DNA of 64,000 nucleotides from the NCBI GenBank assembly GCA_038501625.1, contig JAZAYU010000010.1, positions 9,197,380-9,261,379 of the forward strand, in the 5' to 3' direction. Under the pieces are notes generated by a model. It was not told where the DNA came from and made no database searches. It was given only the letters and a program-made list of their open reading frames with translations. The position numbers and the translations under genes were made by a program. Position 1 is the stretch's first letter. The number at the start of each line of letters is the position of its first letter. The stretch is from Corbicula japonica (taxonomy: Eukaryota > Mollusca > Bivalvia > Venerida > Cyrenidae). Below, piece by piece: positions 1-64,000 of the stretch.

Positions 1-202
1 TACAGTGTTGGATGACATGTCGTTAAATTACCAACAATGTCCCCAAAACGTGAGTGAAATGGTGATTAAATGTCCTCATTTCAACGGTTGATGCATTCCA
101 ATTAACACTTGGAATCATACTATTAAGTAGTATTTCTTTTAACTGTAATAATATGATAATTTAATATTATTATTCTACAAACAAGCAACGAGTTACCAAC
201 TT

Positions 203-377
203 GTCCCGGTTAGTTCAATTGGTTGCGTCGTCGGCATTGCAGGGCAGGGCGCTATCGCCGTGACGATGCGGGTTCGCTCCAAGGTAGAGGAAATATCATT
301 TAGAATCGCTAGAGGCAAAACATTTTGCCACTAGGTTAAAACAATGTTTTAGGGTGCACCATTTTCACACTGGAAAC
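203..377 (+). repeat. tRNA-derived SINE-like element (copy 1)
   Basis: A tRNA-like head carries an internal pol III A box (TAGTTCAATTGG, 211-222) and a B box (GGTTCGCTCC, 271-280). The body continues with a GTAGAGGAAATATCATT stretch and a GGCAAAACATTTTGCCAC stretch. A second head with the same 60-bp box spacing lies at 52066-52150, and a tail fragment at 57175-57220. The body after about 313 resembles dispersed family C. It is not a functional tRNA, because no acceptor stem forms. Confidence 0.6.
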
Positions 378-1382
378 TCAAAAGAACAAACAAGCAAACG
401 TTGCATGAGTGAATTAAATTCATTCCAACCATCTACTCGAAAAAAAATCTCGCTTAAGGTCACGAACGTATAAACACAAAGAAGCTTAAAGCAATTCAGG
501 CGTGATGGGTAGGAACTCGAAGCCTTTCCAATCTGCCGACTATTATTTCATGCAAAAGTTCTCAAGCAATCAAAACATAACTAATTATACGAATTCCCTG
601 TTAATTACCTGTGGTGTGTTTTTGAAATTAATTGAAAACCCATTGGGCTTGCACTTGAAATCGGACGCACTAGCCAATAAGCTATTTATCCTCTCACCCA
701 AAGTCACAGCGAAAATTGCATATACATTTATTACTCTAATTTTATTCCCAATTGGAGTTTGTACCATCAATGCAGTTGTTAGCGTGATCAATTAAGATTA
801 CACGATTGTAAAATTAGATAGAAAGTTTTTTATTTTTGTAAACAGAAGGCAATTTGTCAAACAAGGTTTCTTGACAGGAGAAAAGGTGTGTCCTTTCATT
901 GAACTATCCTACTCAAAATTTGACAAGGATCAAAAGATTGTGTTTATTCCTTACATAAAGTTTAAACGATAAAATATTTGCTGTGATTTTGAAAATATGT
1001 TCATTTGACATCAGCTATGTGCCAAAAATAATAAGCCGTCAAACTTTTGAAGTGGAACAGCGGTTGCAACTTGGTAGGGGTAATAATTCGGGATAAAACG
1101 GAAAGCGATCCCTATCAAATTTTGAGTAGCATATATTGTTTTATCACTTGTACTTTATTGTTTTACCACTTCAGTTTCATTTTGTCCTACTTAGTTAACC
1201 TTTATGTTATAACCAGTGGATTAAAACACAATGAGGAATGTAAAGGTTTTCCAAAGATATTTAAGCAACAGATAGGGTGCTGCTTTTTGCTTGAAGAATA
1301 TTTGCGTCTTGTTGAAATGTCTATAGCTGTTCAGGAATGCATGTTGATCCGAATACAAGAAAATGATGCTTTACCCTATCAT
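378..1382. other. Gene-free flank downstream of the Mab-21 pseudogene
   Basis: AT-rich sequence. Two open frames of 97 and 113 codons occur here, but they have no recognisable motifs, and the longer one begins at a non-ATG codon. I see no splice signals or repeats beyond the SINE-like element at 203-377. Confidence 0.5.
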
Positions 1383-3542
1383 TTATGATCTAATTTGCTG
1401 TGAGTTAACACGTTCATTTACCATAATCGCTATGTGGTAAGTCGCACAATTTCTCTGCGTTGGAACTAAAGTTAATGATTGAACGAAGCATTCGAATGCC
1501 TTTTGGTTGAAACCGACCCTTTTGCAGCAAAACCCTAATATGTTCAATGCTCTGTGAACTGCAAACGTACTCATCCTTTGTTTTTGCATGTTTTCAATAA
1601 CACATTCCATGTTCCGTATTGCTGAATCCCTGTTGTTAGGCTTGTTCATGCTAGTTGCTAGTTCAAAACATAAATACTGAGCGTAAAATACAGGATGAAA
1701 TAGAGTGGTTGAAAATCTCTCGTCACCTGCATTATGAGCAAGTTCATAAACTATGGCAGGTGGTAAGCATTTTAAATCTGTAGATTCCAAATATATGTCA
1801 TACGTCCTTGCTTTTACCCGTTCTTCAGTAAATTGGATATCGGCATCTTCAGCAGTAGAAATATCTAAATAGCGACCATCCCCAAGTAAACAAAAATAAA
1901 ACATAGTTTTTACTTTCATTTGGTAAACCTGTTGCATAACGCTTAAAGCTTCTTCCAGACGGCCTTTCTTTAACCAATACGTTACAACATACATGTAACC
2001 ACTGAATCTGTCCAAGGTAACTGCTAGCTTTGTTAGTTGGGTTTCTTCGGCTGCATCTATATGGATATTACCGGCGAAAATTTGGAAAAGCAATTTTCCA
2101 GCAAGAAAGGCGTTGCATGTGTCGATAAAATCTTTATGATATTCGTGTTGTAGGTCATCAAGCAAATTCATGCAGTTTTTTATTGCCTGTGCACACTTTT
2201 CAACTGACGGTATGGCATTAAGCCAAGATGATGCTATTCGAATCAAGAACACTTTTAAAGAGCTAATTGTGGCTTGTGTATTTTCAGGTTCATTTTTTTA
2301 AATATGTAGGGTAAAGACGGTCGATAATATTAAAGCAATGTCCAATGTCTTCGTTTTCGTCTAGCCATTCAGAAACAAAATGCATCGGCCTTTTCACAAC
2401 ATCAAGTATTTTATTAAGTAACGTTGCTTTTACCACTGGATCTTGAAATTTTCCGAACATTAAATTTCTCTCTCGAAGAAATTAGTGAGGCAACGATTGC
2501 TCTTTAATGCAATCTTGTAGACGTTTCATACAAACTACAACACACAGCATTAAGTTCCGCGTCTCCCACATTTCCATACCATTTTCTTCGGACAACCAAT
2601 ATACTATTGTCTTGAGATGAAAAGAACTGAGCTCATCTTTTGCGATTGCTTTAAGATACTGAGATTTAATCACCTTGAGTATGAAGTAACACTGAATCTG
2701 ACAATCATTGAAGGTCCATACTAGTTCTCTTTCAGCAGGAACAAATGCATATCTCCATTCCAAGCCATTTGTCGTAGATGCTGGATCGCCAACTGGCAGA
2801 ACGAAACACGGCATTGATCTTACTTGCGCAATAAATGTTTCGCTGGGCCAGCCTTTTGTCCGCCTTCTCGTTAACCATTCTTTCGCGATGAAAGGCCATT
2901 CTTGGCATTGTATTGCAAGTGCAAGGTCTGTCTCAAGAGGTAACATATCACTAAATTTGTCAAACTTTTCAGACGTTATAAGTGATGCACAAGGTCCATG
3001 GTTATAAATGCTAACATTCGTATTCTGGTATACAGAGTCTTTATAATTATGTATCAAAGCATTTGTAGCGAAGATTTTGTATTTTCACTTGATAAATAAT
3101 CGGTTCCTTCATGCACTGTTAGACTATGTTTGACATGTTCGACCGTCATAGGAATATTTTCTTCGTCACTAGGTGATCGGAAAAGATATAGTTTCGTAAA
3201 TCCAGGTCTCACATCTTCTGTTTGCGATATAAAGACAAACCCAGTAGGTGTACTTAAAGATGGCGGAGCTCGTAAAACTGATATATTGGTTTCTATACTC
3301 ATGACATCCGCATCACTTCTTGTAAGGACGGTTCCCTCAGTCCCACTTCCTGTACGCATAAACGGCAAAATACCATCAAATAAATTCCTATGTATAAGTT
3401 CAGATATGATAGCCTTTGACCTACGGAATGCCAAGCAATGTTGACTGACACCCGATATAATCAGAGTCCGGGATAACCTCAAGCTGTATTCCTCCATTCT
3501 TATATCTTTGAATTATCTTCAGGTCTGATGTCTTTAAAAAGT
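1383..3542 (-). pseudogene. Mab-21/cGAS-like receptor with TPR-like tail, broken copy
   Basis: This is a paralogue of the intact exon at 8525-10676 and follows it along nearly its full length. The exon begins after a good acceptor (CCTTTTCAG, exon base 3542). Its Mab-21 frame starts at an ATG at 3497, because the phase used by the intact gene meets a stop here. Segment 1 (3497-3054) has the nucleotidyltransferase motif GSGTEG and the acidic pair D-A-D. Segment 2 (3057-2482) has the Mab-21 lobe (AIQCQEWP, LEWRYAFVPAEREL, LSSFHLKTIVYWLSEENG). Segment 3 (2252-1383) has the TPR-like tail. There are three breaks: a frameshift near 3055, a TAA at 2484-2482 where the paralogue has TAT (Tyr) in SLPHYFLRERN, and a frameshift in a run of seven A at 2299-2293. 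The surrounding protein remains highly similar to the paralogue, so inactivation looks fairly recent. Homopolymer sequencing error could explain one break but not the nonsense codon. Confidence 0.82.
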
Positions 3543-6150
3543 CTGAAAAGGAAAAGAAATGCTATACTTGATTAAAAATATACTTGTGGTTAGAAAAAGA
3601 TAAGTTAACACAGTTGGAGATGAAATCTTTGGCATATCATAAAAATCAAAGGATGTCCCTAATCAAAGGAAAAAAATTTATTTTGACAATATTTAGTTCC
3701 CACAACTTAGGTGAGTTTTGCATAGGTAGATGCAGCATAATTTGACATGTTGTATTATAAAAACACCTTTTTTCAAAGGTCTAATATAAAATATATTATG
3801 TGATATACAGGAATTTATAGTAATTTATTTAGCAACAGTAGAAATTTACAAAGCAGCATTATAAAGTAGGACTTCCCAGAATGCAAAGTATGATGTACAA
3901 TATAGGCCATTACTTTCGAGGTTTCTGTTAGTATTCCAAATATTGTAGGAATGTAAGAAAAGAAGTATTTTTAAATGTTGAAGGCAAGTAATAACAAATT
4001 ATTATTTATTAAGTACATTGTGTACACATTCTTTCGCATGCATTGAAAAAATACTATCACCGATGATGAAAGATTGGTAACCAAATGTTTGAAATCTGTG
4101 CTATTTTAAACTTAACAGTTATGACATCTTGAAAGTTGTTGGGCTGAATTGCCGACAATGTTGTTTAGAAATTCACAATATTTTGAAACTGTTTTGTTTG
4201 TCAGACATTTTTGGAATACTTAAAAGTATTATAACTGCAATTTTAATGAATTTAAGATAAAGTTAAATTAAAAAGACAGCCATTTTCCGCGACATAAGAT
4301 AATTACGTGAGTCTATGAATATTCATTTTCATATGTGTACAATTCCTCTCGATTGCTCGCCACGGCGAGTAAATGATCGTTTGGGTCGAGTGAAGCGCCC
4401 AAATCACTCAACGGACCGGGCGATTAAATTTCAGCTATGCACATCTGTTATCTTTGCAAAATTAAATGTTTTCACTTTGTTCACAAATAATTTTCTGATG
4501 TAAACATGATAAAGGTAACAGAAGCGATTTATTTTTATCCTGGTCACGGCACCAAAATGTCGTGTAGACAATAAAAATGAGAGAACGAACTATTTGACTG
4601 TTTACTTTACGGAAGTATAAACAAGTGACGTCGCAGATGTCAAAACATGGTAATATATATTGCGCGTTTCTTAACGTGACGCCGATAATGGAGCGACTTC
4701 AAAGTCCATGTAACTTTACGTGACACTGGGTTTCCCAGATCAGAACGAGGCTGCAAGTGCAGGTACTTTCCCGTCATATCTCAAAATGTCGAAAGAAATA
4801 AAATATTTTTAAAAATGTAATGGCGATTGTACTTTCTGTAAGGGCAAATGCACTTTTTCATTCACTCGACCTACAGGGCGAGTAGGTCCAAAATATAGTT
4901 GTACAGCTCTGATATCTAAACAATTCGTGCATTCCAATATATGTATAAACATATTTATTTATAATTACATTTATTTGTTTAATTATACTAGTTATGTTAT
5001 TATTTGTCTTTTGACACATTTCAGAAACACTCTTATTTTAAAAAAAACATTTCGTTTAGTCATAAAATATTTCATGTATCAATAGAAAATTAATGTTTCA
5101 ACCTTTGCTTCAAAATGCAGATAATTCTATAATAAGATTGAAAGTTACGTCCTATAATGTACACCATACCTTGCTTTTCGAAAAATTTGTAAACAAACAT
5201 GGATGTCAAATTACAGTGAGTAGTAACTTTGAGAATGATTTTGTACATTTCTGCTATTGCTTAGTTTATAATATTCTAATACATTGCTGTCCTTATTATA
5301 GACAATCTTCTTGTTGTATTAATTGTTGACAAAAATGCAAGTATAAGAAGTTTGGACTCTCACAGAAAGTCTGTTTTCAAGGTAAGAATTTGCTACAAAT
5401 TTCACTTTTATTTCGCTTTGCCTGACATTACACACTCACATTATGCAGCAAATTAAACATTAAAATAAACATTTTAGAGTTTTTAAAACGGATTTATGTC
5501 TATTTTTCGAATTGTTCTGTTACAACATACCAATAACTCTCATAGTGTACCCCTTCTGTGTTCATGTGAGACCACCTGCAAAAAAGCAAATTGTGTACCT
5601 ACCTTGTACCCTCTTTTGGACAAGTTTTTTAAGCCGTATCATTCACTAGATCCATGTACTATTTCTTTATAAATGTAAAATATCCAATAACACAATAGGT
5701 TTTTCACATTTCACCGATATGCACTCACCTGTTTATAAAACTAGCGTGATGATAAAAGGAAGAAGTTAGCATGCGACAAAAGCAGCCTTCTTGACTTTAC
5801 TTTTGTATATTCCTCTATTTAAACTTAATTTCCTTGTAGCCGGTTCATTTACCATATTTGTACAATGACTTCAGCACTATATTACCATTAAACATTTTAA
5901 AAACCACGTCTTAAACATCATGTTTATTTTAAATTTTACCCCAAAACTCTTTAACATATTATATTTTCTTAAAAGTTTTATTCAGACATAAAGATGAAAT
6001 TTACCTTATTGGATATCAACAAACATCTTTTGTAGAGATTAAGCAAGCATGAAAATGTCACCTACAATGACACAACTGCATATCACATTACTCGCATAAC
6101 AAAAAGCGGCTAACCACAAAAATGCTTTTACCTGTGAAGAATCCAATAGT
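3419..6150. repeat. Block 1 of a rearranged, mostly inverted duplication
   Basis: Segments recur in reverse complement downstream: 3419-3625 with 20040-20232, 3615-3800 with 18740-18925, 3838-4560 with about 16921-17590, 4731-4775 with 16881-16920, and 5840-6150 with 16593-16880. One piece, 5180-5450, matches 17585-17850 in the same orientation, so an internal inversion occurred in one block. The block covers the 5' exon edge and upstream intron of the Mab-21 pseudogene. No intact gene lies in it. Confidence 0.75.
5302..5381 (+). pseudogene. Exon-like fragment, possibly from a beta-propeller (NHL-like) protein
   Basis: An 80-bp stretch lies between an acceptor-like CCTTATTATAG and a consensus donor (CAAG|GTAAGA). 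Counting the G of the acceptor, its open frame reads DNLLVVLIVDKNAS...DSHRKSVFK. A same-strand copy at 17700-17780 keeps the frame (IVHNNESIGSLDSHREFVFK) and the donor, but its acceptor has decayed to ACGG. The hydrophobic strand, then D-x-N, then DSxxK...F pattern resembles one blade of NHL/TRIM-type propellers, but the similarity is weak. No partner exon with a matching phase and strand is present, so it is probably a relic. Confidence 0.35.
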
Positions 6151-6161
6151 GATAATGTCTG

Positions 6162-6374
6162 TATTGTCCAACAATATTGACCTGGCACTTCATTAATTTT
6201 CGTAAAGGTCATTGAATAAACACGGGTATCAGCGAAAACACCGATATATTATTCAATTTACACCTCAGTGATGTGTGGAGTATTGGAATAGATGACTATC
6301 GATCGTAACAATTACGAAAATTAACGAATATTCGGTCAAATGCAAGAGTGCCAGGTCAATATTGTTGGACAATA
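6162..6374. mobile_element. 213-bp MITE with 28-bp terminal inverted repeats
   Basis: The left end begins TATTGTCCAACAATATTGAC (6162 on). The right end (6347-6374) is its exact reverse complement over 28 bp. TA dinucleotides sit at both outer ends, compatible with a TA target duplication of the Tc1/mariner type. There is no coding capacity. It lies just beyond the duplicated block. Confidence 0.7.
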
Positions 6375-8520
6375 TATTCACGACTGAACTACTGTTCAGT
6401 CAACAAGTGATCACGTGATCTATTCTAGGTAAACATGATAAACATCTCGCAGCAGCTGCTGCGTTACAAATAGCAATACACTGATCAGCTTTCACCAGAG
6501 GGTTTTGCTTGTAATTATTACTGATTAGCCAAGATAGGGACCATAATAAATAAACAATATGCACTTGAACATTACAACATGTTTAATGTTTATAGTAAAA
6601 TATAAATTTATAACATGTTTACCATGCAGTAATCTGTGCATTTATTCTCTGCTCTCTGTTTTAAACTTAAGTTAGAATGGCATCTACAAGTTAAATAGAG
6701 TGGGCTAAAACACTAAATGAGATTCCCAAGTCATGCTCTATAATTAAAATGGTTGACTACATAAATCAAAGTGGAAAAAAGCTTTCAATAAAGGTTCTAA
6801 TTTCTTTGTGGAAAATTATATACATAAAGCATTTGTTTGCAAGACATGATATTTTACCGCGTTTAGCATGTTTGGTTGTTCTCAAATTTGCTCTGGTGAA
6901 TTAACTCTAACCCACCCGCTTCTCAACAATGTTGTTTTCAAAAGCATACAACAAGAAAAAATAAGTAGCTTATTGCAGTGTCATGTGAAATTAGAAGGTT
7001 CTCGATAACCTTACTGAGAGGTCAATTCGATAAGCAAAAACACGACAAGACTTGAGGACTATTTTAAATACCGGACTAATTCTGATAACTTTAAAATATA
7101 TGAAAAAGATACAAAGGAACTTTGAAAGCCTATACACGACGATATGAAAATATTGCACCTCGGCAGTAATGGCAATTCATATTACTTCCCACGCCGCTAG
7201 CCGCTAACCACCACACATGACACTCTTTAAACATTATCACTGGCAGTATTTCGAATGTTTATAAAACAAGCAAACATGTGTTATATCAAATAAACTCACC
7301 ATATTGTTTGCTTTAAAATTTAACATTTATTAGAAAAGTGAAATAAACACACGTTATGAAAAAGTGAAATATGCATTTCAGGATTTGCCACATATAGACA
7401 CCATAGCCACTCCACACAGCCAAAAAGTAGAGAGGAAAGGGAGCATGGGTTTATCAAACGATCAATCTCAAACGGGACACTACAAGCAATTCCCGAAGAG
7501 AGAACCTGAGGTGTAATGTAACCACAGAACAAGACTTAAGATATCGCATGGCTCTTTTGAATCATTGACAAAGTTAGAGAATCTTTTTTTTTTCTTTTCT
7601 TCTATCTCAAATAATAATACAACAAGCTTCCAAACCTAGATTTGTATCCCCTTTAACGAACTCTTTTATACCTTCAATTAATCTTTCATCTTAGTTTAAC
7701 GGATAGATATAAATAAAAAGTTATGGCAAATAGAGTTTTGTTATAGCTGTAGTGATTTTTTTTGTTTCACTGAAAAACAAAGCAACGACGCAGGCGCGGG
7801 TTTCAATCAAGAAGGTTTTTAACATGACATTCCAAATATAGATTTCCAAGGAATTTTGAAAGCAACTAAACACGACAAATAATAAATATTGTAGTCTTTG
7901 TTTGATTGAGCCTGATCATGGGCAGTCATGGAAATTCACATAACTGTCCACGCCGCCTGGCCCCGGGTTGAGTGCATCTCAATATTTTCAGAGATACATG
8001 AATCGTACTTAAAAGCCATTATTGATCACAGGATTAATAGAATGTTGGGGGGAGACATTTAACAGCAGTTGCGCAGAAAAAAATCGCTTTATGATATAAA
8101 AATAGGTCCAAATGGACTTTGAAAGACACCAAATACGAAAAATAATCAAAATATTACAGGTTTTTTTTTAAGTCTGTTCATTTCTCTTCTTTACCCTGTA
8201 GTGAAATCATTAATCTGAATTTTAAACAAAATATAAGTGCGACAAGGAAACTAAAATAAAAACGATTACGTATTTAATTGTTTATTAATAAAGTTATGCA
8301 GACAAAAATGTGAGTGGTTTAAGCAGCATAAACATGTCAATACAAAACTTTTCTCTGTTGGGTGAATATGGATTCAAAAAAGTCTATATCTTTCACGCAG
8401 TAAAGACATATCAAGTAAAGGGAACTAAAAACGGTATTTCAAAATCGCAGACACAGTTTATCAGCAGTTTGTTATACACATGTAGTTTTATATTATGAGT
8501 TGTTATTGAAAGCTGTACAC
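6375..8520. other. Gene-free stretch rich in dispersed repeats
   Basis: It contains partial plus-strand copies of dispersed family A at about 7095-7200, 7845-8000 and 8090-8160 (CTTTGAAAGCC...ACACGAC..., then a GCCGCCTGGCCCCGGGTTG core), and a copy of dispersed family C at about 7365-7530. The 70-codon open frame at 7320-7532 is inside repeat sequence. No exon is supported. Confidence 0.6.
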
Positions 8521-8526
8521 TTTATT
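8521..8526 (-). promoter_or_regulatory. Poly(A) signal AATAAA overlapping the Mab-21 gene stop codon
   Basis: On the minus strand the last codons read TTC TAA TAAA: the stop TAA is 8527-8525 and AATAAA is 8526-8521. If used, the 3' UTR would be only about 15-30 nt. Another AATAAA lies downstream at 8286-8281 and could serve instead. Confidence 0.5.
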
Positions 8527-10676
8527 AGAATGTACCGTTTAGAGCTGCGAGAAAAAGATTTTGTGATTTAACATAATCATTTACCATAATCGCTATATGG
8601 TACGCCGCACAATTTCTTGCTGTTGGAAACAATTTTAATGACTGTCTAAAGCACCCGAATGCCTTTTCAGGTCGGCAAACTCTTCTATAACAATAGCCTA
8701 ATACATTCAGTGCTCTATGAACTTCGGATTTATCCATTTCTTTTCTTTGCATATCATCAATAAACTGTTTTAGATTGCAAATTGCTCTTTTTGTGCTCGT
8801 TGGCCTGTCCATGCCTACCGATAACTCAAAGAAAAGATAATGAGCGTAAAGAATAGAGTGAACATTTATATTTGAAAAACCATCTTTTGCATTATGGGCA
8901 AGCTCAAAAGCTATAGCAGGAGGAAGACATGTTAAATCGGTTGAATTAAACAACATGTCATATGCTATATCTTTTTTACCCATTTGAGACAACAAGCTGA
9001 GGTCTCTAGCAGATGTTTCGATATGGAAATCAAAACCAAGCGAACCGTGATAAAGGACATTTTTCATTTGGTAAACCTTTCTCAAAACGCTTAATGCTTT
9101 TCCCAGATTGTTCTTTTTTAACCAAAACGTTGCAACATACATGTATCCGCAAAATCCTTCCAATGTACATGCTTTATTTGCTAAACGGTTTTGTTCAGTT
9201 AACTCTAATTTAAAGTAACTTGTCAGAGATAGCAAAAGCATTCTTGCTGCAATAAAGGCTTTGCATGCATCGACCAAACGTGTATCAATATCTCGTGTTT
9301 CGTTATCTAAATATCGCATGCAATCATTAATTCTTTCCACAACATATTTACGTGGCACAAATTCAAACATCGAAGATATCAATCCAATCAAGTGAAATTT
9401 GTGTTTCATGAGGTTATATTTTTCAAAACACTTTCGAACATCTCTTCCTGAAAGTTGGGATTTTAATATATCAATCGCACGATAGTGATCACGAATATAT
9501 TTGTTGCTGTTTTCATATTCTGAAACATAGTATACTGGTATTTCAATTATAGCACGTATTTCATTAATTAAAGCTTCTTTCACCCTTTGATCTCGGAACT
9601 TGCCAAACATTAAATTTCTTTCTCGCAGGAAATAATGTGGCAACGACAACTTTTCAATGCAAAATAGTAAACGCTTCAGACAAGCAACAACACAAAATAT
9701 CAAGTTACGCGTGTCCCACATTTCGATACCATTTTCTTCGGACAGCCAAAACACTACAGTCTTGAAAAGAAATGAACTAAGTTCATCTCCTGCAATTCGT
9801 TTAAGAAATTGAGATTTAATTATTTTTAGAATAAAGTAACACTGAATCTGACAATCGTTGAAACTCCATAATAGTTCTCTTTCAGCAATCACAAATGCAT
9901 ATCTCCATTCCAATTCTTTTGTTTTAGAAAATTGGTCACCAACAGGCAAAACAAAGCATGGCGTGGATCGTACATGCGCAACAAACGATTTTGACGGCCA
10001 TCCTTTTATCCTCTTTCTTGTAAACCACTCCTCAGCACTTAAAGGCCATTCGTGACATTGTATTGCCAATGATGATTCGGCCCCATCAGATGTCTTTTTC
10101 TCGGAACTGTTGTTCCGATAAAAAACTGATGAGATGCAGGGTCCATGGGTATATAAATGGAAATATGTGTACCGGACTTTTGAATTCAATTGGGTTTTCA
10201 AATAAGCAGTTGTGTGTATTTTGATTTTTTCACTAGATAAGTAAAAATTTCCATCATATTTTTCTATGCTTTTTTTGACGACATTGTCCGAAAATGAAAC
10301 GTGTTTTCTATCACTGATTTGAAGAAGAATTAGTTTCGTAAAGCCGGGTCTTACATCTGTGGTTTGCATAAGAAAGACAAAACCAGGATGTACGGACGGA
10401 GATCGCAACACAGAGATATTCTCGCACTGAGAAATGAAATCCACATCACTGTCTGGCAGTCTGGTGCCCTCAATAAAGCTTCCTGACATTAAATATATCA
10501 TATCATCTTCTTCAAGTGCACGCCTTTCTAAAGATTCAGTTATAATTGTGTTTGATTTGTTTAATTTTAAATAATTTCGACTAACACCGAAACTTTCGAT
10601 ATTCCGTGATAATTTTAAGTTATATGCTACACTCGTTACATCTTGAGTTTCTTCACCTCCAGCGGTTTTGAAAGGT
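8525..10676 (-). CDS. Mab-21/cGAS-like receptor with TPR-like tail (5'-incomplete)
   Basis: Large terminal coding exon, 716 codons from the acceptor (TCTTTCTTTTCAG|A) to TAA. The open frame runs on to 10762, but that part is intron; the true start must be in an upstream exon I could not find. Counting the first full codon (10675) as residue 1: the nucleotidyltransferase motif GSFIEG is at 65-70 with D-V-D at 77-79. The Mab-21 lobe follows, with HGPC (177-180), AIQCHEWP (about 204-211), EWRYAFVIAERELLWSFND (256-274) and LSSFLFKTVVFWLSEENG (299-316). An all-helical region follows, with TPR-like units near 511-537 and 654-684 (ALNVLGYCYRR...EKAF.CF.QSL.L.P). In this family, cGAS and animal cGLRs make cyclic dinucleotides on sensing nucleic acid and signal through STING. 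Whether this protein is catalytic is unknown: two acidic residues are visible, but I could not place the third. The similar genes and fragments nearby suggest local expansion. Confidence 0.85.
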
Positions 10677-11195
10677 CTGAAAAGAAAGAAAGATGAATTG
10701 CAGTCAACAAACGTGGTAAAATATATTAAAATACAATGAGAAAAACTAGAATCACAACACATTTAAAAAATTGTCAATTATCAAAGACACCATTCAGCTC
10801 ACCGCGTGTCTTTCCTGTGTTTGGATTCGCTTTAAGTCCCGAACAATAATTTGATCATCTCTTAGTTACATAAATTTCTAGTCTCAATCATTCAGACGCT
10901 CTGATTTCGCAAAGGCGATCAGTACGTCTGAAGACATTGTTCGTAAAAAAAACCTGACACTCCAAAATGAGGCTTGTAATTAGGACATTAGTATGTAACG
11001 CCGTTGTTGTCTTGTGAAAACTGTATTTTAGACTGTCACCCTGCCAGCTGGAAATCGAAAAGACATATGCTACGGCGACAAGCATTTTTAACTTTATTAT
11101 TGCCCATAGGCGTGCTCCAGTAAGATGGGTTCTGCGGTTACCAGAGATCTGATGAAATGTTTATTCGGACGTTGCAAGCACAATAGTTACCTTAT
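10677..11195. other. Upstream intron/flank of the Mab-21-like gene
   Basis: The polypyrimidine tract and CAG acceptor sit immediately upstream of 10676 on the minus strand. Beyond it I see no convincing first exon, promoter or start codon. A 65-codon minus-strand frame at 10888-11085 could hold a leader exon, but I cannot support it. Confidence 0.4.
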
Positions 11196-11805
11196 CCACG
11201 GTGACGAATCAAGACGGTGCCTCGTTGTGCGAATTGCGTTTCGTGTTGCCTTGTTGTCCCTTTCAACGGAACCTCGACGTCCCTATCTCACGATGTGATC
11301 AACTTCGGTACAAAAAACTCCAATTTACAAAATGTAAGTAGAAAAAATCTGAATGTCACGGAACTTCAACGATGTTAATTGTTGCTGCACATATCATTTC
11401 AGGTCAATAAATTTCTTGGTAGTCTTGTAAAATACAAAACAGATAGTTTTACTTAACAAAATGCATTGGGTCTCGCCGAAATTGTCGATGTTTCCTGTTA
11501 ATGTTATAGCTTTTATGATTTGGAGAAGTTAGGATATAATTTGAGTCAGTACTCTGTCTGCAAGTTAGCGAATATTAGTGGTTGGTGCATTAAACGCTGG
11601 TTTATTCGTTCAGGAAGATCAAGGCTTGTTTTTCCTCTGAAACGGCGCCTGTTGATGCAGTAGCTTTTTCATTGATTTTCAGACAACGGTGGCCTATGTA
11701 GCTAAAATACAACGGCGCTTTTTTCCTTCGATATATTGTTATTTGGTTCGATAACGCCAATAATAATTATTCTGATTTTCAAATATTTAAATGTAAGAAT
11801 AAGTT

Positions 11806-11850
11806 CAGGGGCAAATTTAGCGGGGCACCCGGGGCACGTGCCCCTCCCCC
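11806..11850 (+). mobile_element. Possible hAT-type transposon terminus
   Basis: Begins CAGGGGC and runs into GGGGCACGTGCCCCTCCCC, a pattern seen at ends of animal hAT-like elements. No matching opposite end was found within the larger element. An opposite-type end (CTACGCCCCTG) is at about 37985-37996, too far away to be its partner. Confidence 0.3.
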
Positions 11851-12536
11851 TCGCCCGGCTCGGACACCAATTAAAGGGCCAGTTTAGTGTTACACATATT
11901 TCATTATAAGCATAAATACGGTTATTCTTAAAGTGTCATGAGATCTGATATCGCTTTGAAATAGTTTCTAGGCTTTGAACCGCGAAATTTCATTTTTATT
12001 CGCAACAAATAATGAACATTTTACAATATAAGCATCACATAAAAATACGACTGCAGCTTAATCTACCCACTATTATTACACTTACTGTATATTTATGTAT
12101 GACACCAGCAGGTTACAAGGCAATAACCTGTGGCTATGTTGTTGTTGTTTTTTATAAGCTCGCCCATTTCGCATCCATGGATGCAGAGGACAGGTACAGG
12201 TGATAAAATCCATTAGACTGGTATAAGTGATAAAATCTGAAACCTGTCTAATGCTTTTCTTGGTTTGAGCGCAAAACTGCGGATTGGCGTTGAGAAATTT
12301 ATTTTTTCGTAGTTTTGGTTAAATTTTATTTGTAACATATGAAAGATGACAACATAAGAAAAATAAATTATCCGAATTGTGAGGAAATATGTTGTATATG
12401 TGATAGATGAGACATAAATTAAACAATTGATTCTAAACTTTTTGGAGACCTCTGGAGACGGGGTTTGAGTTCAGTATTTTACAGTAGACAGCGTTAAGCT
12501 GTTTATTTGGCCTACTTTAGTAATCAAAATCAATGC

Positions 12537-12540
12537 ATTA

Positions 12541-12610
<70 letters not shown>
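12537..12610. repeat. (ATT)n microsatellite
   Basis: About 24 trinucleotide units with one early G interruption. Open frames across it translate to poly-Ile or poly-Tyr and are artefacts. Confidence 0.97.
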
Positions 12611-13952
12611 CCAGCTTTCAGAATGCGAAAAACTCGACGCGGGCGATCGAAGTTCTCCAATGAAATTTATAAAAACTCGATTTACTCCCTTTACATTGAA
12701 GTATCAGTTTTCTCCATGGTAAAAATTGATATTTATGTGTTGTTTTTTGTATTAACACATTATCGATCAAAATGAATTAAACCGGATTACGTCTTATGCA
12801 ACTGAAATGTGTTAATCCAATCGTCAGTTACCAGTTAACCTCGTTCTGACTCAATAAGCACTTCAGAAATTTGATTCGCTGTTTAAAAGGTCCTTATCTA
12901 AAGAAGCACATGGCACCTTTTTGTAGTTCACACGTTTTCTGTTTCTTTAGTTTAAACTTACTAGTGTGAATCTTGAAACCGAGGTGACTGTTTCTTTGTA
13001 AAATGATGTACAGCTTTGCCTAAAAGCGAACACAAGAAAGAGGTGCAGAAGGAAATTCAGTACGACCTCAAAATTCAAAATATAGCAGAATCCAAATGAT
13101 ACGTCTCCGCATTTTAACAATAATACTGTAAACGGTTTACGTACAATAAGGAACCGGTGCCACGAATCAACAGGGACCGTTCTTGTATAACATTTTTTTT
13201 AAACACTTTTAAATTGATATTCCTGAACGAATAAACCAGCGTTTAATGCACCAACCACTAATATTCGCTAACTTGCAGACAGAGTACTGACTCAAATTAT
13301 ATCCTAACTTCTCCAAATCATAAAAGCTTTAACATTAACAGGAAACATCGACAATTTCGGCGAGACCCAATGCATTTTGTTAAGTAAAACTATCTGTTTT
13401 GTATTTTACAAGACTACCAAGAAATTTATTGACCTGAAATGATATATGCAGCAACAATTAACATCGTTGAAGTTCCGTGACATTCAGATTTTTTCTACTT
13501 ACATTTTGTAAATTGGAGTTTTTTGTACCGAAGTTGATCACATCGTGAGATAGGGACGTCGAGGTTCCGTTGAAAGGGACAACAAGGCAACACGAAACGC
13601 ATTTCGCACAACGAGGCACCGTCTTGATTCGTCACCGTGGTTTTCATGTGTCGATGTCAAGACTGCTTTACACTACTGAACCATCGGAAATGAAATGGAC
13701 GGGTCCAGTGTCTAAAAATCGTTAAAATCTCCCTAGTAAATTACTCACAACAAAATTTTATGCAAGTGGGTCAATACACATCGACAAAAAGCAAGCTTTT
13801 CTGAAACAATCCATATTATTCCGATTTATTTTGAACTTGAAACCGGTAAAGAAAACGATAACATGTTCCGTCACATTTTTCTTTTAAATCAATGTAACGA
13901 TGGTAAACAGAAATTGATGCGTTTGCAATAAATGTTTCATAAAATTTTGATA

Positions 13953-14040
13953 AAAAGCTTCCGAGGCACCGTTGTACGGGACAACAAGGCAACACAAAAC
14001 GCAATTCGCACAACAAGGCACCGTTCTGATTCGTCATCGT
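13953..14040 (+). repeat. Solo fragment of the long-TIR element arm
   Basis: About 85 bp match the outer part of the right arm (13550-13640) in the same orientation, containing GGGACAACAAGGCAACAC and ending at ATTCGTCATCGTG. The match stops at the same terminal motif as the full element. Confidence 0.7.
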
Positions 14041-16592
14041 GTTATCGCAACCTTAGAAATATTTTAGAAAGTCATTTTTTTTCTCTAAATTTGGACCTTT
14101 TTGGATCAAAATTACGTCTGAAGTGAAAAACTTTGCCCTACAACCTTTTTTAAAAATTTCTTAAGATAACTTCGAATTTCTTTGGCATACCCTTATGGGA
14201 ACCTTAGAAACATTTTACAAGTAGATAAATTTCCAAATTACGAAAAGAAATGTAATAAGACTATTTAGAAGTGTCAAGAAAAATAAAGCTTGAAAATCCT
14301 TTAAATTCTATTTGCAATCAAACACAAAAACGAAGCATCGCAAAACAACAACAGATCAAATGCCCACATGATCTATATGATACTGACAATATCCAATGTT
14401 CTTTAAAAGAACTTTTAAATGTAAAGAGAGAAGTCAACAATTTTTGTCATTCATTTTCGCAACCATGAAATTAAAGGCCAAAACACACTTTTACAAATAC
14501 CTCTTACTGTATACATATTTTAAACAAGATAATCTTAGATATTGTTGTTAGTAACTCATTGCTCATGAAGGCATTTAAATTGATGTTTAGTGTCGCTTTG
14601 TTGTTGTGTTTGGCTGCAGAATTAAGCGATTTTTTAAGGTCAAATTTTTTTTCTTTTCTGTTCTAACTTTTCTTAACGTATAAATAATAAACATAAATAA
14701 AATTATTTATTACTGCAAATTTTGACGGAACTGCAATTTTCCGTGAGAGAGATTTTGATATTCTTCCCTTTTGTCAATCACCATACAATGACAACTGTCA
14801 TATCATACAACGTGACAGTCTAAAACCATTATCAAGAAGAGGCAGCTACGGCGTACCATATATTTGCATTCATTTAGGTAAAATGGGATAGGCAAGTACT
14901 TCAACGTCCTTTGTTAATAAACCATATACCTGATTTTGTAGCTCGATATCATATTACCTAAATTTCCCTTTGCCCAGTGTGGGAGAAATACGGTTAAAGC
15001 ACTGCTAACAAATTTCATTAGAAATCGCGATTGATTTTGGATTTGTTTACCATACAAAAGCACCACCTGTCGGTCAGAAATATTATATAGCGATGTCTCT
15101 AGACGTTCGTCAGAGCAGTGTGACACTGATCAATGACAGAACGTCTAGATGATCTAGTCTGATAAATTTCGTGTCAATTCGATTGTATATGCAGCTTTTT
15201 TCTAGAGAGTGTCGCGAAATCAAAATTAAAGTAAAACAATCTCAAGAGTGGTTTTGAGAGTTATCATGGATGAACTTGTATGTGCCGTTTATAGAAACTG
15301 AAACAATTTATGAACATTTGATATATTGTTCTACAAAGTTCAAAACCAAACCAAGAAGTAAACGTTCAATAATAACCTATCAAGCAATGAAAATATGTGC
15401 ACCTGGTGTTCATTGTCGGTTTCTAATCCACAATTCTTCACTTTTGTTTTTCATTTAAAACATTACTTTGGTATGAAAGAGTCCAGCACTGTATACGTTT
15501 CTAATCCTTGTAATGTTCAGTTACTTTTCTATATACTATAACCCCATCACAAATATTTAATAACATTAAAACGCAATTTAAATCACACATAAATAAAATA
15601 TTCTTTTCATAAACTTATTTTTACTGCCGCTGAATACTCGTATCTATGATAAATACTGTTCAAATAGTTTATTCAGACTTGCAAAGAATATTGATTATAA
15701 TTTTGTTTACTGTATTCTCAAATATAAATATCATAATACGAGGTGTACCATCGATATGAATTATAAATATTGTGTTACTTGGCCTACTATTCATAAATTT
15801 TAAATCATATGAAATCGAAGTCGATATTTATTTTGAAGAAATTATCATTTATATATTTGGTAACAGAAAAAGGAATGCTATGTTTTGCTGGGTTTATATC
15901 AATAGATACAATGCACCATACAAAATACTTCATTCTTTTCTGAACTGTATGTTATCCATATTTTTGTGCTATTTCAGTTATTTATAATTCAGTATTTCGC
16001 CTACATGGATATGAACAGTTGTAATGTTTAAATTCAATAAATATTTGACTCTACTAGACTGTGTTTCATAAAGTATAATTTACAGTATTTTTTCTCAACT
16101 GCGTTTGGAGAAAAATAAAGAGGTATGAAATATCCAACACTGTTATAAGTTCTTATAAAAAATCCATTTTTTACATCAGGAAGATGTTATCTAATTTACT
16201 TACGCAATAAGGAATTTGCAACCTAAGGCTGTCATTTAGACATCCATTGTAGACATTTAGTATATTCAATCAGAGCTGTAATCAAGGCCTTTGTGAACGA
16301 TAACATTTATTTGTATAATACATGCTTACTATTTATAGTAAAATAATGGTAAAGTCTTTCGAGTGAGAATAGCCTAGGCTGGGACTTATTAAAATAATCG
16401 GTCCTCGGCGAGGAGCGCGCAAGCCGCAATGTTTCTTTTTTTCACATAATATATTCAAAGTGGTAATGTCTCTGCATTTAGCAGAAATATCAATTTCAGT
16501 GTATTATTTCTAAAAGGAAATATTTTATATTTTACTCGCATCTTAGATTTGAATCGTGAATATACAGACATTGGATCACTTTTTTGTTCTTC
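14041..16592. other. Gene-free AT-rich stretch
   Basis: Only short open frames (up to about 71 codons) without motifs or splice context. I see no repeat family in it. Confidence 0.5.
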
Positions 16593-16596
16593 ACAG

Positions 16597-16700
16597 GTAA
16601 AAGCATTTTTGTGGTGAGCGGCTTTTTGTTAAGTTGTGTCACTGTATGTGACATTTTTATGCTTGCTGAACCTCCACAAAAGATGTTGAAATCCATTAAG
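16597..16700 (+). pseudogene. Exon-like fragment, unknown protein
   Basis: A 104-bp stretch lies between TTCTTCACAG and a donor AAG|GTAAAT. Its open frame begins KSIFVVSGFLLSCVTVCDI and ends KMLKSIK. The inverted counterpart in block 1 (about 6140-6000, minus) has an inserted segment and an in-frame stop. The strand-rich pattern (IFVVSG...VTVCDI) could be a propeller blade. It ends in phase 0, whereas the exon-like piece at 17700 needs phase 1, so the two do not join directly. Weak evidence. Confidence 0.3.
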
Positions 16701-17699
16701 GTAAATTTCATCTTTATGTCTGAATAAAACTTTTAAGAAAATATAATATGTTAAAGAGGTCTGGGAAAAATTAAAAATAAACATGATGTTTAAGGCGTGG
16801 TTTTTAACATGTTTAATGGTAATACAGTGCTAAAGTTATTGTTCATAGTTAATAAACGGCTACAAGGAAATGAAATTACCTTGACTGCACTTGCAGCTTC
16901 GTTCTGATTTTGGAAACCCAGTTAAGATAAAAAAAAATCGCTGCTGTTACCTATATCATGTTTACATCAGAAAATTATTTTGTGAACAAAGTGAAAAGAT
17001 TTAATTTTGCAAAGAAAACAGATTTGCATTGCTGAAATTTAATCGCCCGGTCGGTCGAGTGATTTGGACGCTTCAGTCGACTCAAAGGATCATTTACTCG
17101 CCATCGAGAGGAATTGTACACATATGAAAATGAATATACATAGACAAACGTAATTATCTCATGTCGCGAAAAAATGGCTGTCTTTTCTTAATTTAACTTT
17201 ATCTTAACTTTATTAGAATTGCAGTTATAATTCCTTTAAGTATTCAACAAATGTCTGACAAAAATATTGTGAATTTCTAAACAGCACTGTCAGCTATTCA
17301 GCCCAGTAACTTTCAAGACGCCATAACTGTCAAGTTTAGAACAGCACAGATTTTAAACATTTGATTATCAATCTTTCGTCATCGGTGAGAAGTATTTTTT
17401 TCAATGCATGCGAACGAATGTGCTCATAATTTACTTAATAAATATTAATTTGTTATTACTTGCCTTCAACATTTCAAATTCTTTTCTTACATTCTAAAAT
17501 ATTTGGAATACTAACAAAAACATTGAAAGTAATGGCCTATATTGTACATCATACTGTGCATTCTGGGAAGTCCTACTTTATAAACTTGTAAACAAATATG
17601 GATGTAAAATTATAAGTACAGTCACATGGAAAATGCTGTTTGTACATTTCTACTGTTGCTTAATAAATTATCTTCTGAGACATTGTTGACCTTGTTACG

Positions 17700-17780
17700 G
17701 ACTGTCTTCCTGTGCAAGTAATTGTTCACAACAATGAAAGTATAGGAAGTTTGGACTCCCATAGAGAGTTTGTTTTCAAG
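17700..17780 (+). pseudogene. Second copy of the NHL-like exon fragment
   Basis: Same-strand copy of 5302-5381. The frame is open and the donor (CAAG|GTAAGA) is intact, but the acceptor AG is lost (TTACGG). Conserved residues include IV..N.SI.SLDSHR..VFK. Confidence 0.35.
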
Positions 17781-18244
17781 GTAAGAAATTTCTACATATT
17801 TATCTTTTATTTTGACTTTTGCTTGACATTTAACATTCATGTGCTGTATAAATGTTAAATCAAGCTAAAGGAGGTTTTGAAGTCAGAAAAAATTACTTGC
17901 CTGAAATTAGGATCTCACCCACCCAACCAGCGTCAACTCTTCCACAACAAACGATACAACCTTAATCTTATAATAAACTCGAACTAGAAACACGTTGTGT
18001 ACATTACGATACTCACGCCTGTGATTGCCATTTCATAAAGCAGTTACATTTCACATAACTATTAAAATATCAAGCATCAAGTTTATTTATAATTAATACT
18101 ACATTGTATTTGAATTTAACAAATGAGCGTAAATGTTTACTACTAACTCGACCTTCAGATCGCTCTTGTTGTTTATTATTATGAGACTGACGCGCTACCA
18201 AGGCACTAACTAACAAACAACAAACGAATTACAACTACAAACTA

Positions 18245-18273
18245 CCCCCCCCCCGCCCCCCCCCCCCCCCCCC
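18245..18273 (+). repeat. Poly-C run with one G interruption
   Basis: A 29-base run that is all C except for one G. A likely site of replication slippage or sequencing error. Confidence 0.95.
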
Positions 18274-18875
18274 ACTAAAAAATACAGGTATTCCTATGCT
18301 TCTTAATATGCAAATTTCTTTTGAAATGGCATAAGAAATAAAGTTGAAAAATAAGTAAAAATGTTTAAAAAGTGACACTTTGATTTCTTAACCGGGTAAG
18401 ACAATTTCAATTTAGGGATAATGTTTTTTTCTAGACGATTTTAACTTTTTTCTCAATTTGTCCTGTCAACATGTTCATGTACGAGTAATATTTACCCATA
18501 TAAAAATGATAATGAAAATGAATACTTTTTTAAAATTTAAATGAGACATTTGCCGCACATTTAGCTCAGAAATATTTTTAAAAAATGTAAATTTATTGCG
18601 GAGATCGTTTTATGTAAATAAATATTATTGGACTGCCCCTAACGAGAAAACAGAAGGAACAACAGAAGATTATAGAACATAGTCAAAGAAAATAAATCCT
18701 GTATATCACAGAAACTGTTCACACTATTTCAATATTTTATATTAGACCTTTGAAAAAAACCTTTTTTAAAACACAACATGTCAAATTATGCTGCATCTAC
18801 CTATGCAAAACTCACCTAAGTTGTGGGAACTAAAAATTATCAAAATGAAACATTTTTCCTTTGATTAGGGAAATC

Positions 18876-18945
18876 CTTTGATTTTTATGATAATGCCAAA
18901 GATCTCATCTCATTTGATTTTTATGATAATGCCAAAGATCTCCAA
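18876..18945. repeat. 38-bp tandem duplication
   Basis: A TTTGATTTTTATGATAATGC segment followed by CAAAGATCTC occurs twice head to tail. Block 1 of the duplication has a single diverged counterpart (about 3620-3650), so this arose after the larger duplication. Confidence 0.8.
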
Positions 18946-20122
18946 TAGCGTTCTTAAGACTGGCTTTTTTTAGCACAACAGGTAATCCTTATCAGTGACA
19001 TCAATCTAAGTTGCCCGTATGTCAGACATTGGCCAGTGTTTACATTCTTTGTCTGTCTATTGAAAGTCGCTGCAGATGCTGGGCAGTGGCAAAATTTCTC
19101 TTTGAAATACAAGGAAAATGAATTTAATATTAAGCAGAAAAGTGAAGGGTATAAACATTGTTGTTGGGGTGAATGTTGAAGTTACTTCCATTATTGTGAA
19201 AAAAGTCAATATGAAATGAAAGGAGTTTTTTCATCCCATTCCCAAGCCAATAACCAAGCCTGAAAAAATGTCAAAGGTGAATCAAGTTATGTGCAACCAA
19301 CACATTAAAAGAACCCTCGGATGTGAAAAGAAGCACATACATTTGCAGTCTACACTTTCTGGGAGGGCAGAGTCCGACTAATGTGCACCTGATCCATTTT
19401 CGGCTAGAGATACTGCAGAACAGATTTGCCTTATTTCTTAAAATATTTTTTTTCAAAGAAGCGTGTTTCTTAATGTATTTCAGTTTTTTTTTGTTTAAAT
19501 GTCATATGATGATTAGGTTATGATATGAACCCCTAACCTTTAAATTTATGTCATTCAATTCCATGTTTATTAAAAAGGTGTTTGCAAAAAAAACAACAAC
19601 ATTTGCTTGTTAATTATACAGTAAATGGGTAGACCTCGATCTAACTGTGTTCATTCGCTATTTGGAGCTTACTTCTAACCCTGGACCTAAATTTGACATA
19701 AATTGTAAAAAGTATTATGCTTTCATTTCAAGGTTGCAAGAAAATCTTTTAAAAGACCAGCCCTATCAGAGAGAATGTCCGCAATTAAACATAGTAAAAA
19801 GGCTTGTTTTTAGCCCTCTACACTCTAACCAATGTTTTAGTTGATAAACAGAATGATCTTAAATTATTCCAAATTGAAATTTTGCTCCAGGAATATCATC
19901 GTCAGTTAATTTAATTTGCAATAAGAAAGAGCAGTTTGCCATTGTTTTGTATAGAAACAAAGCATATTCAGTAAATGTTTGTATGAGGTTTACCTTTTGA
20001 CCATCTTAATCCTCTGCTAGAGATAAGTGACGTCAGAGCTGAAAGGCGCTATTGTGTGAACTTATCTTTTTCTAACCACAAGTATATTTCTAATCAAGTA
20101 TAGCATTTCTTTTCCTTTTCAG

Positions 20123-20232
20123 ACTTTCAAAGACATCAGACCTGAAGATAAACCAAAGATATAAGAATGGAGGCGTTACAGCTTAAGTTTATCCCGGACT
20201 CTGAATATATCGGGTCTCAGTAAACATTGCTT
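20123..20232 (+). pseudogene. 5' exon fragment of a Mab-21-like gene
   Basis: Matches the first about 110 bp of the exon at 3542 (minus), including the acceptor TTTCCTTTTCAG just upstream and the ATGGAGG start context. An extra base after the start shifts the frame, and it reaches TAA at the sequence ...GGGTCTCAGTAA. The match ends at AACATTGCTT, where the inverted-repeat nest begins. The rest of the gene is absent, so this is a truncated relic left by the inverted duplication. Confidence 0.75.
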
Positions 20233-20381
20233 ATATATAGAATTTTCCCGATGAAATAAACGTGGTATTTCACTGCTTTCAAACAGTGGAATATCAATTT
20301 TATTTTCACTGATTTTTTCACGTTGGTACCCAAACGCACATAACATACCAAATGAGAACGTTTAGAAAACGGGCTAAAATT

Positions 20382-20397
20382 TGACGTCATGACGTCA
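20382..20397. promoter_or_regulatory. Two adjoining CRE palindromes (left arm)
   Basis: TGACGTCA occurs twice back to back (20382-20389 and 20390-20397). This is the consensus CREB/ATF site. Regulatory activity is an inference only. Confidence 0.4.
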
Positions 20398-21348
20398 CGT
20401 CATAATCACGGTTTTGGCGCCGTTTCTTGCAACTATTCCTTCAAATTCACATAATTACAACCTTGTAACGTTTTACAAAATATTACAAATCTGATTGGCT
20501 AACAAGTGTCACGTGACTGCGTTTCATTTCTCAATGAAGTCGTATCGGACTACTTTTGATAAATATTTATCATTGACTTGTTTATTTGCCCCGCCCAGCC
20601 ATCATTCAAAGTCTACAACTCTACATACCTTATTTCACTCCCAATTAAACGAGCACTAAATCAATAATGAAGAGGGAAATTTAAAGTAAGCAGTTACGTC
20701 ACGATAGATCATAACTCACTACGTCATATAGTAAGTTGTGACGTAATCGAACAAATGTTTACATTTCTAAGCGCCATGATTGATTCTGTCAAATAAAGGA
20801 TTTATGTTTGAAATATTTTAAAGAATTGGAGGATTAAATAAAAACAATAACAACATTTGGACAAGACCCGAATATGCTAGAAGTGTTTACCGTGGTATAC
20901 GTATGTAACGACTAGAATTTGAAAGTGTTTCATTCTTATACCGCAGCAGGGAGCTTCGTTTTCACCAAAAGTGTCGGGATAGGGTTTAAATTATAGTAAA
21001 TGAGAAGGAATAATGCATGTGGATATATTGATCGGGACCGATTAACGGTATGTACATTTTGTATTCGCAATGAGTTTCTATGAATTTTCTTTCCATTTTG
21101 AAGATTTTATATTATTTTTATTTGTAAAAGTCATTGGACTCAATAATTATTTTTAAAGGAAAAGTGTCACTGGAGTCAACAAATCAACATTTGTAAAAAT
21201 ATCGCGGTTTGAAATCGGCCATTTTGTAACGTAGAAATTTGAATCATCCAAGCCGATGGTATTACTCCGCGAAAAGTAAACCACATCTATCGTAAATAAA
21301 AAGTTTGTCAAAGGTTATAAATAAAATGTGATAGTAGGTTGTAATTAT

Positions 21349-21510
21349 AAGGATTGAATGCTATTTTCGTGCGTTTCATCGATGTATGAAATGTCAGTTG
21401 CCTTACATCTAATTTGTACATAAACACCTTCGGTGTTTATGCAAATTAGATGTTCGGCAACTGACATTTCATACATCGATGAAACGCACGAAAATAACAT
21501 TCAATCCTTA
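21349..21510. repeat. 162-bp near-perfect hairpin
   Basis: Arms of about 78 bp (TAAGGATTGAATG... / ...CATTCAATCCTTA) meet at AAACACC-TTC-GGTGTTT with only a few mismatches. It lies within the inverted-repeat nest. Confidence 0.85.
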
Positions 21511-21895
21511 AGCAAATTTTGCATTAAAGCATAAAATAAAAAGAAAATTTGTTTTTACAGTGAAAGATAGAAATATATTTCACTCGTGAACTCCGGAATT
21601 ATGTAGCTTCACTCGTGACTTCGCCACTCGTGAAAATACGAATTCCGGAGCTTACTCGGTGAAATATATTTCTATCTTACACTGGTAAAAAAATATTCTC
21701 TATGTATTTCACGCCAATATGATACGAAAATTGCGTTAAACATGCTATGGTACAGGTAAATAGAGGATATTTGTTTTTACCAGTGTAAGATAGAAATATA
21801 TTTCACCGAGTGAGCTCCGGAATTGGTATTTTCACGAGTGGCGAAGCCACGAGTGAAAATACATAATTCCGGAGATCACGAGTTTCTCTCCGATG

Positions 21896-21911
21896 TGACG
21901 TCATGACGTCA
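21896..21911. promoter_or_regulatory. Two adjoining CRE palindromes (right arm)
   Basis: TGACGTCA at 21896-21903 and 21904-21911 mirrors the pair in the left arm. Function is not shown by sequence. Confidence 0.4.
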
Positions 21912-22066
21912 TACGACCAAACTTGAGTCCGATTTCTAAACGTTCTCATTCGGAATGTTATGTGCGTTTGGGTACCAACGTCAAAAAACAGTGAAAATAA
22001 AAATGATATTCCACGGTTTGAAAACAGTGGAATACCACATTTATTTCACCGGGAAAAATCTATATT

Positions 22067-23695
22067 TCACTGAAAAGCATAAAATAAAATATAATTTTCG
22101 TAAAATTTTCAATTGAGCAGTTGTATGTTCTTGACATGTCATAATAATATACATAATGCGAGCATTTTTGCATCTTTTTAGCGTATCCAAACTTTCTTCG
22201 ACGTTATATAACCGCTAAAGCCAGACGGTGAACTCTTGTTATTATAACATGTTATTTCCAGTTGTTTAAATTTTCGAAATATGATATAAAAATGGATTTC
22301 TTCAGGTTAAATTTTTCGTAAAAATTAGAAAGTAAATTCATGTAATGGTTTTCTTTCGGGTGATAGATGGCGTTTTCTCAATAACCGTCGTCGGCAAGTG
22401 GAAATATCTTGCAAGTTGCAATAACACTTTATATAAACCGATTGTATCTTCTACCGGATATAGCGCACTGATTGTCACAAAAACGTAGTAAACAGTTCAA
22501 AAAAATGAATTTTGTATGTATTGTAATGAGAAATTCAATCGACAAATACATGTTCAAGAGGCGATTCTCGTAGCACGTGTTATGAAAGACGTTGTTACCC
22601 TTTTTATTCAATATACTTTAAAAAATCAATTTAATCACTCACATAAAATACCATTTGCAGTGTGTACTGTTATAAAATCAGCGTAAATGTTTATGTTTTA
22701 ACACGTTTTGAGAGGTATTCTCATGCTAGTGATGATGAAACATATCATTTTTATTCTTACAATTATAAGAATACCATACAATCAATATAACATCAAAACG
22801 TCAGACCAAACTCATGTAGCTTCGACCCAGACTGTATCATTTATTGAACATGTTAACTCAATCATTTGTATGTTTCTAGTGATCTTTGTATATCAGTTAT
22901 GGCGATTTTTTAAAGATGATTTTAGTCAATTTTTCGGATTTAAAACAACGGCTTGATGTAAAAACATGTATTAAGAGTGGTTCGTACAGAAATGTGATAC
23001 GTTATGAAATATAAGTGCCTCGGTGCCTTTATAAACTGCGGCGACACGAAACAATTGGATCTACCTGACTTTATTAGTTAACACCCAGGCCGCTCTGAGA
23101 ACTACAATTTACCACAAGCGATTATTAATTCCGTCCCAAAATGTTTTGGATTTGATAAACAAAGACTGAGGGATTTTTTAAGTAATAGTTTCGAAACTCA
23201 ATAAATACATACGGTAGGCGTGACATACTAATTAATTATGTTGCAAAGCAAGTTATTTAAATACTGATATTTTAAACTGATGATAAATCCTTTACTCAAC
23301 GTACGACCAATGTAGATCATCGTCAGCTGAAACATCCATTTCATCGGAATATACAATGGCCACTTGTTTTCAGAAGTATTCTAATAAATGTCATAGCAAA
23401 CAGTGTACAGCAAAAACAACATACTCCATATCCCATGGAGTAAAATGTCAAATGGAACTTTAGTAAAGGAATCAATGTCTTGTTTTCCGCCCAAGGATTG
23501 ACTATCACGAAGGTCTTCCCTTGAGAGTGAGGTATGTTCCCATGCTGATTTCAGTTAAAAATTAACGAATTCGCTTTCTAACATATTCTCATAATACATT
23601 TATACTAGCCATTTAAATTCTGTTTTTACAACTGATTTGTGTAAACTATGTGTATGCCAATTTATAAGTTACAAAAACAGTTTATAGTTTATTTC
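22067..23695. other. Gene-free AT-rich stretch
   Basis: The longest open frame (82 codons, 22708-22956) begins at TTG and is hydrophobic, with no known motif. Nothing else could be supported. Confidence 0.45.
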
Positions 23696-23771
23696 GAGGT
23701 ATGTTATAATAAAAAATTAAACGGCCGCCAAGCTGCGTTGGGCCTGACCGTTTAATTTTTATACCACCCTC
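23696..23771. repeat. Short hairpin element
   Basis: GAGGTAT and AAAAATTAAACGG pair with CCGTTTAATTTTT and ATACCACCCTC around a GC-rich loop (CCGCCAAGCTGCGTTGGGCC). It could be a small foldback element. No target duplication is identified. Confidence 0.6.
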
Positions 23772-24801
23772 CAAACTAACAATAACCTTTAGTCACTATT
23801 GTTGTATCATTCTGTTTTATTATTTTAAAGTTCTTCTCTTCGTGTTTTTGTACGCCATGATTTATTATTTCTCCAAATATACCCGATTGGTAGAGACAAT
23901 ATATGTAGACGAAGTCCTCCATCTTATCTAAAAGCATAAATTGAAAAAATCAGCAAATGCGCATCTCCATATGTGATACAGATTATTGGAAAACCATTCA
24001 ACGAAGATCGCACTAAATGATACAGCAGAAATAGGTGTGTTTGCTATAAATGATAATATGATAATGCTATAGATGATACAGTCATTACGAAACATACCCC
24101 TCAAACATTTTTATAATGTTACAAACCTATTAGAACCAATAAGGACTATACAAAATATAACGTACTTGTTTTCGTTGAATGTACTTAAAATGATACTAAT
24201 AATTACATTTTCAAAGTGTTATTTACGAATTGTTTATATTGCAGCCATGCAATCAGATTGCTATATCCGGCATATGATACAGTCGGTTTATATACAGTGA
24301 ATAAAGCGAACGTCACGCATTATTCTGACCAAATATCTGGTCAATATTTATTTTTTGATATCAAAATTTAGTAAGCAACGTATCTCCAACTACCTTAAAT
24401 ACATGTACCGCTGTATGAAAATTAGAACGAAGAAAACTTGTTATTATTTCGACGTGGTCAAGTTTAAAACAGATGCTGAGATCAAATGTTCTGAAAAAGA
24501 ATAATGGAACAGAATTGTTGACAGTCATATCTGGAAGTCAAGTGCAAAATTTACAACAAATATTCTTCAGGAACATTATCGTGTTTACGGATGTAATACA
24601 TTACCGAAAATTAATCTTTTGTCTTTTTTCAAATCCCTGACATCAGTCATTTTAAAAACATTGCGTATTCTTATTACTATCAAATGTTCAAAGTTAACCA
24701 CCACTATTGTTTTATTCTGTAACAAATAACGTTTTAATCTTTGTAATGCTCATAAAACACGAAAGACATAACCTGATGTATTGTACTTCATGTTTGTATC
24801 A

Positions 24802-25013
24802 GTCGCTTGCACTATTCTTAGATTTTCAATGTTGCAACAGGCGCTTGCATTTCTTTTGGAATGACTATCAAGTTGCATCAGGCGCTTGCAATACTCTTGG
24901 AATGTCTTTCATGTTACACCAGGCGCTTGCAATACTCTTGGAATGTCTTTTATGTTTCACCCGGCTCTTACAATACTCTTGGAATGTTTTTCTTGTTAAA
25001 TCAGTGCTTGGAT
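24802..25013 (+). repeat. 41-bp minisatellite, about five units
   Basis: Units of GGCGCTTGCAATACTCTTGG followed by AATGTCTTT...TTACACCA start at 24840, 24881, 24922, 24963 and 25004 (exactly 41 bp apart). A diverged unit precedes them. The period is not a multiple of three, so the overlapping open frames are not coding. Confidence 0.92.
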
Positions 25014-27346
25014 TTTTTCTTTCGGCAAACTGATGTTCGAATCTAAGATCCGACTGCAATGTTCTTATTATGAACAGGACGAAACAAAACACAAAATGAA
25101 CATTTTAAAATACAGCCAATGTAATCAACTCATCTTTCGTCACGGTTTCTTCGTGTTATTTTTTTCTGAATCGATTTTTATCGTCTACACATAAATGGGA
25201 TTCACTTATTGAAAAGAACGCATTGTTTCTCAATATGTGTGATACCAAAAAGTACTCTGATAACTGACAACCAAAAAAAACTAAATCAGAACATTGTCTA
25301 ATTGACATTTATCACTGATAAAATCCATTGATACGGTTTCTTGATTGTTGAAATTAATTATTGCCTAAGACTTTCGCAATGTTTTCTAGAAATATTAAGA
25401 TGCTTAATTATTGACGGTTTCTAGTTACACGGATTTTTTAATTGAAAGAAGTTTGCTTCTCCCGCATTAGTTGTCAACTTGAGCTTGTGAAATATATCGA
25501 AAATAAAACTGAATCAAACTTAAAGGAAAATCATCTTCAACAAATTTACAAGGGACACAATTTCGGTTCATGGTTGTTTGAATTGGGTTATCATTAATCA
25601 ACAACTAATTTAAGCGTAACAATAAATTTAATATGTGTTAATTTAAAGTTAATAAACTTTTAAATAAAGTAGTATATGTTTAAAAATGAAATGTTTCATC
25701 AATAGACATATAATGAATCACAGTAAATTGTGCACATAATAATAAACTGACAAAACAGTAAGAAATCGAAATGGAAACAAATAATGAAGAAAATGTTACA
25801 TCAATTATGTTTAGTTGTTACATATAAAAAGCTATGTGCAGACTACAATATCACACGTTCAAATAACAAATACATTACATTCTATTCTCGATTCGTTTAC
25901 GACATGTTCACAAATTAGTTTGTTAAATAATTATACGTTTTTTAAAAATTATAATTGCATATAGAAAATTAATTTAGTTGTTCACAACATATAATCAAAA
26001 ACATTGTTTAATAAGTTATAAATACTTTGTAAATTGTAATGGCACATTGAAAATTAATTCAGTTGTTATATTAAGGCTCTCAATTATTCTCCACTCTTAC
26101 CAGAATATTTGGGATGATGTGTCAAAAACGTATTTGGAACCACAATGTTGACAATGGAAATCGTAGAAAGCCTGCGTGACCGTGAACGTTATAAATTCTA
26201 ATCAAAACATAGTATAAAGGCCTATTATTATCAGTGGCTTTTGTTTTATTCATTGACAAGCTCTGAAACAATTTATGTTCGATTGTTTTTCACCACAAGC
26301 TGAAAAGAATCTAGAGGAAGACATGCAAGATGAGTGTCAAATGCAAAAATATTTAACATGAGCTACATTGGTATAACATAGTTGTGCATTCTTTTTTTTT
26401 TACCCTTTTGTCTCATATGATTTACTTGACCTATAAAAGATTCTATGAAATAAAGAACAAAAGCCTGCTGGCAACATGTTTCTTGTAACAAATGTATATA
26501 TGAAATGTGTGCGAATGTAAGAATGCATAATTAACTCTAATTTTATGTTTGTTTTCGCAACATGTCCAGTCAGAAACGTTACAACAATATTATTTGCTCA
26601 TTCTTTTGGGGAATAAATTTTACTTTGTACATTACTGGATTTCCAGATCCCTAGCAGATGAGTCGCACTTCGGGAAAAGGTGTCTTTGGTGGTGATATTT
26701 CCGACATTGTAGTTGTTACTTTAATAGAAAAATAAATTATCTATCATTTTCGCATAATTATACATTATGATATAATTACGCATTTTTGACTTTATAGATC
26801 TACATTGTTTATGTATTCTAATAATCAATGTCATCTGTTCGCTGCTCAGACGACATTCCAACCATCGACGTAAGCTGTTTGAAGAGACCATTTTTATGCG
26901 ATGTGTCCCATATTCCATCTCTGTATTCCCTTAAATCAACCACTATACTGTTGTTTTTTTTACTTACATGTATTTGCTCAGTCATTCAATCAGTGTTTTC
27001 TTATATGTCAATTCGCCAGCCCTGTGATAGTTTATTATAGAGTTGTATATATTCCATCCAGGACCAGCGTTTGTCTTCAAGATATAGTCAAACGCATCCA
27101 GATTGTTTTTTTATCTCTTATGAAAGCTTCACAACCATCTGTTAACCTAACATGCTTGTAAAAGCCATTCCAACACATATCGCTTGTAAGCAACGTAAGT
27201 CTTGTTGTTTTTTTTTTTGGCTCAGTCTTACTGAGCTTGCTAAAAACCAGTAAACTAGTATATCAACGGGATATTTTCTGGTTAATAACTTGATTTGTTC
27301 TTATGTTAGGTTCTTGGCAAAATCTCACTGTCGTAACGACAAAATA
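25014..27346. other. Gene-free AT-rich stretch downstream of the gamma-like gene
   Basis: Simple AT-rich sequence with poly-T runs. Short open frames (up to 86 codons) lack motifs and splice context. I recognised no repeat family. Confidence 0.5.
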
Positions 27347-27352
27347 TTTATT
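27347..27352 (-). promoter_or_regulatory. Candidate poly(A) signal of the gamma-like gene
   Basis: AATAAA on the minus strand, 111 bp past the TAA stop at 27466-27464. It is the first canonical hexamer I see after the stop. Confidence 0.55.
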
Positions 27353-27463
27353 TATCTTCGACGCAGTATTTTGCTTTTGGATAACAAGTATATATTTCTG
27401 TAAGGACCTAATCTCCTTAAAGATAGAATAATCTTTGCATTGAAACCAATGAATTCAAATCCT

Positions 27464-27765
27464 TTACAAAACTATAGTCGGATTTGTTGTTCCATCTTCG
27501 TTGTCGTCTTTCTCCGGTTGATCAAACTTATCCTCAAGTCCAGGAATAATTCTCACCATATCGTCTTTTGTCGAGTTTCTTTGCATAAACTGAGTTACAA
27601 GAACAACTGCCGTCCCTTCGGCTATCATAAAAGACATTCCAGCAAAGAAGAATGACCAACCATATTCATACGCGAATTGTTTGCCTTCTTTACTTTTCAG
27701 TCTGTGACCCACTTCGTCGTTGATTGCAGAAATGTAAAGAATTATGCCGACGGCTAGTGTTAATC
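27464..27765 (-). CDS. Gamma/TARP-like gene, exon 4
   Basis: Acceptor TTCCTTTTTCGCAG|GA. The first two bases complete a Gly codon. It encodes the end of TM3 (LTLAVGIILYISAI), the second extracellular loop, TM4 (YGWSFFFAGMSFMIAEG) and an acidic tail (DKFDQPEKDDNEDG), then TAA. The last three residues, I-V-L, fit a hydrophobic-x-hydrophobic (class II) PDZ ligand. Vertebrate type I TARPs end in a class I motif instead. Confidence 0.93.
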
Positions 27766-30700
27766 CTGCGAAAAAGGAATAAAGCATTTAAGTAGCCTGT
27801 ATATACTGCAAACGTGATCCGTAGTTTATTATGTAAAATTATCTTTGTTATGATAATATTACTTAAGATAATAAGAATTCAAATATAAAGAAATCGAACA
27901 TATGGTTTAGTTGAGAGATACGAGTTAAAAATGAAAAACATACTTTTATTAAACTTTGTTTGTTAATCCAAAATGCGCCTTAAATGTTATTTCTGATGTA
28001 ATCTAGATTGATTGTTTGGCAGAGAAACAGAGACTTTGACTATGAAAACGTGATCTTTTATATGCATATTTAAACATTAATAAAAACCCAAAACAGCAAG
28101 CAATGAGGAGAGTAAAAAGAACGTAAATGATATTTTTAATTTTTACAAATTAGACAACTGTGAAAGAAATGTCAAGTAATCATAAATACAATGTAAGAGT
28201 GGATATGATATTTATACGTATCCTGACAAACTCTTAAGGTTTTAGAACTGTAATATGCACTTTTGCAGATTGGGATTTTGTTGTTTTCATTTCCAAGAAC
28301 ATCCATTTAGACATCTAAACACGAGTTTTAAAAAACATTTACCGTGCGTAACTCGAGAAATTTAGTATTTTAGAAGGGGACCCTCTGTTTCGGAAAATGG
28401 GCTGTAAAATCAAACATACTAGAAGCTAAATTCATCTCTATTTCTTTGAAACCTTGTAAAATTTTGTAAAATAAAGGCTAATTGTTTAAGGACATCATAT
28501 CTGAACAGGAAAAAACAAGCATTATGTTTAGAATTTATTTCTAACACTTTATAAATTGAGTTTTTTTAAAGTGTACCCCATTTTCGGAAATGCACATTTT
28601 TCCGATCTGCAAAAATTAAGCAAGTTTTTATCTGTAATTTTTGTGCATGTTTAATGCAGTAAAATAATTGTGTTATACATTAAAATTATCTGCAATGTGT
28701 ATAGAATCAAATAATTAAAAGAAAGGAGCACCTCACAGTCTTCGTTTTCATTTTATTGGCCTACAAAATAGGTACCTATGGCCCAGACCAAACGGTTAAA
28801 AACCACAAAAACCAAAGGGCTTGGTTTTCGAATGGTGATTTTTTTATACCCCCTCAATTTTTTTGAAAAAAAAAGAAATACGCAAGCAATCAGCTATGCT
28901 GGTTAACATTTAAACTCAAAAAAGTAACTTTGGCAACCGTAACCATAGCAACCAAAGCATTCTTTTAAAGGAAAAAATCATCGTGCAAACACATAAAATT
29001 AGTTTTATAAGACAAGTATCACAAAATTACTGTTTAATTATAGAAAGAATAAAATAGCAACATTTTCCAAAATGAAAGTACAGATTCCATAAGCATTTTA
29101 GTTTCATATCGTGATTCTGTTGCTGTATTATAAAAGAGTCAGTATTTTGTAATAATATCATTACAATATTTCAGTTTTCATGGCTGCTAAATTAAGATGA
29201 AGAATAACAATTATTTCCGAATTTTAAACCAATTGATTTTACTATTTTCTCCGAAAATTTCTTCACAATAATTTTTAAAAAAAGAAGAAGAAAAAGGGAA
29301 AAAAGGGTTCATCTCCCGAGGATTGAACCCGGGTCCGTCAAAATGAAGAATCCTGAGCGTTACCATAAGGCCAAGGATAATTGATCAAGCGGTGGTCAAT
29401 TTCATATAAGCTCTATTCATTACTGAGTGTTGTTCGTCTATATACTTATTTTGAGTATTTGTTATGAAAATATTTGTTTACTTTACATCAATTTTATATC
29501 CGCACTTTGTTATTATTTGATTTAGTTATTGATGACGTCGTAATCGCGGAAAACACCCAAAGAGTAGACTCCTTTCACGAATAATAGTATCAACCGGAAA
29601 CGTACGAATCGGCGTTCGGAAAAAAACGAATTAGTGACGGCATAAGTCGATGTTTGGCGGAAATATTACAGTTCTAAAACCTTAACATTTCTATGCATTC
29701 TAATGTGTGTGCGAAGAATGTTTGATAAATAAATTGTGTTTTTATTTTCGCTTTCCACAACATTCACGTGAAACACAAGAATACCTCCAAGGATAGCTAT
29801 AACAGCAGCCAAGAGCGTCTTGATATCTCTACGGATATTTCCTATTATACCCAGAATCACAGCTATCGTTATCAAGACCAATGCAACAACTGGAAACATC
29901 GCAGCCACCCTTGTAGCTCCTGAAGCAACAATCAATATTTAATAAATATAACGACAATATGGTTTCTTAACAAAGCAAGTGCATATATATTGCCGGTATA
30001 AACTCATACAACCCGAGCCCTTAGTAGGCTATACCGGCGATATATCACCTCATACTCTAATAAGAATAACGATATTATCGACTGATCTGTAAAAATGCTC
30101 TTTCAGGCAAATGATTAAGTTACAAACTTTTTCATAACCACATTAGTTATAATTAAACATACTCTTTTCACTGTTATTTCTAAAATAATTTATAGAAATG
30201 TTTTTGTTTGTAAATTTTGAAGTTTACATTTCGAAAGGACAAGGTATTTAGCCGAATATTCGCCACAAGGAACAACGAATATAACATATCTGTGATCAAG
30301 CCACAAACTGGCTATAGCCGCAACAATAAAAAAGCAAAATGATGGTATTTATTAACAGCATGATTTGAAAACGTTTTATCTACTTACGCATTATTGCAAA
30401 TGAAGTCTGTTGAGATTCTATCCTCTCCGTGTCAGAATGAATTGCATCATAGCTCTCACAGAATTTGTTACCATCTGAAATATCATTTTAATTGAAAGCG
30501 TTTATATATTTATAATTCATTTATTTTTACTTCAGTTGAAATTGTAAATCATAGTAAAAAAGAAATCATGCAAAACTATAACAAAGAAAGTGAAAATGAA
30601 TGTTATAATTACTTGGCTTGATAAATTTATCTTCTTCAGTGATCTTTGTTTAATGATCTGTTGAGTATATGAAATAAATATTAACTGGATTACTATTCAT

Positions 30701-33700
30701 AACTTTTTTATTATTCTTGGATGAAGTTGGTAAATTAAATCTGACTGGTCTATACTATTTACTTTATGTACCTACTAGTCTAATTCTAGGGGTGTACAAA
30801 GGGAATCGGACGACATCTTATATCTAGCAAATTATGTATACAACTGTAAAGCGGTGATTACTACTTATACCACAGAAGACATACTAGCAAATTTATTTTT
30901 ATAGGATCTGGAATTAATTTTACTGATGTATTATTACTTGGATAACCAACTTGGAATCTTGGATTTTTTTTCAAATTTCGTACGATATTAAACCCTGGAA
31001 GAGTGTCCAGTGCAATTAACACGGATGCAGTTTGACCGATTTTGAGTTTAATTGGGTCAATGGATATGATGGATTCAATGGCTTTAATCCATGTTATCTG
31101 GACCCTTGGAATCTTGCCTTGTTATATCATTCGCTGTTCACGTTTAAATAATTTCTTTTGACCATTTTGGAAATTGTATATTTTCTTAAATGAAGGCATC
31201 TCTTATATTTGTGTGAAAATAGTTCTAAATGTTTCTCCTTTTGGTTTTTGATTGCAGTATTACGAGGTGAAATTTACATTTATAAGATTAAAAATGTTGT
31301 AAAAACGATTGTTAAATTAGTAATGTTATATGTAGAACTTGACAGTAATATATCCTTAAAACGTGTTGTATAACTTACAGATGGTATGTAACTTTATTAT
31401 AGCACAAAGCAACGAGTATTTAGGCATAACAGAAACAGACTATAGTGCTACAACGTATGGCAGTCTAGACTGAATTAAAGCTCAAGCTGATATTTTAGTT
31501 AACAAATACATGTAATTCAGCCCGGCACAAAAGCATGCGTTATTTAGGCATTTTAGCTATTAGCTTAAACAAACGTTTTGATTTTGGAAAATATCAACAG
31601 CATCTATTGCATATTACACAATTCAAATATTTTCATTTTTATAAAGCAACCTGTTCTAGTTTAAAGGTTTTAAACTAAATAGGTTTGTAAATTAATTGTA
31701 GTCTGTTTCTAATAAATCTAAATACACATGAGGAAAGTGAATAATGCGTTTTCTAGTTCTATGAAGCTATACTTTCTTTGGAAAACGTAATAAATACTGA
31801 AGCGGCGGACAACAAACACCACCAGATTAATAGCAGGCAATGTTTAATGAGATTATTAAATAAATCAATGGCGAGCATTGCAATAATTAAATCATTTTAA
31901 TATTATGGTCAACTATTTATCTTCTCATTGCCACAAGTTTCTTTGTTCATAACTCTTGAAAATGCTATTATAGCTCTGCAATCGTTTCTTTTGATGCATC
32001 TTGTAATACGAGGCGTTGTTTCAAAGTTATTATGGTCGTTAATGAGCTTTGTTTAGTACCCATTTTTATGCCTCGTAACAAATACTTTAAACATCGAACA
32101 CCAGCAAAATGTACAATTTTATTGATTTTTGTTTTACAAAAAATATAAACATTTACATGTATTTAGAAATATTTCTAGACGATATCATATAAATATCCAA
32201 TCCTAGCAACATATTGTAAACCTAGCTCTTTGCCCAAGATCATAAAACTAATGCTGGAGTATCAAATCACAAGCATCTGATTTGTTGAAATGGAGATAGA
32301 TGCTTGAGATTTGAGCCTGGTCTCCAATTTAAGTTTTGTGATCTTTGACCCTTATCTGTACATAAACTAGCTATTCCTTCGACGAAGCACATATTATTTT
32401 GAAGTGCAATGTAATCTAGGAAGTTCGAGGGTTTAATGCAAGATTGTTGTACCATTAGATGTTTCCATAATTGCTGATACAAACCTGTTGCGCTAAATCC
32501 CCGAATTTGTATCTAAAGCTAGAGGAAATATATAAAAAGCGGTAACGGCATGCAACTGTAATCTTACCAACTTTCATAGGAGGAACTTTGCTGAAATCTT
32601 TAAGAATACAACAAAACTAAGAATAAAGAAGTGGAACAAAAACACTTACCCGAATATGACCTACTTTAAATTGAATTTTAAGTGATTTGTCCCTTAGGAA
32701 AGGTCTTTCACTTTTAAATTACGGCGGCATTTACTAAACCCCCTTTTTGAAGGAAGTAAAATCAGTACAGTACATCACTTGTTTGCTAAAAATCATTAAT
32801 GAACTAAGAGTTGTTATAATAAAAATTCAACACAGCATTCCGAATACATTCATTAAAATAAAAAAATCAACAATGTGCCTTTTAATTTGCTTCGACCGAT
32901 GATCTTTAAATAAAATTTGGATCACTGGCACCTTGCTTTGTTCATTTCTTTAGCTGTTTTCGTTTAAAAAATATTTTTATTTATTTATTCTCATTGTATC
33001 TTTTCTTTATAATTTGTTTTATAATTTTACAGGTTTTTTTACCAAATTATATTTATTTAAAGATCATAATACACAAATATGCACTAATATCAAGTACGCG
33101 TTTAAGGTTTCACATAGTGACAGCTATTTTGTTTTGTTTTGTTTTTGGCGTTTTTGTTATTAAATATTTCAAAGCTATTGGTGCTTCTCTGACTTCCATG
33201 TTTTAACATATCCACAACATTGATAATTATAGTTAGAGCGTAGATCCCTTTACCTTAAACTTTCATTTATAATAAACATTCAAAAGAGAAAGGTGCCAAA
33301 ATAAGAAATGATATAAAACGTGGCGCGGTATATAAAATAGTTTGTTGCTAAAATACAAAATGAAGGCAGTCTTTCTGAGTAAAATATTGCTTTAAAGCTC
33401 AAAATATTTTTTTTTAAATTTTATTCAGTAACTACAAACTACACATAAATCAGCTCAAACTGAGTTTTAAACTTTGTAAGGAAAATACTACAAATTTCGA
33501 TATCATTTAGATTTTGGCTTGCAACCAAAACATCAAACACGATGCGTGGCGACTGATATCTTCGTTGAGAAGTGGCGCGGGAAGTATAATTGACAGAACG
33601 TTGTTCATTGTTAATCAGGCCTTCGGGTTGTTTTACTTTAAGCCACTCCTTTTGTTATTGTTTCAACATCCACAAGGGGAATGAACCAACAGCGACAAAA

Positions 33701-36700
33701 ATTGATTGACAGTTAAATCAATTTGGAAGTAAAATACAGCGTCGTTTGATTGGAGTGGCAGTTCTAACAGTCGTCGCATGACAGAAACGTGGTCGGCATC
33801 TTGTGAAGTGCTGCAAAGAAATAAGTGTTCATGGAGGTTGCTTGCTGGGTCAATATCAAATTGAAATCGAAATTAATAGTAACATAGATAGCTCGGAAAG
33901 TCAATCGCGCTAGTATATTCAACTTTGTGGCTGCGGTTGTTTTGCGATTCTGATAACATAGCTTTACCCTAAAGGGTTTATTGACGACTCCTGATAACGA
34001 AGACAAGAGCTTATTCCGACATAATACCGATGTCCACGCTCGACAAACGTTTAGCCTGTTATAGTGCATCTACTAAGCGCGATCCATGAGTCAAACAAAA
34101 CTATTGTTCTTTTAAATGATATTGTTCCAAATGATAAAAGGATAAAACGTCAAATTTCAAGCATGTTCACGGCAGAAACGAAAATGCATTTTACTGTTAA
34201 CGCCGCCGTGCCCCGGTTAAGGGCATCTCGATATTTACACAGACATATGTAAATCACACTCAACGGCCTTCAAAGGGCATATTGAATACAACACTGATTA
34301 AGCTGAAATTGTGTCACTTGATTTTTCTCGTCTTGCTTTAAAGGTCGTGTAGCTTTATTGTACAGTATTATGTACACTGTAAACGTCATTTCTCAGTTGT
34401 TTCATTAATGAAGGTGTCAAGATTTTCTGACGAAAACACGCAACTTTTAATACAGTAATGGATAATGCAGTTTCCAGTAATAACAGTCAGGTGTTAGCTG
34501 AGGCCTTTAGGTTGTGGGATAGCCTTCGATCATTAATTCTGTAATCTTACGATTTCTCACACTACAGAACCTGGCATTCAGAATCATCGCCTACACATAT
34601 TATCAGGTTTTGAAGTTCCCATCGCAGGAATAAAATACTTTATATATAAAACATTCAAGGCTTATTCTCGAGTCAAAACGTTTATAACAAGTAAGCAACC
34701 ATAAAACCCCCATGTTTGCTCCTACTTTTCCCATTGCAGGATTAATTCTGCTTTAAATTTATAACAAGTTTATAGTATGTTTCTTATTAATCGTATTCCT
34801 GGAGGTCATGTATGGTTCACTTGATTAAAATGCTTGAAAATGTATATATTAAAGGCACAAAAATACGCAAATATGCATTTGTCTAAGTATCTGAATTTAA
34901 CACGTATGCTCTCCTGTTTTGCAAGATCGTTAACTCGAGACAAAATGTCTACCTTCTTTGTCAAAATGGGCAAAATTAGAAAGCTATATCAGTCTTAAGA
35001 TGATTCCTGCCATATTATTCATCGATTTACTTTTCCCAGACATGCTGTAAACAACTTTAAGATGTCAAATGTCACGCCTTCTAACTGCCTATCCAAAAGA
35101 TATTTAGAAAAGTAAGATCGCGAAAATAATCTAAAGTGAACATTTGAAACATTCGCCCAGGGACAGTTGTCTCGGTATAAAAGAAAGAAATCTACAGTAT
35201 TCTCCAGATATTCCGTTATTTGCAATGTCATTTGCATGCAACGTCTATAACACTGCCGGTAGAGGCTGATAAACTAGAGTTAATTATGAATTTCAAAGTG
35301 ATAAGTGCTCCCTATATGACTGATACGGAGACACACAGTATACACAAGTACTTTAAGTAGATGAAAAGGGAAATTGAATGCCACCAAACACGACAAATAT
35401 GAATATATTGCAGACTCGGTTTGATTGAGCCTGTTAAAAAAAATAAAAAAAATGTATATAACTTGCACTGAGTTGATGAAATTTTTATTACCAGTAAATA
35501 AACACTTGCTTGACAACTGAGACAAAAATAGTCATTTTCAAGTAAGGGAAGGAGCAAATTCTACATACAGGGAGATTCATAATATCTGATACACTTTTAA
35601 AAATCTAATAGTGTTAATATCATCAAACTTAGGCATTCAAGTTTCACATGGTAATTATCTAAAGGCTTTAAAGTTGTGTTTGATGTATAACATACCATAC
35701 TTGAATAAGAAATGCTGCTCGTATATCCAAAATAATATTTATATCAAATGTTCACGGTGACGTTCATGTTGGTTGACTATGTCGTCAAGTCATTTTTCTT
35801 TTCTTTAAATTGTCTATTGTCTACGCGCACATCTATGGATTTATCTTTCTCATTTCTCGTCGAATTGTTGATATTAGCTCTTGCACTTATGTTAGTTTAG
35901 GTGTGTAGACCTTATCTATTAAATGTCCCCAAAGAAAAGAAAAACGTCTTTACATAGACAATAGACAATTTCAAGTAAAGACCTGACCTCAAGTGTATCA
36001 GATATTATGAACCACCCTTTATTAAGGTACTCTACATATTGAAAAGAAGAAAAGGGCACTTGAAAGCCATCGAATATTACAAAATATGATAACAATGCAG
36101 GCTAGGTTAGAATATGCGTGCTAATGTAAAGTAATTGATAAGTAAAACTAGAGTTATGCTACCACCTAGATTTAAAAATCAAATGGACATACGGTTCTTT
36201 AAACTCATGTTGTGCTATTTTGCTTTTTGGATAAAAAAACAACAATCAGTTGTGTAAAGTCAGCTCATTGTGAAATCCAAAAGATTCTGGTTGAATGCGC
36301 AGTAAATGTTTATTAATGTCAAAAAACCACTGGCCTCTCATGCATTTTCAATTACATCACACATAATAAGTACTTCCGATCGTTAGATAAATTACTGCGA
36401 CTTATGTTTGACAATTAAATTAATATGTTTTAAAATTTTGGACTACGGCAATTTTTTTTCACCAAAAAAGTATATTTCTAGTGGTAAGTTTCAGCAGAAA
36501 ATCAGGGTCTTATAATAAAATTGTATGAAAGTGTGAAAAGAAACTGTGTTGTCACCGAACAGGATTGAACACATAGCAGGCTTGGTTTCATTGAGTCTGT
36601 TCATATCCAATGACATAGCTAGCCCTCTTTATTAATATGGATTAATAATTGTACCAGGTTCGACCTCCCGCAAAATGTTAAAAACAATGGCGAAATCTGG

Positions 36701-39700
36701 TTGCTTTTTAATGCGAAGAGGGGTTCTTAACTTCTCAAGGCTTTTTGGTGCAGTTCTAAACGGTACGAGCAAGTATCATAGTGAAGTACGCATACTGCAA
36801 CTTTGGCTTAATTGAATACAATATTGTAGAATGTGGACTCAGCCACGCACTCGCGTATGTGAAGCTACTCGCCTGATATTGCAGTAAATCAACAGTTCTA
36901 TTGGTCTCTGGTACCATTGATCTTTGTTGGGTTTTTTTGCACAGAAGCAGGTGCTCTTTGTTAAGTTTATTTAAGGATTGGATCAATATTTGATGGATTT
37001 CATTTAGGTATGGTACCCAAAGAAAACCATCAAATATCGATTCAATCCTTAAATTTACACACAAGACTCTCTTTAATACAAAAATTATTAGAAGAATTTG
37101 TGATATTACGGCTTTTTCGAATGGCTGTTGGAACAGCCGTATTGACGACAAAGTGAATGACGGCACGCTTTTACACAGCAACTCGTGTCAAAACGTGCGT
37201 GCTCGGCGACGTCACACGTCAAAATACTGTACAACGTCCAATAAATTGTGAATGGTTCTACTATTGCCACGCCTTTCAAATTATTACGTCACACTGTTTA
37301 CCATCAGAAATTAAGATTCGTTAGATGAATAAGTCTTTATCGTAGAGGACGAAGTTGAAGTGTAAATATTCATTTTTAAAGGTGTTCTGAGAGTTCGTTG
37401 AATTTTGCCGCGGATTAAGACCAACTTTCCCGAGCAAGTACATAAGTCTTGCCATAGCATTTCTGCTCATTTAATGAAAATGAAAAAAAATTGTAAAGAT
37501 AGGTACAAGATACATAGCTTTAATACAAGCTCTAAGCAAATGAAAAAGTTCAATCTCCTTTTGAAAACCTGAATAAACTGGAATATTTCCTGTTTTCTCG
37601 GTTTTGTTCAAATTGGTAATTCAGTTACCATACGGGTTAGGATCCGTGAAATAGCTGATGTAGACATATTTTAAGCTGTAATTAAGACTCTTGCTAGACT
37701 TCTTTGATGATAATAATTGCGTTCGTAATTAATCTTTGGTCGCGAAAGCGTAGTTGCTAACATCGTGGTGTTTCATGAAATAGTTAGACATTGTAACGAG
37801 AAAGATTAAACAATAAAAGAACGTAAGATTTTACGCTTGCGATATAACCATCAGATTAATGATCCGAATTTGATCGTCATAAGATTGTCGAAACATAAAC
37901 AAACCTAATAATCAGTCATGCATCTCTTGTTTAATTATTTAGTCTTTCACTAATAAAATTACGTTACAGAATTTCCGCTGCACGAATATCCAGAACTTGC
38001 CTACGCCCCTGCATCGACAAAGGAAACTTTAGGCTATTGAAATCATGTACATCTACTTGTAACACTTAGACCAATAAAATGCTTTTTGAAAAGAAGATTG
38101 TGAACTTTATTTCTATATTGATCAGATAGGCAGGCTGATTCCTCTTAATTCAATTTTTTTAATATTTTGTCATGTTCTTTCAAAGCTCATTTTTATACAT
38201 GTGTATCTACGTAATACTTAATTATCACAATATCGTTGTTTGTTCCTTGTGGCGCCTTAAAAATGTCCCCCGTAAATTCAATCAGTGCATCATTTGAAAT
38301 CTGTTTGGCTTTCAAAGCTCCTTTTTGGTTTAAACAATATTTATTCAAATAAATGCACATGTAATAACATTACACTATAAATAAATGTCTTGATATGGAT
38401 TAAAGAACAAGCGAAAACGCTTATATAAACTCTTCTCCTTTTTATAAATGTGTATCTACTTACTAAATTATCACAATAACGTTGTTTGTTTCTTGTGGCG
38501 GCCTTAAAATGTCCCCCGTACATTAAATCAGTGCGTCCTGTTCGGCACGATACATATATTTGTGTAAAGATTGAGTTTTATTGGGTAGGCGGCGTGGACA
38601 TTTATACACATTTCCTACTATTACTACTCGCGATCAGGCTTACTCAAACTCAGTCTGCAATATTATGTTATTTGTTGTCTTGCTCGTTGGCTTTCAAAGT
38701 TCTATCTATTAAGTCTTTTAACATTAGGTTTAATTTCAAAATAGAAGTTACAAAATCAGTTCCTTAAAAATCGCTGTTAACTTGTCAGAAACAATGTTTA
38801 TTTCTTCAGGCGGAAGGCTAAATGTTTAAAAGAGAACTTAATAAGCACTTAACACTCCTGTAAAAACTGTAAAAAGAATTGGAATATCGAAACTTATCCA
38901 TGGAATTATGATTTATTGAAAGTGATGGCATTTATGCAAAACGTAATGTGACAGTTTGATATGTGCCGGGCACGTTGCCAATGTAATCTTATCCAATCTT
39001 AATGCATCAAATACTCGTATTAGTGGCGCCAAACTCTAAGGAACATAATGGCTTTTCACAGATTATAAAGAAATTACATATGTCAAAAATGGGCTCGAAT
39101 ATCACTACAAAATATAAATAGATGAATGTATAATTATACAATACAGATTTGTTTGTCAAACTATTACGATCTTGCATATTGAATTCAATTCCTAGAACTG
39201 GGCTGAAGATTATAAAACTGAGATTGGAAACCAGTCTCAAATCTCAAGTATCTCATTGGCTTAAATGGAGACCACTCGCGATTTGAGCCAATCAGATGCT
39301 TGTGATTTGAGACTGGTTTCAATTCTCAGATTGATAACCTTGGGTCCTGGATAACATGGCCGTGAAAGCGCGGAAATGTTCTATCTGCTTCTTTAATTAA
39401 TTTCACAAAATGTACTTTTGCATGCAACATTGTTGAGCTGATGGGTGGGTTGGAGTTATTTCACCAAGACAACTTGTACTTGTTTGGTTATATGAGAACC
39501 TGTTGGGGGCAAGTGTGAGGTTTGTGCACCCTAGAACCTGGTTAAATCCCCCAGTGTCAAATTGTTGCCACTGACCGTTCCAAGGCGGTAATCCCAAGGG
39601 TTCTCTTCTTTGTTTATTGTTTGTGGTGTCTTATTTGAAATATATATTCTTTAAAAAACATGCTCTGTTTTCCTCTCCGATTTCGCTGAGTGAGGAGGCT

Positions 39701-42615
39701 GTGTTTTCTGAGTGTGGCGCTTCCTAATATGCATTTTAGCTTTTTTTAATTTTTAAGTAACACGTATTTTGCATAGGCTTTCCACTTGTCAGTGTACAGG
39801 TTTGCACTATTTCATCAAGTTAACTTGAATGCGTTGGAGGTTTAAGACAGTTTATTTATTAATGGAAACAATTTTTTGCGTAATTTTGTGGCCCTTATAA
39901 TTAGATTGAATTAGGATTGAGGCATAAATTTGATTTATACTAACGATGTAGTGGTGGATATGTATTGATTTAACGTTAACGTTTGAAAATATGTGGTCTA
40001 ACTCCATATATACTGAGCCAAAATGAAAACTTGACAAAAACTACATGGAAATTCCTATTACATGATTCTGCGTGTGAATGCAAATATCTGGAGAAATTTG
40101 ATCACCAATGTGTTAATCTTAGAAGTTGTCGGATTAGTTTCTATCGGTTTAAAAAAGAAACAAAGAAAAGAATTACATGGTTGTGGAAAATTAAGCGTTT
40201 TGATTTTTTTCTGATTTTAATTAAAAGGGAGGTAATTTGCTAAAACGGATATTTAAGTAACTGTTTCTTATTTCTTTGGGGTTTCAATGGGCTTTAAAGA
40301 TTGTGTTTTCCTCCTCTACATGCCATAAACATCAAAATTTGACAGTTAAATTATCTGTTTGAGACTTAAATGTTAACAATTGTCGATCTCAGCATTTTTA
40401 GAAAGAAGAGATAACATTGACCTCTTTGACAAGATAGCACCATCTCCCCGCTTTATCAACTGCCTAGATATGTGCAAATACCAAAAAATTGAAATGAAAG
40501 ATAAAATACATAATCATTAAAGAAAATATTTGAATTAAAATAAAGGTAAGTTTTCATTTTTCTTCAGTATAAATCTAAACAGTAATTTTTAGGTCATTTC
40601 ATCATCTACCTGCCAAATTGTTTGATCAATAGGAAAAAATATAATACTCTGTTGTTAAAAAACAAATAGTAAAAATGATATTTGATCTAGCACAGTGATT
40701 GGTCATGCAAGCAAAGTAGGACAAAACAAATGTTAAAAAGTGTATCGCATTTTAGAGGACCCAGACAGTTATTAATTATTTGTGACACTAGTCTAAAGAA
40801 TTGCTTCAGTTAAAAAAGACAATAGCAAATCCATCTTCATACAAACCCACATTTCCTTCAGTTAAAAACAATAGCAAAACGAACTTTATACAAACACACA
40901 CTGTTTTTCAAAACAGTTTCGCACAGTTCTGTATCAAATGTCTGCTTTTCTGGTAACACCAGAGCCAGAAACATCCTTACTTAATTTGTTAATGCTTAGT
41001 GATCCCATAGCAAAGTGATAAACGTTGCGATTACACGCACACATTAAATAGAGCTTAGTTAGGCTTATTTATCCCCTAATTGGTCTACATGTAGTTTTAT
41101 TTGCTACTTGCTTTACTCTACGTAAGAATACAAAATACTTGGATAATTTATGACTATCATATTCTTCAATGGAAAAAAAACAGGAGATAGCAACGTGCTG
41201 CAAATATGTTTTATAGAGAATATATAGTTGCCTGTTTTATTTTTCCTCTGATTTTTCTATTGTTTTTTTTTAATGATAAACGAATATACATATGCTTCCA
41301 TTTTCATATTTTTGAATTTTATGATCATAAACAAAACATTTCGACACATATTCAATATGTTGCAACTTTTATAATGAGATGTGTTTAGTATGGCCTATGT
41401 TATTTTTTTCTCTCACTGTTTTCATGCTCCACTTTTTAGACTTATATTTTATGTATCAACTTTTGATATGTGTTATTTCTCTCTCACTGCTTATGTTATG
41501 CTAATCCTCCCAAAAGACGTTACAGTGTACGTATGACCAGTATTTTTTTTTCTCGCCGCTTTCATGCTCTAAAGAAGAACTGTAGGTGAAAAACAGTTGA
41601 CGTTGATGATGGAATCAATACTTCCTCTCTCTGCTGTCAGACACACGGAAATTTGCTGAAAGCACGTGACATACTTCGAAATGTCAGACAACAGCAATCA
41701 GATAATAGTTTTACTGTCAGATAATAGTTTTGCTGTCACAATGTTTAAAATTCACTTGCTACTTATTGTATCATCAGTACAGAATATGTTTGTTTGTTTT
41801 TCAGAATGGAATATTAAGGCAATTTAAAGTCGAAATGGTGTTTCTTTTCACATAGTCTATTTTTATTTCATTTATTTTACATAAAACTCGCTATTAAAAC
41901 GAATGCCCAACTTGAATTTTATGTAATATTATAAAAGACATTAAATATCAAAATCTAATGTATAAACACCCAAGTTTAGTATTTTGTAGTTAAACCATGT
42001 ATTGTTACTTGTGTTCGCTTATTAATAAACGACTCGACAAAAACAATTCAGGTTTGTCTGCAAATGTTTTTGCCTAATTAAGAAATGGCTGAAGCACGGA
42101 AATATTTTCAATGTTTTATTTTATTCCAAATATAAATGACACAATTGTAAGCATTGCTCATAAAGACTTTCAAAATCAAGCAATGTAAGTAACAAATTTG
42201 TTTTTGCCAGGTACTGACGTTATCTCACATTCAAATAAAGTAATTCCAATCGGTAGTTTCAGTAAAAGTTGTTTTATTCTAAATATTTTAAGATTAGTTT
42301 TATCATTAAGAAGCAACACAATTAGGACCAATTAGACTGCCTCCATTTTAAGATAACAGTAAAATGCCATACATAAACTGTCAAATAAAGTTCGCACATA
42401 CCTGTATTAAGGCATACTTTCCAAAGTCCAAGTTGGGCTTTAAAAATCAAAATTTGGCCCGTCTGACCCGTCTGACCAGTCGTGTTGCCGGGAATTTCGT
42501 AAGATTCCGTAGTGAACAACCAGGCGTCCGTTGCTACTGACAGCGCAAGCGTTGCCACGGAAACGGCCCCTACCGCCACCGACATCACCATGAGCCCACG
42601 TGGTGTGAACACCAT
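27464..42615 (-). CDS. Calcium-channel gamma/TARP (stargazin)-like protein, 4 exons
   Basis: Joined exons 42615-42402, 30474-30388, 29919-29785 and 27765-27464 give 245 aa. All introns are phase 1 with consensus GT-AG sites, and every junction keeps the frame. Layout: TM1 about 7-31; an extracellular loop with W32, possible N-glycosylation at N44 (N-T-T), GLW at 63-65 and the C68-x8-C77 pair of the claudin superfamily; TM2 about 106-127; TM3 about 133-158; TM4 about 181-206, starting YGWSFFFAG; and a cytosolic tail ending in TIVL. The family includes neuronal auxiliary subunits of AMPA receptors and calcium channels. The AVSVATLALSVATDAWLF start and 245-aa length look closest to the gamma-5/7 type, but the subtype is uncertain. 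The start ATG (42615) has A at -1, G at -3 and G at +4. An upstream 5' UTR exon is possible, because an AG acceptor-like site lies about 15 bp before it. A short GQTGQTGQ repeat in the first loop is unusual. Confidence 0.93.
28238..29681. mobile_element. 1.44-kb TTAA-flanked element in intron 3
   Basis: The ends are inverted: GGTTTTAGAACTGTAATAT on the left, its complement on the right. Both are directly flanked by TTAA (28234-28237 and 29682-29685). A TTAA duplication is the hallmark of piggyBac-type transposition. The interior has no transposase frame and includes a tRNA-like segment (29305-29382). It lies wholly within intron 3 of the gamma-like gene, about 100 bp from exon 3. Classification as non-autonomous piggyBac-like is an inference from the target site. 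Confidence 0.65.
29305..29382 (-). tRNA. tRNA-like sequence (pseudo-tRNA or SINE head)
   Basis: On the minus strand, a near-A-box TGGCCTTATGG (29373-29363) and a perfect B box GGGTTCAATCC (29330-29320) have tRNA spacing. The T arm pairs well (CCCGGGTTCAATCCTCGGG), but no proper acceptor or anticodon stem forms. It is probably a relic, carried inside the TTAA-flanked element. Confidence 0.45.
29785..29919 (-). CDS. Gamma/TARP-like gene, exon 3
   Basis: 135 bp. Acceptor TTGTTGCTTCAG|GA and donor GGAG|GTATTC. It encodes TM2 (VAAMFPVVALVLITIAVILG), a short basic cytosolic turn (GNIRRDIK) and the first half of TM3 (TLLAAVIAILG). Reading through the donor gives a longer apparent open frame that is not real. 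Confidence 0.93.
30388..30474 (-). CDS. Gamma/TARP-like gene, exon 2
   Basis: 87 bp, too short to show as an ORF. Acceptor GATATTTCAG|AT and perfect donor ATGC|GTAAGT. It encodes GNKFCESYDAIHSDTERIES plus nine residues up to the start of TM2, including the second cysteine of the claudin-type C-x8-C pair. Its size and phase match the small second exon known from vertebrate CACNG genes. Confidence 0.9.
35577..36011. mobile_element. About 435-bp MITE-like inverted repeat
   Basis: TTCATAATATCTGATACACT at 35577 on is inverted at 35991-36011. An inner inverted pair (AAATTGTCTATTGTCTA, about 35808-35824, and its complement near 35955-35972) makes a foldback. It is non-coding. Confidence 0.6.
36971..37052. 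repeat. 26-bp-stem hairpin
   Basis: TTAAGGATTGGATCAATATT plus TGATGG pairs with its complement at 37027-37052 (two mismatches) across a 30-bp loop containing GGTATGGTACC. Confidence 0.7.
37970..37996. mobile_element. Possible hAT-type transposon end
   Basis: The segment ends CTTGCCTACGCCCCTG, the complement of a CAGGGGCGTAGG-type hAT terminus. No partner end was found nearby, so confidence is low. Confidence 0.25.
38235..38720 (-). repeat. Two dispersed family A fragments
   Basis: Both begin with TTCCTTGTGG/TTCTTGTGG, GCCTTAAAA.TGTCCCCCGTA and ATCAGTGC, then TTTCAAAG segments. They are minus-strand copies of the repeat seen full-length at 50225-50830. Confidence 0.65.
39200..39346. mobile_element. 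Palindromic MITE (family B), diverged copy
   Basis: Arms GGGCTGAAG.TTATAAAAC... and their complement. It shares GGAAACCAGTCTCAAATCTC with the copies at 48397 and 53769. The flanking 3-bp repeat is not clear here. Confidence 0.75.
39410..39730 (-). repeat. Dispersed family C copy
   Basis: Shares TTGCCACTGACCGTTCCAAG, TGTTTGTGGTGTC, and GAGGAGGCTGTG.TTTCTG with 7365-7530, 48320-48660, 55080-55165, 55295-55565 and 57480-57720. This copy is not interrupted by a palindromic MITE. Confidence 0.7.
40804..40910 (+). repeat. About 54-bp imperfect tandem duplication
   Basis: CTTCAGTTAAAAA...CAATAGCAAA...ATACAAAC occurs twice in succession. Confidence 0.7.
42402..42615 (-). CDS. Gamma/TARP-like gene, exon 1
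   Basis: Starts at ATG 42615 (GGGAAATGG). A longer frame to 42645 would start at TTG and is not used. It encodes TM1 (GLMVMSVAVGAVSVATLALS), W32, a potential N-glycosylation site, a GQT repeat and GLWKVC, ending at a consensus donor ACAG|GTATGT. The split codon GAT (Asp72) forms with exon 2. Confidence 0.92.
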
Positions 42616-43575
42616 TTCCCTTCTTGTAACTCTACACACCTTCAATTTATAAAATGAATGAGTTTTAGATATTTTCTCCAGAGTTGTATTTTCTGGAAAT
42701 AATTACATGGCTTGTTTCTTGCGTGAATGGTATTCCAGCACTTCTGTAATAATTCTATCTACCTTGTGTCAACGGTATTCCACTGTTTTCTATCAAGTCC
42801 ACTATACTTTTTTTTCAAATTATGATAACATGTTTACAAGATTATGCAAGTAATCTTGTCATGTTGGCAAAAAACTGTTTCTCAATTTCACATAATTTAC
42901 CATATTCATCAGTTTTAAAATTGTCAGATAGTTTTTGATTACGAGTTATCAAAATAATCATGACTTAAGTTTATTAAAATTTAATGTTATTGCTTTTCCA
43001 AACACTAACACTCACTTTCCAAACACAGCAGTATTTCTGTGCCAATTTTAAAACAAATTATCTACTCAGAACATTTCTTTATTCCAATTTTATCTTAAAT
43101 CGAGGTTAAAATTTCCATTTAGATAATTGTATGTTCCATGTGGGTGTTGATCACTGTTGTGTATATATAAAATGGTTTGCTGTGTCCGAAAATAGTGTTT
43201 GGCATGGAAGTTTTCCCCTACATCATATAATGACTCCATTATTGCAGATGCCCATTAGTTCTTATTGACTTTTGAATAACCAGAAAGGGTATAATTATCG
43301 TGAAAGAAACAAATTGTTCTATTGTATTCTTCTCCAGAAAGGATGGATTCTCCCACGGGATGACAGATGAAAGATTTGAAAGTATACATATTGATGTTTT
43401 TTCACAACAATTTTGTTTCAACACTATCCAGCCATCCCCAGAGAAATCAAATGTCAGCGATGAATGTTATGTTTTAACCTTAGTGGCTAAAATTACTATG
43501 TTGCGACAGGACTGATCAACACGATAGGATGAAGCAATCGCATGTATTATAACAGTGTCTCACGGCTAATAATTA
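42616..43575. other. Upstream flank of the gamma-like gene
   Basis: Expected 5' UTR/promoter side of the minus-strand gene. I see no convincing TATA box or CpG-rich patch. Short overlapping frames at 43239-43515 on both strands are not convincing. Confidence 0.35.
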
Positions 43576-43589
43576 ATAATCAAGTTCTG

Positions 43590-43860
43590 GGCCGTTTGGT
43601 TAATTGGTGTCATGCACGAGTTGTTGCTACATGATTGTTTTGCAATCACAAGTAAACAAGTTTTGTACATTTGGTTGATTAGTGTCGTGCACGAGTTGTT
43701 GCTACATGGCCGTGTTGCGATCATAAATAAACAAGTGTTGGTTTGTTTGGTTGGTTTGTGTCATGCACGAGTTGTAGCTGCATGAACGTGTTGCGTTACG
43801 TCAAATCACATACAAGATTTGGACTGATCGGTTGATTTTTGCCAAACAAAATATAGCTAA
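43590..43860 (+). repeat. 76-bp tandem repeat, three to four units
   Basis: Units start near 43593, 43669 and 43745, with a partial one near 43825. They carry GTGTCRTGCACGAGTTGT, CTACATG, TGTTTTGCAATC and AAACAAG segments with about 80% identity by eye. Confidence 0.8.
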
Positions 43861-43881
43861 ATGACCACGGCTAATCATTAA

Positions 43882-44583
43882 GGGATTGCCACACTCCTCC
43901 CAACTTTGTTCATCGATAAAAAGAAAATTATCAAAATCTCAATAATTGCAAAATGCCGTTCAATGAAACTTTGCACAAATGAATGTTACTAATGTATCTT
44001 TATTTTGCATACAGTAAGACACATTAGAAAAGTAAAGAAAAAAAGCTAGACCTAAACATTACTTAAAATTTTATTTACATAAATTCACAAAAACTAAACG
44101 TTACAAAACATAATTTTAAATTCTCACGTAAGCGCAATGATACTGACAAGAAAATGTTGTGTACTTTGTAAAAGAATTTCAACTACTAAAAGAGACATCA
44201 GTGATTGTCATCCGTTTACGCGACCAGGAAGCGACCAGAAAATTGAAGGTCAAACACACTTTTACTAATATCTCGTAAAGTTTACATATGTAAGTCACGA
44301 GGACACCATAAATTGTTGTCAGTACCATATTACTAATGTTGGCATTTAAAATAATGTTTTGTGTTGTTTAGTTTTTGTGAATTTATGTAAATAGAAGTTT
44401 ATTGAATTTTTAGATCTCACTATTTGTCTTTACTCTTCTAACGTGTCTTACCATCTGCAAAATAAAGATACATTAATAACATACATTTGTGCAAAGTTCC
44501 ATTTAACAGCATTTTGCCGTTATTGAGATTTCGATAATTTTCTTTTTCTCGACGTACAAAGTTGGGAGGAGTGTGGCAATCCC
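43882..44583. mobile_element. 702-bp TTAA-flanked foldback element
   Basis: GGGATTGCCACACTCCTCCC at the left end is repeated in reverse at the right. The inverted arms extend about 240 bp (43882-44125 and 44340-44583). TTAA lies directly outside both ends (43878-43881 and 44584-44587). It is non-coding. The target site suggests mobilisation by a piggyBac-type enzyme (inference). Confidence 0.75.
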
Positions 44584-44587
44584 TTAA

Positions 44588-47500
44588 TAAGTGTTAGGTT
44601 GTGCAATGTCATACATTTTCATAGTGGCTTAAATGACTATGTTGCGCCAAGGCTAATCATTGGGCGAAGTGGTTGCTTTGCGCCATAAAATGATAAAATT
44701 GCTTTTATTTGCCATAACGGCTAACTATAAATAACACTTGTTGGAAGTTTTGTTTATTTGTGACATACTATGACATCATTATCGTCACGTCTGAAATTTC
44801 TTTTTTGTTTGTGTATGAAATGCGAAAGTCGACATCTTGACATGTGCTTCCATTATTCCGATCTGGAACGACTGCTGGATACACAAATACATTAAAACTG
44901 TGCCCATATCCAACAAAGACAAAAGCACGATGGAATTAGAGAAAAGTCGCCCAATAATGAAGCCGCGTTGTACATGTTACAAATGTGTATGTCAAGCGTT
45001 ATTCTAATGTATTAGATTTTGCGGTTTTGTTGTTGCGGAGATTCGCTTCGGTTACGACATGTTTTAAATTAAAACTGAAGAGCCTGTTTAAGTTTTTTTT
45101 TCAAAATGGCATTATTTGCATGTTAAGACTTAAATAATAATATTGTGACCCGTTAAGCATGTGAATATTCTTATTTTTCATAAAGCGATGGACAGCCTGT
45201 CCGGACGAAAATACAATCAAATAAATGTGTATTTACATGTACAAAGATAATGTCCAAGATGATTTATTGCCATCGTCCTAATGGATGATAGTTCTAGATA
45301 TTACATTCGCCCTATTGATTACGTCCATGACATAGAATAGAGTTCTTTCACATTGTTGTGCGCATGCGTCGTACTCCACGTTTAGGTACGAAAATATTGG
45401 TTTTATCCTAAACCGACGCGTGAGGGGGCATGTAACAGTGTCATTGCTAACAGAATGAACGGACATGATCACGGTGTCGTCTTAAAGCTTATGATAAATT
45501 ATAATAATAATTGTGATGAGGCACAATAAATTCAAGTTTTACGAATTTCCGAATATTGCAGGCTTTAAAAAGTCTGGTCGGCAAGATTTGACTGTGAAAA
45601 GCGTAAAACAATCAAATACGTGGTTGCAAATTTGAATCAGGAAGTCTTATATAAAAACAAAGACAATGTGGATTGCATGTTACTGTCTATTTGCCACAGA
45701 CACATATATAAGCGTCTCGTGTTTTTCTGACAAAATGCGTTTACTTCAAAAAATAAATTTTATGTAACTTGATCTCCCTAAATTGGAAGAGAAAACGGAT
45801 GAATTCAACAATGTATCGCCGTTGTATTCAACGCCCGTTAAGCGTTATTATTTTGTTTACTTTTTTACTTCCTTTCAACATATGTTTAAAACTAAAATTT
45901 ATTGTAATCATTCGTATATTTCTTTTATCAGTCCTCGATTAAAATTATTTTTATGTTTAATAACTAGAAATCATACTTTGAACACTATAAATTATAGCGT
46001 TACAAAAAAAATGCCGTAAAACGGTAAAATGTCCGATAATGTTCGTCTGCATTGTCAATTATACAGATTTATTTTTAGTATACACAATTCACGTGTGTAT
46101 TTTCATAAAAAACCCAAACAAATCCGTTGGATACTCGCGTCCTGAAAATACCGCGATAAACAATGTTTAAAATGCGCATAAAGTTTCTTGATGTTCTTGT
46201 AAATGATCATAACGTTTTTTTTAATTCTTCGCTGTTTGACTGAACTTACTTATTTATAAATTTGAAATGATTAATCAACATGTTCTTAATTTTATAATCA
46301 CTTAGTCATATTAACAATAGTAAACGATGCTCCCTCGCGTGCATTTATCGACTAAATATGCTCTTCAATTTTAGAGAGCGCTAAGGGGAGGTAACAATGT
46401 GAAAGAACTCTATTCTTCGTATGACCTGCATTTCCTGGAAAAAGTGAAAAACTATTGATACAACTTTTGGGTTTCATATTCTTAGTTTGACGAATGTCCA
46501 AGGAGTTAAAATAAATGGAAACGAAACTTTGGAGTGACATGGAAACGAAACTTTGGAGTGACAAAAAATTACTGAGGGCTTAGTTTTATTGTGCATAATT
46601 ATATATATAATAAGTCCTCGAAATTTAAATTTTCTGCTCAATCCGTGGTTAAGCGCAATTCAGTATCTACACAACTAAACGGTTAAAATGTTGATCTGCC
46701 TCAACTAATACGGTCCCCAACAAATAATTGTTAGCTAAGCGCTGTTATAACATAATGGATTTGTGTAAAAACTAAAATTGTATCAAAGAATTGAGAGAGT
46801 TCTATCTCTCTCTCTCTTGTATATCTACTTGGGTCAGGACATAGCTGATTTAACTTTGGGTTATGGAAAATATAAGATCACGGAACCCGTTTTTAAACTT
46901 GATGATATGTAAAACATTACTTAATTGCTTATATACACGGTTTTGTAAGCAACACTTTAGGAGGAGCTGGTTGGGAGGATAACTAGAATTCGTTTTACAA
47001 CATTATATGTCGATGAGGTGGAGTGATAGGCGTGACGTTGTCCGCCTCTAGGGCCCAATATCATAAAGACTATATCTTGAAACCAGTCTCAAATGTGTTG
47101 GGCCATGAACCTGATCTGTTTACAAAAAGGCGGAATAATTTTCCCTTATCAGATAGTTCTAAAACCTAGTCCATCATTTTCAAAACTTAAATTCTATGCA
47201 ATCAATTATTAAATTTACGTAAGCGAAATATCCGAGATATAAATGTACACAATAAAATATTGCATTGCATGACTTAATAAATAGCATGGTGAGAAGCGAA
47301 ATATCTGAGACATGTTTCAATAGACATTTATCAAGGGTATTATATCTTCGTTGACAATATAAAACTCACTTTTTAGATCTTATATTCGCCAGACTGTATC
47401 GCAATCATTTTTAATTGCCGTGGGACAAGTGGAACTCCCGAACATGTTTCAGTAGTTGACACTTTATGCGGGTGCGATGGCTTTATAATGTAATTTGTGA

Positions 47501-47954
47501 TTGCAACAAGAGAAGTGATGTTCTAGGCCGTGTCCCTAAAGGTTTCGTGCCATTTTGTAAGAGAATGGTGCATTCACAGATAATATGAAATCCTCTTGTT
47601 TGTCAGGCTTCGTTACAACAGTTCATAATCGCTGTGGGAGAAGTCATCGTCCTTCGATATTTTTTAATTAAGTGTGATTGCCATATGATAAAATTACAAC
47701 ACTTTATTGGTACTGTTTACATAAATTTGTATTGCAAGTTTGGATGCGCCACTCGGAAATAAGACAACCTTCCTAAACAGGCGTCTATATAAGTTAGATC
47801 AAATTAAACAAACGCTTTGGGATTAACTTCGAAGTTTCATTTCCTTCTGGTTTTAAATAAAAACAAGGCTCGTTTAAATTGTAGGCTTATATTTTAAAAA
47901 TTACTGTGTCTTTTTATAGAAAAAACTAAAACTGGTTGATGTTATTTTCAAATA
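44588..47954. other. Gene-free stretch
   Basis: Contains a 24-bp perfect tandem duplication (46514-46561, ATGGAAACGAAACTTTGGAG unit), a short TC run (46801-46822) and a partial palindromic MITE at about 47053-47098. A roughly 60-bp segment at about 45260 (TGATTTATTGCCATCGTCC) recurs at about 53080. No gene is supported. Confidence 0.5.
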
Positions 47955-48110
47955 GATGAAAAGGGAACTTTGAAAGCCGACAAACACGACAAATATGAAA
48001 ATATTGCAGGCTCGGTTTGATCGAGCCTGTTCATGGGCAGCAATGGAAATGCATATTACTACCCACGCCGCCTAGCCCCGGGTTAGAGTACGGCGTTGTT
48101 TTATATTTTC
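47955..48110 (+). repeat. Dispersed family A, 5' part
   Basis: Clear copy: GATGAAAAGGGAACTTTGAA, ACACGACAAATATGAAAATA, TTGCAGGCTCGGTTTGAT, then a short hairpin GGCAG.AATGG...ATTACT.CCC and the GCCGCCTAGCCCCGGGTT core. Confidence 0.75.
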
Positions 48111-48319
48111 AAATCTGTGAAAGAAACATTACATATAATAATTATCACATGCGAAATAAACAATTTGACATGCCAAAATGGTAATACCTAGTAAATAAAC
48201 CACGACCACCTAAAAGGTTTAAATAAAGCATAGATTAAAAAAAATAATTATGACATTAATTTATAATATCAATAAAAATGGAAAACAAGAACATTAAATC
48301 TTAATTAGGCGAATTGTTT

Positions 48320-48660
48320 TGCCATTGACCGTTTTAAGGAGGTAACCCATCGGGTTATCATTTTCGTTAATTGTTTGTGGTGTCTATATTGACATTGGCT
48401 GAAGGTTATAAAACTGAGTTTGGAAACCAGTCTCAAATCTCAAGCATCTGATTGGCTGAAATGGCGACCAGTCGCCATTTCAGCCAATCAGATGCTTGAG
48501 ATTTGAGACTGGTTTCCATGCTCAGTTTTATAACCTTGGAGCATTGATCATGTTATAAGTTCCCCATGCTCTCTTTTACTCTCTACTTATGGCGGCGTGA
48601 GGAGGCTGTGCCTTCTGGATGTGGCCATCCCGATATGCATATTTCACTTTTTCAAGAATC
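48320..48660 (-). repeat. Dispersed family C copy split by a palindromic MITE
   Basis: Left part 48320-48396 and right part 48543-48660 join into one family C sequence when the MITE at 48397-48542 and one ATT are removed. The uninterrupted equivalents are at 7365-7530 and 55295-55565. Confidence 0.75.
48397..48542. mobile_element. 146-bp near-perfect palindromic MITE (family B)
   Basis: Two 72-bp arms differ at only about five positions and meet at a CA centre (GGCGAC-CA-GTCGCC). The ends are GGCTGAAGG and CCTTGGAGC. ATT occurs directly on both sides (48394-48396, 48543-48545). Its target repeat without the insertion has a single ATT. Confidence 0.92.
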
Positions 48661-49064
48661 AACAGACGCAAAAGAATCAGCTTAGAAATCGAAATCCATA
48701 TATAGCACACCAAAATAAGTTTTCTCGTGACAATGATTCAGATGTCTCTGTTAATCATAGCTTGACTATTAATGTCTATAAAACAAATTGCAGACGAACA
48801 AAAGGAACAAACGCCTCCTTTACAACTTGAATTTATAATTTAATCAACAACTTCGCGCGTCAATACGAAAACCGATATCAATAGAACAATCGTGCCAAGA
48901 ATTAACGATAAACAATTTATGCATTGCAAAGACGGTTACCTAATATCAGAACTAAATAATGTTGATGTGAGCGATGTCCTCAGAGGGTTGGACCAGCGAC
49001 GACTGTCCCTATTGGACAAACTTGCCAAATTGACATTTATTGATAGACAAATGAGATAAGAATT

Positions 49065-49190
49065 TAAAAAAATAAGATTTGAAAGCAGCCGAACACGACA
49101 AATATGAAAATTGTGCATTGAGCAGAGATGGAAATGTATATTGCTGACCAAGCCGAATAGCTAGCTTCAAGCTGAGCGCCATTTACTACG
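49065..49190 (+). repeat. Dispersed family A fragment
   Basis: TTGAAAGCAGCCGAACACGA, CAAATATGAAAATTGTGCA, then diverged core. The 71-codon open frame on the minus strand at 48936-49151 overlaps it and is not considered real. Confidence 0.6.
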
Positions 49191-50224
49191 ATTGATGAAA
49201 AAAGGGAATAGTTTAAACTTTGGAAACAAGAACATTAATGAATGTGGAGAAAGACTCAACATGATCTGCAATAGCTACAGAGGTAGAATACAAATGAATT
49301 GATACACTTAGCAAAACGTCAGCTATAATCAGACGATACTCTTGTAATGGCACTTTGCAGAACAGTCAATAAGCTAGTCATTGCATTGCATTTACATTGT
49401 TCCTATGTCATTTGGAAAGGAGTCAAGTATTACTTTTCAAAATCAATTGGATGATTACTCGGCAGGGACTTACTAACAGGGGCTGCCTAATGCTTAAAAC
49501 AATATAATGTATAAACATTAAATTCCATTCTGGCAGCAATGGGGTGTCATCAACAATAGTCAAAGACTCATTTCTTCAGAATATAAGAAAAATAGCAAAT
49601 ACATTCGGGATGGTGTCGTAATTTCACCCAAAAACTTCACTCTAAGAGATAAATTGTGGTTAATTCATCATGGAAGTTAACTATTATTGTTATTTGATTA
49701 AAAATGCTGAAAAACAACAACATTGTGATTACAAACAAAAAACAGTAAGAAAAAAGTTTTCCACACACATTTGATTTTATAGTTTAATCAAGAACTTTTC
49801 ACAAAGGCGGCAATATCCATTCCATTATCAATTAATCAAACACATCCACTTTGTGCTAAAACATTTAAGCAATGCATAAGCACGATTAGTAAACAACAGA
49901 AACATGCAATGTAAACATCAAGAAATCTGTAAAATACAATTATTTACAACACCAAAATAGATTTAATATTTTTAAAGAATATGTAATTAATGGCTAGGGA
50001 ACAGTAAGTTGCCTCAAATGTTACCAAAAAGCTCAAGAAAAGTTTGTACATGCAATACATTCTAAACACATTGGGTATCTATGACAAAACATATGGATTT
50101 CCGAGAAGATAGGTGATTGTCATTTGATGAAATTATACTTTCCATTTTTGCATTGGAAAGTCGCCCGAAATTTCCTAAAAGGAGGGTCGTTTTGATTTAT
50201 AACCAGTAACTTCCAAGCCCCAAA
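49191..50224. other. Gene-free stretch
   Basis: AT-rich. No open frame above about 60 codons, no repeat family recognised. Confidence 0.5.
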
Positions 50225-50830
50225 AATGTTTATGTTTTTGTAGAAAAAGATGTAAAGAGAACTTTAAATGCCACCAAACATGACAAATATGAAAATACTG
50301 CAGGCTCGGTTTGAGTGAGCGTGTTTATCGGCAGTAGTGGAAACGCCTTCAACGACTAGCCCCGGATTGTGCGCAACTTAATATTTACGCCAGTAAACAG
50401 AACAAATTTGGTCCATATTAAACGATGGTATGCACATGGCGGTGAACTTGGAACCCCAAATGCGGTATTTTCAGATTAACAATTGACCAGCGGCGTAAAG
50501 GTCCACATATAAAAGAATAGGTTTGCCATAAAGGAGAGAATAGTGTGCGGAACTGAATAAAATAGAATTTTGACAAGGGATCAGAGAATATAAATCCTGC
50601 ATATCACAGGGAACGCCAAAGGCACATATTAAAAACGAGGAAGTATATCATAGGTTTGACTGAACAATATCCTAATCTATACTAACAGGCCGATATATTA
50701 CAATAAAAGAAATTTTAGATGTACATCAAACATATATAAATATCGTGTTCAACGAACTTCAAAGGACGTTTCTAAAAACAGCACTGATTGAATGTGCAGA
50801 GATACTTTTTGCAGTCGCCACACGGCACAA
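50225..50830 (+). repeat. Dispersed family A, near full-length copy
   Basis: In order: 5' segment (50245-50400), middle segment with GGTATGCACATGGCGGTGAA and TAAATCCTGCATATCACAGG (50425-50640), and 3' segment with AACAGCACTGATTGAATG (50740-50830). The same order occurs on the minus strand at 54080-53310, which defines a unit of about 0.6-0.7 kb. It is non-coding. A further 5' fragment starts at about 50850. Confidence 0.7.
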
Positions 50831-51440
50831 ACAATGCGACTGTGATATTAAAATAGATGAAAAGGGAACTTAAAATGCCACCGAAAACGCAAAAGGGCAA
50901 AAAAATAGCCTGTTATAAATAAAACACGCGATATACAACCTTTAATTCCAGACGCCGTTGACAAAACTACTGTACCAGTAATAGATTAAGTACAGTCATA
51001 GTTTCTATAATTTGACAGTTTGAAGGCTTTTTCACGAAACAAGACATGATTCAACATCTATAATAGTTACTTATGCCAGTAATATATGACGCAATTTGTG
51101 TAACAGACACTTGGGACATTTTATGACGTGTCATTTGTTCTTTTGATATTATATAAGAATCGATTATGTATTTAAAGAAACACATTTTTCAGATTAAAGT
51201 CTATGCAATAATTGTTTTAAGGGTTGGAATTTTTACTAATTTTCTAGAAGAACTAAACAAAATATAATATAAAACCTTCATGTCAACTTTACCTACAAGT
51301 CAGTTTCAAAGGTTGTAAGTAAGCTCAACTATAAAACATGTTCACTTACAACAAAGCCCGTAGCTAACATGTATAGAGGAGTGAAACTTCATTTGAAATT
51401 CACAGTAGCGCTATTTATGCAGTGTGGTGGCCGTAAAATC

Positions 51441-51948
51441 GTCGCCTTATTATTACAATGTTCTAACTTACTTTTTTACAGTTTGGAGAAAATCGTCTTC
51501 AAAGTTTCAGATTTCTCTAAAACCTTCATATTCCACCGAATTTGCTAAAAAAAACAGCAGCGTGTGTGTTTTGATGAAGTCTATAAATTACATGAGTTTG
51601 TGTTTAGTCTTTATCTTTAACTTTTTAGAAATTCTCTACTTTCGGTTTAACCTAACCAGTGTTCTTGGACTAACCAGTACTAACCATTATTTTCTCCGCA
51701 AGTAACTCGTCGCCTTATTATTACAATGTTCTAACTTACTTTTTACAGTTACTTAGAACAGTGTAATCCTTACACGAGTGTGAATAAACCGCAAGATAGA
51801 ACATTGTGTGATTGGGAATTTTAAAAACTAAAGTGAATCAACCAATTCTGAAACCATATTCAGATAGGTCTTTTTTCCACGATTACAACGGTATAAAAAT
51901 CTCAATTTTCGAAAAATATCACTTAGAACATTGTAATAATAAGGCGAC
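51441..51948. mobile_element. Repeat with two direct and one inverted terminal copies
   Basis: A 26-bp motif starting GTCGCCTTATTATTACAATG is at 51441 and 51709 (plus) and, inverted, at the end 51923-51948. The 51709-51948 part makes a 240-bp MITE with perfect termini. The extra upstream copy may be a second, nested end. The 93-codon frame between them lacks motifs. Confidence 0.6.
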
Positions 51949-52065
51949 GAAATGTCTCCCCGTACATATAGTCAGTAGTGTTATCAGTAAAATAACCCGT
52001 TACCGATGTCATGCAGTGATGGTTACGTATATCAGGGCTATCCCATCAACCTTATTGGGGGTTGT

Positions 52066-52150
52066 CCCGGCTAGCTCAGTTGGTTGCGTCGTCGGAATTG
52101 CAGGGCTAGGCGCTGTCACCGTGACGGTGCGGGCTCACTCCCGTCTAGAG
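52066..52150 (+). repeat. tRNA-derived SINE-like element (copy 2)
   Basis: A box TAGCTCAGTTGG (52072-52083) and B box GGCTCACTCC (52132-52141), with the same 60-bp spacing as at 211-280. The tail is shorter. The C-terminal part of an apparent 117-codon frame (51812-52165) is only this SINE translated. Confidence 0.6.
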
Positions 52151-53309
52151 GCCTTATCACTTTAAATGACATTCAATATTTCTCTTGTTTAAGTAGCTGC
52201 TTTAGCCAACAATAATCGGAAATCACCGATGACTTGATATGCCCGTTGAGGCAATCTGTTTACCGGTAATTGGTTTAAGGACAAATGTCAGACACTGTTG
52301 TAAGTGAAACATTACCAGACGTATGAAATTTAATTTTATAATGACACTCCAAGGGAGATGCTCGCTCGTGCAGATGACGTAGTGTTTCTAGATACAACAA
52401 ATATATAAAGTTACGGCTGCTGTCGTAATAAGTATTGCAAAGTCATCAAAAAAATTGTCAAAATCTTTCTAATTTCAAAATTCAGTTCAGTACTTTTTAA
52501 ACTAATTAATATTATTACCAAATTTTTTTAACATATGTTAAGAAAATGGGTAAAGAAAAAGATATAGATGTAAAAATTCCCTTGAATTCTATTTAAATCG
52601 GAACACATATATCAGCCATATTTGCAAGGAATAAATTGAACCCTATAATTTGTAAGGAATAAATTGAACCCTTAAACTTGCATTTAAATAGAAGGGTGTG
52701 ATGTTCAGATTTCATTAAAATACTCAATAAACAATCTTGTTATTTTATTAACCTTCGCTCGATCCTCTGTTATTTGCGTCAGGCGATTAAGAAAATTTAA
52801 CAACACGACTCGGTACTTTGACCCATCCGGTTGCTATAAAACATACATATCAGCCACTCTTTTGTTTTAGTAAAGTTGTTAGTTCTATTATTAATGAGAT
52901 ACAAATACAACCAAATTGTTGTTCTGTATTAACTTTATTTGTATTTATAATTGAACTTAATAATATTCTATGATCCGCATTGTTATTCTTATTTTTCATC
53001 ACATTTGCCTGTCAGGAACAATTCCATAATAATATGTATTACAGGCGACAGCGTATTACCGTTGTCTATACTTTCTGATATGATTTATTGCCATCGTCCA
53101 AATGATATTAGTTATTGTAATATATTTGCCATGTTGTTGTGAACCGGTCATGATACAAAGAAGTAAGCTTCTTTTGACAAGAATGTCTTAAGTAATATTA
53201 AATACCAGTAATGAATCGCCTTACCGAACTTTGAGATGCAAAGGTACACGAACGTAAACGGATTCTGAGGACTTTAAGGGTATTGTGTAAAAGTGCTAAG
53301 AAAAGTGCC
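52151..53309. other. Gene-free stretch
   Basis: AT-rich. A short direct duplication (GGAATAAATTGAACCCT twice, about 52629-52671) is the only structure noted. Confidence 0.5.
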
Positions 53310-54080
53310 ATGTGGCGGCTATAAAAAGTATCCCCGTATATTCAATCAGTGCTGTTATTTAAAGCCTTTAGCAAGATACATCTGTGTAAATATTAAGCGG
53401 CGTTCTTCCCTGTGCTAGGCTTTGTTGACTGCAATACGCATTTCCATTACTGCCCATGAACAGACTCAATCAAACCGAAATTCCATATCGGCCAGATTTA
53501 AGATGGGTGATTTTAATATCCCAACCAGTATAGTTTTGGATATTGTTAAAAAATAGGATATACATGGATTTATTTACTTATTTATTGCCTTTGGCGTTTT
53601 CTGTGATATGCAGGATTTATATTCTTAGATCCCCTGTCAAAATTTTATTCCATTCACTTCTAGGGACCGTACGCCGCTGTTCATGGAATGGTTTAATCTG
53701 AAAATCCGCATTGAGGGGTCCAAGTTCACTGCCATATGCTTACAATCGTTTAGGACAAAAATTTTACTGGGCTGAAGGTTATAAAGCTGAGATTGGAAAC
53801 CAGTCTCAAATCTGAAACATCTGATTGGCTGAAATGGCGACCAGTCAATCAGATGCTTGAGATTTGAGACTGGTTTCCATGCTCAGTTTTATAACCTTGG
53901 GCACTGTTTATTGGTGTAAATATTGAATTGCATTTTACCTTGAGCTTAGGCGGCTAGGCGTGAGCTGTAATATGCTTTTCTATTACTGTTCATTAACAGG
54001 CTCAATGTCAATCAAACCGAGTCTGCAATACTTTCATATTTGTCGTGTTCGGTGGTTTTCAAAGTTTTCTTTTTATCTAC
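53310..54080 (-). repeat. Dispersed family A, near full-length copy interrupted by a MITE
   Basis: Minus-strand copy with 5' part 54080-53925, middle part 53745-53595 and 3' part 53480-53320. The palindromic MITE at 53769-53902 interrupts it. The uninterrupted sequence at about 50395-50425 shows the original target. Confidence 0.75.
53769..53902. mobile_element. 134-bp palindromic MITE (family B) nested in family A
   Basis: GGGCTGAAGG at one end and CCTTGGGC at the other, with arms matching the 48397 copy minus a short central deletion. ACT occurs directly on both sides (53766-53768, 53903-53905), and the target copy at 50 kb has one site. Confidence 0.9.
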
Positions 54081-55079
54081 TCTATAGACTGAAGGCACAA
54101 TAGTGAATAAGAATCAAAAAGTATAAGTTAATATCGATTTAGACGAACTAAAAACAACAAACGCTTTCCAACTTAGCTGAATTTATAATTTAATTATCAC
54201 CATCGCACATCGATCAAAATCCTGTTATCAAGTGAAATCTTATCAGAAATAAAAGATAAACGAGTTTAACAGTTCCGTAGAGAAATGCTCCAAAATTCAA
54301 CTTTTAATGATCAGAATGTAATTTTGTTGATACGATGTCTTCTGAGGATCGACAACCCGCGATGGCTGTCCCTACAGGGCCGCCTGACGATTATATTTAC
54401 CACATTGAAGATTGAATATGACCTTTCTGACGATCTGTCTACTGCTTGTAATTGGTTTATTAACAAGTGTCAGCCATCGTTGGTGATGATATAATAAATT
54501 TTCGAAGGCAGCTTTTCGAAGATGTCTCGCGTGCACGTCCAATCTGCATGAACCGCACCAAAATAAGAATTATTCCTTAAACATTTTTCTTCCAGTGGTT
54601 TATATGTAGTAGAATATTTCACTGAGTAATTCAGATCCGAAAGGATATTTCTTAGGGGCCGAAACCCCAAGTTGCATATATGTACCCTTCTGAAAGAAGT
54701 CCGATGAAATATTCGAAGATAATCTCCATTAAATATATATTATTCAATGTCTAACAAGCTTTATACAGTTTAAAAATAACGGTACAACTTCTCTTGCTGT
54801 GTACGTTAATTGATTTATAACATGAAAAAGTCGTTATAAAAGGAATACGGGCACGTAGTAGTGATACATCGTGTATTCTTTCACGTCGCTCTGTATTGTC
54901 TATGGGGAAATATGGTTGTCGTGTTAGAATTATTAATGTGCATGCAGACGTGGTCTTCAATGCCTTAGTAGCTTCACACGTATAACAAACGAAATGATGA
55001 TGAAACACCAACCACTATCAGAAATAACAGTGCAAAAAGCGTACAAATGCTAAATGTGTATATAATTTTTAACTCACAC
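54081..55079. other. Gene-free stretch
   Basis: Open frames up to 86 codons on the minus strand (54751-55011) lack motifs. No repeat is recognised. Confidence 0.45.
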
Positions 55080-55565
55080 TTTACATATTTTTTGCCTTTT
55101 GACTGTATGGGAAGGTTGTGTTTTCTGAATGTGGCTTTACCACGATATGTATGTTTTACTTTTGTCTTGTATGTTGCATGTTTACATCGAGAGTAAATGA
55201 GACAATCAAATACTCTTAAGGAATGAAATAGATGAAAATGTATATAATAGTCAAAGACTCATTAAAATATTAACCAAGCAAGTGTACATAAAAATGTTAT
55301 ATATGCATATCAGGAATCGCCACATTCACAAAACACAGCCTTCCCACGCAGCGAAAAGGAAGAGAGGAAGAGAGAGAGAGAGAGCATGTTTGTTATAAGA
55401 ATGTCAATTCAAATAGGACGCCACAAACAATAAACGAAAAAGAGAACCTTTGGGGATATCGCCTTGGAACGGTCAGTGGCAAAACAAATTGCCACTGGGG
55501 GTTTAAACCAGTTTCTAGGGTGCAGCAACCTCACACTTTCCCCAATAGGTTCTCATGTCACATGC
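55080..55565. repeat. Two dispersed family C copies, opposite strands
   Basis: A minus-strand fragment (55080-55165, GGTTGTGTTTTCTGAATGTG) and a longer plus-strand copy (55295-55565) with an AG microsatellite and GGTCAGTGGCAAAACAAATT. Confidence 0.65.
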
Positions 55566-55732
55566 TTATAAAGCAAACTATGCCTAATGAAAAGAAGTAA
55601 GAGCTTTTAACAAATTTGTAAATTCATAGGCACAAAGGTGTCGACACGAAGTCCGTTATGAATATCTATGAAATGGGAAACTTTTACATGGTTAAACAGA
55701 AAGACAAAGGATAACCTGTATATGATCAGGCC

Positions 55733-55790
55733 CCAAGATTATCAAACTGAGACTAGTCTTCATTCTCAGTTTTCTAATCTTCAGCACAGA
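55733..55790. mobile_element. Short palindromic MITE derivative (family B)
   Basis: GCCCCAAGATTATCAAACTG and a complementary right end TTTTCTAATCTTCAGC. The centre is deleted. Confidence 0.55.
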
Positions 55791-55999
55791 ATTTAATTTT
55801 TTGTGTCTCACATGCCATCAGAGGATTTGATACCAGCAAATACTGTCTCAAGAGCGCAACCTGGCAATTGTATTTTCTACACTCGGAACGAATCTGGAAT
55901 GAGAAAGTCTGTGGGACGATCTACCTACTGGTGGTAATAAGTAAACAACCAAGTGTCAGAATTCGTTTTAAGGAACAATTTAGCAGACGTGTTCAAGAG

Positions 56000-56520
56000 G
56001 TTTTGGATATGATACATAAAAAAGGAACTGTGAAACCCACCAAACGCGAAAAGTATTAAAAACGAAAACTTCGTACCAAAAAGTACCAAAGGAAAATTAG
56101 TAAGGACAAAACGAATCATTTACATGAAGTGAATTTGTTGGCTTGGGACAACGAATACAAGAATAGAAAACGCAAATGTGCTAAGTAGACATGTTAAAGA
56201 CAAGATATGTGCGCACGTTCAATTTCACCATTATATTACTAAAGCCTACAAGAATTGCTTTTATTAAGTATTTCGGTCAGTATAGCATCGGGTTTTAATC
56301 ATCGGAAAGATATACATTCTCTTTTTTTAGGTGTCTTTGCCTTTGCCGTCTGATTTGATACGAATGGTTTATATATTCAGATCTCCTGTCAAAAATATAT
56401 TCAGATGTATTCTGCCGATTATGTTCTCGTTTAGAAAAAAACCCTACACCGCTTGTGATTGTATTGTATTGATTGAAATGCCGCCGCTTTAAAATTTAAA
56501 GTTTACCGTCGTATGCACAC
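56000..56520 (+). repeat. Degenerate family A pieces
   Basis: At 56000-56050 the sequence resembles the family A 5' end (AAAAGGAACTGTGAAACCCA). At 56330-56520 it resembles the middle segment, inverted. A 63-codon open frame (55868-56059) reading a basic peptide ends within it and is not taken as a gene. Confidence 0.5.
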
Positions 56521-56767
56521 CCTTGTTTTGTATGGTTTTAAATTGACTGTTTTCATATCTTTCGTGTTAATAACTTAATGAAAAGTGAAATATACATTTA
56601 AGACATTACATATTTCAAACATTTACAATTGAAAAATGTAGTAACAGCCAAGAAAGACTGAGAAGGAAAAGTTTATAGCAAACAATTAACTATACGGTCA
56701 AAATACTTATTCAGCCTATGTGCAGGCAGCCAGCTTACAGAGACTGCAATTAATATGGAGATAAGTG

Positions 56768-56822
56768 CCCAAGGTTATAAAACTGAGCATGGAAAGCAGT
56801 TTCAAATCTCATTTGTATAACC
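56768..56822. mobile_element. Short palindromic MITE derivative (family B)
   Basis: CCCAAGGTTATAAAACTGAG at the left and TATAACCTTC at the right, with most of the interior missing. Confidence 0.55.
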
Positions 56823-57174
56823 TTCAGTCAAGATAAAGAAAGAGCTATACACGTGGTATAACGTCTACAATTATTCGCATAGAAACGTCAGCCGTTCAGT
56901 CGGCAGTTCAATGCGTAATTTACACCAACTCATCAAGGCGTCTACTTTCCCGATAACAATTTTCTGTAATTAGTGGGATGATATCCTTTGGGAGACTTAT
57001 TTATTTCACTGATAGATAAATATTGAACTGTTTTCGAAACGATTCAAGGTCGGACATGGGTTTCTCCTGATACCTTTAAGCGACGGCACATACAAATCAA
57101 TAAACCCAAATCTTCTTAGTGGCAAAAGTATTTGCGTAATAATTAATCCGGAAAATTACTTTTTGCAGTTCAGA

Positions 57175-57220
57175 CGGTAAGGGTTCGCTTCCTAGTAGAG
57201 GAAATATCATTCGATAAAGA
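57175..57220 (+). repeat. SINE tail fragment
   Basis: GGGTTCGCTTCCTAGTAGAG followed by GAAATATCATT matches 270-302 of the SINE near the window start. Confidence 0.5.
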
Positions 57221-57479
57221 GAGTTCAGTGTGTAATTGTTTACTTGTGATGGGACAGGTATGAGCATATGAAGGTAAGTATACAGTGTAAATGAATTCCG
57301 CTACTGCCATATTCTATATTTATCACCAAATTATGCATTTCTTGATGTCGGGTCAGCATTATATATTTTCCGTATATAATCTCTCAATTGCAATAATGTA
57401 TAGGTAAAATAATATATTTGATATGGTGGCTTAGAAATATTGCGCCTCAAAGATACAACCGAACGGTCTTTAAAAATTG

Positions 57480-57720
57480 AAACATGCATATCAGGAATTG
57501 CCACAACCAGAAAAAACAGCCTCACGCGGGCCAATAATTAGAGGAAAGGGAGCAAGAAAATCAATTTCAAATGAGACACTAAAAACAAATAACGATAAAG
57601 GGAACAACTAGGGCTACCACCGGCACGGTCAGTGGCAAAATTATTTGTTTGCCACGGGGGATTTTAACTAGGTTTAAGGGTGCACAAACCTCACACTTGC
57701 CCCATAAAGAACAATGTATA
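57480..57720 (+). repeat. Dispersed family C copy
   Basis: CATGCATATCAGGAATTGCC, GAGGAAAGGGAGCA, ACGGTCAGTGGCAAAATTA and GGGTGCACAAACCTCACACT, in the same order as 55295-55565. Confidence 0.65.
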
Positions 57721-58873
57721 TTCAACAAATTACAGACAAATGGATGTCCATGACATAATGCATTTACCAGAAAGAGGGCCGATCGTCATTTGTATATGTA
57801 TATGTATCCCTAGAGGAATTGAAATATCTTTGTCTTCATATCAAAACATTCGTGTTCACAGTACCAGTCACGGAGAAGAAAAATGACATATATCGTCACT
57901 TTAGTGCAAAAACGTAATAAGTGCCGTTGAAATAACAAGGAGTTGTACCATTATTGCTCTAAGGTGACGATATACACTCACCCAAAGTTATAGTTGGTCA
58001 TTAATTGTATATGTTAACAATTTATTCTAGTTTAGTTTCCCTATATCAATAGAGGGTTTGAAAACAACAGTATTGTTTTTGAATAAATTTTGTGATGTCT
58101 TTTTAATCTTTATTTATTGTTTTCTTAAATCATTTCAATACCAGTTGCTTACACCGCAGGGTCAAAAATAGAACAGTCGTTACTAAAGAGGTGTCTTATT
58201 AATAAAGGACAGGAATTAAGAGCAGTTTTCTGGTTGCTTGACCTTTCATTGCATGAAATGCACTTTTAGCAAAATAAAAGATAAATCACGACAAACGGTA
58301 AAGTCAATTATAAAAAAGTTTAAAGCTTAAAATGACGATAGTTGCTGACAACTGATCACAAATAAAGAGTTTTCAAGACGGTATAAAGTAGTGGGAATAT
58401 ATTAATGCTACTTAGTATTGGAGATATATTATTAAGTCTTAATTAAAATGTGTCCAGGATAGGTCGCGCATGCGCAGTAATCTTAATTCGACTGTCGTGG
58501 ACTTCGCGATTAAGAACTAAATAAACAACTTTATTGCAGGAATCGAAAACTTTGCATTGTTAAACTTTATAATTTAAAAGAAGATGCATATAGATTTGTG
58601 TTGAACAATTTTATCATTACGAGGAATGAAACAAAAAATGAATTTGCATGCCCCCCTAAAGTGGAATACAGTAAAGTAGGTCATCTGACTAGCAGCGTGT
58701 TGTAAAGTCTTGAAAAAAGAGTGAACATTGTTAGCGACTGCTGACCTTGTTGCGATCAATCAAAAGTTAGTTTTTAATATTCGATCGGCATTTATTACTG
58801 CTGAGAAAAACACAGTTGTCCATGTTAGTGATATGCTATTTTTCGTTCCATTGATTCGTTGCGGCGATACGAA
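57721..58873. other. Gene-free stretch
   Basis: AT-rich. Only short frames; nothing else seen. Confidence 0.5.
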
Positions 58874-58970
58874 ACACCCAAATCCACCCAAATTCACCCA
58901 AATCTATGCCAAATCCACCCAAATCTACACCAAATCTACCCAAATCTACACCAAATCCACACAATTTCAC
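58874..58970 (+). repeat. Short-period tandem repeat (CCAAATCYACC type)
   Basis: About nine imperfect 10-12-bp units such as CCCAAATCCA and CCAAATCTAC. The encoded TQIYTKSTQIYTKS-type peptide is a by-product. Confidence 0.85.
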
Positions 58971-59458
58971 ATTAAACTAATAATAAAATAATTCGAATTT
59001 TATTATTATTTCATTATTATTCTCATATGTATAAGAAACGCTAAGATATGATCATTACTTAATAAAACCTTCTTTAAAACACCAACATCTATCCATATTC
59101 ATCTATTCTACCAAAACGGCCCACAATCAGATTTGTATAAATGCCGCAAATTTAATTAAACTTTTAGTCTATTTCCTGCTATTGCAAATTTAAAATGAAA
59201 TTTTAAACATGCCGATTCCCCAGTTAGCGCGAAAGTTACACATAGTATTTCTTTGTACATTTCGACGTCATAATATTTAATGCAGAATAAAGGTATAAGT
59301 ATTTCTATTTATTTGCATGAATTTCTTAAACGTTTGCAAATAAAATATACTTAAGCAGCATTTGGGTTGCGATAATTATACATAAACAAAAACAACAACA
59401 ATCACATTTATTGCATTAAAAGTGCTTATGCCAAACACATAAATTTTGAGTGAGACAT

Positions 59459-59516
59459 ATATCTGACATATATCTGAGAGGTAAAGTATATCTGACATAT
59501 ATCTGAGAGGTAAAGT
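59459..59516 (+). repeat. 29-bp perfect tandem duplication
   Basis: ATATCTGACATATATCTGAG plus AGGTAAAGT occurs twice without change. Confidence 0.9.
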
Positions 59517-59889
59517 AAGGCCAGAATGCTAAAATTTTATTCTTATATGCATAAAATAGTGGCCTGGTTTTCCGTAGAGTACATCTAGGTTGGTGGCCGC
59601 TAAAGATTTTATACAAAAGTTGGTCATATATTGTTTTCGGTTAACATAATATTATTTACAGAATTGCTTTAACATCATTTAACTTAATTTTCACAATTGA
59701 AATAAACATTTTCTTCATAATAAAATTGCAAAGACACAATATCTCTTTATTCTTGAAAATGTTGACCACTTTTCCTCAATTCTTCTGCATCAAAATGACC
59801 CCAAGCTCTGAATTAGGTGGGATTTAAGTGGAAAAATTCAAATTTGCTTGCCTCAAAAAGCAAGAATCTGCATTAATTGAAATCTCTGT

Positions 59890-60360
59890 AACCACAGTTA
59901 ACGCCGAGAACAATGGTTTTCGGCCGGAAAATAATCGTTTACGTCGATATCCACAGTTATTGACAATTACTACGGTTATCGGCCGATATCTAGGATTTTC
60001 ACCAATTACTATGGTTTTTGGACAGTAACCCTGGTTATTGTCAATAGCTATGGTTATCGGATCAATATCTATAGTTATGGGTTTCTAACCATGGATATCG
60101 GATCAATTGTGCAAACCGCTTGCCATAGTGACGATGATGATAGTGATTTCTAAGTCTCTTAAAATGATGCAACATTAAAGAATGCAGGATGTACTCATCA
60201 TGTAGTGTTTTTATATAATATAATGCATTTTTTCACCTCACCAGTATTTAGATTTCTGTCATGTTATGGAAATATTACAAACTCAATCAGATTTTAGCTG
60301 CATTTCAGTTATTATTTTTAACAGAGTTGAAATAAGCAAGGTTATGATTTAATGTATCGC
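59890..60360 (+). repeat. Copy 1 of a direct duplication with TATGGTTAT-type repeats
   Basis: Begins with degenerate short repeats (AACTATGGTTATCGG, GGCCGATATCTAGGATTTTC) and continues GTGCAAACCGCTTGCC...ATGATGCAACATTAAAGAAT to GCAAGGTTATGA. It matches 60998-61382 in the same order. The shared core ends are consistent, with several indels. Confidence 0.75.
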
Positions 60361-60361
60361 A

Positions 60362-60778
60362 AACACTGCAAATGGCGAAAACAGGCTAAAATTTCAAAAA
60401 AATGAATTTTGGGGAAAATACTTATTGCCACCTAGATTTTAGTAAAGAAATGTATTTAGCTATGGATGTAGTAAATGTTTGCAAGCTCAGTTTAGTCTAA
60501 TTCATGTTCTAATTACCAAGCACATACTAAAACAAAAGAAAAACCATTTGCATAGGAACTCTGAAATTCATGAACAATATACCAAAACAACTCATACCTG
60601 AAATAAGTATATGCTGGTCTACAATGTTTAGTGCCAATTCATCAAAATAATGTTAGGGTTTTCAAAAAATTCAAGGAAATCTTACTTTCAGGTTCAAAGT
60701 GAAAGTAGAAATAAGTATTTCCAAAATTCATTTTTGAAATTTTAGCTAGTTTTCGCCATTTGCAATGTTTGCTACCTC
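60362..60778. repeat. Inverted repeat pair between the two duplicated copies
   Basis: 60362-60430 (TTGCAA-like, GGCGAAAACAGGCTAAAATT) is inverted at 60712-60778, with about 280 bp between. It could be an inserted foldback element. Confidence 0.65.
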
Positions 60779-60997
60779 TTAAAATGATTTATGAATCGGG
60801 CCGATATCAATAGTTATTGGTCGGTAACTATAGATATTGGATTATTTGGGCAAACTGCATGTCAAAGTGAAACAGATACAATGGCAAGACAACAACCTAG
60901 GATATTGATTTATATCTAGAGTTTTGTGCCAAGTGCACATTAGATATGATATCCATAATTACTAGTGAAAACCCTAGATAAATATTGCTCGTTAACC

Positions 60998-61382
60998 ACG
61001 GTTAACTCCAAGAACTATGGTTTTCAGTCTGTAACTATAGTTTTCGCCAATATCAAAGGTTATTGGTCCGACATCCATAGTTATTGACAATAACTATGGT
61101 TATCAGCCGATATCTAGGGTTTTCACCAATAACTATGGTTATCGGGTGGTAAACCTAGTTATTGTCAATTGTGCAAACCGCTTGCCCTACTGATCTCTGA
61201 GTCTCTTAACATGATGCAACATTCAAGAATGCAGGATGTACATGTGTTGTCATCATGTTGTGTTTTTATAATGCATTTTTCACCTCACCAGTGTTTAGAT
61301 TTCTGTCAAACGCAATCAGATTTTAGCTGCATTTAAGTTATTATTATTAACCACATTGAAATAAGCAAGGTTATGAAGTAAA
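60998..61382 (+). repeat. Copy 2 of the direct duplication
   Basis: Counterpart of 59890-60360, with the same degenerate repeat block followed by GTGCAAACCGCTTGCC and CACCTCACCAGT.TTTAGATT. A further partial copy of the repeat block lies near 60790-60870. Confidence 0.75.
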
Positions 61383-63815
61383 ATGAATTGATTTGTAAGC
61401 AGCTGATAACTTCCAGGCGTTCCATTTTTCACATTACCTCACTTTGAAAATGCAAAATTGATACAAAGGTTAATTGTGTTGCTATTATTCGCTATGAGTA
61501 CCAACTGCATTGTGGTTTGTGATCGGGATGAGATGCTTGGAGTGTGTTCAATAAATAAAAACGCATTCTTTGAAGGTAATTCAGCATTTGTTATTTTTAT
61601 GATTAAATATTTTTCTGGAAATTCGCAAAATATAGTGTATTGGGTACTTTACATAAATTTATGAAACTTTCTGTGAATAAAGAATTGTTTTTAAGTTTAT
61701 TTAACAAATCATGAGCTATTCAGTATGAAATTCCAGAAAAGAAGTCTTAATTTAAAAAGATTACCCTATCATGTAAAAAAAGGTTCCAAAGTTAAGTTTG
61801 CCTGAACTAGAGGAAGCCTGAATGTCTTCAAGACATAATATCACTTTCATCAATTCTGTGGTAAAATAAATTGATACTGTTGTTTTTAAATTATATAATT
61901 TGTAAACACTAAATATTACATAAAGATTGTGGAAGAAGTTGTATTCTAAAGGGTATGGTAATTGAAACCTATAGTAGTGGTTAAAAATGAAAAAAAAATC
62001 ATAGAATATTGAATTGTTCTTCAAAATCAACAAAACATACATGTATCATACTTGATAGGCAAATAATATGTGGTGAGAACACTATCAAAAAGGGAAAATT
62101 ATGAAAATTTGTAAGGACAAGTGTGATACAGATAGGCAAGGTTTAAAATCAGAATGCAGGTTGGATTGCTTTCTACCAAAATATCATTAAAACAAATCAA
62201 CAAATGGGCTAGACATTGCAATACAATTCTGTGAGAGATTATTCAGTTGTCTGTGAATAATAGACCGTCTGTAAAACAGTAAGTTACTGTTTTACTTTTT
62301 CTTGTTAATAAATAATTACGGACCAAAAATGACTATAACGAAGTGTGAGTGTATGCTTCCAAGCGATATTAAGTTAACCAATGTCATAGTGTTCTAAAAA
62401 TAATGATTTATTTATATTAGAAATAATAATAGCACGTGATTAAAGACACTGATCAAGTGACACAGTTAATTGATATCATAGTTAACTAAATATAATGAAT
62501 TAATATATGATTCTAAAATTTTGTATCTGGCGAATAGCAAGCCTAAATAACACTAACACGTGATAAGAGACACTGATCAGAAAAGCCCTTGTCAAAATTT
62601 AAGCGGTTATCGATTCCATAAGCGCAATGGCCATTGACATAAACACTTGTTATATGACAGCTTAAAAGCATTTTCGAACGATCACAAATAAACCAGCAAA
62701 GTAATAAATCAACATCTGGAGAATGTTCTTATGTCAATAACGTATGGGACCATTTGGCTGAAACAATTTTAAAACAACGTCTGGAAGTTTTTGGTTTTGT
62801 GACGTGTATGTTACGATTACTGGAAACGTTTACTATTTAATATGCACTCATCGTTTGAATTGTAATGTGTAAGAGATAAAATCATATTACTTTTTTCCAC
62901 AAAATCTAAAACTGGATTTCGAAAGAACCGGCTATTTAACTTGACGATATGTGACTTTTTTTGCTAATTCAAGAAATAAAACCAAGTGCCAGACATCTTT
63001 ACAAACGATTAATGAGCAGCCGTTTGAAATTATATTGTTTACCGACCATTCGAATGAGATGCAAAAGCAGGTCATACAAAAGTTTCAGAAAACAATAAAT
63101 AGTTTGTATAGCATTAGTCTTATAACCAGAGTTATTTAAATGTTATTGTTGTTGACACCAGGGTCATTCATGAATCATAGGAAAACATTCTCAAAACGGC
63201 CAACTTTTCTGATGGTCTAGAAATTTCAGTTTAAATACTTTTATAGAGAACAGTTGTGATAATCAAATCGCAAATTGATGATCCAGCAATCGGTATATAC
63301 TACTGATATGGAAAAGCTCAATTTTACAGAACAAAATGGACATAATTATTGCTATTACCTTGCTTTGTTGTCCTGAGAAGAAATGGAACAAGAAATATCT
63401 TTAAAAAATATAAACGGCGTTGATAGAAAAGATTTATATATACATGTATATAAGAAAGAAAGAAATACAGAGAGGCAAAGCAGACACAGTTTAGTTATTT
63501 TATTTTATTTGTTATAGCTGTTGACGAACCCTCCCTGCCTTCTTAGTATGACTTAGAGATTAAGCGACCGAATCATGACAACTCATAAATTCATTGAAAG
63601 TGTCTTTCAAAAAAAATGTTGAAGCTGTTGCAACAATTTCATACAGTGATAACAAGTCGATTAAAGAAGCAAAATATTCAGTTTCAATAAAATACCTCGT
63701 GTAGAGTGAGAATTCATGATGAATAAATGTCCTTGAAATTTAATAAATATAAATAATAACAGCCTGTTACAAGAGCGAAATCTACCAACTTTTACGTATA
63801 TTAAGTTTAAAAAAA
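61383..63815. other. Gene-free AT-rich stretch
   Basis: Short open frames up to 93 codons on the minus strand (61761-62042), hydrophobic and low-complexity, not supported as genes. CACGTGATTAAAGACACTGATC and a related copy (about 62433 and 62560) form a short direct repeat. Confidence 0.45.
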
Positions 63816-63893
63816 GTGTCCGTCCTGAGTATTGAACCCGGGGCCTCCGCTTGAGAGGCGAGAGTGTTAGCCACTACACTATAATGAACTTGT
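63815..63893 (-). tRNA. tRNA-Glu(CTC)-like relic
   Basis: The minus strand has a perfect A box TAGTGTAGTGG, a 7-nt anticodon loop CTCTCAA (anticodon CTC) closed by about 4 bp, a B box GGTTCAATAC, and a run of seven T a few bases after the end, as in pol III terminators. The acceptor stem (TTCATTA versus GACGGAC) does not pair and the T stem is weak. It is therefore a pseudo-tRNA or SINE head rather than a working gene. Confidence 0.5.
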
Positions 63894-64000
63894 CTTACGA
63901 ACTTGAAATTAACAATCAGTATCAAAGGAACTAGAAAGGAACCAGTAAGAACACTTCTCTTTCGTTTTACACTGTGTATTGTATGCAAGTGACACCCAAG

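Follow-up and report, generated by a model that had tools for sequence, protein, structure and literature searches.

A Corbicula japonica gene joining a cGAS-type nucleotidyltransferase core to a TPR-like helical tail: a candidate cGAS-like receptor

We analyzed a stretch of 64,000 nucleotides of Corbicula japonica DNA (contig JAZAYU010000010.1), hereafter the window. The longest frame in the window is a 745-codon stop-to-stop frame at 8525-10762 on the reverse strand, to which all coordinates of this gene refer. In mononucleotide shuffles of the window (n=40), the longest frame was at most 186 codons (mean 125). The main coding exon of this TPR-tailed cGAS-like gene spans 8525..10676, as indicated by the open frame, Pfam matches, and the shuffle control. 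Its start is set by a likely splice acceptor AG at 10677..10678, which is preceded by a polypyrimidine tract and recurs at the exon start of a tandem copy. Downstream of the acceptor, 717 codons are open; residues are numbered from the codon at 10678. The original prediction had described one open exon with these very coordinates and a missing 5′ exon, and our analysis agreed on each point. The stretch open from the acceptor contains no Met ahead of the nucleotidyltransferase (NTase) core, which means that the start codon has to lie in an exon further upstream; no 5′ exon with an initiator Met was located for the window gene. An AATAAA hexamer that overlaps the stop codon (8521..8526), read from the sequence, may be a poly(A) signal, and a chance occurrence is conceivable. 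A retrocopy origin was disfavored because the window gene and the tandem copy keep the same acceptor. A viral or phage origin was also rejected: 15 pattern matches were found in viral contigs, none of which was confirmed as a relative, and phage records gave none, while the fold search returned no viral match to the protein at E <=0.001.

The gene contains an intact NTase/Mab-21 region followed by a helical TPR-like tail. The Mab-21 NTase domain (residues 89-270, 9869..10414; PF03281, E 5.1e-7) scored 30.4 bits against a curated cut-off of 24.1; in the part of PMC10732462 covered, the cGAS-like receptor (cGLR) superfamily is defined by clade and PF03281. The profile search with Mab-21 models, which had been proposed for this gene beforehand, also placed the Mab-21_C helical lobe (residues 276-367, 9578..9853; PF20266, E 3.1e-11) over its curated cut-off. 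Alignment A4 leaves out P0026 and P0033-P0038. The database alignment, which comprises 39 rows, located the GS motif at G66-S67 (10478..10483) and the Glu of GSxxE at E70 (10469..10471), with S67 kept in 33 and E70 in 34 rows. The first two catalytic acids are D78-V-D80 (10439..10447), conserved in 35 (D78) and 36 (D80) of the 39 rows; the predicted GS...E and D-x-D motifs are therefore as claimed.

Profile alignment further set R259 (9902..9904) on cGAS R376, K285 (9824..9826) on K414, and S302-F303 (9770..9775) on S435-Y436, where the cGAS residue numbers follow from the construct index and customary labels. R259, K285, and S302 were each kept in 36 of the 39 rows, and the Ser is followed by Tyr in 32 rows and by Phe in 4. 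The same residues were then counted in 42 distinct ORFs of at least 250 codons from the same genome. These ORFs come from 50 loci, namely the 20 top-scoring of 71 matches to the protein and the 30 top-scoring of 150 Mab-21_C matches; R259 is conserved in 33 of the ORFs, K285 in 38, and S302 in 39. These 42-ORF counts lean towards better matches and include the window gene as L001, and L021, L036, and L040 are among the unsurely aligned rows. Separately, H178, C181, C208, C241, C280, C329, C333, and H348 were invariant in six aligned sequences. Such invariant Cys and His residues could possibly form a structural metal site, unlike the zinc thumb of cGAS (H390, C396, C397, and C404).

It had been stated that the third catalytic acid could not be placed. 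However, single-sequence, profile, and database alignments placed it at E201 (10076..10078), opposite cGAS D319. The single-sequence alignment set query residue 203 on a Thr two residues past D319 of cGAS, which brings E201 onto D319, and the Asp column of the profile (equal to query 201) fell on cGAS D319 and on an Asp of coral cGLR1; the register of E201 thus rests on alignment and strand position. The three acids D78, D80, and E201 appear in register, in keeping with the metal-ligand requirement of Li et al. 2023. Alignment and structural modelling together show a complete cGAS-type NTase core, with D78/D80/E201 in register and the predicted equivalents of the cGAS pocket kept. As aligned, the third acidic residue is present, yet it is an unusual Glu where most relatives have Asp. 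Of the 39 database rows, 35 carry Asp in this column, three carry Glu, and one carries Asn; of the 42 same-genome ORFs, 34 carry Asp, two Asn, and one each Glu, Ser, and Gln, while three have a gap. The sole Glu among these ORFs, 39 of which have a residue there, is that of the window gene.

The helical tail covers residues 363-717 (8528..9592) and appears to consist of TPR-type hairpins, according to sequence and structure comparisons. Pfam detected a single TPR unit in it, at residues 655-686 (8621..8716; TPR_2, E 1.7e-5), which scored 25.0 bits and lies under the cut-off of 27. The tail matched LGN, KLC, and Tom70, among others, in the fold search. The predicted fold, family, and TPR-like tail were supported by profile, sequence, and structure comparisons, but the TPR match stayed under the Pfam cut-off and the tail fold match was generic. 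An IFIT-like RNA-binding tail was considered and rejected: the profile touched IFIT1 (E 8.8e-6) and the fold lists contained IFIT1 and IFIT5, but LGN, KLC, Tom70, and others scored similar or higher. Identity to five relatives was only 8-27% in tail residues 363-505, compared with 46-77% in the C-lobe, 22-42% in the N-lobe, and 22-51% in the second part of the tail. It is conceivable, though quite unlikely, that the sensor is this fast-evolving tail and not the nucleic-acid face of the core. The tail would then recognize a partner of pathogen or self origin and control an NTase with a third metal ligand retuned to Glu, which would give a different or conditional product. Two observations weaken this idea: conservation of the N-lobe is low too, and the second part of the tail does not evolve faster. 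In the literature passages covered, the TPR modules of cGLRs were assigned by domain annotation, and no experiment on their role was found.

The fit of the gene to the published definition of cGLRs was analyzed as well. The literal motif given in the covered part of Li et al. 2023 is h[QT]GS[X8-20][DE]h[DE]h[X50-90]h[DE]h (PMC9980059). The window gene departs from it in two places, having Ser before GS instead of Gln or Thr, and 119 residues before the third acid instead of 50-90. Among the 39 rows, Ser before GS was common to P0002 and P0003 only. In the full-length rows P0002 to P0011 among those compared, the loop was 113-129 residues, indicating that the long loop is a trait of the branch and not of the window gene alone. 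None of the 18 rows examined out of the 39 carried the literal motif (the window gene included; two were without the N-lobe). Structural homology to known cGLRs, which Li et al. 2023 also ask for, is predicted for the window protein.

Alternatively, the protein might be a catalytically silent scaffold, with a Mab-21 core that would bind nucleotide or protein but synthesize no messenger, and with a tail that would bring in a kinase or adaptor; we regard this as possible but unlikely. The lone Glu at the third acid and the two departures from the literal motif would fit such a scaffold, as would the fold matches of the tail, because superhelices of the TPR type usually serve to dock proteins. 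However, all three metal-ligand positions are acidic in the window gene, and GS, E70, R259, K285, and S302 are kept. By analogy, shrimp Mab21 proteins activate IKK-epsilon, but in the part of PMC12928593 covered they are reported without the essential nucleotidyltransferase residues, unlike the window gene.

Next, the surroundings of the gene were examined. A tandem paralogue lies 7 kb from the window gene at 1383..3551 on the reverse strand; it is a pseudogene with frameshifts and an in-frame stop, and its third-acid position is Asp. A 5′ remnant of a third copy, 180 bases long, was found at 20053..20232 on the forward strand and is 92% identical to 3433-3612 of the tandem paralogue. Stretches upstream of the broken copy recur between 3617-6164 and 16562-18942 at ~74-92% identity, mostly inverted, beside this remnant. 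Further copies were located on contig C10 at 9.02, 9.15, and 9.20 Mb, and copy L002 on that contig carries two stops. A local tree was built from 15 rows and has long branches in its outer part; in it, the broken copy paired with P0001 (87/72), and the window gene adjoined the pair (the three together 100/99).

Two inverted arms of 427 bases (11196-11622 and 13214-13640), 99% complementary and 1591 bases apart, lie ~520 bases upstream of the exon. This inverted-repeat element (11196-13640) encloses no stop-to-stop ORF of 100 aa and resembles a young, non-autonomous transposon of the inverted-repeat kind. Elsewhere in the window, a 289-base inverted repeat (84%) at 43877-44588 adjoins a 75-base tandem array at 43575-43795 in repeat-rich DNA. 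Two open stretches, 42322-42702 and 27464-27787 (reverse strand), gave weak PMP22/claudin matches below cut-off, and we take them to resemble a calcium-channel gamma subunit gene.

Within a cluster so rich in broken copies, the window gene could itself be a recently decaying or unexpressed copy. The broken tandem copy, the two stops of L002, the mere fragment left of the third copy, the 5′ exon and initiator Met that were not located, and the nearby element with its 99% identical arms all point in this direction. Nevertheless, the 717 codons are open, the acceptor site is kept in both the window gene and the tandem copy, and the comparison of the window gene with the broken copy gave a dN/dS of 0.38 over 665 codons at a dS of 0.98, so decay appears improbable. 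By region, dN/dS was lowest in residues 200-370 (0.16), compared with 0.49 in residues 1-200 and 0.48 after residue 370. The NTase core and the apparently TPR-type tail are held by selection.

The gene is part of a large family. In the 1.07-Gb genome, 71 matches to the protein were obtained when 62 of 812 candidates were scored, and several of these matches are fragments of a single gene. For Mab-21_C, 150 of 738 candidates were scored and every one exceeded the cut-off, which gives at least 150 matches, broken copies counted. Among the 42 sampled Mab-21 ORFs, 29 have at least 600 residues, and 19, counting the window gene and its broken neighbor, match a profile of the window gene's tail at E <=0.001 as calculated for 42 sequences. 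Three near-identical paralogues on contig C11 (L034, L031, and L027) have EELDM or EEFDM as the second motif and a Cys directly after the third acid; by their aligned motifs, they are a distinct branch of the Mab-21 expansion.

By sequence, the closest PDB chain was coral cGLR1 (E 2.5e-14), and the single sequence also matched cGAS chains (1.3e-9 to 1.4e-3), Mab21L1 (8.6e-8), and MB21D2 (0.031). The window gene was combined with three named bivalve proteins and two unnamed proteins into a six-sequence profile, which matched coral cGLR1 at 4e-23 and cGAS chains from 6.6e-15. A search with the core only returned six protein matches, two of them new (P0039 and P0040), and no named standalone cGLR. 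A developmental or non-immune protein of the Mab21L or MB21D2 type is highly improbable: coral cGLR1 was the best match, MB21D2 was distant, and the gene sits in a much expanded family with broken copies, which developmental Mab21 genes are not known to form. The many copies that the original prediction ascribed to bivalves are in line with the matches counted here and with the bivalve radiations of >200 cGLRs, among them cGLRs with TPR modules, described in the covered part of Li et al. 2023 (PMC9980059). Among the literature searched, cGLR, TPR, and Mab-21 came together only in PMC9980059, in the passages covered.

Taken together, we consider it reasonably probable that the window gene is a mollusc cGAS-like receptor, with a complete NTase core followed by a TPR-type tail, that would produce a ligand-triggered cyclic dinucleotide acting via STING. 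In such a receptor, the NTase may be switched on by a ligand that binds the basic core or is caught by the tail; the NTase would then make a cyclic dinucleotide, which would act through STING, while the tail may dock a partner or keep the enzyme inactive until needed. Glu201 in place of the prevailing Asp, the departures from the literal motif, and the acidic relatives count against this best explanation.

As for the ligand, the window gene appears from the alignment to lack the zinc thumb of vertebrate-type cGAS DNA sensors, so cGAS-style DNA sensing would be less likely than sensing of dsRNA or another ligand. This argument is weakened by two oyster cGLRs that are activated by dsDNA (PMC9980059, in the part covered), if they are also without the thumb. 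The pI of the window protein is 9.04, whereas those of the three named relatives (P0003-P0005) are 5.9-6.3. Because dsDNA- and dsRNA-sensing cGLRs have pI >8.5 in the covered part of Li et al. 2023 (PMC9980059), a nucleic acid is plausible as the ligand of the window protein. For acidic cGLRs, non-nucleic-acid ligands are proposed in the same passages, so the branch need not share one ligand. The window gene and its relatives form a small natural test set: a single Glu set against Asp-bearing relatives at the third metal position, a basic protein set against three acidic named ones, and a tail that might control the enzyme or bind a partner.

Among known systems, P0002-P0005, which are uncharacterized Mab-21 proteins from Potamilus, Sinanodonta, and Mercenaria, share the architecture of the window protein, with 27-35% identity over 89-95% of the query (Potamilus 34-35%, Sinanodonta 29%, Mercenaria 27% among full-length relatives); their third acid is Asp, and the pI of P0003-P0005 is acidic. 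Coral Sp-cGLR1 (PDB 8gjy) is the best PDB sequence match and has only a short insertion at the place of the cGAS zinc thumb, but its solved chain has 376 residues without a TPR tail and is 18% identical in the Foldseek alignment. In vertebrate cGAS (e.g. 4ley, 5xzb), the zinc-thumb segment corresponds to a 12-residue gap in the window protein profile, and Y436 is Phe in the window protein, which adds the helical tail. The original description of an architecture unlike vertebrate cGAS was correct, but not new, since TPR-bearing cGLRs are in print (PMC9980059, passages covered). Shrimp LvMab21-1/2/3 are likewise invertebrate Mab21 immune proteins, but 'TPR' is absent from the main text of PMC12928593. 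The cGLRs in the covered part of Li et al. 2023 share the Mab-21 NTase and C-lobe, the GS/DxD/third-acid residues, the large bivalve family, and, in some, TPR, whereas the window gene differs in the literal motif and in its Glu. Therefore, the window gene belongs to a receptor class already described there, with TPR-bearing cGLRs and bivalve radiations published (PMC9980059), and what sets it apart is its solitary Glu at the third acid, its long loop, and its basic charge.
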